Of a stretch of DNA of 47,817 bases, positions 1-47,817 are shown piece by piece. The DNA lies in assembly GCA_024227475.1 (NCBI GenBank), contig JAAEUI010000359.1, positions 1-47,817 on the forward strand, given 5' to 3'. This DNA comes from Paracoccaceae bacterium. GTDB lineage: Bacteria > Pseudomonadota > Alphaproteobacteria > Rhodobacterales > Rhodobacteraceae. Within the stretch, counting starts at the first letter, position 1, and each line of letters opens with the position of its first letter. The translations under genes and the position numbers were made by a program. The notes under the pieces were generated by a model. That model saw only the letters and a program-made list of their open reading frames with translations, was not told the origin of the DNA and ran no database searches.

Positions 1-1
1 G

Positions 2-1018
2 CGCGGTTGGCGGGTGAAACTGAGCACTGATCCGCGCGGGGCGCGGTATACCGGCGGGTTTCCTGCTTCCGTTATAGTTGAAGTGGTAAATTCCGGAACC
101 TTCGCCCGGGGTGGACTGTCGGCAAAAATTGGCGTGCCGTTTCGAATTTTAAGGGGAGCGCTTGCCACATGGTGGCAGATGCGCAAAGACCCTCCTGCTG
201 TGGTCGCCGGATTTGGTGGTTACCCTGCCTTACCCGCGATGATTGCTGCCATTCTGCGTAGAACTCCACGGCTGATCCATGAACAGAACGGCGTGCTGGG
301 GCGGGTGAACCAGTTGTTCGCCAAACGGGTGAATGCAGTGGCCTGCGGAACTTGGCCCACGGTGTTGCCGGACGGGGTCGAGGGGCGGTTCACGGGCAAT
401 CCGGTGCGGGCTTTGGTTCTGGAAAAAGCCAGGGCTCCGTATATTTCTCCCGGTGATTGGCCGATGTCGGTGCTGGTGATTGGTGGGTCCCAAGGCGCGC
501 GGGTATTGTCGGAAACTGTGCCAGCGGCAATTGCGCTGCTGCCAGACGCAATCAAATCTGAATTGCGGGTATCACAACAGGCGCGGGATGAAGATATCGC
601 AGCGACGGTTGCGGCCTACGAGGCTGCGGGTGTGGAGGCTGAGGTTTCCCCGTTTTTTGACGACATTCCGGTCCGCATGTCAGAATGCCAGTTGGTGATT
701 TCCAGATCCGGCGCGTCTTCGGTGGCTGACATCTCGATTATCGGGCGGCCGAGCATCCTTGTGCCGCTGGCCGCAGCCATCCGCGACGAACAGACCGTCA
801 ATGCGCGGGGCCTGTCTGACGCCGGGGCTGCGATCCTGCTGCCGGAAAGTCAGCTCGCAGCCGAAGCCTTGGCTGCCCAGATCGAAACCGTGTTGACCGA
901 CGGTGAAGGCGCGCTGCAGATGTCCCTGGCGGCATTGACTCAGGGCAAGCCGGATGCGGCACAGGAACTGGCAGATCTTGTCGAAAGTCTGGCACCAACA
1001 GAGAAGCAAACACCGTGA
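2..1018 (+). CDS. murG: MurG, UDP-GlcNAc:lipid I N-acetylglucosaminyltransferase (5' partial)
   Basis: MurG is the inner-face membrane glycosyltransferase that adds GlcNAc to lipid I to give lipid II, the last cytoplasmic step of peptidoglycan precursor synthesis. The reading frame is already open at the window edge: codons 2-13 read RGWR and join the GTG at 14 without a break, so the true start lies upstream and the GTG is internal. Visible family landmarks are the [11 protein letters not shown] stretch near the N-terminal nucleotide-fold, the [11 protein letters not shown] acceptor-side motif and the GGSQGAR loop of the C-terminal UDP-GlcNAc domain. About 339 residues are present, and only the first glycine-rich loop is missing. 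Its stop overlaps the murC GTG start by four bases (GTGA), indicating translational coupling. The assignment is firm; only the start is unseen. Confidence 0.95.
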
Positions 1019-2412
1019 ACGCAGCAACAAAACTTCCCACCCAGCTTGGCGCCATCCATTTTATCGGTATCGGCGGGATTGGCATGTCGGGCATAGCCGA
1101 GGTGCTGATCAACCACGGCTATACCATTCAGGGGTCTGACCTGAAAGCCAGCAAGATCACCGAGCGGCTGGCGGAAATGGGTGCAACGGTATTTGTCGGG
1201 CAGAAGGCCGGGAATATCGAAGGGGCCGAGGTTGTGGTGATATCTTCGGCCATCAAGCCGGGCAATCTGGAGCTGGATGCGGCACGGGCGGCGGGCCTGC
1301 CAATTGTGCGGCGCGCTGAAATGCTGGCCGAGTTGATGCGGCTGCGCTCCAACGTGGCGATCGCCGGAACCCATGGCAAGACGACGACCACAACGATGGT
1401 GGCGACATTGCTGGATGCGGGCGGCATTGACCCGACGGTGGTGAACGGCGGCATCATCCACGCCTATGGTTCAAACGCCCGGATGGGTAACGGCGAGTGG
1501 ATGGTTGTTGAGGCAGATGAAAGTGACGGCACTTTCAACAAGCTGCCCGCGACAATTGCCGTGGTGACCAATATCGACCCCGAGCACATGGAGCATTACG
1601 GCACCTTTGACGCGCTGCGCGAGGCGTTTCATACCTTTGTTTCCAACATTCCGTTTTATGGCGTGGCGATCTGCAACACCGATCATAACGAAGTGCAGGC
1701 GCTGGTCGGGCGGATCAACGACCGGCGCGTCATCACTTATGGATTCAACAAACAGGCGGATGTAAGGGCCGAGAATCTGCGCTGTGAAAACGGGTCTGCG
1801 TGTTTTGATGTGGTACTGCAGGCAGAGGGTGTTGATATTCCGGGCGTGGTTTTGCCGATGCCGGGGGATCACAACGTGTCTAACGCGCTGGCGGCGATCG
1901 CCGTGGCGCGGCACCTGGGGCTGAAGGGTGATGAAATCCGCACCGCGCTGGCGAATTTCGGCGGGGTTAACCGCCGGTTTACGCGGGTGGGCGAGATTGA
2001 TGGCGTGACGGTTATTGACGATTATGCCCACCACCCGGTGGAGATTACGGCGGTCCTGTCGGCAGCCAAACAGGCGACAACAGGGCGGGTTGTGGCGGTG
2101 CATCAGCCGCACCGGTATACACGCCTGAACGATCTGTTTGAGGAGTTCTGCTCCTGTTTTAATGATGCCGATGTGGTCGGGATTTCCGAGGTTTATGCAG
2201 CCGGTGAGGACCCGATTGAAGGCGCGGATCGGGATGCTCTGGTGGCCGGGCTGACGGCGCATGGCCACCGGCGGGCGCTTTCGGTTGGGGATGAACAGGA
2301 TTTCCGGGAATTTGTGCAGCGGGAATGTCGGCCGGGCGATCTGCTGGTTTGCCTTGGGGCGGGGACGATTTCTGCCTGGGCGAACGCACTGCCGGTTTCG
2401 GAGGGCGGATGA
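1015..2412 (+). CDS. murC: MurC, UDP-N-acetylmuramate--L-alanine ligase
   Basis: MurC is the cytoplasmic ATP-dependent ligase that adds L-alanine to UDP-MurNAc, the first amino acid of the peptidoglycan stem. The 465-residue length fits the family. An N-terminal Rossmann-like domain carries a glycine-rich GIGGIGMSG loop (residues about 18-26). The Mur ligase ATP loop GTHGKTTTT is at about 118-126, and the conserved central [10 protein letters not shown] and C-terminal DDYAHHP motifs are present. The GTG start overlaps the murG stop by four bases, and the stop overlaps the DUF2484 ATG in the same way, so the three are one transcriptional unit. Nothing unusual was seen. Confidence 0.97.
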
Positions 2413-2735
2413 ATACAGCGATCATCCTTGCGGCAGTCTGGATCGTAACCGGCACGATTGTAGCGTTAATGCCGCGCCGGTTTCACCCTCGCTTTGCAAT
2501 TCCCTTATTAGCCGCCGCAGTGTTGCTGGTGCCGTATCTTTGGATCGCCGGGAACCCGTTTCTGGCTGTTATGTTCGGTCTGGGCGTCGGATCAATTCTC
2601 CGCTGGCCGTTTTTTTACATCACCCGGATGGTATTGCGTCAGGTTGGCGTGAACGTAGAAAAAGACAGATTTGAAGCGTCAGGCTACCGGATGATGGATC
2701 GCAAGTCTTCAAAGAACGGTGGGCGACGCTGTTAA
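2409..2735 (+). CDS. DUF2484 family small membrane protein
   Basis: This is a 108-residue protein of unknown function. Its first half is two hydrophobic segments (about residues 4-20 and 30-45) separated by a short basic loop. These are followed by the characteristic [20 protein letters not shown] stretch and a basic, soluble tail. I recognise the pattern as DUF2484, a small protein that in Rhodobacteraceae sits between murC and murB; this supports the taxonomic placement. The ATG at 2409 overlaps the murC TGA (ATGA), and this start is preferred over an upstream in-frame start that would overlap murC by nearly 90 bases. The C-terminal 25 residues are polar and look unconserved. Position suggests a link to wall synthesis, but no function is known to me. 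Confidence 0.8.
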
Positions 2736-2760
2736 AGCGAAATAACTACCGCAGACGCTA

Positions 2761-2774
2761 TTGATGTAAATCAG
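2761..2774 (+). promoter_or_regulatory. Candidate FNR/FnrL box and promoter for the APC permease
   Basis: TTGATgtaaATCAG matches the FNR consensus TTGAT-N4-ATCAA at nine of ten positions. A -10-like hexamer CATATT lies at 2797-2802. Its centre is 32 bases downstream of the box centre, the geometry of a class II FNR-activated promoter (box near -41.5), with a start predicted around 2809. The permease ribosome-binding site (AAAGG, 2815-2819) and ATG (2828) follow directly. The fit is by eye; no footprint or transcript supports it. Confidence 0.5.
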
Positions 2775-2827
2775 AGTTTTTTTGAGCAATCGCGCCCATA
2801 TTGGCCTGAACGCAAAAGGTGTCAGGC

Positions 2828-4027
2828 ATGTCAGAACAAAGTCTCAAACGCAATCTCGGGCTTGGCCTGCTGGTGTTTTACGGTGTGGGCATCATGGTCG
2901 GGGCTGGAATTTATGTGCTGATCGGGGTGGCGGCCGGGGCAGCGGGGATTTATGCGCCGCTGGCCTTTGCGCTGGCAGGCCTGTTGGCGCTGCCCACTGC
3001 AATGAGTTACGCCGAACTGTCGGCCCGTATTCCCACAAGTGCAGGCGAGGCGGCCTATCTGCTGCGGGCTTTCAAATCTCCGGTGCTGTCGCAGGCTGTT
3101 GGATTGTTGACCGTTGTGACGGGGACAATCGCCGCGGCGGTGGTTTTGCAGGGTGGGGTTGGCTATTTACGGGTTCTGGTTCCGCTGGATGTGCAGGTGC
3201 TGATCATTGTGATGGGTGGCATTCTGACTGCGATCGCCATTCTCGGCGTGGTGGAGTCGCTGATTGTCGCAGCGTTGTTCACCGTGACCGAGGTGGCCGG
3301 GCTGCTGATCGTGTCCTTTGTCGGGCTGACCGGGCCGGTGGCACTGGACTGGACGGCGTTGGCGCCGATTGCCGAACATGGCGGGCTGAGCGGGCTGGCC
3401 TTTGCCGGGATACTGGGGTTCTTCGCCTTCATCGGGTTTGAGGACATCGTGAATATGGCGGAGGAAACCAAACGGCCTGAGTGGACGTTGCCACGCGCGA
3501 TCTACTGGTCGCTGGGGATCACCACGGTTTTGTATATTCTGGTGACGCTGGCAGCGGTGCGAACCGTGGACAGCGGGGCTTTGGGAGAAAGTCGTCAACC
3601 ACTGGCGCTGGTTTATGAAACCGCGACGCAGAACAGTGCTGCGTTTCTGGTGATCATTGCCGTGGCTGCGGCGACCAACGGGGTGCTGGCGCAAATCATT
3701 CTGGCGGCACGGGTGTTGTTTGGTTTGGGCGAGAACGCTGCGTGGCTTTCGGTTTTCACCCACGCTCATCCACGGTTCCGCACACCGATTCTGGCGACCG
3801 TGCTGGCCGGTGTTGCAGTGATCCTTTGTGCGCTTTATCTGCCGCTGGTGTCGCTGGCGGAATGGACCTCGATCCTGCTGCTGGCGATTTTTGCATCGAT
3901 GAACCTTGCACTTATCGCGCTGAAAAGGCAGGAACCGGAGGCGCCCTATCGTGTGCCTGCGCTTGTGCCGTGGGTCGGGTTCCTGGCTTCGGGCGCGGCG
4001 ATGATTACTTCGTTGGTTTGGATATGA
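2828..4027 (+). CDS. APC superfamily amino acid permease
   Basis: This is a predicted inner-membrane amino acid or amine transporter of 399 residues with about 11-12 hydrophobic segments. The first segment carries the glycine-rich motif [12 protein letters not shown] typical of APC-family substrate-backbone binding. A second landmark, [15 protein letters not shown], follows the sixth segment and is characteristic of cationic amino acid transporter-like APC proteins. The ATG at 2828 is chosen because AAAGG lies eight bases upstream; an in-frame GTG at 2819 has no such site. The stop overlaps the murB ATG by four bases, so murB translation is coupled to this gene. A permease is not a standard member of the murC-murB interval, and its own FNR-like promoter suggests it was inserted there. 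The substrate is unknown. Confidence 0.8.
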
Positions 4028-4968
4028 GTGAGAAATTGTTGGACCGGTTGCCGCAGGTGGCTGGTCAGTACACTGAAAACCGCCCTCTGGCGGACCTGTC
4101 CTGGCTGCGCGTCGGCGGGCCGGCGGAGGTGTTGTTTCAGCCGACCGATCCGGATGACCTGCAGACCTTTCTGCGCGACCTTCGCTCCGACATCCCGATC
4201 TTCCCCATCGGCGTTTGTTCCAACCTGATCATCCGTGATGGCGGTGTTGATGGCGTTGTGATCCGGCTCGGGCGCGGGTTCAACGGGATCGAGGTTCTGG
4301 AGGGCAACCGGGTGCGGGCCGGGGCGGCGGCGCTGGATGCGCATGTGGCGAGGAAGGCTGCTGTTGCCGGGACTAATCTGGCGTTTCTGCGCACCATTCC
4401 CGGAGCCATCGGCGGGGCGGCGAAAATGAATGCCGGGTGTTACGGTATGTATACCGCGGACGTGTTTGTTGAGGCTGAGGCGATCACGCGGGAGGGGGAG
4501 CGAGTGACCCTGAGCAAGGCCGATATGGGGTTTGCCTATCGTTCGACCGAGCTTCCCGAGGGTTTGGTTATTACTTCAGTGCTGTTGCAAGGCACCGCTG
4601 GCGATCCGCAAGCGATTGAAGCCAAAATGGCCGATGCATTGGCCAAGCGCGAAGCGACACAACCCGTGAAGGAGCGGTCCTGCGGTTCGACGTTCCGCAA
4701 TCCGGCTGGATTTTCCTCTACCGGGCGGGATGATGATGTGCATGATCTGAAGGCCTGGAAGGTGATTGATGACGCCGGAATGCGCGGTGCTAGGCTTGGC
4801 GGGGCCGAGATGTCTGAGATGCATTCCAACTTTCTGGTCAACAAGGGTGGCGCATCTGCCGCAGACCTTGAAAATTTGGGCGAAGAGGTCCGAAAAAAGG
4901 TTTTCAAAAACAGTGGAATAGAATTACAGTGGGAAATTATGCGCGTCGGCAAACCGGCGTCAGTATGA
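4024..4968 (+). CDS. murB: MurB, UDP-N-acetylenolpyruvoylglucosamine reductase
   Basis: MurB is the FAD- and NADPH-dependent cytoplasmic reductase that converts UDP-GlcNAc-enolpyruvate to UDP-MurNAc. The 314-residue protein has the PCMH-type FAD-binding domain ([13 protein letters not shown] near residue 25). It has the type IIa/b lid region [17 protein letters not shown] and the catalytic serine in [10 protein letters not shown]. The C-terminal half ends with the expected [13 protein letters not shown] helix. One oddity is in the FAD phosphate loop: the usual GVGSNL reads GVCSNL, with Cys65 (TGT at 4216-4218) replacing the second glycine. The ATG at 4024 overlaps the permease stop; longer in-frame extensions run into the permease and are rejected. 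Confidence 0.95.
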
Positions 4969-5033
4969 GAAGCGGTAAACAATAAGCCAACAGAGCCGAT
5001 AAACGGCCGAACGGCACGAGTATGAGGCGGTTT

Positions 5034-5948
5034 ATGTCGAGCAGGGCATTCCACCGCGTAGCAGTCCTGAAGGGCGGCCCATCAGCCGAGCGGGAAGTCT
5101 CGCTGGTTACGGGGCGCGAATGTGCGGCTGCATTGCGCGACGAAGGCTATGATGTGACGGAACTGGACGCAGGTCCAAATCTTGTTGCAGACCTGCGGGC
5201 GATCAATCCAGACGTTGTGTTTAATGCCCTGCATGGCCGCTGGGGCGAAGACGGCTGTGTGCAGGGTGTGCTCGAATGGATGGGTTTGCCCTACACTCAT
5301 TCGGGCATTCAGGCTTCGGCCAATGCGATGGACAAGGAACGCTCCAAGGAAATCTACCGGGTTGCGGGGTTGCCGGTCGCACAAAGTATTCTGGTGCCCA
5401 AGGCAGAAGCCCTGGCAGCGCATCCGATGCAACCGCCCTATGTGGTGAAACCCTATAATGAGGGGTCTTCGGTGGGTGTCCATCTGGTGCATCAATCAGC
5501 AAATGGCCCGGCGCAGCTAAGCGACGACATGCCGGAAACGGTTATGGTCGAAAAGTTCATTCCGGGGCGGGAACTGACCACAACGGTGATCGGCGACCGC
5601 GCCCTGGCGGTGACGGATATCCTGACCGACGGGTGGTACGACTACGAGGCCAAATATGAAACCGGCGGATCGCGGCATGTGGTGCCTGCAGAATTGCCGG
5701 AGGAGATTACGCAAGCCTGTCTTGATTTTGCGCTGCGGGCGCACAACGCGCTTGGCTGTCGGGGTGTGACCCGCACGGATTACCGCTGGGATGAAAGTGC
5801 CGGGCTGGCGGGGCTGATCCTGCTGGAAACCAACACTCAGCCCGGTATGACTCCGACCTCTCTGGCGCCGGAACAGGCCGCACATTGCGGCATCGGTTTT
5901 GGCGAAATGGTGCGCTGGATGGTGGAGGATGCGTCGTGTCAGCGATAG
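5034..5948 (+). CDS. ddl: D-alanine--D-alanine ligase
   Basis: This ATP-grasp ligase makes the D-Ala-D-Ala dipeptide added by MurF to the wall precursor. The N-terminal motif [16 protein letters not shown] and the HGRWGEDG loop bind substrate. The central ATP-grasp lysine region [16 protein letters not shown] is intact. The C-terminal metal-site motif reads [15 protein letters not shown]. Two starts 12 bases apart are possible; ATG 5034 gives 304 residues, the usual size, and is preceded by GAGGCGG at a good distance, so I prefer it to 5022. The 65-base gap after murB holds no recognisable signal. Its 3' end overlaps the ftsQ start by 13 bases. Confidence 0.95.
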
Positions 5949-6802
5949 AACGGAAAGACCCGGCACCGAGCCGCATCAAATACCGGATCGAACGGTTGTG
6001 GCTGACTCCGGTTTACCGGGCGATGATCCGTACCGGGCTGCCGATTGCGATTGGTTTGGCGGTTTTGGCGAATTACCTAAAAGAGCCGGAAACACAGGCG
6101 AAGCTCGCCGCCAGTGTCCAGAATGCCTGGGTGAGGTTTGAGGAGCGGCCTGAATTCGCCGTTAAGCTGATGCATATACAGGGGGCCACTGATGATGTGG
6201 CGCAACAGGTACGCGAAGCAGTTCCGATGGCATTCCCAGTCAGTTCAATGCGGTTGGACCTGAGTGGTCTGAAACAGCGGATCGAGGCAGTGGACGCGGT
6301 CAGGGATGCTGCCTTGTTCCTGCGCAACGGCGTGCTGGACATCGAAATCGAAGAACGCCTGCCAAAGCTGATCTGGCGCAACGGTGAACAGCTGGAACTG
6401 ATTGACGGCAGCGGGGTAAAGGCCGGGCAGGTGGACAAGCGAATGACCCGGGCCGACCTGCCGCTCATTGTTGGGAAAGGCGCCCCGGACCATACCTCCG
6501 AGGCTTTGCGGATATTGGCGGTCACTGGCCAAATTGGTGAACGTGTTCGCGGCCTGCGCCGGGTGGGTGAGCGGCGGTGGGATGTTGTTCTGGACCGCGA
6601 TCAGACAATCATGTTGCCGGTAGAAAACCCGGTCCAGGCGCTGGAGCGTGTTTTGGCGCTTCACCGCGCGCGGGACCTTCTGGGCCGGGATGTTCTGGTG
6701 GTGGATGTGCGCGACGGGCGACGCCCGATTTTGCGAATGACTGCTGCGGCGGTGGACGAATTACACAGATTGCGGGCGATTGCCGATGGGGAGGATACCT
6801 GA
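5936..6802 (+). CDS. ftsQ: FtsQ, divisome bitopic membrane protein
   Basis: FtsQ links the early cytoplasmic and late periplasmic division proteins through FtsB/FtsL. The 288-residue product has a short basic cytoplasmic tail, one hydrophobic segment at about residues 35-50, then a POTRA-like domain beginning around [16 protein letters not shown]. The beta domain follows, with the family-typical [21 protein letters not shown] region. The GTG at 5936 is chosen because GGAGG sits seven bases upstream (5924-5928) inside the end of ddl; longer versions would overlap ddl further. The stop shares bases with the ftsA ATG (TGATG). Confidence 0.93.
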
Positions 6803-8136
6803 TGACTTACCTCTATGAAACTCAGAAAGCCATGCGCCAGCGTCGCCGGGCTGCGTTGCAAAAAGGGCTGGTTGCCATTCTTGACGTCGGGACCTCAAAG
6901 ATTGCCTGTATGATCCTGCAGTTTGATCCTTCGGTTCAGTTCAATGCTCAGGAAGGTATGACAACGGTGGCCAGCCATGGATCGTTCCGGGTGGTGGGGG
7001 TGGCAACCACGCGCTCACGCGGCGTGCAGTTTGGCGAAGTTGCAAAGATGGAAGAAACCGAACGCGCCATTCGCACCGCGGTTCAGGCGGCACAGAAGAT
7101 GGCCAATGCGCGGGTGGATTATGTGATTGCCACCCTGTCCGGGGCAGAGCCGCGCTCCTATGGGGTGACCGGCTCGGTGAATTTGGAAAACGGCTCGGTG
7201 ATGGATTACGACATCGGTCGGGTGTTGGCTTCCTGTGACGTGCCGGATTACGGTCAGGGGCGCGAGGCGGTTCATGCCATGCCGGTAAATTTTGCACTGG
7301 ATCACCGCAGTGGACTGTCCGATCCGCGCGGACAGATTGGCAATCGCTTGGCGGTCGATATGCACCTTCTGACGATAGACACCGGCGCGATTGAGAACCT
7401 GCTGAAATGTATCAAGCGCTGTGATCTGGAACTCGCAGGGTTTGCCTCTTCGGCTTATGCCAGCGGAATTTCTGCGCTGGTTGAGGACGAACAGGAATTA
7501 GGTGGTGCCTGTATCGATTTTGGCGGCGGTGCGACCGGCGTGTCGATCTTTATGAAAAAGCATATGATATTTGCAGACAGCATCCGTATGGGTGGCAATC
7601 TGATCACTTCAGATATTTCCAAAGGCCTGCATGTGCCTGGCTCTGAGGCGGAGCGGATCAAGACATTTCATGGCGGTGTGATCGCCACGGGGATGGACGA
7701 CCGCGATATCATCGAAATTGGTGGTGACACAGGCGACTTTGACCATGACCGGCGTAGCGTCAGCCGCTCTGAGCTGATTGGGGTCATGCGGCCGCGCGTT
7801 GAGGAAATCCTGGAAGAGGTGCGAGCGCGGCTTGATGGGGCAGGATTCGACCACCTGCCGGGGCAAAGGATCGTCCTGACGGGAGGAGGCAGCCAAATAC
7901 CAGGTCTTGAAGGTTTGGCAAGCAGGGTTTTGGGCCAGCAGGTACGGCTTGGTAAGCCGTTGAGAATACAAGGGCTTCCACAAGCGGCAACCGGACCGGC
8001 CTTTTCAGCAGGCGTTGGTCTGGCGCTGAACGCGGCGCATCCTCAGGACGAATGCTGGGACTTCAACCTGCCGGCAAATTCTTCGGGTCGGCAGCCGCTA
8101 AAACGCGCTATGCAGTGGTTTAGGGACAATTGGTGA
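6802..8136 (+). CDS. ftsA: FtsA, actin-like FtsZ membrane anchor
   Basis: FtsA polymerises on the inner face of the membrane and tethers FtsZ there. The 444-residue protein carries the actin-fold phosphate-1 motif AILDVGTSKIACMI near residue 32. It has the phosphate-2 motif ACIDFGGGATGVSIF around residue 235 and the adenosine motif RIVLTGGGSQIPGL near 355. The end LKRAMQWFRDNW is an amphipathic helix with aromatic and basic residues, as expected for the membrane-targeting sequence. Translation starts at the ATG overlapping the ftsQ stop; an upstream extension of 75 codons lies wholly within ftsQ and is not used. ftsZ follows after a 175-base gap, so it probably has extra promoters of its own. 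Confidence 0.96.
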   Translation: MTYLYETQKAMRQRRRAALQKGLVAILDVGTSKIACMILQFDPSVQFNAQEGMTTVASHGSFRVVGVATTRSRGVQFGEVAKMEETERAIRTAVQAAQKMANARVDYVIATLSGAEPRSYGVTGSVNLENGSVMDYDIGRVLASCDVPDYGQGREAVHAMPVNFALDHRSGLSDPRGQIGNRLAVDMHLLTIDTGAIENLLKCIKRCDLELAGFASSAYASGISALVEDEQELGGACIDFGGGATGVSIFMKKHMIFADSIRMGGNLITSDISKGLHVPGSEAERIKTFHGGVIATGMDDRDIIEIGGDTGDFDHDRRSVSRSELIGVMRPRVEEILEEVRARLDGAGFDHLPGQRIVLTGGGSQIPGLEGLASRVLGQQVRLGKPLRIQGLPQAATGPAFSAGVGLALNAAHPQDECWDFNLPANSSGRQPLKRAMQWFRDNW

Positions 8137-8311
8137 ACGAAATGTGGCCATGTGAGCGAGATATTGCCGCGCGGAACATCGAAAACACCATATATTCCGA
8201 TATTTTGACGATTTTTCGTGACCTCTGCGAATCGGTGCACTACGATATCGAATCAGAGCGAATGCGACCGCAAAAGCGGCGAATGTTTAAAAACTACAGG
8301 CGGATGGTACC
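8137..8311 (+). promoter_or_regulatory. ftsA-ftsZ intergenic region with two GANTC sites
   Basis: This 175-base, relatively AT-rich gap is the longest between division genes in the window. It holds two GAATC sequences, at 8229-8233 and 8250-8254, which fit the GANTC recognition site of the alphaproteobacterial cell-cycle methyltransferase CcrM. In Caulobacter, GANTC methylation in the ftsZ promoter promotes ftsZ transcription. No CtrA-type TTAA-N7-TTAA motif was found. A possible 61-codon reading frame here has no family resemblance and is ignored. Confidence 0.45.
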
Positions 8312-9991
8312 ATGACATTGAACTTGCGTATGCCAGAAATGGCTGACCTTAAACCACGTATTACAGTGTTTGGGATCGGCGGGGCCGGCGGCAACGCAGT
8401 TAACAACATGATCGACAAGGCTTTGGATGGTGTCGATTTTGTTGTTGCCAACACCGATGCGCAGGCTTTGCAGTCGGCTAAATCAAACAGCAAAATTCAA
8501 CTTGGTGAAAAGATTACTGAAGGGTTGGGCGCTGGCGCGCGACCCTCAGTAGGGGCGGCCGCGGCTGAAGAGAGTATCGAGTCAATTGTTGATCATCTAG
8601 TAGGCAGCCACATGTGCTTTATCACCGCCGGTATGGGTGGGGGCACCGGAACCGGCGGCGCCCCGATCGTTGCACAGGCTGCCCGGGAACTGGGCATTCT
8701 TACGGTCGGTGTTGTTACCAAGCCGTTTCAGTTTGAAGGCTCGCGCCGGATGCGCCAGGCAGTTGAGGGTGTTGACGCCTTGCAGAAGGTTGTCGATACG
8801 CTGATCATCATCCCCAACCAGAATCTGTTCCGCATTGCCAACGAAAAGACCACGTTCACCGAAGCGTTTTCGCTGGCGGATGACGTTCTTTACCAGGGTG
8901 TTAAAGGTGTGACTGATTTGATGGTGCGTCCGGGCATCATCAACCTTGATTTCGCTGACATTCGCTCAGTGATGGACGAGATGGGCAAAGCCATGATGGG
9001 CACCGGCGAAGCAACCGGCGAAGATCGTGCGGTTCAGGCCGCCGAAAAAGCCATTGCCAACCCGCTCCTGGACGAGATTTCGCTGCAAGGCGCGAAGGGT
9101 GTGCTGATCAACATCACTGGTGGTCACGACCTGACGCTGTTCGAACTCGACGAAGCTGCGAACCGCATTCGCGAAGAAGTCGATCCGGAGGCAAATATCA
9201 TTGTTGGCTCAACGCTTGACGGGGGCATGGAAAACGCAATGCGTGTGTCTGTTGTGGCGACTGGCATTGATGCAATTGAGGGTGCCGGTGACATCCCGGT
9301 ACCGCGCCGCAGCCTGAAGGCCCCACTAGCGGCATCTGCTGAGGAATCATCAACCGAAGACACGGCCACCACGGAAGCGGCGCCGGTCGAGGAAGCCCCG
9401 GCAGCGGCGACAATTGAAGCCGAGCCGGAAGCTGCCCAAGCAGTTGAAGAAACACCTTCCTTGTTTGCCAGCCGCAGGGCTCCGGCAGAGGAAGCGGAAG
9501 CGTTTTTTGAGCAACCGACCGAAGCTGCTGATGACGGCCTGCCAGCCCCGGCGTACCAACCCCATGTTGCGCCCGCAGCATCGGTTGAGGCCGAGCCGAT
9601 GGAAGATGAGCGCCAAGGTTTTGTGGCGCCGCAGGCTCCGGCTGCGGGTGGTCCGACCAACGAAACCATGGCGCGCCTGCAGGCAGCCGTTGCCAAAGCT
9701 CCAAAAACTCCGGGTACAAGGCAACCCGCATCGGGTCAGAGCGCTGACGGTGGCTCTCCGGGATTCTTTGCTGACACCCAGCCGCAGGAAAAACCTAAGG
9801 GCTTCCGGCTCAACAGCCTGATCTCGCGGATGACGGGACACAGCGAGGCGGCCGCCGAACCAGCACCAGTGCGCCGCGAGCAGCCGCCAGTCAGTTCTGC
9901 CCCCCAGGCAGGCGATCCAGAAGACGAGGAAATGGATGCGGAGCAGGAACGCATTGAAATACCAGCGTTTTTACGCCGTCAGGCGAATTAA
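8312..9991 (+). CDS. ftsZ: FtsZ, tubulin-like division GTPase
   Basis: FtsZ forms the cytokinetic ring. The 559-residue protein has a conserved GTPase core to about residue 335, with the nucleotide-binding GGAGGNAV loop at 23-30 and the tubulin signature GGGTGTGG at 109-116. The T7 catalytic loop region around [15 protein letters not shown] is intact. A long Ala/Glu/Pro-rich unstructured linker of roughly 200 residues follows. The protein ends with the C-terminal peptide [12 protein letters not shown], which binds FtsA and other partners. The length is well above the ~385 of E. coli FtsZ but typical of alphaproteobacteria. A strong terminator 25 bases beyond the stop closes the division cluster. 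Confidence 0.98.
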
Positions 9992-10015
9992 AATCACCCG
10001 CCAATCAGGCAGGAG

Positions 10016-10043
10016 AAAGGACGCGGACAGCCCGCGTCCTTTT
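10016..10043 (+). terminator. Rho-independent terminator after ftsZ
   Basis: A perfect 11-bp stem (AAAGGACGCGG at 10016-10026 with CCGCGTCCTTT at 10032-10042) encloses a five-base loop and ends in a short T run (10040-10043). It starts 25 bases after the ftsZ stop and separates the division operon from lpxC. Confidence 0.85.
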
Positions 10044-10153
10044 ATGTTTCAGGACTGTCACAAACCGACACAAAGCGTGAATTGAGCTTGCGCGCATAAT
10101 TAGGTACTCAATGCTTACCTTCCAGGCGAAGGAAAAATTGTATCAGGACCTGC

Positions 10154-11071
10154 ATGCAACGCACGCTCAAACAACCGATTAAAATCACCGGCAAGGGCTT
10201 ACACTCTGGCCGCAAGGCTGAGTTGCGGGTTCTGCCTGCGTCGGCTGAATATGGGATCTGGTTTCGCCGTGTTGATGTGACCGGTCGCGACAATCTGATT
10301 CCTGCACTCTTTGATCAGGTTAGCGATACCCGACTGTGTACCCGTCTGGCGAACGATGACGGGGTTGAGGTTTCAACCGTTGAGCATCTGATGGCGGCCC
10401 TGGCCGGTACCGGCGTTCACAACGCGCTGATTGAAATTGACGGGCCGGAAATCCCGATCATGGACGGCAGTTCTGATCCGTTTGTGTCAGCAATCGTAAA
10501 CGCCGGTCTGACAGAACTGGCAGTACCGGTGAGGGCTATCCGTATTCTGAAACCGGTAACGGTTAAAGTGGACGGGTTTACAGCCTCGCTGGAACCAGCC
10601 GATGGGTTGGAAATTGATTTCTCAATTGATTTCGCGGACCAGGCAATTGGTCGCCAGTCCAAGCAACTGAAGATGTCAAACGGTGCTTTCGTGCGCGAAC
10701 TCAGCAATTGCCGTACCTTCTGCCGCCGGGATGATGTTGAAACGATGCAGTCTTCTGGGCTGGCGCTTGGCGGCGGGTTGGAAAACGCAATTGTTATCGA
10801 TGGCGAAGAGGTTCTGAACCCGGAAGGGTTCCGTCGGCAAGACGAATGTGTACGTCACAAAATGCTTGATGCTCTTGGTGATCTTTATCTTGCAGGTGCG
10901 CCGGTCATCGGGCGTTACCGGGGCAACCGGGCCGGTCACCGAGCAACCAACCTTTTGCTGCGTGAGTTGTTCTCACAGCCAGAAGCCTGGGAAATGATCG
11001 TTTGCACGGCCGCGCAGGGGAAAGACCTGCCGGGCGCGAATATCCGTGCTGAAGATCTTGCACGGGCCTGA
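10154..11071 (+). CDS. lpxC: LpxC, UDP-3-O-acyl-GlcNAc deacetylase
   Basis: LpxC is the zinc deacetylase that commits UDP-3-O-acyl-GlcNAc to lipid A synthesis in the cytoplasm. The 305-residue protein keeps the zinc ligands: His78 in VEHLMAALAG, and His235 and Asp239 in HKMLDALGDL. The catalytic GH pair is at 261-262. The DGSSDPF substrate motif lies near residue 104. AGGA at 10145-10148 supports the ATG at 10154. It lies between the ftsZ terminator and bamD, the usual order in alphaproteobacteria, and must use its own promoter in the 110 bases after the terminator, although I see no convincing -35/-10 pair there. Confidence 0.97.
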   Translation: MQRTLKQPIKITGKGLHSGRKAELRVLPASAEYGIWFRRVDVTGRDNLIPALFDQVSDTRLCTRLANDDGVEVSTVEHLMAALAGTGVHNALIEIDGPEIPIMDGSSDPFVSAIVNAGLTELAVPVRAIRILKPVTVKVDGFTASLEPADGLEIDFSIDFADQAIGRQSKQLKMSNGAFVRELSNCRTFCRRDDVETMQSSGLALGGGLENAIVIDGEEVLNPEGFRRQDECVRHKMLDALGDLYLAGAPVIGRYRGNRAGHRATNLLLRELFSQPEAWEMIVCTAAQGKDLPGANIRAEDLARA

Positions 11072-11273
11072 TCCTTCCTCACCGACTATCTTTCCTATAC
11101 CACCATGGTCTGTAGCTGCGTAAGACCGGCGTAGGCGTGGAGCCCGCGCAATCCATTGACACACACTGAAAAAATTCATGTCGAATCCGTTTTTCCTTTC
11201 CTGAAAATATGCTAGATAACCGGCATAACCGGGGTTGAGTGACCCCGTGGGACCGATTGGGGTAGTAGCGATA

Positions 11274-12125
11274 ATGGCATTACAGGGCAGAACTTTTGTG
11301 CTCTTGGCGACGACGGTGGCCATGTTGGCTACAGCAGGTTGTAGCGGTCGCGGCAAACAAGAAGCCTCGCTTGACGGGCTGCCGCCGGAAGCCATCTTCA
11401 AACGCGCAGAGGCACAGTTGACGGGCCGTCGTGGTGCTGAGCGTGCCGCGACGACTTTTACTGAAGTCGAGCGTTTGTACCCTTATTCGGAATGGGCAAA
11501 ACGTTCTGTTATTATGTCGGCCTTTGCCTATCATCAGGCCAAACTCTATGAGGAAAGCCGGGCAGCGGCACAGAGATATCTGGATTTTTACCCGGCAGAT
11601 GAAGATGCGGCCTACGCTCAATACCTGATTGCGCTGAGTTTCTATGATCAGATTGATCAGGTCAGCCGCGACCAGGGCGTCACTTTTCAAGCGCTGCAGG
11701 CCTTGCGCGCCACGGTTGAGCGCTATCCGGACAGCGAGTATGCAACCTCGGCCCTTCTGAAGTTTGACCTGACGCTGGACCATCTGGCGGGCAAGGAAAT
11801 GGATATCGGCCGGTACTATCTGAAACTTGGCCATTTTGGTGCAGCGATCAACCGGTTCCGGGTGGTTGTTGAAGACTTCCAGACAACCACGCACACTCCC
11901 GAGGCCCTGCACCGGCTGGTAGAAAGTTATCTGTCGTTGGGGCTGAATGACGACGCGCAGACAGCCGGTGCCATTCTGGGTCACAATTTTCAGGGAACCG
12001 ATTGGTATAAAGACAGTCATGTCTTGCTGACCGGTCGCGGAATTTCTACCGAGGAAGCCAGCCAGAAGGGCGAAGGTTGGCTGAAACGTATTTGGCGTCA
12101 ATCTATCAGAGGGCAGTGGCTCTGA
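11274..12125 (+). CDS. bamD: BamD, outer membrane assembly lipoprotein
   Basis: BamD (formerly ComL) is the essential lipoprotein of the BAM complex that inserts beta-barrel proteins into the outer membrane. The 283-residue precursor begins with a signal peptide ending in a lipobox (LATAGC), so the mature N-terminus is the acylated cysteine. The rest consists of TPR-type helix pairs: repeated Y/A/P patterns such as ERLYPYSEWAKRS, QRYLDFYPADEDAAYAQYLIALSFY and VERYPDSEYA are typical BamD sequence. A TTG 39 bases upstream is in frame but would put a polar extension before the signal peptide, so ATG 11274 is chosen. recN starts 13 bases downstream. Confidence 0.95.
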   Translation: MALQGRTFVLLATTVAMLATAGCSGRGKQEASLDGLPPEAIFKRAEAQLTGRRGAERAATTFTEVERLYPYSEWAKRSVIMSAFAYHQAKLYEESRAAAQRYLDFYPADEDAAYAQYLIALSFYDQIDQVSRDQGVTFQALQALRATVERYPDSEYATSALLKFDLTLDHLAGKEMDIGRYYLKLGHFGAAINRFRVVVEDFQTTTHTPEALHRLVESYLSLGLNDDAQTAGAILGHNFQGTDWYKDSHVLLTGRGISTEEASQKGEGWLKRIWRQSIRGQWL

Positions 12126-12138
12126 TTAAGGAAGCCTG

Positions 12139-13785
12139 ATGCTGCGTGGACTTAGTATCACGGACATATTGCTGATTGACCGGCTGGAGCTGGAGTTTCA
12201 GCCCGGTCTGAATGTGCTGACCGGGGAAACCGGGGCAGGCAAGTCAATTCTTCTGGACAGTCTTGGGTTTGTGCTTGGGTGGCGCGGCCGGGCTGACCTT
12301 GTCCGCAAGGGGGCGGAAAAGGGTGAAGTGACGGCCAGTTTTGAACTGGCGGCGGGTCATCCGGCCCACAAGCTGTTGGAAGATTTGGGATTGCCGTCCG
12401 CAGAAGATGAACTGCTGTTGCGCCGAGCCAACGCGCGGGACGGACGCAAAACCGCTTATGTCAACGACCGGCGCTGTTCAGGCGAGGCTTTACGGGCGCT
12501 GGCGGAATGTCTGGTTGAACTGCATGGCCAGCAGGATGACGGGGGATTGCTAAACCCACGCGGGCACCGTGATTTGCTGGATGTTTATTGTGGGGCCAAT
12601 GGTGGGGAAACAAGGACCAGATGGCGTTCGCTGCGCAAAGCCAAGGACGATCTGATTTTGGTGCAGCGGGCCCTGGAACAGGCTGCGAAAGATACAGACT
12701 ACCTGCGTCATGCAGTGGAAGAGCTTGATAATCTGGCTCCGGTACCCGGAGAAGATGCCGAATTGGATGCCAGACGTCGGCTGATGCAGGCAGCAGAGCG
12801 GATCAGGGCCGATATCGTTAAGGCAGGAACCGCCCTGGGGCCGGAAATGGCAGAAAGTGCGATTGCAGATGCCGGCCGCTGGCTTGGTGGTGTTGCTGAT
12901 CGCGCCGAGGGGCGGCTTGATGAACCCATCGCCGCGCTGAGCCGGGCCTATGCGGAATTGTCTGAGGCACAGCAGGGTATTGAAACCTGTCTGCAACAAC
13001 TGGATTTCGATCCTTTCGAACTGGAAGCGGTTGAAGAGCGGCTTTTCGCGATCCGGGCGTTGGCACGGAAACACAATGTGCAACCGGAGGGGCTGCCGAC
13101 TTTGGCGGAAGACCTGAGGCAGCGGCTGAATGCGATTGAAAGCGGTGCGGATCAGATTGCCGAGTTGCACAAAAAGGTCGAGCAAGCACAGGGCTCTTAT
13201 CTCGCGGCGGCTCAAAAACTGTCGGGGCAGAGGTCAAAGGCCGCAGCACGGCTGGACAAGGCCATGGCTAAGGAATTGGCCCCACTGAAGATGGAACGGG
13301 CCGTGTTCAGCACCCAGATTGTGCCGTCAGACCCCGGGCCAAAGGGAACTGATGATGTGGTGTTTCAGGTGGTCACCAATCCTGGATCGCCCGCTGGCCC
13401 GATCAACAGGATCGCATCGGGTGGCGAACTGTCCCGGTTTTTGCTGGCGCTGAAGGTCTGTCTGACGGAACGCAGTTCCGGGCTTACGTTGATATTTGAC
13501 GAAATCGACCGGGGTGTCGGTGGGGCGACGGCGGATGCGGTGGGGCGTAGATTAGCGGATTTGTCAGAACAGGCGCAAATCCTTGTTGTCACCCATTCGC
13601 CGCAAGTTGCGGCGCAGGGTAGGCATCAGTGGCAGGTTTCAAAGTCATCCATAGGTGATGATACACGCTCTTTGGTTAGGATGCTTGAAGGAGAGGCTCG
13701 GGTGGCAGAAATCGCCCGAATGCTGTCCGGAGACGTTGTGACATCCGAGGCTTTGGCAGCAGCGCAGGTATTGCTGAAGCGCTAG
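12139..13785 (+). CDS. recN: RecN, SMC-like DNA repair ATPase
   Basis: RecN is a cytoplasmic SMC-family ATPase acting early in double-strand break repair. The 548-residue length is standard. The Walker A loop GETGAGKS is at 29-36. A long central coiled-coil region runs from about residue 150 to 360. The ABC signature ASGGELSRFLLALK and the Walker B region TLIFDEIDRGVGG come together near 425-455, followed by VVTHSPQVAA. AAGGAAG lies directly upstream of the ATG at 12139. It is probably cotranscribed with bamD and ends convergently with narR. No SOS box was recognised. Confidence 0.96.
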   Translation: MLRGLSITDILLIDRLELEFQPGLNVLTGETGAGKSILLDSLGFVLGWRGRADLVRKGAEKGEVTASFELAAGHPAHKLLEDLGLPSAEDELLLRRANARDGRKTAYVNDRRCSGEALRALAECLVELHGQQDDGGLLNPRGHRDLLDVYCGANGGETRTRWRSLRKAKDDLILVQRALEQAAKDTDYLRHAVEELDNLAPVPGEDAELDARRRLMQAAERIRADIVKAGTALGPEMAESAIADAGRWLGGVADRAEGRLDEPIAALSRAYAELSEAQQGIETCLQQLDFDPFELEAVEERLFAIRALARKHNVQPEGLPTLAEDLRQRLNAIESGADQIAELHKKVEQAQGSYLAAAQKLSGQRSKAAARLDKAMAKELAPLKMERAVFSTQIVPSDPGPKGTDDVVFQVVTNPGSPAGPINRIASGGELSRFLLALKVCLTERSSGLTLIFDEIDRGVGGATADAVGRRLADLSEQAQILVVTHSPQVAAQGRHQWQVSKSSIGDDTRSLVRMLEGEARVAEIARMLSGDVVTSEALAAAQVLLKR

Positions 13786-13827
13786 AGCGATCAGCGTTTT
13801 TCTCGAAACACAAGGTGAACGTAAAAT

Positions 13828-13865
13828 ACAGCGACTTCAAAGGCTTAAGCCTGTACTCTAGCTGT
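13828..13865. repeat. Symmetric dyad between convergent recN and narR
   Basis: A perfect 12-bp palindrome AGGCTTAAGCCT (13841-13852) sits at the exact centre of a wider dyad with ACAGC (13828-13832) and GCTGT (13861-13865) as outer arms; the eight bases between do not pair. It lies between two genes that end towards each other, where a bidirectional terminator would be expected, but there is no clear T run. Confidence 0.3.
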
Positions 13866-13878
13866 CAGGAAAATTTGT

Positions 13879-14589
13879 TCAGCCCTGCGCAGAGCTTTTG
13901 AACTCACCGATCACATGTCCCGGTTTTACCAGTTTTCGCAGATCATCGACGTCGGTAATTTCAAACTGTGTTCCGTTGGTTTTTACACCATGGGCTTCCA
14001 GTTTCTTGATCGAACGGGAGAGGTTTTCCGGGGTCATCCCAAGGTAAGACGCCAGCTGCCGTTTTTCGATTTCGAGCGTCACGATGCATTCACTGTTGGA
14101 TTCTGCCAGCCTCCGCAAAAGATAGTGCGCAAGGCGTTCAAACGAACTTCGCATTTTGATGTTTTTGGTGTTCGTAACAAGACCGCGATAACATTCCGCC
14201 AGTTCGGTGATCACAGCATGGGAAAAGGCAACATCGGTTTCCAGAACCCGGCGTACATCGACAGCAGGCAACAGGATCAGCCTGGTTTTTTTCAATGTGC
14301 GTGCTGACATCAGACAGGCCGCGTCCTTTACAGCCGCGGCAAGGATAAATGTCGACAGCGGGCGGACAACCGACATGGTGGTTGAGCGCCCGTTCCAGCT
14401 TGAGAACAGCTCAACCCCACCTTCTACCACAATATAAAGGAAATCGCAGTTTTCGCCCTCCAAAATCAGATCAACCTTGGGTGGAAAAGTTTGCAGGTAG
14501 GCACCGCGCATCAGATAGGCAAAGCTGGTTTCTGCGATATTTTTGAACAGTGATAACTGTCGGATCTCGGGATGTTCGTCTGGGCGCAT
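13879..14589 (-). CDS. narR: NarR-type Crp/Fnr transcriptional regulator
   Basis: This is a 236-residue member of the Crp/Fnr superfamily. The N-terminal half is a cyclic-nucleotide-type beta-roll (about 20-120), joined by a long dimer helix to a C-terminal winged helix-turn-helix (RQLASYLGMTPENLSRSIKKLEAHGV, about 185-210). The N-terminal cysteine cluster that holds the Fe-S centre of FNR is absent, so oxygen is not sensed that way. Position divergent from a fused narK and narGHJI matches Paracoccus NarR, which activates the nar operon in response to nitrate or nitrite. The ATG at 14589 is preferred over a TTG at 14625, because the latter would start inside an FNR-type box. The family assignment is firm; the name rests mainly on synteny. 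Confidence 0.8.
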   Translation of the reverse strand: MRPDEHPEIRQLSLFKNIAETSFAYLMRGAYLQTFPPKVDLILEGENCDFLYIVVEGGVELFSSWNGRSTTMSVVRPLSTFILAAAVKDAACLMSARTLKKTRLILLPAVDVRRVLETDVAFSHAVITELAECYRGLVTNTKNIKMRSSFERLAHYLLRRLAESNSECIVTLEIEKRQLASYLGMTPENLSRSIKKLEAHGVKTNGTQFEITDVDDLRKLVKPGHVIGEFKSSAQG

Positions 14590-14611
14590 GGGTGAGTCGG
14601 CTTCCTTCCAT

Positions 14612-14625
14612 TTGACAATTATCAA
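14612..14625 (-). promoter_or_regulatory. FNR-type box upstream of narR
   Basis: TTGACaattATCAA matches the FNR half-site pattern (TTGAY-N4-ATCAA). Its nearest edge is 23 bases before the narR ATG, too close for class II activation of narR. A role in (auto)repression, or as a second upstream site for narK, is more likely. This is inferred from position only. Confidence 0.6.
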
Positions 14626-14747
14626 TTTCCTCTGCTGCTAGTGTCAACTTAAAGGCCGGGGTTGGTCAACCGCGTTTTTGGCATTTGTAAATTGGTTTCG
14701 AGAATATTAGGGCAAAACAGCCCATATTTTCAGATTCGTCTTATTTG

Positions 14748-14761
14748 TTGATCTAAGTCAA
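14748..14761 (+). promoter_or_regulatory. FNR/NarR-type box upstream of narK
   Basis: TTGATctaaGTCAA is a close match to the FNR/FnrL consensus. Its centre is about 78 bases before the narK ATG. Placing it at -41.5 puts the transcription start near 14796, leaving a leader of about 37 bases with AGGAG at 14819-14823. The -10 region at that distance is poor, as is common for activator-dependent promoters. FnrL, NarR or both could bind here. Confidence 0.65.
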
Positions 14762-14832
14762 ACAATCATCCCACTGCTTCGCTTTACCTATCTGGCAACG
14801 AAAAATCCTGCCCCTGTTAGGAGAAAAAACAA

Positions 14833-17583
14833 ATGAAAAATATTGACGGTGTCACGTCCGGTGATCAAACCCGGGCACTCGGACTGAGCACAGTTGCGTT
14901 CACTGTTTGCTTTGCGGTTTGGATGATCTTCGCGATCATCGGGATCAAGATCAAACAGGAACTTGGGCTCTCTGAAACACAATTCGGTGTCCTTATCGCC
15001 ACGCCGATTTTGACCGGTTCGGTCAGCCGTCTTTTCCTTGGTATCTGGAGCGAACAGTTCGGTGGCAGAAAAGTATTCGTTGCTCAGATGCTGCTGACCG
15101 CGCTGGCTGTCTGGCTTCTGACATTCGTTAATACCTACGCAATGTTCCTGGTTGCGGCCCTTGGGGTCGGTTTGGCGGGCGGTTCGTTTATCGTCGGGGT
15201 CACATATGTATCGCGCTGGTATCCACGCAGCAAACAGGGCACGGCTCTTGGTATCTTTGGCGTCGGCAACGTGGGTGCGGCAGTCACCAAATTCTGCGCT
15301 CCCTTTGTGCTGGTTGCCTATGGATGGGAAGCGGTAGCTGAAATCTGGGCGCTGGCCCTGGTCATAATGGCTGGCATCTTTTGGTTCGGAACCAAAGAGG
15401 ATCCCGAACACCAGCGCCGCCGCGCGGCAGGTGAACGTCCACAAAGCGTGATGGCGCAGCTAGAGCCGCTCAGGAATCAGCAGGTCTGGCGGTTTTCTCT
15501 TTACTATTTCTTTGTCTTTGGCGCGTTTGTCGCCCTGGCACTATGGCTGCCGCATTATCTGATCGACGTTTATAAGGTCGACATCAAGATGGCAGGCATG
15601 CTGGCCGCTTCCTTCTCGCTCGCTGCCAGCCTGTTTCGCGCTTATGGGGGCCACCTGTCGGACCGGTTCGGTGCCCGGACAGTGATGTACTGGACTTTCG
15701 GGTTTTCTATGGTGGCATTGCTGATGCTGTCTTACCCAAAGGCAGATTATGTAATTCATGGCGTTGAAGGCCCGATTACCTTTTCGACTGAAATGACGCT
15801 GTTCCCCTTCGTGCTCACCATTTTTGTGCTTGGCTTCTTCATGTCGCTGGGCAAGGCGGCGGTGTTTAAACACATTCCGGTTTACTATCCGAACCACGTC
15901 GGTTCTGTAGGTGGTCTGGTGGGTATGATCGGTGGTCTTGGCGGGTTTGTCCTGCCGATCGTGTTTGGCATTCTGCTCGACGCGACGGGCGTTTACACTA
16001 GCTGTTTCGCGCTGTTGTTCGTGATCGTTGCTGCAGCCACGGGTTGGATGCATATGTCGATCCGGGTCATGGAACGCAAGGCTGCCGGAGCTACGCTGGA
16101 TGAATTGCCGGCTTTCCCTGAACTGCAGGCTGTACACGAAGAACTGGCCGTTAAACCTGAGCGGGTGATCACCGAGTGGCATCCCGAGGATGCCGATTTC
16201 TGGGAGGAAAAAGGTCGGCGTGTCGCTAAGCGCAACCTGTGGATTTCCATACCTTGCCTGTTGCTGGCGTTCTCGGTCTGGCTGGTCTGGTCGGTTGTGG
16301 TCGCAAAACTGCCGTCGGTTGGATTTGACTATTCCACCGATCAGTTGTTCATGCTAGCTGCGCTGCCCGGTCTTTCGGGCGCGACGCTCAGGATATTCTA
16401 CAGCTTCATGGTGCCAATCTTTGGTGGCCGGCTGTGGACGACGCTGTCGACGGCTTCGCTTCTGATTCCGGCGCTTGGCATTGGCTATGCGGTGCAGGAT
16501 CCGAACACACCGTTTGTGGTCTTTCTGCTGCTGGCACTGTTGTGTGGCTTTGGCGGCGGTAACTTTGCCTCGTCGATGGCCAACATCAGCTTCTTTTACC
16601 CAAAAGCGCAGAAGGGCAACGCGCTTGCTATGAACGCCGGGCTCGGCAATGCCGGTGTCTCGGTGATGCAGTTTCTGGTGCCAGTAGCGATTACCGCCGG
16701 TGTCTTCGGGGCCCTTGGCGGCGCACCGCAGGTCTTGTCTGACGGGAGCGAGCTGTGGTTGCAAAACGCTGGCTTTGTCTGGGTGCCGTTCCTGCTTGCC
16801 GCCACCGCGGCAGCCTGGATCGGGATGGACGACCTGGCCGATGCCAAGGCATCGTTCAAAGAGCAGGCGGTGATTTTCCAGCGCAAGCATAACTGGATCA
16901 TGTGTGTGCTCTATACCGGTACCTTTGGCAGCTTCATCGGCTATGCGGCTGGTTTCCCGCTGTTGATGAAAACCCAGTTCCCGGCGATTGACGCGCTCAG
17001 CTACGCTTTCCTCGGGCCCCTTGTTGGCGCGCTCAGCCGTGCCGCAACGGGTGGACTTTCGGACCGGTTTGGCGGTGGTCGCGTTACTTTCTGGACCTTC
17101 CTTGGCATGCTTGGTGCTGTTGGAGGCGTTCTGTTCTTCCTGTCGATCAAGGAACAGCCAGCCGCGTTCTGGGGCTTCTTTGCCTGCTTCATGGCGCTGT
17201 TCTTCCTGACCGGTGTTGGCAACGCGTCAACGTTCCAGATGATCCCGAGCATTATGCGTAAGGAAATCCCGCGTCTGATGCCCGATCTGGAGGCCAAGGC
17301 GATGTTGCGGCAGTCTGAGCGGGAGTCGGCGGCGATCATCGCTTTCACCTCCGCAATGGCGGCTTACGGGGCGTTCTTTATACCCAAAGCCTATGGCTCG
17401 TCGATCTCCATGACTGGTGGACCTGAGCTGGCGCTTTGGGCATTCTTGGCCTTTTATGCTATCTGTACAGTGATAACCTTCTTGGTCTACACTCGACCAG
17501 GTAGCCTTCTTTATGATGTCGAGCGCGGGCTGCAGACCCCCGTGGCCACGGCGACAAATCCTCAATCAGGAGAAACCTCATGA
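14833..17583 (+). CDS. narK: NarK1-NarK2 fused nitrate/nitrite transporter
   Basis: The 916-residue protein is two complete 12-helix major facilitator domains in one chain. The first (to about residue 430) is NarK1-like with the nitrate-signature segment GIFGVGNVGAAVTKF and later GGLGGFVLPIVFG; NarK1 proteins are thought to work as nitrate/proton symporters. A soluble linker of about 45 residues with an acidic stretch around HPEDADFWEEKG follows. The second domain is NarK2-like, with signature GLGNAGVSVMQF and a second RFGGGR loop, and belongs to the nitrate/nitrite antiporter type. The same fusion is known in Paracoccus, where both halves contribute. The stop overlaps the narG ATG by four bases. 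The reading frame is continuous, so this is a genuine fusion rather than two genes. Confidence 0.95.
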   Translation: MKNIDGVTSGDQTRALGLSTVAFTVCFAVWMIFAIIGIKIKQELGLSETQFGVLIATPILTGSVSRLFLGIWSEQFGGRKVFVAQMLLTALAVWLLTFVNTYAMFLVAALGVGLAGGSFIVGVTYVSRWYPRSKQGTALGIFGVGNVGAAVTKFCAPFVLVAYGWEAVAEIWALALVIMAGIFWFGTKEDPEHQRRRAAGERPQSVMAQLEPLRNQQVWRFSLYYFFVFGAFVALALWLPHYLIDVYKVDIKMAGMLAASFSLAASLFRAYGGHLSDRFGARTVMYWTFGFSMVALLMLSYPKADYVIHGVEGPITFSTEMTLFPFVLTIFVLGFFMSLGKAAVFKHIPVYYPNHVGSVGGLVGMIGGLGGFVLPIVFGILLDATGVYTSCFALLFVIVAAATGWMHMSIRVMERKAAGATLDELPAFPELQAVHEELAVKPERVITEWHPEDADFWEEKGRRVAKRNLWISIPCLLLAFSVWLVWSVVVAKLPSVGFDYSTDQLFMLAALPGLSGATLRIFYSFMVPIFGGRLWTTLSTASLLIPALGIGYAVQDPNTPFVVFLLLALLCGFGGGNFASSMANISFFYPKAQKGNALAMNAGLGNAGVSVMQFLVPVAITAGVFGALGGAPQVLSDGSELWLQNAGFVWVPFLLAATAAAWIGMDDLADAKASFKEQAVIFQRKHNWIMCVLYTGTFGSFIGYAAGFPLLMKTQFPAIDALSYAFLGPLVGALSRAATGGLSDRFGGGRVTFWTFLGMLGAVGGVLFFLSIKEQPAAFWGFFACFMALFFLTGVGNASTFQMIPSIMRKEIPRLMPDLEAKAMLRQSERESAAIIAFTSAMAAYGAFFIPKAYGSSISMTGGPELALWAFLAFYAICTVITFLVYTRPGSLLYDVERGLQTPVATATNPQSGETS

Positions 17584-20500
17584 GCCATCTGCTCGACCGC
17601 CTGAATTTTTTCCAGTCCAAAGAATTGGACCGGTTTTCAAATGGCCATGGCCAAACAACCCGAGAAAGCCGTGATTGGGAAGACACCTACCGTAACCGCT
17701 GGCGCCACGACAAAATCGTGCGTTCCACCCATGGGGTTAACTGTACCGGGTCGTGTAGCTGGAAGATTTACGTGAAATCCGGGATTGTGACCTGGGAAAC
17801 TCAGCAAACCGACTATCCGCGCACCCGGCCCGATCTGCCGAATCACGAGCCTCGTGGTTGTCAGCGCGGTGCGTCCTATAGCTGGTATCTGTATTCCGCC
17901 AACCGGGTGAAAAACCCGTTGATCCGCGGCAGGCTGATGAAAGCATGGCGTCGGATGCGCGAAACCATGAATGCGACATCGGCGTGGAAGGCGCTGCAAG
18001 AGGATCCAATCCTGCGCGCATCTTATGTCAAAACCCGGGGTAAAGGCGGCTTTATTCGTGCGTCATGGGACGAAGCAACCGAGATCATCGCGGCTGCAAA
18101 TGCTTATACGGCCAAAACATACGGTCCGGACCGGGTATTTGGCTTCTCTCCTATTCCGGCTATGTCGATGGTCAGCTATGCAGCTGGCTCGCGCTACCTG
18201 AGCTTGCTCGGTGGCGTTTGCATGAGTTTTTATGACTGGTACTGCGATCTGCCACCGGCCTCTCCCATGACCTGGGGCGAGCAGACCGACGTTCCGGAAT
18301 CGGCTGACTGGTATAACGCCGGTTTCCTGCTGGTCTGGGGCTCTAACGTTCCTCAAACCCGCACGCCGGACGCACACTTCTATACCGAAGCACGTTACAG
18401 CGGAACCAAATCAGCGGTTATTACTCCGGACTATTCCGAAGCTGCAAAATTCGGTGACATCTGGCTGAACCCGAAACAAGGCACCGACGCGGCGCTGGCG
18501 ATGGCCATGGGGCACGTGATCCTGCGCGAGTTCCATGTAGACCGGCAAGCCGAGTATTTCGAAGACTACTGCCGCAAGTATTCCGACTTCCCGATGCTGG
18601 TGAAGCTGGACGAGAAAGACGGCAAACTGGTACCTGGCCGGTTCCTGCGTGCCGGTGATCTCAAGGACAAGCTGGGCGAAGACAACAACCCGGAATGGAA
18701 AACAGTGGCCTGGGACGGCAAGTCCAAGGGTCTGGTTTCACCGAACGGTTCTATCGGCTATCGCTGGGGTGAAGACGGAGAATGGAACCTTGAGGAACGC
18801 GCGGCGGAGGCAGAGACGGAACTGTCGATGTCGTTCATTCTGGAAGAGGACCACGACAATATCGTCGGTGTGGACTTCCCTTATTTCGGCGGTCAGGCAT
18901 CCGAGCATTTCGTCAAATGCGAACACCCTGACGTTCTGACGAAAAACATCCCCGCCAAGCGCATCAAAACAGCCGATGGCGATGTTCTGGTCGCAACCGT
19001 GTTCGACCTGTTCTGCGCCAACTATGGTCTGGATCGCGGCATGGGTGGCGAATGGGTTGCAACGGATTACTCCGAAGACATCCCCTACACCCCGGCCTGG
19101 GCTGAAAAAATCACCGGTGTTTCCGCAGAGAAGATTTCCACCGTTGCACGCGAGTTTGCGCTGAACGCGGAAAAAACCAACGGTAAATCGATGGTCATTA
19201 TCGGCGCGGCGATGAACCACTGGTACCACATGGACATGAACTATCGCGGTGTCATCAACATGTTGGTGATGTGTGGGTGTGTCGGTCAATCCGGGGGTGG
19301 CTGGAGCCACTATGTTGGTCAGGAAAAACTACGGCCACAAACCGGCTGGCAACCACTGGCATTCGGGCTCGACTGGTCGCGTCCGCCACGCCACATGAAC
19401 GCGACCTCTGCTTGGTATGCTCATACGGATCAATGGCGTTACGAGACTCTGACTGCAGATGAGATTCTGTCACCTACCGCACCGGAGGGTGATTGGGACG
19501 CAAGCATCATCGACTACAACATCCGTGCAGAACGGATGGGGTGGCTGCCATCTGCGCCTCAACTGAAAACCAACCCGTTCGAGGTTGCCAAGGCGGCCAA
19601 AGCGGCAGGTAAGGAAATTCCGGCCTACGTGGCAGAACAGCTGAAGTCCGGCGATCTGGAAATGTCCTGCGAGGATCCCGACGATCCGCACAACTGGCCG
19701 CGCAACCTGTTCATCTGGCGCTCAAACCTGCTGGGTTCGTCCGGTAAGGGCCACGAGTACTTCCTCAAGCACCTGCTGGGCACCGACAACGGTGTTATGG
19801 GCGCGGATCTGGGTGAAGAAGGCAAGCAGAAGTCAAAAGAAGCGAAATGGCATGACGAGGCGCCTGAAGGCAAGCTTGACCTGCTGGTTACGATTGATTT
19901 CCGCATGTCGACCACCGCTGTTTATTCTGACATCGTTCTGCCAACTGCAAGCTGGTATGAAAAGAATGACCTGAACACATCGGACATGCACCCGTTCATC
20001 CACCCGCTGCAAGCGGCGGTTGATCCGGCCTATGAAAGCCGGTCGGACTGGGACATTTTCAAAACCATTGCGCGCAAGTTCAGCGAAGTTGCCCCGGAAA
20101 TCCTGGACACTGAAACTGACATCGTGCAATTGCCTCTGTTGCACGATGTTCCTGCAGAAATTGCTCAGGATCAGGTGCGTGACTGGAAGAAAGGTGAGTG
20201 CGATCTTGTTCCTGGTAAAACCGCGCCGGCCTATATTGCTGTAGAGCGCGACTATCCCAACCTTTATAAGAAGTTCACATCGATCGGTCCGCTTCTCGAC
20301 AAGCTCGGGAACGGCGGCAAGGGCATCAATTGGAACACCGAAGTAGAGGTGCAGCAACTGCGCGATCTTAACGGCGTGGTGCAGGATGAAGGCATCTCCG
20401 AAGGAATGCCGAAACTTGAAACCGCGATTGATGCAGCAGAGATGATCCTGATGCTGGCCCCGGAAACCAACGGTAAAGTGGCCGTGAAAGCCTGGGAACA

Positions 20501-21299
20501 GCTGTCCAATGCGACGGGTATCGATCACACGCACCTGGCGAAGGAAAAAGAGGACGAAAAAATCCGTTTCCGCGATGTTGCCGCCCAACCGCGCAAGATC
20601 ATTTCGTCGCCAACATGGTCCGGGATTGAGAGCGAGGAAGTTTGCTATAACGCGGGCTACACCAACGTTCACGAGCTGATCCCGTGGCGAACACTGACAG
20701 GCCGTCAGCAGCTCTATCAGGATCACCTGTGGATGCTGGCATTCGGCGAAGGGTTCTGTTCTTATCGTCCTCCGGTTGACCTCAAGACCACTACGGCCAA
20801 GGAAGACCAGCCGCACGTGGTGCTGAACTTCATCACCCCGCACCAGAAATGGGGCATTCACTCGACCTATTCGGACAACCTGCTGATGCTGACGCTGAAC
20901 CGGGGCGGACCTTGTGTCTGGATCTCGGAAGTTGATGCCAAGAAAGCCGGGATTGTGGATAACGACTGGATCGAAGCCTATAACGTGAACGGTTCTCTGA
21001 CTGCACGCGCGGTTGTTTCTCAGCGGGTGAAGGAGGGCATGACGCTGATGTATCACGCGCAAGAGAAGATCGTGAACACGCCGGGTTCCGAGAAAACCGG
21101 AAAACGGGGTGGTATCCACAACTCTGTGACCCGTACCACACTGAAGCCAACGCATATGATCGGTGGCTACGCCCATCAATCATATGGTTTCAACTACTAC
21201 GGTACAGTTGGTTCCAACCGTGACGAGTTCGTGATCATTCGTAAAATGAAGAACGTCGACTGGCTCGATGAGCCTGCAACGGAAGGAGCAGCACAATGA
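17580..21299 (+). CDS. narG: NarG, respiratory nitrate reductase catalytic subunit
   Basis: NarG is the membrane-bound, cytoplasm-facing molybdenum subunit that reduces nitrate to nitrite with electrons from NarH. The 1239-residue protein is full length. The N-terminal FS0 cluster ligands are His51, Cys55, Cys59 and Cys94, each shifted by two from E. coli NarG. The molybdenum ligand Asp223 lies in YCDLPPASP. Further molybdopterin-binding motifs include WGSNVPQTRTPDAHF and the C-terminal molydopterin dinucleotide-binding domain around GFNYYGTVGSNRDE. There is no Tat signal beyond the vestigial N-terminal leader usual for NarG. It overlaps both narK and narH by four bases, which indicates tight coupling. 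Confidence 0.98.
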   Translation: MSHLLDRLNFFQSKELDRFSNGHGQTTRESRDWEDTYRNRWRHDKIVRSTHGVNCTGSCSWKIYVKSGIVTWETQQTDYPRTRPDLPNHEPRGCQRGASYSWYLYSANRVKNPLIRGRLMKAWRRMRETMNATSAWKALQEDPILRASYVKTRGKGGFIRASWDEATEIIAAANAYTAKTYGPDRVFGFSPIPAMSMVSYAAGSRYLSLLGGVCMSFYDWYCDLPPASPMTWGEQTDVPESADWYNAGFLLVWGSNVPQTRTPDAHFYTEARYSGTKSAVITPDYSEAAKFGDIWLNPKQGTDAALAMAMGHVILREFHVDRQAEYFEDYCRKYSDFPMLVKLDEKDGKLVPGRFLRAGDLKDKLGEDNNPEWKTVAWDGKSKGLVSPNGSIGYRWGEDGEWNLEERAAEAETELSMSFILEEDHDNIVGVDFPYFGGQASEHFVKCEHPDVLTKNIPAKRIKTADGDVLVATVFDLFCANYGLDRGMGGEWVATDYSEDIPYTPAWAEKITGVSAEKISTVAREFALNAEKTNGKSMVIIGAAMNHWYHMDMNYRGVINMLVMCGCVGQSGGGWSHYVGQEKLRPQTGWQPLAFGLDWSRPPRHMNATSAWYAHTDQWRYETLTADEILSPTAPEGDWDASIIDYNIRAERMGWLPSAPQLKTNPFEVAKAAKAAGKEIPAYVAEQLKSGDLEMSCEDPDDPHNWPRNLFIWRSNLLGSSGKGHEYFLKHLLGTDNGVMGADLGEEGKQKSKEAKWHDEAPEGKLDLLVTIDFRMSTTAVYSDIVLPTASWYEKNDLNTSDMHPFIHPLQAAVDPAYESRSDWDIFKTIARKFSEVAPEILDTETDIVQLPLLHDVPAEIAQDQVRDWKKGECDLVPGKTAPAYIAVERDYPNLYKKFTSIGPLLDKLGNGGKGINWNTEVEVQQLRDLNGVVQDEGISEGMPKLETAIDAAEMILMLAPETNGKVAVKAWEQLSNATGIDHTHLAKEKEDEKIRFRDVAAQPRKIISSPTWSGIESEEVCYNAGYTNVHELIPWRTLTGRQQLYQDHLWMLAFGEGFCSYRPPVDLKTTTAKEDQPHVVLNFITPHQKWGIHSTYSDNLLMLTLNRGGPCVWISEVDAKKAGIVDNDWIEAYNVNGSLTARAVVSQRVKEGMTLMYHAQEKIVNTPGSEKTGKRGGIHNSVTRTTLKPTHMIGGYAHQSYGFNYYGTVGSNRDEFVIIRKMKNVDWLDEPATEGAAQ

Positions 21300-22825
21300 G
21301 AATTCGCGCGCAAATCGGAATGGTGCTGAACCTGGATAAGTGTATCGGCTGTCACACCTGTTCTGTTACCTGTAAAAACGTCTGGACCAGCCGCGAAGGT
21401 GTTGAATACGCGTGGTTTAACAATGTTGAGACCAAACCGGGCATCGGCTACCCGAAGAACTGGGAAGACCAAAGCCAGTGGAACGGGGGCTGGATCCGCA
21501 CCAAGGGCGGCAAACTGCAACCAAAACAGGGCGCGAAATGGCGTATCCTTTCCAATATCTTTGGTAACCCGGACCTGCCGGAAATCGACGACTACTATGA
21601 ACCGTTTGATTTTGACTATGATCACCTGAAATCCGCACCGGAAATGACGGCGTTCCCAACTGCGCGCCCGCGATCCAAAATATCCGGCGAGCGGATGGAG
21701 AAGATTGAATGGGGCCCGAACTGGGAGGAAATCCTCGGCGGTGAATTCTCCAAGCGGTCGAAGGACTATAACTTTGAGGGTGTGCAAAAGGACATTTACG
21801 GTCAGTTTGAAAACACCTTCATGATGTACTTGCCGCGGTTGTGTGAACACTGCCTTAACCCGGCCTGTGCAGCATCCTGCCCATCAGGTGCGATTTACAA
21901 GCGCGAAGAAGACGGCGTTGTCCTGATTGACCAGGAAAAATGCCGGGGCTGGCGCATGTGTGTCTCGGGCTGTCCTTACAAAAAGGTCTACTACAACTGG
22001 GAAAGCGGTAAATCCGAGAAATGCACTTTCTGCTATCCGCGCATCGAGAGCGGTATGCCGACGGTCTGTTCGGAAACCTGCGTTGGCCGGATCCGCTATC
22101 TGGGCGTCATGCTGTACGACGCTGACATGATCGAAGAGGCGGCAAATCAGGAGAACGAGAAAGACCTGTACCAGGCCCAGATCAATATGTTCCTTGATCC
22201 AAACGATCCCGAGGTTCAGCGCCAGGCTGCCGATCAGGGCATTCCGCAGGACTGGCTGGAAAGCGCCAAGCACAGCCCGGTATGGAAAATGGCGATGGAC
22301 TGGAAAGTCGCCCTGCCGTTGCACCCGGAATACCGCACTTTGCCAATGGTCTGGTACATCCCGCCATTGTCACCGATCCAGAGCGCTGCAGAGGCCGGCA
22401 AGATCGGGCATGACGGCGAAATGCCGGACGTGAAGTCGCTGCGCATTCCGGTACGCTATCTGGCGAACATGCTGACTGCAGGAGATGAAGCCCCGGTGGT
22501 CAGTGCGCTGGAACGGATGCTGGCGATGCGGGCCTATATGCGGAGCAAAACCGTGGATGGTGCCATCGATGAAGGCATAGCTGCACGCGTAGGTATGTCG
22601 GGTCGGGTGATCGAGGACATGTATAAAACCATGGCCATCGCTAACTATGAGGACCGGTTTGTCATTCCAACCACTCACCGTGAGCACGTCGAGGAGGCAT
22701 TTGACCTGCGCGGTGGCTGCGGCTTTACGGACGGTAATGGGTGCTCGCCGGGGATCAGCGAAGGTTCGCTGTTTGGCGGCAAGAAAAAGAAAAAGCCCCT
22801 GACCCTGCCGTCGGAGACGTTCTGA
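21296..22825 (+). CDS. narH: NarH, nitrate reductase iron-sulfur subunit
   Basis: NarH passes electrons from the NarI hemes to NarG through four Fe-S clusters. In the 509-residue protein the cysteine groups are Cys16/19/22/26, Cys183/186/191/195, Cys216/222/226 and Cys243/246/258/262. In the third group Trp219 replaces the second cysteine, the known substitution that makes one centre [3Fe-4S] rather than [4Fe-4S]. The C-terminus carries a lysine-rich tail. The start overlaps narG (ATGA) and the stop shares its last base with the narJ ATG. Confidence 0.98.
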   Translation: MRIRAQIGMVLNLDKCIGCHTCSVTCKNVWTSREGVEYAWFNNVETKPGIGYPKNWEDQSQWNGGWIRTKGGKLQPKQGAKWRILSNIFGNPDLPEIDDYYEPFDFDYDHLKSAPEMTAFPTARPRSKISGERMEKIEWGPNWEEILGGEFSKRSKDYNFEGVQKDIYGQFENTFMMYLPRLCEHCLNPACAASCPSGAIYKREEDGVVLIDQEKCRGWRMCVSGCPYKKVYYNWESGKSEKCTFCYPRIESGMPTVCSETCVGRIRYLGVMLYDADMIEEAANQENEKDLYQAQINMFLDPNDPEVQRQAADQGIPQDWLESAKHSPVWKMAMDWKVALPLHPEYRTLPMVWYIPPLSPIQSAAEAGKIGHDGEMPDVKSLRIPVRYLANMLTAGDEAPVVSALERMLAMRAYMRSKTVDGAIDEGIAARVGMSGRVIEDMYKTMAIANYEDRFVIPTTHREHVEEAFDLRGGCGFTDGNGCSPGISEGSLFGGKKKKKPLTLPSETF

Positions 22826-23535
22826 TGACCAAAACACTTAGAGCATTCTCAGCACTGTTGTGTTACCCGACCGCTGAGCTGAAATCGGCGGTTGAGGAAA
22901 TCGAAACTGTGCTGAAAGCAGAGGGATTTCTCAGCGATTCCGAACAGAAAGGCCTTGCACCTTTGCTGCGTGAATTGGCACAAGACGATCTTTATGATCT
23001 GCAGGAACGGTTTGTTGCTCAGTTTGATCGTTCCCGCACCCTCTCTCTTAACCTGTTTGAGCACGTTCACGGCGAAAGCCGGGACCGGGGCGGGGCGATG
23101 GTTGATTTGCTGGAAACCTATCGCGCTGGCGGGTTTGAGCCTGACACCACCGAATTGCCGGATCATCTGCCGATGCTGCTGGAGTTCCTGTCGACCCGGC
23201 CATTGGAAGAAGCAAAGGAACTGCTGGGAGAGGCCTCGCATATTCTGGAAGCGCTGAATGTCCGCCTGTCCCGGCGCGAGAGTTCCTATGCCGGGGTTTT
23301 GGAGGCACTGATGCAGTTTGCGGACCTCACCGTTGATTCAGAAGCCGTTGCTGAACTGCTGAGCGAAGACGACGACGACCCCGATGATCTTGAGGCGCTA
23401 GATGCAGTTTGGGAGGAATCCCAGGTCACATTTGGTCCTGATCCGAACGCTGGTTGCCCGCAGGTGCGCGACATGCTCGCCAAAATGGATACACCTATCA
23501 ACGCTGCGCCGGTCCCACCGGCTGCAGCTGAATAA
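22825..23535 (+). CDS. narJ: NarJ, nitrate reductase maturation chaperone
   Basis: NarJ is a cytoplasmic TorD/DmsD-family chaperone that binds apo-NarG, allows molybdenum cofactor insertion and times membrane attachment of NarGH. The 236-residue all-helical protein starts MTKTLRAFSALLCYPTAEL and contains the family hallmark region SLNLFEHVHGESRDRGGAMVDLL and LPDHLPMLLEFLS. A very acidic stretch (EDDDDPDDLEALD) lies near residue 190. The ATG shares a base with the narH stop; a 28-codon upstream extension is rejected because it lies inside narH. Confidence 0.96.
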   Translation: MTKTLRAFSALLCYPTAELKSAVEEIETVLKAEGFLSDSEQKGLAPLLRELAQDDLYDLQERFVAQFDRSRTLSLNLFEHVHGESRDRGGAMVDLLETYRAGGFEPDTTELPDHLPMLLEFLSTRPLEEAKELLGEASHILEALNVRLSRRESSYAGVLEALMQFADLTVDSEAVAELLSEDDDDPDDLEALDAVWEESQVTFGPDPNAGCPQVRDMLAKMDTPINAAPVPPAAAE

Positions 23536-23546
23536 TGGAGGCACAG

Positions 23547-24227
23547 ATGCACGAATTTCTGTTCGGAACATATCCCTATATAGCGCTGTCGGTTTTGGTA
23601 ATTGGGTCAGTTGCCCGTTACGAGCGTGACCCTTTCACCTGGAAATCATCCTCAAGCCAATTACTGCGGCGCAAACAGCTGATTTTAGGATCGATCCTGT
23701 TTCACGTCGGTGTGCTGGTCATCTTTTTCGGCCACCTCATTGGCCTCTTGACGCCGATCGCCATTTTTGACGCGCTCGGGATCAGCCATGGTGCAAAGCA
23801 GATTCTTGCGATTGCAGCAGGCGGAGTTGCCGGGGCTATGGCGCTGATCGGGGGCGGTATGCTGTTACACCGCCGGATGACCGATCCGCGTATCCTGGCC
23901 ACGACCACATTCGCAGACACCGGTATTCTGTCTTTGCTGCTGGCGCAACTGGTGCTGGGCGTTGGAACGATATTCGTATCGCTACAGCATCTTGATGGGC
24001 ACGAAATGACAACTTTCATGTCCTGGGCGCAGGGTATCTTTACCTTTGATCCGGAGGCCGCGAGCTATATTGAGCATGCTCACATCGTCTTTAGGCTGCA
24101 TTTGTTCCTGGGGCTGACGATCTTCCTGCTGTTTCCGTTCACGCGGCTGGTTCATATCTTGTCCGTGCCGCTGCGTTATCTGACGCGGCCGGGCTATCAG
24201 ATCGTACGCTCGCGACGCAAAGAATAG
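23547..24227 (+). CDS. narI: NarI, nitrate reductase cytochrome b subunit
   Basis: NarI is the five-helix diheme membrane subunit that oxidises quinol at the periplasmic side and feeds NarH. The 226-residue protein matches E. coli NarI (225). Heme ligands are His53 and His63 in helix 2 and His185 and His203 in helix 5, in register with the E. coli histidines. The ATG at 23547 has GGAGG at 23537-23541; an ATG at 23535 that overlaps the narJ stop leaves this site inside the gene and is less likely. The C-terminal tail is basic. Confidence 0.97.
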   Translation: MHEFLFGTYPYIALSVLVIGSVARYERDPFTWKSSSSQLLRRKQLILGSILFHVGVLVIFFGHLIGLLTPIAIFDALGISHGAKQILAIAAGGVAGAMALIGGGMLLHRRMTDPRILATTTFADTGILSLLLAQLVLGVGTIFVSLQHLDGHEMTTFMSWAQGIFTFDPEAASYIEHAHIVFRLHLFLGLTIFLLFPFTRLVHILSVPLRYLTRPGYQIVRSRRKE

Positions 24228-24238
24228 GGGTAAGGGTT

Positions 24239-25036
24239 TTGAACAAACCTTTATTCCCTGACGTGACCGTCAATGGCGAAGTGATCTCTGCTGCCGAGGT
24301 GGCGGCAGAGGCACAAAACCACACGGCTCCGGCGGGTAAACCCGGCGTCGCGTGGCGAAAAGCAGCGCAGGCATTGGTGATCAGGACGCTGCTGTTGCAA
24401 GAGGCCCACAAGGCCGGAGTTGGGGCCACGCCGCAAGAGCTGCGTAAGGGCCAGGTTGAGACCGACGAAGAGGCCCTGATCCGCGCGGTGATGGAGACCG
24501 GGGTAACCCCGGACGCAGTGGACGAGGCGGCCGTTCGCGCCGCCTACGACACTAATCCTGATCGGTTTCGCGCCCCTGCACTGTACGAACCGGCACACAT
24601 CCTGTTTGCCGCGGCGCCAGAGAATGCGGGTGACCGGGAACAGGCGCTGAAGCGTGCACAAGCGGCGTTGGTTATCCTGACAAAGAAGCCGGGCGCATTC
24701 GCTGATCTGGCGAAAAACGAAAGCGATTGTCCCTCTCGCGAGGCCGGTGGACATCTGGGCCAGATTGGCCCTGGCGATACGGTGCCCGAGTTTGAATCGG
24801 CGCTGGCGGCTTTGGAGGAGGGCAAGATCAGCTCGGAGCCGGTGGCCAGCCGCTACGGGTTTCACATCATCCGACTGGACGCGGTGGCGAAAGGTGCGGC
24901 ATTGCCGTTTGAAACCGTGCGACCGCGTTTGAAAGAAGCTCTGGAGAAAGCCGCCTGGGCTGATGCGGCACGGCGGTTCAGCCACGCGCTGGTTGCGAGG
25001 GCTGAGATCAGCGGGATTGAGATGGGCCGGCCGTAA
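24239..25036 (+). CDS. NifM-like parvulin-type peptidyl-prolyl isomerase
   Basis: This is a 265-residue protein with an N-terminal helical region (to about 115) and a C-terminal parvulin domain (about 117-220). It shows the typical EPAHILF, FADLAKNESDCPS, GGHLGQIGPGDTVPEFE and SRYGFHIIRLD segments. There is no signal peptide, so it should act in the cytoplasm, unlike PpiD or SurA. It begins 11 bases after narI with a TTG start (GTAAGGG upstream), so it is the last gene of the nar operon. A parvulin gene follows narI in several other bacteria, for example pseudomonads, suggesting a role in folding or assembly of NarGHI or its chaperone. The specific client is not known. Confidence 0.82.
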   Translation: MNKPLFPDVTVNGEVISAAEVAAEAQNHTAPAGKPGVAWRKAAQALVIRTLLLQEAHKAGVGATPQELRKGQVETDEEALIRAVMETGVTPDAVDEAAVRAAYDTNPDRFRAPALYEPAHILFAAAPENAGDREQALKRAQAALVILTKKPGAFADLAKNESDCPSREAGGHLGQIGPGDTVPEFESALAALEEGKISSEPVASRYGFHIIRLDAVAKGAALPFETVRPRLKEALEKAAWADAARRFSHALVARAEISGIEMGRP

Positions 25037-25385
25037 ACAGCGAATGCGACCGCGCCAATTGGCCGACAGAGAAACTCTTACCCTCAATGATGATCAGAGT
25101 TGTTGAGCCACTCAGTCCACAATACCCAGGCTGCGGCCGAAATCTGTATAGCAGGTCTTGCTCCGGAACCGCACAAGTTGCGCCTCGTCAACGGTCTCTG
25201 GTTCAAGATAGTATGACGTGATCCCAGTACCTTCCAGTATTCGGTTCATCATGTTGAACAACGCACAGGTCTGGACTGCGTCAAACAGTGCGGCCTCGGA
25301 CCAGCCAGCGTCGTAGACTGCAGCGGCATCTGCCTCCACCATCTTGGTTGGCGTCAAAGTCAATTTAGCGACATAGGCTAAAGCG

Positions 25386-25420
25386 TTTCTACATAAACTT
25401 GAGACAAGTTAATGTAGAAA
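25386..25420. repeat. Stem-loop 1 of the inserted element
   Basis: Arms of 16 bases (25386-25401 and 25405-25420) pair with a single A-A mismatch around a three-base loop. The inner part of the stem is AACTTG/CAAGTT, shared with stem-loop 2. Confidence 0.85.
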
Positions 25421-25449
25421 TCGCCGGTCTATGGTGCTGATAACGTAGC

Positions 25450-25490
25450 AGTTTCGGGTTTCACTTGTGGTTCAAGTTAAACCCGAAACT
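25450..25490. repeat. Stem-loop 2 of the inserted element
   Basis: Arms of 18 bases (25450-25467 and 25473-25490) pair with one mismatch around a five-base loop. The inner ACTTG/CAAGT core repeats that of stem-loop 1, while the outer part is different and GC-richer. Confidence 0.85.
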
Positions 25491-25969
25491 CTCTAGTATT
25501 GGCTTCAGCTTTGGGCTGACGGGGGCGGTGCCCGGGTCATCCACAAGCGCCTCGATGGTTTCGACATCAACGCCATGTGCTTTGGCGTGCACGCTATGAG
25601 CACCATGGCAAAACGAGCAGGCGTTCAACCCCGAAACGTAAGCGGCAATCAGCTCCCGTTCTGCTATGCTCAGATCGCTTTCACCGCGCAAAAGGCTGTC
25701 ATGATAGGCCAAAAGGGGTGCGGGAAGAAAGTGCCAAACCCGGCGCGCTGAAACGGGTTCAAAAGTAGTGCCGCGACATGCTTTTCAGCAACGGCGTTGT
25801 TTGAGGCAGGCCACTGCCAGCGCCGGAACAGAAAAACGCGATGCTCTTTGGATCAGCGGGATCGAGACGGGCGGAACTTGAGGGCTGGTTTACTGGGTCG
25901 CGTGAAATTGGGTGGCAGAGGTCGAGCCATGTCCTGGATGGCCGTCGACCCGCCGCTCAGAATGACCAC

Positions 25970-26521
25970 TCACAGGTAATCAGCGGTGGTCACTACTTTG
26001 GCGTAACTGGAGGCAAGAGGAGCCATAATTGCGGCGTGCACTTTGTCCGCGGAGACTTCGATACCGGCATGGGTAATACCAGCCGCCGCGCACGCGTCAT
26101 GCACGATTGTGACCTTGAAGCCAAGATCAACGGCAGAACGCGCCGTTGCATCGATGCACATCTGGCTCATGGCACCACACAGCGTGAGGTTCTCAATGTT
26201 GGCGTTTCGCAGAACAGCTTCCAGGTTGGTTCCCATGAAACTGTTTGGCCTTTGTTTCTTAATCACCACTTCGCCATCAATCGGGGAAACGATTATGTTT
26301 GTTTCGCTTCCTTCAGTTCCAGGATGAAAAAAAGGGGCCTTTGCGGATGCCGCGACGTGGCGAATGTGGACGACCCTTGTATCCTTTGACCTGGCCACTT
26401 CGAGCAGGCTGGCCGCATTCCGGGCCGCGTTCTCCATATCGGGCAGCGGCATCTTGCAGTCGGGGAAACTTAAGAAATAGTCGTTCTGAATGTCGATCAA
26501 GATCAGTGCTGATGTGCTCAT
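25970..26521 (-). CDS. Isochorismatase-family cysteine hydrolase
   Basis: The 183-residue protein is a complete isochorismatase-like alpha/beta hydrolase. The catalytic triad is visible as Asp10 (LILIDIQNDY), a lysine at 88-89 (VIKKQRPNSF) and Cys122 (GAMSQMCIDATARSA). Members of this family hydrolyse amides or vinyl ethers such as nicotinamide, N-carbamoylsarcosine or ureidoacrylate, and the sequence does not decide which. It is transcribed divergently from a GlxA-type regulator only 60 bases away, an arrangement often seen for such hydrolases and probably regulatory. A 190-base stretch downstream (25780-25969), before the broken AhpD gene, holds nothing I recognise. Confidence 0.85.
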   Translation of the reverse strand: MSTSALILIDIQNDYFLSFPDCKMPLPDMENAARNAASLLEVARSKDTRVVHIRHVAASAKAPFFHPGTEGSETNIIVSPIDGEVVIKKQRPNSFMGTNLEAVLRNANIENLTLCGAMSQMCIDATARSAVDLGFKVTIVHDACAAAGITHAGIEVSADKVHAAIMAPLASSYAKVVTTADYL

Positions 26522-26581
26522 GAATTGTACCTCCGGCTTTCTGGTTTACACGGTCAGGCACCGTGTTTACGATTGGCGGAT

Positions 26582-27514
26582 ATGACCAATGTTGTGCAAA
26601 ATACGCCATTCATAGCCCTCATCGCCTATGAGGGTGTTCAGATGTCGGCCGTGTTGGGTCTTAAGGACATTCTGGAAGTCGCGAACAGGTTTGCAGCCGA
26701 GGCCGATGTCGCCGCAATCACCCATGAAGTTTTGCAAACGCACGATATCCGAAACGATCGCACATTCGATGCCGTTGTCCTGCCACCGAATCTTGAGGCT
26801 GCAAGAGGTCAATCCGACCTGGAACTCCACCGTTGGATTGATACTCAGCACAGATCGGGCGCTACTATCTGTTCCGCATGTGCAGGCGCGTTTTGGTTGG
26901 GTTATGCAGGCATATTGGATGGACGGCCTGTGACGACCCACTGGGCATTGGAAGACGAGTTTCGCAAGACCTTCCCCAATACCCAGCTGAACCCGGAGCA
27001 TCTGTTGATCGATGACCACGACATTGTTACCGCCGGGGGGGTGATGGCCTGGATAGATCTGGGTGTGTACCTGATCAGACGATGGCTTGGCGCGGATATC
27101 TTATCAAAAACCTGCCGACAGATGTTGATCGACCCGACAGGGCGTGAGCAAAGAAATTATCGTAGTTTCCGACCCCGGCTGACGCATAACGATGCTGCAA
27201 TTCGTGGGTTGCAGCGTTGGATCGAGGGCAACACAGATGCTGACCTGTCAGTTTTTGAGTTGGCGCAACGCGCGGCTATGTCCGGGCGTTCGCTGCAAAG
27301 ACGATTCACCAATGCAACCGGCCTCACCCTAAGTCGATACGTTCAGCAGCTTCGGGTGGAGAAAGCCAAAGGCATGCTGGAGCGGACTTCCCTGACGGTA
27401 GCTGAGATTTGCTGGCGTGTTGGCTATCAGGATGTGTCGGCCTTCAGTCGTCTTTTCAAGTCCGTATCCGGCCTCAGCGCAGGTGATTACCGCAAGCGGT
27501 TTTCAATCAAATGA
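26582..27514 (+). CDS. GlxA-family AraC-type transcriptional regulator
   Basis: The 310-residue protein has an N-terminal DJ-1/PfpI-like (class I glutamine amidotransferase-like) domain, about 8-190, with the nucleophile-elbow region ICSACAGAFWLGYAGILDGR. A C-terminal AraC double helix-turn-helix (about 215-308) follows, with LSVFELAQRAAMSGRSLQRRF and VAEICWRVGYQDVSAFSRLFK. The ATG at 26582 is chosen because longer starts run into the divergent hydrolase promoter. By family, the N-terminal domain senses a ligand without catalysis. The probable target is the divergent isochorismatase-like gene; control of the mttB unit downstream is also possible. Confidence 0.85.
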   Translation: MTNVVQNTPFIALIAYEGVQMSAVLGLKDILEVANRFAAEADVAAITHEVLQTHDIRNDRTFDAVVLPPNLEAARGQSDLELHRWIDTQHRSGATICSACAGAFWLGYAGILDGRPVTTHWALEDEFRKTFPNTQLNPEHLLIDDHDIVTAGGVMAWIDLGVYLIRRWLGADILSKTCRQMLIDPTGREQRNYRSFRPRLTHNDAAIRGLQRWIEGNTDADLSVFELAQRAAMSGRSLQRRFTNATGLTLSRYVQQLRVEKAKGMLERTSLTVAEICWRVGYQDVSAFSRLFKSVSGLSAGDYRKRFSIK

Positions 27515-27590
27515 TTTTGCGCCTCAAAAATTGGATATGCTCCAAGGGTTTGGACCCTGCCTGTGGTGGGCCGGGTATGCAGTGAACTTT

Positions 27591-27613
27591 TCTGGATAGC
27601 TTGTCCAGATTTT
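27591..27613 (+). terminator. Small hairpin with T run between the GlxA-type regulator gene and mttB
   Basis: TCTGGATA (27591-27598) can pair with TGTCCAGA (27602-27609), giving eight base pairs including one wobble, with a three-base loop and four T residues after it. It lies 76 bases after the regulator stop and 60 before the methyltransferase start. It could be a weak terminator or, as DNA, an operator. Confidence 0.4.
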
Positions 27614-27672
27614 ACATTTGTTTTACTTCCTGGTTTGGCGAACTCTGATAGGGTCAGATCAGGGGGCGGAAA

Positions 27673-29217
27673 ATGGGGCATGATAAAACCAGACGCCGTT
27701 CAGGCGGGCGCGACGGGCGCTCCCATAGCCGCGCGCAGGCCCGGCCTTCACGTGCGCCATTCATCCAGCGTAAAATCGGTTGTTTTGAAATTCTCAGCGA
27801 AGAGGGATTGTCGCTGATTGAGCATAATGCGGATGTGCTGCTGCAGGAAACCGGGATGGAATTTCACGGCGACCCGGAAATTCTGGATTTTTTCCGCACC
27901 GCCGGATGTGATGTTGCCGGGGAAAGGGTGCGGTTTGAGCTCGGGTTCTGCCGCAGGACAGTTCAGGCCACTGCGCCGGCTGAATTTTTGCAACATGCCC
28001 GCAACCCTGAAAACACGGTGAAAATTGGCGGTCGTAATACGGTGCTGTGCCCGTCCTGGGGCCCGCCGTTTGTACATGACCTTGATCAGGGCCGCCGCTA
28101 TGCGACACTCGCTGATTTCACCCGGCTGGTGAAGTTGCACCACACCATCCCTTATCTGCATCATTCCGGAGGGGTGGTGTGCGAGCCGGTTGATCTGCCG
28201 GCCAACAAACGCCATCTGGATATGCTGTATCAGCACATCCGCTGGTCTGACCGGGCGTTTATGGGAGCGTTTATTGGGGCGGAGCGTGCGGGCCATGCCC
28301 TTGATATGGCCCGGATTTTATTTGGTGAGGAATTTGTTGCAAGCAATCCCGTGCTCTATTGCGTGTCCAACACCAATGCGCCGCTGGTGATGGATGCGCA
28401 TATGTCAGGTGCGTTGAAAACTTATGCTCGGGCGGGCCAGCCGGTGGCTGCAACACCCTGGGTCATTACCGGCGCGATGAGCCCGTGTACGGTTGCCGGT
28501 GCGCTCACTCAGGTGCTCGCTGAGGCGCTGGCATGCCTGACGTTGGTGCAGCTGATCAATCCTGGAGCGCCCTGTTTGATAGGTAGTTTCGCCTCGACCA
28601 TGTCGATGCAAAGCGGTGCGCCGACATTTGGCACGCCGGAAGCCGGGCAATTGGTGCTGGCCGCTGGCCAATTGGCGCGACGGTTAGGGGTGCCGATGCA
28701 CACGGTTGGGTCTCTGTCGGCCTCCAAACTGCCGGACGGGCAGTCCCAGCAGGAGGCGGTCTGGGGGTTGATGATGTCGATGTTTGCCGGGGCCAATGTG
28801 ATCAACCACGCGACAGGCTGGCTTGAAGGCGGGCTGGTTACGAGTTTTGAAAAGACCATGCTGGATGCGGATATCTGCGGCAAAATTGGGCGGTTTTTTG
28901 ATGGCATTGACCTGAGTGAAAATGCCCAAGCGATGGAGGCGATAGCCGCAACCGGGCCGGGATCGCATTTTCTGGGGTCTGAGCACACCCAGGCCAATTT
29001 CATGGCGGCAATGTTCATGCCGGATACAGCAGACAATTCTTCGTTCGAGCAATGGAGTTCCGATGGCGGAAATGATGCGGCGCAGCGCGCGAATGCACTG
29101 TGGAAACAAAGGCTTGAAGAGTATCAGGATCCGGGGCTAGACCCGAATATTGACTCAGAGTTGCAGGACTATGTTGCCGTGCGCAAAGCCGAAAAACCGG
29201 ATGTGAACTACTACTGA
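27673..29217 (+). CDS. MttB superfamily (non-pyrrolysine) methyltransferase
   Basis: The 514-residue protein belongs to the MttB/COG5598 family, whose characterised members transfer a methyl group from trimethylamine or a quaternary amine (for example glycine betaine, proline betaine, carnitine) to a corrinoid protein. The basic, arginine-rich N-terminus, the GGVVCEPVDLP region, and the barrel segments around GAMSPCTVAGALTQVLAE and GAPTFGTPEAGQL fit the family. No in-frame amber codon is present, so it is the non-Pyl type that acts on quaternary amines rather than trimethylamine. AGGGGGCGG precedes the ATG. No corrinoid protein or reactivase is encoded in the window. Its stop overlaps the next gene by one base, so it is functionally tied to the two downstream dehydrogenases. 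Confidence 0.85.
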   Translation: MGHDKTRRRSGGRDGRSHSRAQARPSRAPFIQRKIGCFEILSEEGLSLIEHNADVLLQETGMEFHGDPEILDFFRTAGCDVAGERVRFELGFCRRTVQATAPAEFLQHARNPENTVKIGGRNTVLCPSWGPPFVHDLDQGRRYATLADFTRLVKLHHTIPYLHHSGGVVCEPVDLPANKRHLDMLYQHIRWSDRAFMGAFIGAERAGHALDMARILFGEEFVASNPVLYCVSNTNAPLVMDAHMSGALKTYARAGQPVAATPWVITGAMSPCTVAGALTQVLAEALACLTLVQLINPGAPCLIGSFASTMSMQSGAPTFGTPEAGQLVLAAGQLARRLGVPMHTVGSLSASKLPDGQSQQEAVWGLMMSMFAGANVINHATGWLEGGLVTSFEKTMLDADICGKIGRFFDGIDLSENAQAMEAIAATGPGSHFLGSEHTQANFMAAMFMPDTADNSSFEQWSSDGGNDAAQRANALWKQRLEEYQDPGLDPNIDSELQDYVAVRKAEKPDVNYY

Positions 29218-31616
29218 TGGGACGGGTCATCATCATAGGTGGCGGCGCGATTGGCTTGAGCCTTGCGTATCATCTGGCAAAGCGTGGTGTGGATGATGTG
29301 GTGCTTTTGGAGCGCAACCAACTGACATCAGGCACCAGCTGGCATGCAGCGGGGATCGTCGGGCCGCTCCGCTCGACGCCGAACATGACCCGGCTGGCGA
29401 TGTATGCGGGGGAGTTGTTTCCAAGACTTGAGGAGGAAACCGGGCAGAGCACGGGGTACCGCGTGACAGGCGGCTACTGGCTGGCGCGGGTGCCTGAGCG
29501 GATGGATGAGTTGCAGCGGATCGCCGCATTGGGGCGGTATTTCGGGCTGCACGCGGAAGTTATTGCGCCAGAGACACTCCCAGAGCTGCTGCCCGACGTG
29601 AATACCAATGGGATCGTCGGAGCGTTGACGGTGCGTGAGGATGCGCATGTGAACCCGGTCGATTTGTGCATGGCCTATGCCAAGGCGGCGCGAGGGTTGG
29701 GGGTGGATATTCGGGAAGGGATTGATGTCGCATCTCTGCGGACATCCGGTTCGCGCATAACGGGTGTCAGGCTGGCAGATGGGGAAATCATGCAAGCTGA
29801 TCAGGTGGCGCTTTGCGCCGGTGCATGGTCCAAAAGGCTGGCGGATTCTGTGGGGGTCGCGCTGCCGCTGCAGGCGGTTGAACATATGTATGTGGTGAGT
29901 GAACCCATGCCGCAACTGGCGCAGCCTTTCCCGGTGTTGCGTGATCTGGAAACCGGTATTTACGTAAAGGGAGATGCAGGGAAACTGGTGATCGGCGGGT
30001 TCGAGCCGGATGCGAAATGTTGGGACGCTTTTGGGCCGGAGGGTGACCGGCCGTTTCTGGAACTGGCCGAGGACTGGGAGCAGTTTGCCCCGTTCATGGA
30101 GGCTGCGCTGAACCTCATACCGGACCTTGAGAAAACCGGCATTCAGCATTTCATGAACGGGCCGGAAAGCTTTACCAACGACACGCGTCCGCTGATTGGA
30201 GAAACCCCGGAGGTAGACGGGCTGTTCGTTGCTGCTGGCCTGAATTCGGTTGGGATCATGTCTTCAGCCGGTGTCGGGTGGGTGTTGGCAGACTGGATGG
30301 TGGATGGCGTGCCGCCGATGGACCCCTGGGAGGTGGATATCGCGCGGGTGGACCCAAAGACCGCGCAGAACGGGCACATCAGGGCGCGGATGAAACAGGC
30401 AGTTTCAGACCAGTTTTCAATGCATTGGCCTTACAAGCAGCCAATTGCGGGGCGGGGGTTGCGGAAATCCGCGCTGCACGACTGCTGGGCATCAGTTGGG
30501 GCGCATTTTGGTCTAACAGCGGGTTGGGAGCGGGGGCTTTGGTATGCACAGAGTGAAACGGAAAATGACCTGCCCTATTCTGTTGCGACACAGCCCTGGC
30601 AGGCGATAGCGGAGCGCGAGGCGGCTGTTCTGACCAATGGCGTGGCCTTGCTTGATCTGTCCCCGTTTGGGAAATTTGATGTCGTCGGGACCGACGCGCT
30701 TACGTTCCTAAATCACATTTGTGCCGCGCAGATTAATGTTGCTGAAGGCGGAGCTGTTTATACGCCCCTGATGAACCGGATCGGGGGAATCGAAGCGGAT
30801 GTGACGGTTAGCCGATATGGAGCACAGCATTTCAGGATAACTTCCGGCGCTGCCACTTGGCACAAGGAATTGGCCTATCTGCGGCGTCATTCGCAGGGCT
30901 TTGATTTACGGGTAACGGACCGGACAGAAGAAGAAGTCGTGGTTGGTGTTATGGGGGCGCAGACACGCGAGTTGCTGCAAGGGCTGTCGTCGGATGATTG
31001 GGTGAATTTCGGGGTTTCGACATCGCGGATGGTTGAAGTTGCGGGCATGTCCTGCCGGGCGACCCGCCTGAGCTTTGTTGGCGAGCTTGGTTGGGAATTG
31101 AGCATTACGGCTGTTGACGGACCAACAGTGTTTGAGGCGTTGAGCGATGCCGGGGCGCGTCCGATGGGGCATTTTGCGTTGGATGGCTGCCGGGTTGAGA
31201 AAGGTTTCAAACACTGGGGCCATGATCTGGGGCCGGAAATAACTCCGTTGGAAGCCGGGCTTGGGTTTGTTGTTGACTGGGGTAAAGAGTTTCTTGGCAA
31301 GGACCGCCTGCTGAAACAGCGAAACAGTCGTCTGACACGGCGTCTGGTTCTGTTGGAAATCGGCGGCGATGCATTGATGTTGCATGATGAACCGATCTGG
31401 GAGAACGGGCGCGTCGTCGGCCTGACGACTTCTGGCGCGCGGGGGCCGCGCACGGGGCTTAATCTGGCGTTTGGGATTGTTGAGACCGGGCCGGGGGAAA
31501 CCATCGGGAAAACCGTTGAAAGGCAGTTTTCCGTTGAAGTTGCAGGAACGCACTATCCCGCCACGGCGTTGCGTCGCCCGCCGTTTGATCCAGGCGGTGA
31601 AAGGATGCGGGCATGA
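29217..31616 (+). CDS. Dimethylglycine/sarcosine dehydrogenase-like FAD-GcvT protein 1
   Basis: This 799-residue protein is built of four parts. It has an N-terminal FAD oxidoreductase domain with the dinucleotide loop GGGAIG at 8-13 and His43 in SWHAAG, the residue that carries covalent FAD in dimethylglycine dehydrogenase. A short FAO_M-type middle segment follows near residue 400-440. Two GcvT-type folate-binding segments then run to the end (FVGELGWELSI near 620 and a C-terminal barrel). Family members remove an N-methyl group from a tertiary or secondary amine and pass the formaldehyde unit to tetrahydrofolate. The ATG shares a base with the mttB stop, and the stop overlaps its paralogue by four bases. 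The substrate is not determined; dimethylglycine is one candidate. Confidence 0.85.
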   Translation: MGRVIIIGGGAIGLSLAYHLAKRGVDDVVLLERNQLTSGTSWHAAGIVGPLRSTPNMTRLAMYAGELFPRLEEETGQSTGYRVTGGYWLARVPERMDELQRIAALGRYFGLHAEVIAPETLPELLPDVNTNGIVGALTVREDAHVNPVDLCMAYAKAARGLGVDIREGIDVASLRTSGSRITGVRLADGEIMQADQVALCAGAWSKRLADSVGVALPLQAVEHMYVVSEPMPQLAQPFPVLRDLETGIYVKGDAGKLVIGGFEPDAKCWDAFGPEGDRPFLELAEDWEQFAPFMEAALNLIPDLEKTGIQHFMNGPESFTNDTRPLIGETPEVDGLFVAAGLNSVGIMSSAGVGWVLADWMVDGVPPMDPWEVDIARVDPKTAQNGHIRARMKQAVSDQFSMHWPYKQPIAGRGLRKSALHDCWASVGAHFGLTAGWERGLWYAQSETENDLPYSVATQPWQAIAEREAAVLTNGVALLDLSPFGKFDVVGTDALTFLNHICAAQINVAEGGAVYTPLMNRIGGIEADVTVSRYGAQHFRITSGAATWHKELAYLRRHSQGFDLRVTDRTEEEVVVGVMGAQTRELLQGLSSDDWVNFGVSTSRMVEVAGMSCRATRLSFVGELGWELSITAVDGPTVFEALSDAGARPMGHFALDGCRVEKGFKHWGHDLGPEITPLEAGLGFVVDWGKEFLGKDRLLKQRNSRLTRRLVLLEIGGDALMLHDEPIWENGRVVGLTTSGARGPRTGLNLAFGIVETGPGETIGKTVERQFSVEVAGTHYPATALRRPPFDPGGERMRA

Positions 31617-34024
31617 GCGAGGCGCAGGTGGTGATCATCGGCGGCGGGGTGATGGGTGTATCGCTCCTCTATCATCTGGCCAAAGAGGGCTGGCAGGATG
31701 TTGTTCTGGTGGAAAAAAATGATCTGACCCATGGTTCGACCTGGCACGCGGCCGGGCTGTGTACGCATTTTGCCCATAACGCGACGATTCAGGAATTGCG
31801 GGCCACATCCGTGCGGCTGTATCGCGATATTCTGCCGGGGGAGACCGGGCAGGATGTCGGTTTCCACCGTTCCGGCGCCATGCGGATCACTCGCAATCGT
31901 GACCGGATGGACGAGTTGGCCCATGTTGCCGGGCTGTCGAAATTCACCGGATACGAACTGGAACTTGTGACGCCGGACCAGATCAAAGACCTGTTTCCGC
32001 TTGCGAATACGGATGGTCTGATCGGTGGAATCTTTGAACCGGATGACGGCCACGTAGACCCCTCGCTGGCGACCAATGCGATGGCGCAGGTGGCTGTTCA
32101 GGGCGGCGCAACGATCAAACGCTATAATCCCGTTCTTTCCATTTCAAGGGAGAACCGACTGTGGCGGGTTGAATGCGCCAACGGGGCGATACGAACCAGG
32201 CATCTGGTTAATGCTGCCGGAACATGGGGATGGGAAGTCGGTAGGATGATGGGGCTGAATATTCCATCGGTTCCGATTCTGCATCAGTATCTGGTAACGG
32301 ACACGGTTCCCGAGGTCGCTGACCGCATTGCCGCTGGCAGTGCAGAACTGCCGATCATCCGCGATCCGGAGGAAAGCTGGTATGTCCGGCAGGAACGCGA
32401 TGGCTTGATCCTTGGCCCCTATGAAAAAGAGGCTCAGCCTTGGTCTATTGACGGCGTTCCGCCAGAGTTTGGCGCAGACCTGCTGCCGCCGGACCTCGAC
32501 CGGGTCGAGCATATAATCGAGGCTGCCATGGTCCGTATTCCAGCACTGGGAAATGGCGGCGTGAAGACGGTTGTGAACGGGCCAATTACCTTCACCCCGG
32601 ATGCCAACCCGCTGATTGGTCCGGCGGCGGGACTACAGAACGCCTGGCTGCTGACCGGGTCCTCGATGGGGGTGATGGAAGGTGGCGGTGCCGGTTGGTT
32701 CCTGGCCCGTTGGATGACGCATGGCGCGCCACCGATGGATGCGCTGGCGGTAGATAGCCGCCGCTTCGGACGTTGGGCGGACCGGGACTATCAGGTTGAA
32801 AAGGCAACAGAGTGTTTTGGTTTGCAGTTCGGCGTTCACTATCCACACGAGGAAAGACCGGCAGCGCGAAACAAGCGTCTGTCACCCCTTCACAACCTGA
32901 TGCTTGAGCGGGGCGCGGTTATGGGGGAGGCCCATGGCTGGGAGCGTCCCAATTGGTTTTCAGACAGAACCGGCGATGTGGTCATGCCCGGTTTCCGGCG
33001 GCCAGGCTGGTTTGCCCGCGTGGCAAAAGAGGTTGATGTTGTGACCAACAATGTTGGTCTGGCCGATCTGTCGGTATTCTCGAAATTTGATGTCAAAGGC
33101 CCTGAAACGCGTGCGTTCCTTGAGGGCCTCGGGGCCAATGCCGCCCCTGCCAGTGGGCGTATCGGATTAACGCATGTTCTGACGCCGGCGGGCGGGGTTC
33201 TTTCTGAATTCACCGTGGCAATGCTGGCAGAGGATCACGCTTACCTGACCTCTGCAGCGGCGGCAGAGGAAATTGACCGGGATGCGCTGGCGGCCCATGC
33301 GGCGGGGTATGAGGTTCAGATCACCAATCTGACCGAGGAATTGGGTGTGATAGGCGTGATGGGTCCCAAATCGCGGGCGCTGTTGAGCCAACTGACAGAT
33401 GCCAATCTCGGGCCAGACTTCCCGTGGTTGACAGCAAAGGAAATTTCGGTTGCCGGCCAAAGTGTCAGAGCTTTGCGGGTGTCCTATCTCGGGGAACTTG
33501 GGTGGGAGTTGCACGCGCCGATTTCACAGATGGTGGCGCTTTTTTTGGCGTTGGAAGCGGCTGGCCGAGATCTGGGGCTTGGGTGCTATGGCGCATACGC
33601 TGCCAACTCGATGCGGCTTGAAAAAGGCTACCGCAGTTGGGGCAGTGATCTGACCAGCGAACGGACGCCGCAGGAAACCGGGGTTGGGTTTCTGGTCAAA
33701 CCTGAAGGTCGGAAATTCACCGGGCGGGACAGCATGCTGGAGCGTGATGCGCGCGATGATCGTTGGGAAATGGTGTTGCTGGACGTGCAAACGAACCAGA
33801 CCGACCCATTTTATGCCCATCCCGTTACTGTAAACGGAGATGTGGTTGGGATCGTCACATCCGGTGCCTATGGCCACCGGACCGGCAAGGCGCTGGCGCT
33901 GGCCTTTTTGCGAAAACGGAGTTTGCGGTGGGGGCTGTCGGTTGAAATTCTGGGCCGGGGGCATCCCTCAAACGTCCTGGACACACCGCCCTTTGATCCG
34001 ATGAATATGCGGTTAAAAAGTTGA
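31613..34024 (+). CDS. Dimethylglycine/sarcosine dehydrogenase-like FAD-GcvT protein 2
   Basis: This is a second 803-residue protein with the same domain order as its upstream neighbour: FAD loop GGGVMG near 10-15, covalent-FAD histidine His45 in TWHAAG, the FAO_M segment around HYPHEERPAARNKRLSPLH, and GcvT domains with YLGELGWELHAP. The two differ clearly at most positions, so this is an old duplication or independent recruitment rather than a recent repeat. In such tandem pairs it is reasonable to expect one enzyme for the dimethyl and one for the monomethyl intermediate. It overlaps the upstream gene by four bases and precedes the aminotransferase by 17, with AGGAGGAAA between. Confidence 0.85.
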   Translation: MSEAQVVIIGGGVMGVSLLYHLAKEGWQDVVLVEKNDLTHGSTWHAAGLCTHFAHNATIQELRATSVRLYRDILPGETGQDVGFHRSGAMRITRNRDRMDELAHVAGLSKFTGYELELVTPDQIKDLFPLANTDGLIGGIFEPDDGHVDPSLATNAMAQVAVQGGATIKRYNPVLSISRENRLWRVECANGAIRTRHLVNAAGTWGWEVGRMMGLNIPSVPILHQYLVTDTVPEVADRIAAGSAELPIIRDPEESWYVRQERDGLILGPYEKEAQPWSIDGVPPEFGADLLPPDLDRVEHIIEAAMVRIPALGNGGVKTVVNGPITFTPDANPLIGPAAGLQNAWLLTGSSMGVMEGGGAGWFLARWMTHGAPPMDALAVDSRRFGRWADRDYQVEKATECFGLQFGVHYPHEERPAARNKRLSPLHNLMLERGAVMGEAHGWERPNWFSDRTGDVVMPGFRRPGWFARVAKEVDVVTNNVGLADLSVFSKFDVKGPETRAFLEGLGANAAPASGRIGLTHVLTPAGGVLSEFTVAMLAEDHAYLTSAAAAEEIDRDALAAHAAGYEVQITNLTEELGVIGVMGPKSRALLSQLTDANLGPDFPWLTAKEISVAGQSVRALRVSYLGELGWELHAPISQMVALFLALEAAGRDLGLGCYGAYAANSMRLEKGYRSWGSDLTSERTPQETGVGFLVKPEGRKFTGRDSMLERDARDDRWEMVLLDVQTNQTDPFYAHPVTVNGDVVGIVTSGAYGHRTGKALALAFLRKRSLRWGLSVEILGRGHPSNVLDTPPFDPMNMRLKS

Positions 34025-34041
34025 TTTTGCAGGAGGAAACT

Positions 34042-35367
34042 ATGCAACAGAAGGCGCCACAACCGATTGACTGGTCAACAGAAGGGACAGCAGCGCGCCG
34101 TGAGCAGTTTTACGCTGCCTCACAACGTAAGTTTGTGCCGTTCAGAGAACCGATGGTATTTCGCAGGGGGTCAATGCAATACCTTTGGGATGCTGAGGGT
34201 CGCAAATACACTGACCTTCTGGGCATGAACGTGTGCATTTCTGTCGGTCATTCGCATCCCAAAGTGGTTGCCGCCGCAATGGAGCAGGCGCAGGAGTTGA
34301 CCCATTGCACGACCATGTTTCACCACCCGATCCCGGCGCATTTTGCTGAGGAGTTGGCCGTAACTATGCCCAAGGGGGATAAGGGTGATGTCGAATGGGT
34401 GGTGCATTTCACCAATTCCGGTTCCGAGGCGGTTGATCTGGCTATGGCGATGGCCCGCACTTACACCGGCAATGTTGATTTGCTGGCGCTACGCTCGGGT
34501 TATCACGGCCCGACCTCCGGAGCGCAGTCGATCACCGGGATTGCCGGGTTTCGCCATCCTGGCATGCCCGGCGGCGTCGCCTTTGTTCCTGAACCCAATC
34601 AGTATCGCGGAATCTTTGGTGCGGGCACCGGGCCTTACCTTGATGAAATCGAGCGCACGATCCAATCAGCGACGCTGGGCAAGGTGGCCGGAATGTTTGT
34701 TGAATCGGTTCAGGGCTATGGCGGGATCGTTGAAATGCCGCCGGGATATATGACCGGGGCGGCCGAGAGGGCGCGCGCAGCCGGAGGGCTGTATATAGCA
34801 GATGAAGTGCAATCCGGGTTTGGCCGCACCGGCGATCACATGTGGGGGTTTGAGGCCGATGGCGTCATCCCGGACATAGTGGTCATGGCCAAGGGGATCG
34901 GCAACGGCTTTCCGCTTGGTGCTGTTGTTGCGCAAAAGCACGTAGCCGCACCGATGGCCGAAAAGTTCATGTTCCACACCTACGGCGCTAACCCCACTTG
35001 CTGTGCGGCTGGTCGTGCCGTGCTGTCGGTGATGAAAGAAGACCGGTTGCAGGACAATGCAAAGACCGTAGGTGCGGCGCTGTTAGAGCGTCTGAAGGAT
35101 TTACAGCGTAAACACAGGGCAATCGGTGATGTCCGGGGCCGGGGATTGATGCTGGCGATTGAGATGGTAAAGGACCATAAGACGAAAGAACCTGACAGGG
35201 AAACCACCGCAGCAGTTTTTGAAAAATGCCGTGACGCCGGATTGGTCTTGTCAAAATCAGGCCCACACCAGTCAGTGCTGCGTATGGTGCCGCCGCTGTG
35301 TCTGAGTGCAGCGGATGTTGAAGTCGTGGCGGATGGTCTGGATCAGGCGTTCTCGGCGTTGATCTGA
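34042..35367 (+). CDS. Class III aminotransferase, AGXT2-like
   Basis: The 441-residue PLP enzyme has the class III pattern. Asp254 in YIADEVQSGFGRTG binds the pyridine nitrogen, and Lys284 in VVMAKGIGNGFPLG is the Schiff-base lysine. HFTNSGSEA and GDVRGRGLM are also present. Overall it resembles mammalian AGXT2 (alanine-glyoxylate and beta-amino-acid:pyruvate transaminase) more than ornithine- or GABA-type enzymes. AGGAGG lies eight bases before the ATG. It closes the demethylation unit, so a plausible job is to deaminate the fully demethylated amine to an aldehyde or oxo acid. Its 3' end overlaps the convergent LacI gene by 25 bases. Confidence 0.82.
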   Translation: MQQKAPQPIDWSTEGTAARREQFYAASQRKFVPFREPMVFRRGSMQYLWDAEGRKYTDLLGMNVCISVGHSHPKVVAAAMEQAQELTHCTTMFHHPIPAHFAEELAVTMPKGDKGDVEWVVHFTNSGSEAVDLAMAMARTYTGNVDLLALRSGYHGPTSGAQSITGIAGFRHPGMPGGVAFVPEPNQYRGIFGAGTGPYLDEIERTIQSATLGKVAGMFVESVQGYGGIVEMPPGYMTGAAERARAAGGLYIADEVQSGFGRTGDHMWGFEADGVIPDIVVMAKGIGNGFPLGAVVAQKHVAAPMAEKFMFHTYGANPTCCAAGRAVLSVMKEDRLQDNAKTVGAALLERLKDLQRKHRAIGDVRGRGLMLAIEMVKDHKTKEPDRETTAAVFEKCRDAGLVLSKSGPHQSVLRMVPPLCLSAADVEVVADGLDQAFSALI

Positions 35368-36377
35368 AAATTGGTGCTTTCGCGCTCCTGTAATTCCAGA
35401 TCAACCGCGATCCGCGTCAGGCTCTGGGTATTTTCCCCATTGATGACACCGACCAGCAACTGCGCTGCTTCGATTCCGATCTTGTTGGCGCGCAGCCGTA
35501 CTGTTGTGAGGCTGGGATAAATCTCGCCCGACCCGGAAAAGTCCCCAATGCCAGCAACGGCAACGTCTTGGGGAATCTTCATGCCAAGGGCCTGGGCTTC
35601 GTATATCGAGCCCTGAGCGATGACGTCGTTTCCACAGATCAGAGCGGTGGGGGGAGTGTCTCGTTGCAAAAGCGCGCGGCAACAAATCCGCGCGTGTTTA
35701 ATGGAATAGATGGACTGGGAGCGCAACTCGTTGGGAATCTTCAACCCTGCTTCTTCGATTTTTGAAATCACACCGGCAAAACGAGCTGCCGCCCGATCAT
35801 TGCCAGCTAATTGGGGAAAGATAGTCCCGATGTTTTTGTGTCCTTTGGACAGGATGTGATCGGCGATCTGCTGTCCGGCTTCGAAATTGTCCGAGCCAAC
35901 GCAATGGATACGTGACAACTGGTTGTAATTCCAGATCGCGACGCAGGGTGTTTCGCGCAATTCCAGAAGGTCATAGGTTTCCGCATTGTGTTCCAGACCA
36001 ATGAGCGCGATCCCTTCGACCCGATGACTGAGGAGCGAACGTAGCAGCTGGTATTCACTCTTCAAATCATAGCCGTGGGTTGTGACCAGCATGGTAAACC
36101 CATGTTCAGCCAAAGTTGAGGTAAACGCCTGAATCAGGTTGGCAAAAATTGCGTTGTCCAAAGTCGGTACGATTAATCCGATCATTCCGCTGCGCTTGCC
36201 ATGGATGGCCTGCGCCGCCCGATTGCGGATATATCCGGTCCTTTCGACGGCCTGATTGATTCGTTTTTTGGTGTCAGCGCGCACTTTGTCCGGGTGGTTG
36301 AACGAGCGTGAGACCGTGGCCGCAGACACCCCTGCAGCAATCGCAACGTCAATAATATCAGCATACTTCTTTCTCAT
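35343..36377 (-). CDS. LacI-family transcriptional regulator
   Basis: The 344-residue protein has an N-terminal LacI helix-turn-helix (DIIDVAIAAGVSAATVSRSFNHPDKV, about 7-32) with the hinge region RNRAAQAIHGKRS. A periplasmic-binding-protein-like sensor domain follows, with GLIVPTLDNAIFANLIQA and the C-terminal VAVAGIGDFSGSG region. It is divergent from tctA, with a palindromic operator between, so it probably represses the transporter and the downstream aldehyde dehydrogenase and ligase genes until its inducer is present. The inducer is likely the imported acid or a derivative. Confidence 0.88.
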   Translation of the reverse strand: MRKKYADIIDVAIAAGVSAATVSRSFNHPDKVRADTKKRINQAVERTGYIRNRAAQAIHGKRSGMIGLIVPTLDNAIFANLIQAFTSTLAEHGFTMLVTTHGYDLKSEYQLLRSLLSHRVEGIALIGLEHNAETYDLLELRETPCVAIWNYNQLSRIHCVGSDNFEAGQQIADHILSKGHKNIGTIFPQLAGNDRAAARFAGVISKIEEAGLKIPNELRSQSIYSIKHARICCRALLQRDTPPTALICGNDVIAQGSIYEAQALGMKIPQDVAVAGIGDFSGSGEIYPSLTTVRLRANKIGIEAAQLLVGVINGENTQSLTRIAVDLELQERESTNFQINAENA

Positions 36378-36399
36378 ACCAGGGTGAAAATACCAGAAA

Positions 36400-36413
36400 T
36401 GAAAACGTTTGCA
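36400..36413. promoter_or_regulatory. LacI-family operator
   Basis: TGAAAACGTTTGCA is a 14-bp palindrome centred on CG (36406/36407), with one pair of bases breaking symmetry. This is the standard shape of LacI-family operators. It lies 22 bases upstream of the lacI-type ATG and 60 upstream of tctA, so one bound dimer could control both. Confidence 0.65.
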
Positions 36414-36473
36414 TAACTATTTTCATTGGCTAGCCTTACTAATCACCAACACTACGAAAGGGCGATACAGCGC

Positions 36474-37967
36474 ATGGAGTTTCTGTTTCATTTCGGCGAG
36501 GTCTTCACGCTGACTTCAATGCTGCTGCTGATCGGAGGCACCATCGGCGGTCTGATACTTGGAGCAACACCAGGCCTGTCGCCGACCATGGCGGTGGCGC
36601 TGCTGATCCCATTTACCTTTCAGCTGGAAGCTGTTCACGGGCTGATTTTGCTGGGGGCGGCCTATACTTCGACGGTAGCGGGTGGCGCTGTCAGTGCCAT
36701 TCTGCTGAAGATACCAGGAGCGCCGGCAAATATAGCAACAACCCTTGACGGGCACACGATGGCGAAAAAGGGCCAAGGGGCGCGTGCACTTCAGTTGTCC
36801 TTTATTGCCTCACTTTTCGGTGGCTTGTTCGGAGTATTCCTGCTGATATTTCTAACACCGGTTCTGGCCCAGTGGGCGCTGGCGTTCAGCTATTCGCACA
36901 CGTTCTGGCTGGCGATCATCGGGGTGGCCGTTATCGGATCACTGGAATCAAGTTCGGTTGTCAAAGGGTTGCTGTCTGGCTGTATTGGCATGTGGCTGGC
37001 GACCATCGGCTTTGATGATATTCAGGGTGCCAAGCGCTTTGTATTTCATCCCGCCTTGTCAGGGGGCATCAACATCATTCCGGCCCTGATTGGCCTGTTT
37101 GCCATTCCTCAGGTGATCTCGATGTTCGCCAAGGGACGGTTTGACACTTCTGTTGAGCAGATTACGGTTGAAAAACACCCGATCGGCGAAGCCTTTAGGG
37201 AGGTTTTCCGGCGATTCCGCGCTCTTGGCGTCGGGACGGTTGTCGGTTCCATTATCGGCCTGATCCCGGGCGTTGGCGGGCAGATCGCCGGGCTGGTTGC
37301 TTACGACCAATCGAAGAAGTTCTCACCGGAAAAAGCCAAATTCGGAACTGGCCATTCCGAGGGCGTAATCGCGGCAGAATCTGCAAACAACGCGATGGTC
37401 GGCCCATCATTGGTTCCGCTTCTGACCCTTTCGATCCCTGGCAGCCCGACCGCGGCAGTGCTGCTAGGCGGCCTGATCATTCACGGTATTTTTCCCGGCC
37501 CCAAACTGTTTGATACCTACCCCGAAGTAATTTGGCCTTTTATCAATTCGATGCTGCTTGGCCAGATTCTGATGTGCGTCTTTGGCATTTACATCGCCTC
37601 GTTTGCGGCGAGGGTGGCACAGGTGCCGCAATCGGTTATGGCAGCGATTGTTCTGGGGTTGGCGGTTTACGGGTCCTTTGCGGTGCAGCAGTCGATGAAC
37701 GACGTCTATGTCATGGCAGCATTAGGCGCGATGATGTTTTTCCTTGAACGCTTTGGGTTCTCAGCCGCACCGCTGGTGCTTGGACTGATCCTTGGCCCGA
37801 TTGCTGAAAGCAATTTCGTCACTGGCAATCAGATATCTTTGGCTCAGGATGGGCCAGCGGTCTATTTCCTCACTGGCACTCTCAACCTCACCTTGATCGC
37901 AATCGCAGTTGTGTCGATTGGGTATTCGCTGTGGTCGGAAATTTCGGCCCGGAGGGCGGCTTCATGA
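36474..37967 (+). CDS. tctA: TctA-type large membrane subunit of a tripartite tricarboxylate transporter
   Basis: The 497-residue protein has about 12 hydrophobic segments and the two TctA hallmark repeats: GGTIGGLILGATPGLSPTMAVAL near the start and VGSIIGLIPGVGGQIAGLV near residue 265. Further helices around GLILGPIAESNF follow. TctA is the channel-forming subunit that works with TctB and a periplasmic TctC to import small carboxylates. The ATG at 36474 is chosen, with AAAGGG upstream; an earlier in-frame start lacks a site. It overlaps tctB by four bases. The family does not reveal the substrate, but the downstream CoA enzymes suggest a short acid. Confidence 0.9.
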   Translation: MEFLFHFGEVFTLTSMLLLIGGTIGGLILGATPGLSPTMAVALLIPFTFQLEAVHGLILLGAAYTSTVAGGAVSAILLKIPGAPANIATTLDGHTMAKKGQGARALQLSFIASLFGGLFGVFLLIFLTPVLAQWALAFSYSHTFWLAIIGVAVIGSLESSSVVKGLLSGCIGMWLATIGFDDIQGAKRFVFHPALSGGINIIPALIGLFAIPQVISMFAKGRFDTSVEQITVEKHPIGEAFREVFRRFRALGVGTVVGSIIGLIPGVGGQIAGLVAYDQSKKFSPEKAKFGTGHSEGVIAAESANNAMVGPSLVPLLTLSIPGSPTAAVLLGGLIIHGIFPGPKLFDTYPEVIWPFINSMLLGQILMCVFGIYIASFAARVAQVPQSVMAAIVLGLAVYGSFAVQQSMNDVYVMAALGAMMFFLERFGFSAAPLVLGLILGPIAESNFVTGNQISLAQDGPAVYFLTGTLNLTLIAIAVVSIGYSLWSEISARRAAS

Positions 37968-38419
37968 ACATGCAGCAGCATCGCATATCATCGGGTGTCA
38001 TCACCCTGCTTGCCATCTGGGTCTGCTATCTCAGCTTTACCGAACGCCCCGCTGAAGCCTACTTGTTCCCGCGCATCATCGCCGTGTTCTTTCTGGCCTT
38101 TGCGATCTGGACTTTTGGCAAGGCGCTTTTGGGCCGTTCCAATACCGGTGTGGGCCTGTCTTATGACATGGCGGTAAAAATGGCACCGGGGCTGCTGGTG
38201 TCGGTGATCTACATCTTCTGGGCAGCGAAGGCGTTCGGTTTTTACACCGCCAGCACCCTGACATTTTTCATTCTTGTGTCGATTTACGATCCGGCACCGC
38301 ACGGGAAAATCGGGTCGTGGGTCAAACGCGCAGTTATCACCGTCGGCTTTATCGCCGTCATCTATGCACTCTTTGCGGTTGTGCTGAAAGTCTACACGCC
38401 GCGGGGGATGTTTTTGTAG
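37964..38419 (+). CDS. tctB: TctB-type small membrane subunit
   Basis: The 151-residue protein has four predicted membrane helices and the moderately conserved FPRIIAVFFLAFAIW stretch typical of TctB. It is the small partner of TctA. The ATG overlapping the tctA stop (ATGA) is preferred; a second ATG six bases later is equally in frame. A small hairpin follows its stop. Confidence 0.85.
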   Translation: MNMQQHRISSGVITLLAIWVCYLSFTERPAEAYLFPRIIAVFFLAFAIWTFGKALLGRSNTGVGLSYDMAVKMAPGLLVSVIYIFWAAKAFGFYTASTLTFFILVSIYDPAPHGKIGSWVKRAVITVGFIAVIYALFAVVLKVYTPRGMFL

Positions 38420-38435
38420 CCGCCACAACGGCGGC
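38419..38435 (+). repeat. Short intercistronic hairpin between tctB and tctC
   Basis: GCCGCC (38419-38424) and GGCGGC (38430-38435) pair around a five-base loop, starting at the last base of tctB. There is no T run, so it may affect mRNA processing rather than termination; tctC has its own GGGAGGA site after it. Confidence 0.45.
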
Positions 38436-38456
38436 AGTCTTAAGGGAGGAACAAAG

Positions 38457-39413
38457 ATGAAGAAACTACTGGCAGCTCTGGCGATATCGCTGATGAGCTT
38501 TGGCGGGATGGCCGCTGCAGACTATCCGGATCGTCCGGTGCTTCTGATGGTCTCATACGGTGCTGGGGGTGCCACGGATTTTCAGGCCCGGATCGTGACC
38601 ATTCCAGCGGGCAATGAAGATCAGCTTGGCATGCCGATTGCGATCATCAACAAGCCGGGTGCCGGTGGCCGTGTTGGCTGGAACTGGTTTGCAACCGAGG
38701 CCGAGGCCGATGGCTATACGCTGGGCGCTTACAACATCCCGCACTTCATCGCCCAGTCGATCAAGGGCGGCGTGGATTATTCAAAAGACAGTTTTGAGCC
38801 GATTGCAAACTGGGGTGCCGATCCGGCGGTGTTTATTGTCGGCAAGGACAGCGCGTTTAACTCCATGGCTGATGTTGTCGCCTACGCCAAGGAAAACCCC
38901 GGCAAGCTGACCTTCTCAGGCGCCGGCTTGTTTGTGGGTCACCACATTGCAGCGCTACAGATCGAGAAGGCAGCTGGCGTGAAGATGGCCTATATCCCGA
39001 CCAAAGGCGGTGGCGCAGCGGCGATGAAAGCCGTGATTGCGGGTGACGTTCTGGGCGGGGTCAACAATTTGTCTGACGCCTTCCGCGCCCGCGAAGCGGG
39101 TAACATCAAAATCCTCGGCGTGGCCGATCTTGAGCGCAACGAGTTTTTGCCCGACGTCCCGACGATGAAAGAGCAGGGGTTGGATGTGGACAACTCCTCG
39201 GTCAACTTCCGCGGCATCATGGTGCCAAAGGGAACACCGCAGGAGATTATCGACAATCTTGCCGCGGTGGTTCCAAAAATGTTCGAGCATAAACGTGTGA
39301 AACAGCGGATGAAAGCAGGCGGATCGCCCCTACACATAATGACCCGCGACGAAGTTCTGGCGATGTGGGAAGCTCGCCAGAAAACCCTCGAAGAACTGTT
39401 GGCAGGTCTTTAA
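38457..39413 (+). CDS. tctC: TctC-type periplasmic solute-binding protein
   Basis: The 318-residue precursor has a cleavable signal peptide (basic start, hydrophobic core, cleavage near GMAAA-DYP). The BUG/TctC fold follows, with VSYGAGGATDFQARIV, IINKPGAGGRVGWNW, FSGAGLFVGHHIAALQIEKAAG and VNNLSDAFRAREAG, the loops that hold the carboxylate. It captures the substrate for TctAB. A 9-bp intercistronic hairpin follows, a usual way to make more binding protein than downstream enzymes. Confidence 0.92.
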   Translation: MKKLLAALAISLMSFGGMAAADYPDRPVLLMVSYGAGGATDFQARIVTIPAGNEDQLGMPIAIINKPGAGGRVGWNWFATEAEADGYTLGAYNIPHFIAQSIKGGVDYSKDSFEPIANWGADPAVFIVGKDSAFNSMADVVAYAKENPGKLTFSGAGLFVGHHIAALQIEKAAGVKMAYIPTKGGGAAAMKAVIAGDVLGGVNNLSDAFRAREAGNIKILGVADLERNEFLPDVPTMKEQGLDVDNSSVNFRGIMVPKGTPQEIIDNLAAVVPKMFEHKRVKQRMKAGGSPLHIMTRDEVLAMWEARQKTLEELLAGL

Positions 39414-39422
39414 ACAGGCGGC

Positions 39423-39445
39423 GGGGTGGCAAAACCTGCCACCCC
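39423..39445 (+). repeat. Intercistronic stem-loop between tctC and the aldehyde dehydrogenase gene
   Basis: GGGGTGGCA (39423-39431) and TGCCACCCC (39437-39445) form a perfect nine-pair GC-rich stem with a five-base loop, without a T run. It is probably an mRNA-stabilising or partial-attenuation element rather than a full terminator. Confidence 0.6.
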
Positions 39446-39466
39446 CGTACAACTCCGGGAAATTCC

Positions 39467-40870
39467 ATGACTGACCTCACCGATCAGGACATCGTCGACG
39501 CCTTGCTGCTGAGGGCTCGAACGGCTCAGGAACGCTTTGCCAAAGACGCAACGCAGAAGCGCTACGATAAGGCAGCGCTGGCTGTCGGTTGGGCGATCAT
39601 GCAACCCGAACGCAACGCCGAAATGGCAGAACTAGCGGTGGAAACTACCGGGCTTGGCAACGTCGCAGACAAAATCACCAAGAACCACCGAAAAACACTG
39701 GGATTGCTGCGCGATATTTCGGACGTGAAAACCACAGGCATCATCCGCGAAGATCCCGAAAACGGGATCACAGAAATTGCCCGCCCCATTGGCGTGGTGG
39801 GGTGCGTTGTACCCTCGACCAACCCGATTGCGACGCCTGCCAACAATATCATTAACGCGCTCAAATGCGGTAACGCGATTATCCTGTCGCCCTCGCCAAA
39901 GGGGATTGCGGGATGCGAGCGGTTGATGGAACATATTTACGCCGAGTTCGACAAGCTCGGGATCGACAGGGACCTTGTTCTGATGATCCCGGCCCCTGGG
40001 ACCAAGGCGAAGACTCAACGGATGCTTGAGGTCACAGACCTTGTGGTAGTCACCGGCAGCCAGGACAACGTGCGCCGCGCCTATTCTTCGGGAACTCCGG
40101 CGATTGGTGTGGGAGCGGGCAACGTAACGGTCATCGTTGACGAAACCGCAGATATGCAGGACGCGGCAGAAAAGATTGCCGCTTCCAAGACCTTTGACAA
40201 CGCAACCTCCTGTTCGTCGGAAAACGCGCTGGTTGTCGTTGACACAATCTATGATGATTTTATCGCCGCATTGGCGGATGCTGGCGGTGCATTAGTCAAG
40301 GACGAACGGTCAATCGTCGCGAACCTCTGGCCCGATGGAAAGCTAAGTCGACACGCCATCGCCAAAGACGCCGATGTGCTGATTGACGTTCTAGGCCTCA
40401 AAGGGAAGGTGCCTGACGACACAAAATTCCTTGTCGTCCCAACAGCCGGGATTGGCAAACAGCATCCCTTGTCCGGCGAAAAGCTCTCGCGAGTTGTCGC
40501 ACTTTACCGTGCCGCCGATTATAACGCGGCCAAAGCCCTTGTATCTGAAATTCTGGCCTATCAGGGGGCCGGGCACTCGGTTGGCATTCACACGACCGAC
40601 GTGGATCGACCGGTTGCTTTGGGTCACGAAATGCCCAGTTGCCGGGTCATCGTCAATCAGGCGCACTGCTTTGCCACTGGTGGATCTTTCACAAATGGCT
40701 TGCCGTTTTCCCTGTCCATGGGTTGCGGCAGTTGGGGTGGCAACTCCATTGACGAGAACTTGCATTGGAAGCACTTCATGAACATAACCCGAGTTGTGCG
40801 TGAACTGCCCGACAGCACGCCGGAACTGGACCAGATATTTGGTGACTACTGGGCTTCCGCAGGAAAATGA
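39467..40870 (+). CDS. CoA-acylating aldehyde dehydrogenase, SauS-like
   Basis: The 467-residue protein is an ALDH-superfamily member of the EutE/AdhE type, which forms acyl-CoA from an aldehyde, NAD(P)+ and CoA, or runs in reverse. The nucleophile is Cys249 in FDNATSCSSENAL. The cofactor region reads CVVPSTNPIATPANN with SPSPKG, and SGTPAIGVGAGNV precedes the active site. Overall it resembles SauS, the acylating sulfoacetaldehyde dehydrogenase of sulfoacetate catabolism. The ATG at 39467 follows a CCGGGAAAT stretch; the longer reading frame crosses the intercistronic hairpin and is rejected. It overlaps the CoA ligase gene by four bases. The substrate is inferred, not shown; glycolaldehyde- or glyoxylate-type C2 aldehydes remain possible. 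Confidence 0.75.
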   Translation: MTDLTDQDIVDALLLRARTAQERFAKDATQKRYDKAALAVGWAIMQPERNAEMAELAVETTGLGNVADKITKNHRKTLGLLRDISDVKTTGIIREDPENGITEIARPIGVVGCVVPSTNPIATPANNIINALKCGNAIILSPSPKGIAGCERLMEHIYAEFDKLGIDRDLVLMIPAPGTKAKTQRMLEVTDLVVVTGSQDNVRRAYSSGTPAIGVGAGNVTVIVDETADMQDAAEKIAASKTFDNATSCSSENALVVVDTIYDDFIAALADAGGALVKDERSIVANLWPDGKLSRHAIAKDADVLIDVLGLKGKVPDDTKFLVVPTAGIGKQHPLSGEKLSRVVALYRAADYNAAKALVSEILAYQGAGHSVGIHTTDVDRPVALGHEMPSCRVIVNQAHCFATGGSFTNGLPFSLSMGCGSWGGNSIDENLHWKHFMNITRVVRELPDSTPELDQIFGDYWASAGK

Positions 40871-42390
40871 AATCGGACGCCAACACTCCGCCAGCAGGGA
40901 CTCTGCGTGACTGGATCGACTTTCAGGCAGAGAAACGAGGTGGCCAGATCAGCCATGTTTTCCCGGGGGAAAACCAACAGGCTACCTGGTCTGACATGCG
41001 CAATGCCGCCCGCAGCATCGCTGAACATCTGGCCGGTCTCGGGGTTGAAAAAGGCGAAAGTGTCGGCCTGTGTCTGCCAAACGGAAAAATGGGCATCACC
41101 TGCCTTCTGGGCGTGCTTTACGGTGGCTATAGGGCGACGACGCTGAACCTGATTGCCGGAGCATCGGCGCTTGGCTTTGCACTCAGCCATAGTGCCGCGC
41201 GATTTGTTTTTGTCGCAGCCGACAAAGCCGACGTGCTTGACGAGGCGCAGGCAACCTCTGATAGTGCTGCCACTCCAATTATTGTCGATCAGAACATCCG
41301 CTGGCCAAACGGCGGGCAAACCGGGCCCCTGGCCGATGTCGGCGCGGGCGACGATGCCTTGCTGATGTACACATCGGGCACCACCGGCCAGCCCAAGGGC
41401 GTCGTTCATTCCCAGTCAAGCATATTGGCCGGGGGCTGGACCACGGCGCTTGCTCACGAACTTAGCGCGGATGATCGGGCTTACTGCGTTCTGCCGTTTT
41501 TCCACATCAACGGCCTGTGCGTCACATTGATTGGCCCACTGGTTTCCGGTGGCTCTGTCATCGTTGCTGAACGTTTCTCCAACAGCCGGTTCTGGCTGGA
41601 CTGCGAAAATCATGAGGCCACCTGGTTTTCAGTTGTGCCTACAGTCATTTCCCACCTTCTTCACAGCGAGAGCGTACCGTCAGGCGCGGTGAAGGCCCGG
41701 CTCCGATTTGGCCGCTCCGCCTCGGCGCCGCTGGCACCCGACGTGCAATCGGCATTCGAGAACCGGTTTGATGTGCCGATCATCGAAACCATGGGCTTGA
41801 CGGAAGCAGCTGCTCAAATCCTGTCAAACCCGCTGCCGCCGGGCGTGCGTAAAATCGGTTCTCCGGGTGTCGCTGTTGGCAACGAGGTGGAGATAAGGCG
41901 GCCGGACGGTGTAGATTGCGCTGCAAAAGAAACCGGAGAGATCGCAGTTCGCGGTCCCAACGTCATGCAGCGCTATCTCAACAACCCCGAAGAAACCGCC
42001 CGGGTTCTGACCAAAGACGGATGGTTGCTGACCGGCGATCTGGGCCACAGGGATGAGGACGGCTACGTCTTTGTAACCGGCCGTTTGAAAGAGCTGATCA
42101 TCAAGGGAGGCGAGAACATTGCCCCGCGTGAGGTGGATGAGGCCCTGTATTCGGTGGCCGATGTCGTTGAGGCGTGTGCCTTTGCGCAGGCTTGTGATAC
42201 CTACGGCCAGCGGGTCGAGGCAGCTGTGGTGCTGCGCAATGGTTCCAAAGTGACCGAAGAAGAATTGATAGCGGCATGTCACAATCTGATCGGCACATTC
42301 AAATCACCGGACCGGGTTCACTTCATGGCTGAACTGCCCAAAGGCCCGTCGGGTAAAATCCAGCGGCGCATTCTGGCAGAAAAGCTTTAG
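40867..42390 (+). CDS. Acyl-CoA synthetase (AMP-forming), SauT-like
   Basis: The 507-residue ANL-family ligase activates a carboxylate with ATP and CoA. Visible are the phosphate loop YTSGTTGQPKGVV (near residue 160), the ETMGLTEAA core motif, the hinge TGDLGHRDEDGYVFVTGRLKELI and the C-terminal catalytic lysine in PKGPSGKIQRR. It overlaps the aldehyde dehydrogenase, so the two act in sequence: acid to acyl-CoA to aldehyde, or the reverse with ATP recovery. The pair is like SauT and SauS for sulfoacetate; an oxalate- or malonate-type acid is an alternative. It ends four bases into the convergent racemase-family gene. Confidence 0.78.
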   Translation: MKSDANTPPAGTLRDWIDFQAEKRGGQISHVFPGENQQATWSDMRNAARSIAEHLAGLGVEKGESVGLCLPNGKMGITCLLGVLYGGYRATTLNLIAGASALGFALSHSAARFVFVAADKADVLDEAQATSDSAATPIIVDQNIRWPNGGQTGPLADVGAGDDALLMYTSGTTGQPKGVVHSQSSILAGGWTTALAHELSADDRAYCVLPFFHINGLCVTLIGPLVSGGSVIVAERFSNSRFWLDCENHEATWFSVVPTVISHLLHSESVPSGAVKARLRFGRSASAPLAPDVQSAFENRFDVPIIETMGLTEAAAQILSNPLPPGVRKIGSPGVAVGNEVEIRRPDGVDCAAKETGEIAVRGPNVMQRYLNNPEETARVLTKDGWLLTGDLGHRDEDGYVFVTGRLKELIIKGGENIAPREVDEALYSVADVVEACAFAQACDTYGQRVEAAVVLRNGSKVTEEELIAACHNLIGTFKSPDRVHFMAELPKGPSGKIQRRILAEKL

Positions 42391-43100
42391 GAAAACCGGG
42401 CTGGCTTCAGGCCAGACTGAAACCACGTTATCAGGCTGACAATTGAATAGACCGGCAGGCCGGTTGCCTTGGCAATATCTGCGGCGTAGGGCGGCATGTT
42501 GGTGCACTCCAGCACAATAGCACCGAGGTCCGGATGCGCCGCCTGCAACGCCAAAGCTGCCTCAATATTGTCCTTGCGGGCCAGTTCCACATCCAGCGAC
42601 GGTTCGTTCCCCAGGACAACCCGCGAAAACTCGGCCCCGCCTTCGGTTGACCCTATCGGAGTGCCCGGTGGAACATTTGCCTGTTTCAAATGCGCTTGGC
42701 TCAGTGTGGATGCCGAGATACTGAGGATTCCAGCCTGCTTGCCCTTTGGCAAAATCCGGTTCACCATTTCGACTTGCATCAGGGATGACGTTACCACCGG
42801 AACACCCAGAGCCTCGGCCAGCTCTTCCTGGAACAGCGAAAGAAATCCGCAATTGGTTGAAATCCCGTCTGCTCCGTCGAGGAGCAATTCGCGCCCCGCG
42901 TCAATGAACCGGCCCAGCAATCCATCGGCACCGCGGGTGACCACATGTTCAGGCGATGCGTCACGCACAACCCGGTACAACACCGGAAACGGCCACGTCT
43001 GCGCATTACCCATATCGCCGAGAATTCGGGGAAACCGCGCATCCAGCATCAGCACTCCCACAGCAGCGCCGTAAATTGATTTACCGCCGGTTTCTTGCAA
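42387..43100 (-). CDS. Aspartate/glutamate/hydantoin racemase-superfamily protein
   Basis: About 237 residues form the Asp/Glu racemase double-domain fold with both candidate catalytic cysteines, one in ISTNCGFLS and one in VLECTNMPPY. The N-terminal GAAVGVLMLDARFPRILGDMGN is typical of a subgroup with unproven substrates, often near amino acid or hydantoin genes. No ATG is suitable; TTG at 43100 has GGAGG eight bases upstream and is preferred to TTG at 43115. It is divergent from the thiamine-diphosphate enzyme, with a 99-base gap that must hold both promoters. It could racemise an amino acid for the DadA-like oxidase nearby, or decarboxylate a malonate, as some family members do. Confidence 0.75.
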   Translation of the reverse strand: MQETGGKSIYGAAVGVLMLDARFPRILGDMGNAQTWPFPVLYRVVRDASPEHVVTRGADGLLGRFIDAGRELLLDGADGISTNCGFLSLFQEELAEALGVPVVTSSLMQVEMVNRILPKGKQAGILSISASTLSQAHLKQANVPPGTPIGSTEGGAEFSRVVLGNEPSLDVELARKDNIEAALALQAAHPDLGAIVLECTNMPPYAADIAKATGLPVYSIVSLITWFQSGLKPARFS

Positions 43101-43199
43101 ATCCTCGACCTCCAAAGATTGGTGCTGACAGAGCCGACAGCCACCGATACGTTGCCCGGGCGAACGGATATATCAAGGGAAAACTGGAAAGACCGCAAA

Positions 43200-44900
43200 A
43201 TGGGACAAGACAGATCAAACACGATGAGCGGTGCCGAAGCCCTGGTTCGCATGCTTGAAGCCCACGGTGTGACCCATATTTTCGGGTTGTGCGGTGACAC
43301 GACGTTGCCGTTTTACGATGCCATGGCGCGGCTGGATCACGGCATCAGCCATATTCTGACCCGGGACGAACGTCACGCAGCCTATATGGCTGACGGATAT
43401 GCCCGGGTGACCGGCAAACCGGGCGTGTGCGAGGGGCCATCGGGTGGCGGCGCAACCTATATTCTGCCCGGTGTGATCGAGGCCAGCGAAAGCTCAATTC
43501 CCATTCTGGCGATTACCAGCGACGTTGCGACCACCTCGCGTGGGAAATACCCTTTGACGGAGCTTGATCAGGTTGCGCTTTTTGAACCGCTGACAAAATG
43601 GAACGCCTCGCTTGATGACGCCGCCAGCCTGCCGGCGATGTTGCGCAAGGCGTTCCGGGCGATGACAACCGGGCGTCCCGGGGCGGTGCATCTTGCGCTG
43701 CCCTATGACACGCAGAAGAACCCGACCGATGGTGACGAAATCTGGGCTGATCGGCGGCACCGGACGTTTCCCGTGGAACGGGCTGCGGCTGACCCCGAGG
43801 CGGTTACCCAAGCGGTTGATATCTTGGTCAAAGCAAAATCCGCCGTGGCGATCTGCGGAGGCGGCCCTGTCATTTCCGGAGCATTTGACGCGCTGCAGCA
43901 GGTTGTCGAGGCGCTGGATATGCCGGTTGCCACAACGGTTTCCGGGCAGGGCACCATTGCCGAAACCCATCCGTTGGCGCTTGGGGTTGTTGGCTCGAAC
44001 GGCGGAATACCGGCCACTCGGGCAGTGATAGACGAGGCGGATGTCATCCTGTTCATTGGCTGCCGCGCCGGTTCTGTGACCACCGAACGCTGGCGCTCGC
44101 CGCCCCGAGGCAGGACCATCATTCACATCGACAGCGACCCGATGGTGATTGGCGCGAATTATAAAACCGAAGTCGCGATCTGTGCGGACGCCAGACTGGC
44201 GCTGGAGGCTCTGGCAGCCGAGCTTGCAGGCCGAGGAGCGTTGCCCAGTCAGAACGGAACCGCAAAGGCCAGAACCGCCTGGGACGTGAAATTAGGCGAT
44301 TTCAACAAATTGTCAGGCAATGAAGATACCCCCATCCGCCCTGCGAGGGTCATGGCCGCCCTGATGAATACTCTTAACGACGATGCAACCATTGTCGCCG
44401 ACCCCGGTACGCCGTGCCCCTATTTCTCGGCCTATTACCGCTGGCCACGTGCCGGGCGCCACTTCATCACCAACCGGGCGCACGGGGCGCTTGGCTGGTC
44501 TCTGGGCGCGGCGATGGGCGCCCATGTTGGCCGGCCCGAAGTAAAAACCATCAGCGTCATGGGTGACGGCTCTTTTGGTTTCTGCTGCGGGGAGTTTGAA
44601 ACCATGGTGCGCCACAACATGCCGATAACGGCCATAGTATTTTCAAACGCAAGTTTTGGCTGGATAAAAGCCGGACAGAACAGCGGTTTTGACAAGCGGT
44701 TTTACAACGTTGATTTCAACCGTACCGATCACGCCGCGGTCGCCAGCGCCTTTGGTGTCAAATCCTGGACCGTGTCGGAACCCGCCGATCTGGAACCCGT
44801 CCTGGCGAAAGCGTTTGCGCATGACGGCCCAACATTGGTCGACATCATTTCACAACCTCTTCACGAAGCAGCAGCGCCGGTGTCGGAATGGGTGGCATGA
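43200..44900 (+). CDS. Thiamine-diphosphate-dependent enzyme, acetolactate synthase-like
   Basis: The 566-residue protein has the three-domain layout of the family. The N-terminal Pyr domain has the cofactor-activating Glu57 (TRDERHAAYMADGYAR). A central domain resembles those that bind FAD or nucleotide in relatives. The C-terminal PP domain has the metal motif GDGSFGFCCGEFETM ending in VFSNASFG. It is related to acetolactate synthase and decarboxylases. It does not look like sulfoacetaldehyde acetyltransferase (Xsc), whose N-terminal sequence is quite different. GGAAAG precedes ATG 43200; a second ATG lies 24 bases later. The substrate is unknown, perhaps a 2-oxo acid or the aldehyde made by neighbouring genes. 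It overlaps the convergent LysR gene by 40 bases. Confidence 0.8.
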   Translation: MGQDRSNTMSGAEALVRMLEAHGVTHIFGLCGDTTLPFYDAMARLDHGISHILTRDERHAAYMADGYARVTGKPGVCEGPSGGGATYILPGVIEASESSIPILAITSDVATTSRGKYPLTELDQVALFEPLTKWNASLDDAASLPAMLRKAFRAMTTGRPGAVHLALPYDTQKNPTDGDEIWADRRHRTFPVERAAADPEAVTQAVDILVKAKSAVAICGGGPVISGAFDALQQVVEALDMPVATTVSGQGTIAETHPLALGVVGSNGGIPATRAVIDEADVILFIGCRAGSVTTERWRSPPRGRTIIHIDSDPMVIGANYKTEVAICADARLALEALAAELAGRGALPSQNGTAKARTAWDVKLGDFNKLSGNEDTPIRPARVMAALMNTLNDDATIVADPGTPCPYFSAYYRWPRAGRHFITNRAHGALGWSLGAAMGAHVGRPEVKTISVMGDGSFGFCCGEFETMVRHNMPITAIVFSNASFGWIKAGQNSGFDKRFYNVDFNRTDHAAVASAFGVKSWTVSEPADLEPVLAKAFAHDGPTLVDIISQPLHEAAAPVSEWVA

Positions 44901-45775
44901 CGAAGCAGTTCACCGCGAATATGCTGCAAAAACTGTTGGCCGACCGCAGATAATGGCCTGTTTTTGGAGGTGACAATCGCGATATCGAGAAGGACGGGTG
45001 GTTTGAAAGGTCGCTCCGTGTATCCGTCACCGGAGTCATACATCAGTGTAAAGGGATCAATCAGCGAAACGCCCATCCCAAGTTTGACGAAGCTTAACAT
45101 GTTGTGAAACAAATGGGTGTGGATCTGCGTCCGCCAACGCGCGCTCACTGCTTGAAAAGCTTCGCGTGTCCGCCTGTGCGTCATGTGATCCAGCCCCATA
45201 ACGATAAATGGCGTATCGTCCAGTAATCCAGGCGTCAGTACTGCGTGTTTCGCCAAAATACTTTGTTCGGGCAGGACACAGATGGTTTCAAAATGCATGA
45301 TTTCCGCAGTCAGAGCATCGTGCAGGATCGGTAATTCGCAAATTCCGATTTCAAAAAGCCCAGCCAGCACCCATTCCTGAATCTTGTTCGACGTCTGCGC
45401 CTGAAACGAAACCGACAGGTTTGGCCGGGACTCCAGGAATCCGGCGATCTGATCGGGCAGGAATCCAAATGACAGCGCATGCGTTGCGGCAACCTGCAAC
45501 TGCCCGACCTGCTGGTTCTGCAAATCGGTCACAACCTGGGACACGTGATCCAGTCCGCGGACCACCGTATCAACCTCCTGATACAGCGCCATGGCTTCTG
45601 GCGTTGGCATCAGCCGCCCGCTTTTCCTGTGGAACAGTTTGAGCCGGGTCTGGGCTTCCAGTTGCGCCAGCAGATTGCTGACCGCGGGTTGTGAAACACC
45701 CAGTGTTTGCGCAGCGGCGGTGACTGTGCCGGTTTCGATGACGGCGTGCAGGGCCTGCAGGGGGCGAAAGCGCAT
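44861..45775 (-). CDS. LysR-family transcriptional regulator
   Basis: The 304-residue protein has the N-terminal winged helix-turn-helix (LQALHAVIETGTVTAAAQTLGVSQPAVSNLLAQLEAQ, about 5-42, then FHRKSGRLMPTPEA). A C-terminal periplasmic-binding-like effector domain follows (LQVAATHALSFGFLPDQIAGF onward). It is divergent from the DadA-like gene across a short AT-rich gap, so its likely target is the dadA-TRAP unit. The ligand is unknown. Its last 13 codons lie opposite the end of the thiamine-diphosphate enzyme gene. Confidence 0.88.
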   Translation of the reverse strand: MRFRPLQALHAVIETGTVTAAAQTLGVSQPAVSNLLAQLEAQTRLKLFHRKSGRLMPTPEAMALYQEVDTVVRGLDHVSQVVTDLQNQQVGQLQVAATHALSFGFLPDQIAGFLESRPNLSVSFQAQTSNKIQEWVLAGLFEIGICELPILHDALTAEIMHFETICVLPEQSILAKHAVLTPGLLDDTPFIVMGLDHMTHRRTREAFQAVSARWRTQIHTHLFHNMLSFVKLGMGVSLIDPFTLMYDSGDGYTERPFKPPVLLDIAIVTSKNRPLSAVGQQFLQHIRGELLRHATHSDTGAAAS

Positions 45776-45864
45776 TTGTTATCATTTTTTCTGATGGACA
45801 GGGAAATTATTAGTATTTGATATTATGGGTAAGTCAAGCCAGTGTGACATCTTGGGAGGCTGCT

Positions 45865-47109
45865 TTGAGCGCAAATCCAGAGCATATCATGGTTATCGGC
45901 GCAGGAATTGTCGGCGTGTCAACGGCGATTTGGCTCCAGCGGGCTGGTCACCGGGTGACTCTGCTGGACCGGGAAGGTCCGGCTGCCGGTGCGTCCTTTG
46001 GCAATGCCGGTATCCTGGCTGCCTGTGCAATTGTTCCGGTAACTGTTCCCGGCCTGATCTGGAAAGCGCCAAAGATGCTGTTCAGCAGGGATCAACCGCT
46101 GTTTCTGAAGTGGCGTTATCTGCCCAGACTGGTTCCGTTTCTTCTGAAATACCTCGCCAATACAAATGCCCGGTCGGTGGACAGAGCGTCGCAGGCCCTG
46201 AGCCAGTTACTTCACGATTCACCCGAACAGCATGTGGCTCTGGCAAAGGGTACACCGGCGGAGAATTACATAACAACAGATGATTATCTGTTTGGATACA
46301 AGGACAAAACCGAATTTGAAGCGGACAGTTTTGTTTGGAATCTCAGAAAAAACTTCGGCGTCAAATACACGGAAATGAAGGCTGAAGCGCTTGCAGAATT
46401 TGACCCGTCACTAAAAGGTCGTTTTGGTTACGGCGTCCACTGCCCCTATCACGGTCATATTTCTGACCCCGGAGCCTATGTTGAAGCGCTGGCCGGGCAT
46501 TTTGAAGCCTCGGGTGGGGAAGTCCTTCAGGCGGAACTTAGCGGCTTTGACATTTCTGCGGGCCGGTGTTGCGGTATCGAAACAAACACCGGAACGCTGA
46601 AAGCCGATACCTACATTCTGGCCACGGGGGCGTGGAGCGGCCCATTGGCCAACGCTCTGGGGATCACGGTGCCGCTGGAATCTGAACGCGGTTATCATGT
46701 TGAATTTACTAATCCTTCCATCACTCTGCGGGCACCGATCATGGTGGCAGCAGGTAAGTTTGTTGCCACACCAATGGAGGGACGTCTAAGATGCGCTGGA
46801 GTTGTCGAGTTTGGCGGGCTCGATTTACCCGCTTCCAAAGCGCCGGCGGAATTTTTGAAACGGAGCATTGCGAAATTGTTTCCCGACCTGACCTACGACG
46901 GGGTTGAAGAGTGGATGGGGCACAGACCGGCAACAGCAGATTCTATTCCCGTGATCGGCAAAAGCCCGAAGGCCGAGAACGTGTTAGTGGGTTACGGGCA
47001 TCACCATATTGGCCTGACAGGCGGGCCAAAAACCGGCAGATGGTTGGCGCAACTGGCCTCCGGACAGCCAACAAACGCTGATCTGTCTGCTTATGCACCG
47101 GGTCGATGA
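45865..47109 (+). CDS. DadA-like D-amino acid dehydrogenase / FAD-dependent oxidase
   Basis: The 414-residue DAO-family flavoprotein has the dinucleotide loop GAGIVG near residue 12, the DadA-type SFGNAGILA segment after the first beta-alpha-beta unit, and the C-terminal FAD-contact GHRPATADSIPVIGKSP with GYGHHHIGLTGGPKTG. Family members oxidatively deaminate D-amino acids or N-alkyl amino acids at the inner membrane. There is no convenient ATG; TTG at 45865 has GGGAGG just upstream (45854-45859) and gives the usual length. It lies next to a TRAP binding protein and opposite a LysR regulator, which suggests an imported amino acid or amine as substrate. D-amino acid versus secondary amine cannot be decided. 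Confidence 0.82.
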   Translation: MSANPEHIMVIGAGIVGVSTAIWLQRAGHRVTLLDREGPAAGASFGNAGILAACAIVPVTVPGLIWKAPKMLFSRDQPLFLKWRYLPRLVPFLLKYLANTNARSVDRASQALSQLLHDSPEQHVALAKGTPAENYITTDDYLFGYKDKTEFEADSFVWNLRKNFGVKYTEMKAEALAEFDPSLKGRFGYGVHCPYHGHISDPGAYVEALAGHFEASGGEVLQAELSGFDISAGRCCGIETNTGTLKADTYILATGAWSGPLANALGITVPLESERGYHVEFTNPSITLRAPIMVAAGKFVATPMEGRLRCAGVVEFGGLDLPASKAPAEFLKRSIAKLFPDLTYDGVEEWMGHRPATADSIPVIGKSPKAENVLVGYGHHHIGLTGGPKTGRWLAQLASGQPTNADLSAYAPGR

Positions 47110-47142
47110 AAAAGAAAAATAAATTCAACAAGAGAGGATGAC

Positions 47143-47817
47143 ATGACTAAATATGCAAACATACTGAGCGCCGCTGCTGTTGCGGTGGCCATCGCAGGAT
47201 CGGCCAGCGCAGAGAGCTGGGACATGCCGATGGCTTATTCGGCTACCAATTACCATTCTGAATTGGGTGTGGTATTCGCCGACAAGGTGCGTGAATACAC
47301 CAGCGGCGGCATCGACATCACCGTGCATCCGGGCGGCTCGCTGTTCAAAGGTGGCGAGATTAAGCGCGCCATTCAGACCGGACAGGTGCCCATTGGCGAG
47401 CGGATAATGTCCGCCCATTCCAACGAGGACCCGCTGTTTAACTGGGACAACCTGCCATTTGTGGCCACGAATTATGTGGATAGTGAAAAGCTGTGGGGTG
47501 CAGCCAAGGAAACAGTCAATGCCCATTTGGCAGATCAGAACCTAGTTGCGCTGTACACGTGCCCTTGGCCGGGTCAGGGCTTTTATTTCAAAAAGGAAGT
47601 GAACTCCTCAGCTGACATTCAGGGAATAAAATTCCGCTCCTATAACGCCGCAACTGCTACCGTCGCGGAAATGTTAGGTATGGTCCCTGTGCAGATCGAA
47701 GCAGCGGAACTTCCGCAGGCGCTGGCAACCGGCGTGGCCGACGGCTTCATTTCATCGGGATCCACAGGTTACGACCGCAAGGTGTGGGAGCATCTTTCTC
47801 ACTACTACAAAGTGAAC
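47143..47817 (+). CDS. TRAP transporter solute-binding protein, DctP family (3' partial)
   Basis: An open frame of 225 codons runs off the window end. It starts at ATG 47143 with GAGAGG upstream and encodes a signal peptide (cleavage near GSASA-ESW). A DctP-type binding domain follows: HPGGSLFKGGEIKRAIQTGQVPIGE, GIKFRSYNAATATVAEMLGMVPVQIEAAELPQALATGVADGFISSG. These are the strands and helix that hold the carboxylate of the substrate. The membrane subunits DctQ and DctM presumably lie beyond the window. It follows the DadA-like gene by 33 bases, so the imported molecule is probably that enzyme's substrate. Confidence 0.92.
   Translation, partial: MTKYANILSAAAVAVAIAGSASAESWDMPMAYSATNYHSELGVVFADKVREYTSGGIDITVHPGGSLFKGGEIKRAIQTGQVPIGERIMSAHSNEDPLFNWDNLPFVATNYVDSEKLWGAAKETVNAHLADQNLVALYTCPWPGQGFYFKKEVNSSADIQGIKFRSYNAATATVAEMLGMVPVQIEAAELPQALATGVADGFISSGSTGYDRKVWEHLSHYYKVN

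Follow-up and report, generated by a model that had tools for sequence, protein, structure and literature searches.

Which methylated amine might be dismantled by four adjoining genes of a Paracoccaceae bacterium, and would these genes suffice for the task? Betaines are abundant salt-protecting molecules, and methylated nitrogen osmolytes are a large marine carbon and nitrogen currency. The genes lie on one strand of a 47,817-nucleotide contig, analysed at its full length and called the window here, and encode an MttB-family methyltransferase, two DMGDH-like FAD/GcvT dehydrogenases (DH1 and DH2) and a class III PLP enzyme. We put at roughly two in three the probability that this unit serves to break down a single trimethylated amine that is not glycine betaine; an omega-betaine with an acidic end is the likeliest substrate. 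The genes, with the regulator upstream of them, are as follows.

26525..27514, + strand: GlxA/AraC-type regulator upstream of the unit (HTH_18 and DJ-1_PfpI), candidate regulator in the window genome
27673..29217, + strand: MttB-superfamily (non-Pyl) corrinoid-dependent quaternary amine methyltransferase (PF06253, 658 bits)
29217..31616, + strand: DH1, DMGDH/DMGO-like FAD and GcvT dehydrogenase, putative tertiary or secondary amine demethylase
31613..34024, + strand: DH2, DMGDH-like FAD and GcvT dehydrogenase, putative second amine demethylase
34042..35367, + strand: class III PLP enzyme of aminotransferase fold (PF00202), putative last step from R-NH2 to R=O

The preliminary description had reported four same-strand genes with overlaps of 1 and 4 bases and a 17-base gap, and the open reading frames agree with it. 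The MttB and DH1 frames overlap by 1 base and the DH1 and DH2 frames by 4 bases (ATGA), and the likeliest start of the PLP gene is the ATG at 34042, which follows a Shine-Dalgarno sequence, AGGAGG, and gives the 17-base gap. A TTG at 34021 offers an alternative start and a longer frame. A convergent LacI gene (35343-36377) overlaps the end of the unit by 25 bases. In a scan for promoters and terminators, promoter-like sites fell below the shuffle mean and terminator-like sites lay inside the shuffle spread.

The enzyme families named earlier were borne out by matching Pfam domains in all four proteins. The MttB match is full length (profile positions 1-499 of 500), and its reading frame has no in-frame amber (Pyl) codon and no internal stop; the score against the TIGR02369 Pyl equivalog was 240 bits, below the cut-off of 525. 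Its nearest structures were 4yyc (581 bits) and the glycine betaine enzyme MtgB, 9yce (358 bits). DH1 and DH2 each carry DAO, FAO_M, GCV_T and GCV_T_C in one chain, above the Pfam cut-offs, and the nearest structure to both is DMGDH (413 bits for DH1, 661 for DH2). His43 of DH1 aligns with the flavin-linking His region and Asp528 with Asp552 of DMGO, while in DH2, His45 stands at the flavin-His position and Glu532 aligns where DMGDH likewise has Glu; we take the His to carry covalent FAD and the acidic residue to belong to the folate site. The PLP enzyme scored 289 bits against PF00202.

We found the four genes to be one conserved unit, more than chance would give. All four were present in 68 of 80 loci fetched in a second collection by the PLP enzyme alone, a count that accepts partial hits from 15% of length and that comes from 80 of 182 PLP-enzyme relatives, kept after a scan with two peptide patterns that finds close relatives by construction. 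Nine of the 12 loci without the full set are cut by a contig end; of the four genes, L091 and L114 have that for the PLP enzyme alone, and L131 is missing MttB. The earlier proposal is supported in that the four genes are one conserved unit and their enzyme families fit stepwise N-demethylation followed by deamination. The exact gene order of the window, which we searched for, was kept in 37 of the 68 full loci, whereas 30 had a split layout in which DH2-DH1 diverge from MttB and the PLP gene, so the suggestion that gene order equals chemical order fails as a constraint. All four gene trees divided nearly cleanly by layout (1, 2, 1 and 3 label changes, where shuffles gave 16 or more), the pattern expected of genes inherited together; these tree and identity comparisons used every type I and II locus but L128, 66 of 67 in all. 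Likeness between layouts was about that within layouts for DH1, DH2 and the PLP enzyme (67, 71 and 80%), and MttB identity between layouts fell to 52%.

The unit is accessory and sporadic. Of 292 genomes in the order, 13 carried it, and none of 6 other genomes of the same genus did. Records labelled as Rhodobacteraceae or as genera of that family, Hyphomicrobiales, Geminicoccaceae and Granulosicoccaceae contained complete sets. Isolates with the unit include Roseovarius nubinhibens ISM, Ruegeria arenilitoris strains and Leisingera sp. ANG-M1, and on a Mesorhizobium plasmid, genes of the same four families adjoin a glycine betaine ABC transporter. Within the order, the PLP enzyme had 14 relatives: ten with the same gene order, two in rearranged loci and two, 60-61% identical, without the other three genes (L043 and L044). 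We set this last pair aside as a clue to ancestral function, the neighbours (CorA, PolA and DabA among them) being uninformative.

An MttB-type enzyme depends on two partners, a corrinoid protein and an enzyme that accepts the methyl group. Neither the window nor any of 81 relative loci yielded a homologue of S. meliloti MtgC, MtgD, MetF, DUF1638 or Bmt. In all 13 genomes with the cluster, MtgC was encoded away from the unit, either on a different contig or some 650 kb distant, and was 80-85% identical to S. meliloti MtgC (84% for the copy on contig C402 of the window genome). MtgC is supplied in trans. Its presence in these genomes was to be expected anyway, since MtgC occurred in 94 of the 101 genomes searched in the order. 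Within the window and the fetched loci of its genome, contig C208 held a 35% MtgD-like and a 24% RamA-like match. With no corrinoid gene linked to the unit and MtgC elsewhere, the route is incomplete within one operon, contrary to the earlier claim of a complete one-operon route.

We infer the catalytic steps, their order and the substrate as follows. MttB would pass one methyl group from R-N(CH3)3 to the cob(I)alamin of MtgC, a shared corrinoid protein encoded elsewhere in the genome, and the group would go from there to tetrahydrofolate. DH1 and DH2 would then oxidise the next two methyl groups, their GcvT domains yielding methylene-tetrahydrofolate, and the PLP enzyme would take the nitrogen off R-NH2, leaving an aldehyde for central metabolism. 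The omega-betaine types considered were those of beta-alanine, taurine and gamma-aminobutyrate.

At the last step the class III assignment stands, with PF00202, the PLP lysine and Arg421 present, but transamination is only one possible reaction there. Lys291 and Arg421 were invariant across 14 aligned sequences, the window's included; Lys291 aligns with Lys268 of GabT, and Arg421 takes the position of GabT Arg398, presumably the arginine for the keto-acid carboxylate. Pro164 and Tyr233 replace GabT Arg141 and Glu211, which we take to be the substrate arginine and the switch glutamate; lacking both, the enzyme was rejected as a GABA aminotransferase, and its reaction is uncertain. The top match in sequence and fold was the ethanolamine-phosphate phospholyase 6tor. 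However, 6tor and a second phospholyase, 5g4i, have Lys in place of Arg421, as do the two closest long-frame relatives in the window genome (contigs C655 and C4), and we did not retain the enzyme as a typical ethanolamine-phosphate phospholyase; that Lys marks phospholyases we infer from the two solved lyases compared. Against structures, the enzyme scored 158 bits for the taurine:2-oxoglutarate aminotransferase 6jix versus 286 for the phospholyase, and its 236 against the PbfA equivalog was far below the cut-off of 525. An AlphaFold model of the enzyme (mean pLDDT 74.5) repeated the sequence result when searched against the PDB. Neither the model nor that search separates a lyase from a transaminase.

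Among the genes around the unit, the GlxA/AraC-type gene matches FtrA and GbdR, both below cut-offs, and had no homologue at 1e-30 in 81 relative loci and two weak ones at 1e-15 (L090, L099). A LysR-like gene was found at 55 of 80 relative loci, a Sulfotransfer_5 gene in 33 and OpuAC-type betaine-binding genes in 14, against 2-7 copies per genome. These locus counts are rough lower bounds, because the open reading frames were called by a home-made program that scores codons, and each family took its name from one or two members that were scanned. LysR was discarded as regulator of the window copy, which has the GlxA/AraC gene instead. The sulfotransferase was likewise discarded as an essential fifth part, with orthologues of at least 47% in no more than 8 of the 13 genomes that have the cluster, and a plasmid search with it as query gave no match. 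No downstream aldehyde dehydrogenase was consistently linked; a GabD-like match occurred in 7 of 81 loci.

Taurine betaine would be a special case of the acidic omega-betaine reading, in which trimethyltaurine is taken to taurine and then to sulfoacetaldehyde, to be handled by Xsc and adjoining sulfoacetate genes. Next to the unit (36426-42390) lie TctA, TctB, TctC, an acylating sulfoacetaldehyde dehydrogenase, SauS (691.6 against a curated cut-off of 600), and an AMP-binding acyl-CoA ligase that we take to resemble SauT; Xsc scored above its cut-off in the window genome (contig C51). We rejected this neighbourhood as proof, since SauS was found in 0 of 81 relative loci, so that the linkage is not conserved, and since one genome with the full cluster (G033, locus L037) has no Xsc above cut-off. 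Xsc in 12 of 13 cluster genomes against 197 of 292 (67%) in the order is a weak contrast, and the PLP enzyme is not near 6jix. Taurine betaine as the specific substrate is possible, in our judgement, but improbable.

Doubtful, and somewhat more so, is a route through an ester, in which phosphocholine or choline-O-sulfate would be demethylated to O-phospho- or O-sulfo-ethanolamine and a PLP lyase would eliminate the ester together with ammonia, giving acetaldehyde. The phospholyase match of the PLP enzyme and the sulfotransferase gene at 33 of 80 loci favor it, as does MthB of E. limosum, which belongs to the MttB superfamily and takes phosphocholine as its substrate (PMC12155760). Against it are Arg421, the linkage of an APH kinase gene in 4 loci only, and the sulfotransferase itself, which had no match at 1e-15 in two genomes (G097, G121) and was not seen at the window locus.

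Glycine betaine, one of the substrates first proposed, is the least likely of those candidates. MttB, DH1 and DH2 would then make glycine, and the PLP enzyme would act on glycine or glyoxylate; DH2 is indeed close to DMGDH, and transporters nearby are of OpuAC type. In the MttB tree, built from 57 of 94 extracted sequences, the group of four MtgB sequences (support 98/90) was nearest to the cluster MttBs, but this sister relation had support of only 92/74. The cluster MttBs formed a single clade (100/99) apart from MtgB and outside the clade of mtgC/mtgD-linked MtgB from S. meliloti and Paracoccus, and an apparent MtgB-clade member of the window genome sits on a separate contig (C535). Because MttB falls outside the MtgB clade, and because glycine needs no dedicated class III enzyme although one accompanies the other three genes in 68 of 80 loci, we regard this variant as quite unlikely. 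The window genome had 19 FAO_M and 17 PF06253 matches, the latter from one search (separate scoring covered only 13 of 20 candidates), and three of the 17 (C367, C487 and the C208 fragment) were left out of the tree under a coverage filter. This abundance would suit a shared locus for unrelated methylated-amine substrates that mainly harvests C1 units, but the frequency of the full set and the concordant tree splits make that very unlikely.

Taken further, and only tentatively, the acidic-betaine reading could describe an aerobic, cobalamin-dependent full dismantling of taurine betaine, beta-alanine betaine or choline-O-sulfate, none of which is known to be degraded in this manner. An MttB subfamily that had escaped recognition would provide the entry enzyme, and a pair of dedicated dehydrogenases and a class III PLP enzyme with a new specificity would follow. 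It would be an accessory unit in several alphaproteobacterial groups, and its host, in which 17 MttB matches and 19 DMGDH-like ones were counted, may be a methylated-amine specialist. If true, vitamin B12 would have a wider role in the marine cycling of nitrogen and perhaps of sulfur. The Ruegeria study of 2025 accounted for glycine betaine but gave the remaining MttB copies no assignment, its authors proposing other substrates for further pfam06253 copies (PMC12478193). The unit makes one kind of MttB copy concretely testable, through a conserved four-gene set, named isolates and few candidate substrates.

Among known systems, MtgBCD demethylates glycine betaine in Ruegeria, with a single MtgC common to methionine synthesis (PMC12478193). 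The unit resembles MtgBCD of Ruegeria pomeroyi in an MttB-superfamily enzyme, a shared MtgC, methyl transfer to tetrahydrofolate (as proposed here), an aerobic alphaproteobacterial host and later demethylation steps, there of DMG and sarcosine (PMC12478193). Points of difference are an MttB clade of its own, a linked pair of DMGDH-like enzymes, a fixed class III PLP partner, unlinked mtgC and mtgD, and a substrate that is probably not glycine betaine. Eubacterium MthB (phosphocholine), MtcB, MtpB and MtyB are likewise MttB members specialised for acidic quaternary amines, but they belong to anaerobes, and the consulted parts of the sources mention no linked DMGDH-like dehydrogenases or aminotransferase (PMC12478193, PMC12155760). 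DH1 and DH2 share with DMGDH and DMGO (4pab, 1pj5) the DAO-FAO_M-GcvT-GcvT_C architecture and the flavin-linking His position, but they are tandem copies with MttB. The PLP enzyme shares with 6tor, its closest solved relative, and with PbfA a class III fold acting on terminal amines (PMC8154272), but differs from the former in Arg421 and from the latter in falling short of the equivalog cut-off. The SAR11 betaine island is a different one, described without MttB in the part of the source consulted (PMC12421898). A search at title and abstract level, mostly outside subscription journals, recognised no published account of the four-gene set. The unit varies the known MtgBCD theme of 2025.

The MttB-family methyltransferase, the two DMGDH-like FAD/GcvT dehydrogenases (DH1 and DH2) and the class III PLP enzyme form a genuine, co-inherited four-gene unit, in which known enzyme families occur in a new combination with a distinct MttB clade. 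The four open reading frames were found on one strand, as in the preliminary description:

Genes of the four-gene unit in the window
27673-29217, + strand, ORF for the MttB-family methyltransferase (Pfam MTTB, 658 bits)
29217-31616, + strand, ORF for DH1 (Pfam DAO, FAO_M, GCV_T and GCV_T_C)
31613-34024, + strand, ORF for DH2 (Pfam DAO, FAO_M, GCV_T and GCV_T_C)
34042-35367, + strand, ORF for the PLP enzyme (Pfam Aminotran_3)

The 1- and 4-base overlaps and the 17-base gap are likewise correct, provided that the PLP gene begins at ATG 34042, which is preceded by AGGAGG. A GlxA/AraC-type regulator gene lies upstream on the same strand, and a convergent LacI gene bounds the unit downstream. Among the matches listed, none of the four proteins reached a curated NCBIfam cut-off. 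Judging from the enzyme families, the unit would demethylate a betaine nitrogen stepwise and then deaminate the product. The literature search found no published description of it.

The unit is conserved yet sporadic, accessory within the order and wide in reach. At E up to 1e-120, the PLP enzyme was found in 15 of 292 genomes of the order and in none of the six other genomes of the window's genus; 13 of the 15 enzymes (the window's counted) are at least 75% identical, and the remaining two are 61 to 62% identical. The 14 relatives in the order include 10 with the window's gene order, 2 with DH2-DH1 facing away from an MttB-PLP pair and 2 distant ones whose loci lack MttB, DH1 and DH2 altogether. 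A scan of an 84,980-species collection with the PLP enzyme, which is biased to its close relatives, gave 182 relatives, and 80 loci were retained. All four genes occur together at 68 of these, but the exact gene order, the conservation of which the preliminary description had raised, is kept at only 37; another 30 show the divergent layout, and L107 alone has a third arrangement. Of the 12 incomplete loci, nine break off within 5 kb because the contig ends there, MttB is missing from L131 despite 8.5 kb of upstream sequence, and L091 and L114 carry the PLP enzyme without MttB, DH1 or DH2. The full set occurs in records named Roseovarius, Ruegeria, Leisingera, Shimia, Nioella, Defluviimonas, Paracoccus, Tabrizicola and Aestuariivirga, as well as in one Geminicoccaceae MAG and two MAGs named Granulosicoccaceae. 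On a SAR116 contig, DH2 and the PLP enzyme are visible up to the point where it ends. Genes of these four families also occur on a Mesorhizobium plasmid, accompanied by a LysR gene and an ABC transporter for glycine betaine.

Across 66 loci, the layout label changes once on the MttB tree, twice for DH1, once for DH2 and three times for the PLP enzyme, compared with at least 16 changes when labels were shuffled (200 shuffles per tree). Mean identities across layouts (DH1 67%, DH2 71%, PLP enzyme 80%) are near those inside layouts (68-72%, 73-77% and 81-82%), whereas MttB falls to 52% across layouts from 80-84% inside, suggesting that the last three steps were kept constant while the entry enzyme diverged.

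DH2 matches mammalian DMGDH closely (661 bits) and DH1 more weakly (413 bits). In alignments, both retain the flavin-link His position, DH1 Asp528 aligns with Asp552 of dimethylglycine oxidase, and DH2 Glu532 occupies the site of a Glu in DMGDH. Given the roles of these residues in the related enzymes, their conservation fits a predicted methylene transfer to tetrahydrofolate. The FAD enzymes acting on N-methyl aminophosphonates are not known to have a GcvT part. Some caution is warranted in that those enzymes give methylamine instead (PMC10590968).

The PLP enzyme's top match by both sequence and fold is ethanolamine-phosphate phospholyase 6tor (286 bits; fold rank 1). Arg421 speaks against a typical phospholyase, as in the cluster enzymes it replaces the Lys of 6tor and 5g4i; the two nearest paralogues in the window's assembly (contigs C655 and C4; 38% identical, long open frames) have Lys at this site. 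Arg421 occupies the position of GabT Arg398. Pro164 and Tyr233, which replace GabT Arg141 and Glu211 in the window's enzyme, speak against a GABA-type transaminase. Given that the residues differ from both families, the enzyme is neither, and we lean toward transamination of a short acidic amine as the candidate reaction.

The unit had been proposed as a complete one-operon route, but it is complete only with proteins encoded elsewhere, given that no linked corrinoid-set homologues were found and MtgC, the corrinoid protein, lies apart. Homologues of S. meliloti MtgC, MtgD, MetF, DUF1638 and Bmt were found neither in the 81 relative loci (fetched flanks, 1e-12) nor in the window (1e-8). Each of the 13 genomes with the unit has a single MtgC of 80-85% identity, on a different contig except in G170, where the distance is about 650 kb; in the window's assembly it is on contig C402, adjoining DUF1638 and Bmt homologues. 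MtgC is common throughout the order (94 of 101 genomes), so that its presence would serve the unit without singling out the cluster. A second corrinoid set on another contig of this assembly (L045, C208, 5330-10139) comprises a cobalamin-binding protein (40% identical to MtgC), MtgD-like, RamA-like and DUF1638-like genes and, at the edge of the contig, a divergent MttB fragment.

Clues to the candidate substrate bear on a betaine and on sulfur. Window positions 36426-42390, immediately past the LacI gene, which is divergent from them, probably form a unit for sulfoacetate catabolism: they encode a TctABC transporter, an AMP-binding acyl-CoA ligase and the acylating sulfoacetaldehyde dehydrogenase SauS (691.6 bits versus a cut-off of 600). 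A sulfur-containing substrate such as taurine betaine would be favored by this neighbor, by Xsc on contig C51 of the same assembly and by a Sulfotransfer_5 (PF19798) gene that recurs at 33 of the 80 relative loci (e.g., L107:11287-12042), at varying position and strand; orthologues (at least 47%) occur in 8 of the 13 cluster genomes, in 6 of them at the cluster. Against it, SauS is in none of the 81 relative loci, and 12 of the 13 cluster genomes have Xsc over its cut-off versus a base rate of 197/292, the exception being G033, a 99% complete assembly. For a betaine, OpuAC-family binding proteins occur at 14 of 80 loci, which are related and hence not independent, and number only 2-7 per genome in the 13 genomes. 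According to PMC12155760, MthB takes phosphocholine, and the superfamily's remaining substrates, as far as its authors knew, are carboxylate-bearing quaternary amines.

The window's assembly (79% complete, 657 contigs, contamination 1.81%) has 17 PF06253 and 19 FAO_M matches; the next highest PF06253 count among 101 genomes of the order is 11, and in two other members of its genus the count is 3. Several other MttB genes in it (on C367, C154 and C331) adjoin DMGDH-like or class III aminotransferase genes, as if these modules had been repeatedly combined, and it may be a mixed assembly. Elsewhere in the window, the 5885-24224 region includes the nitrate reductase genes narGHJI at 17580-24224, together with an MFS gene and one for a Crp-type regulator, near ftsQ, ftsA and ftsZ (cell division) and lpxC; 43095-47109 holds a LysR gene, a D-amino-acid-dehydrogenase-like gene and an acetolactate-synthase-like TPP enzyme (281 bits, well under the Xsc cut-off of 676).

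The unit is of moderate interest because its putative pathway is testable in named strains and builds on a route solved only in 2025. In a maximum-likelihood tree of 57 MttB sequences, cluster proteins from both layouts form a single group (support 100/99), which joins (92/74) the group that holds the glycine betaine methyltransferases (MtgB) from S. meliloti and Paracoccus (98/90). The window's genome has an MtgB-group member of its own (C535), and the window's MttB is 54% identical to S. meliloti MtgB. The S. meliloti and Paracoccus MtgB genes adjoin cobalamin-binding, methyltetrahydrofolate-cobalamin methyltransferase and methylene-tetrahydrofolate reductase genes, and the S. meliloti neighborhood is the colocated MtgBCDE set named in the Ruegeria study (PMC12478193). 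In that study, growth of Ruegeria on glycine betaine requires MtgC and MtgD, MtgC also serves methionine synthesis, and genomes carry up to seven pfam06253 genes, for which other substrates were proposed (PMC12478193). This MtgBCD work provides the framework for placing the four-gene unit.
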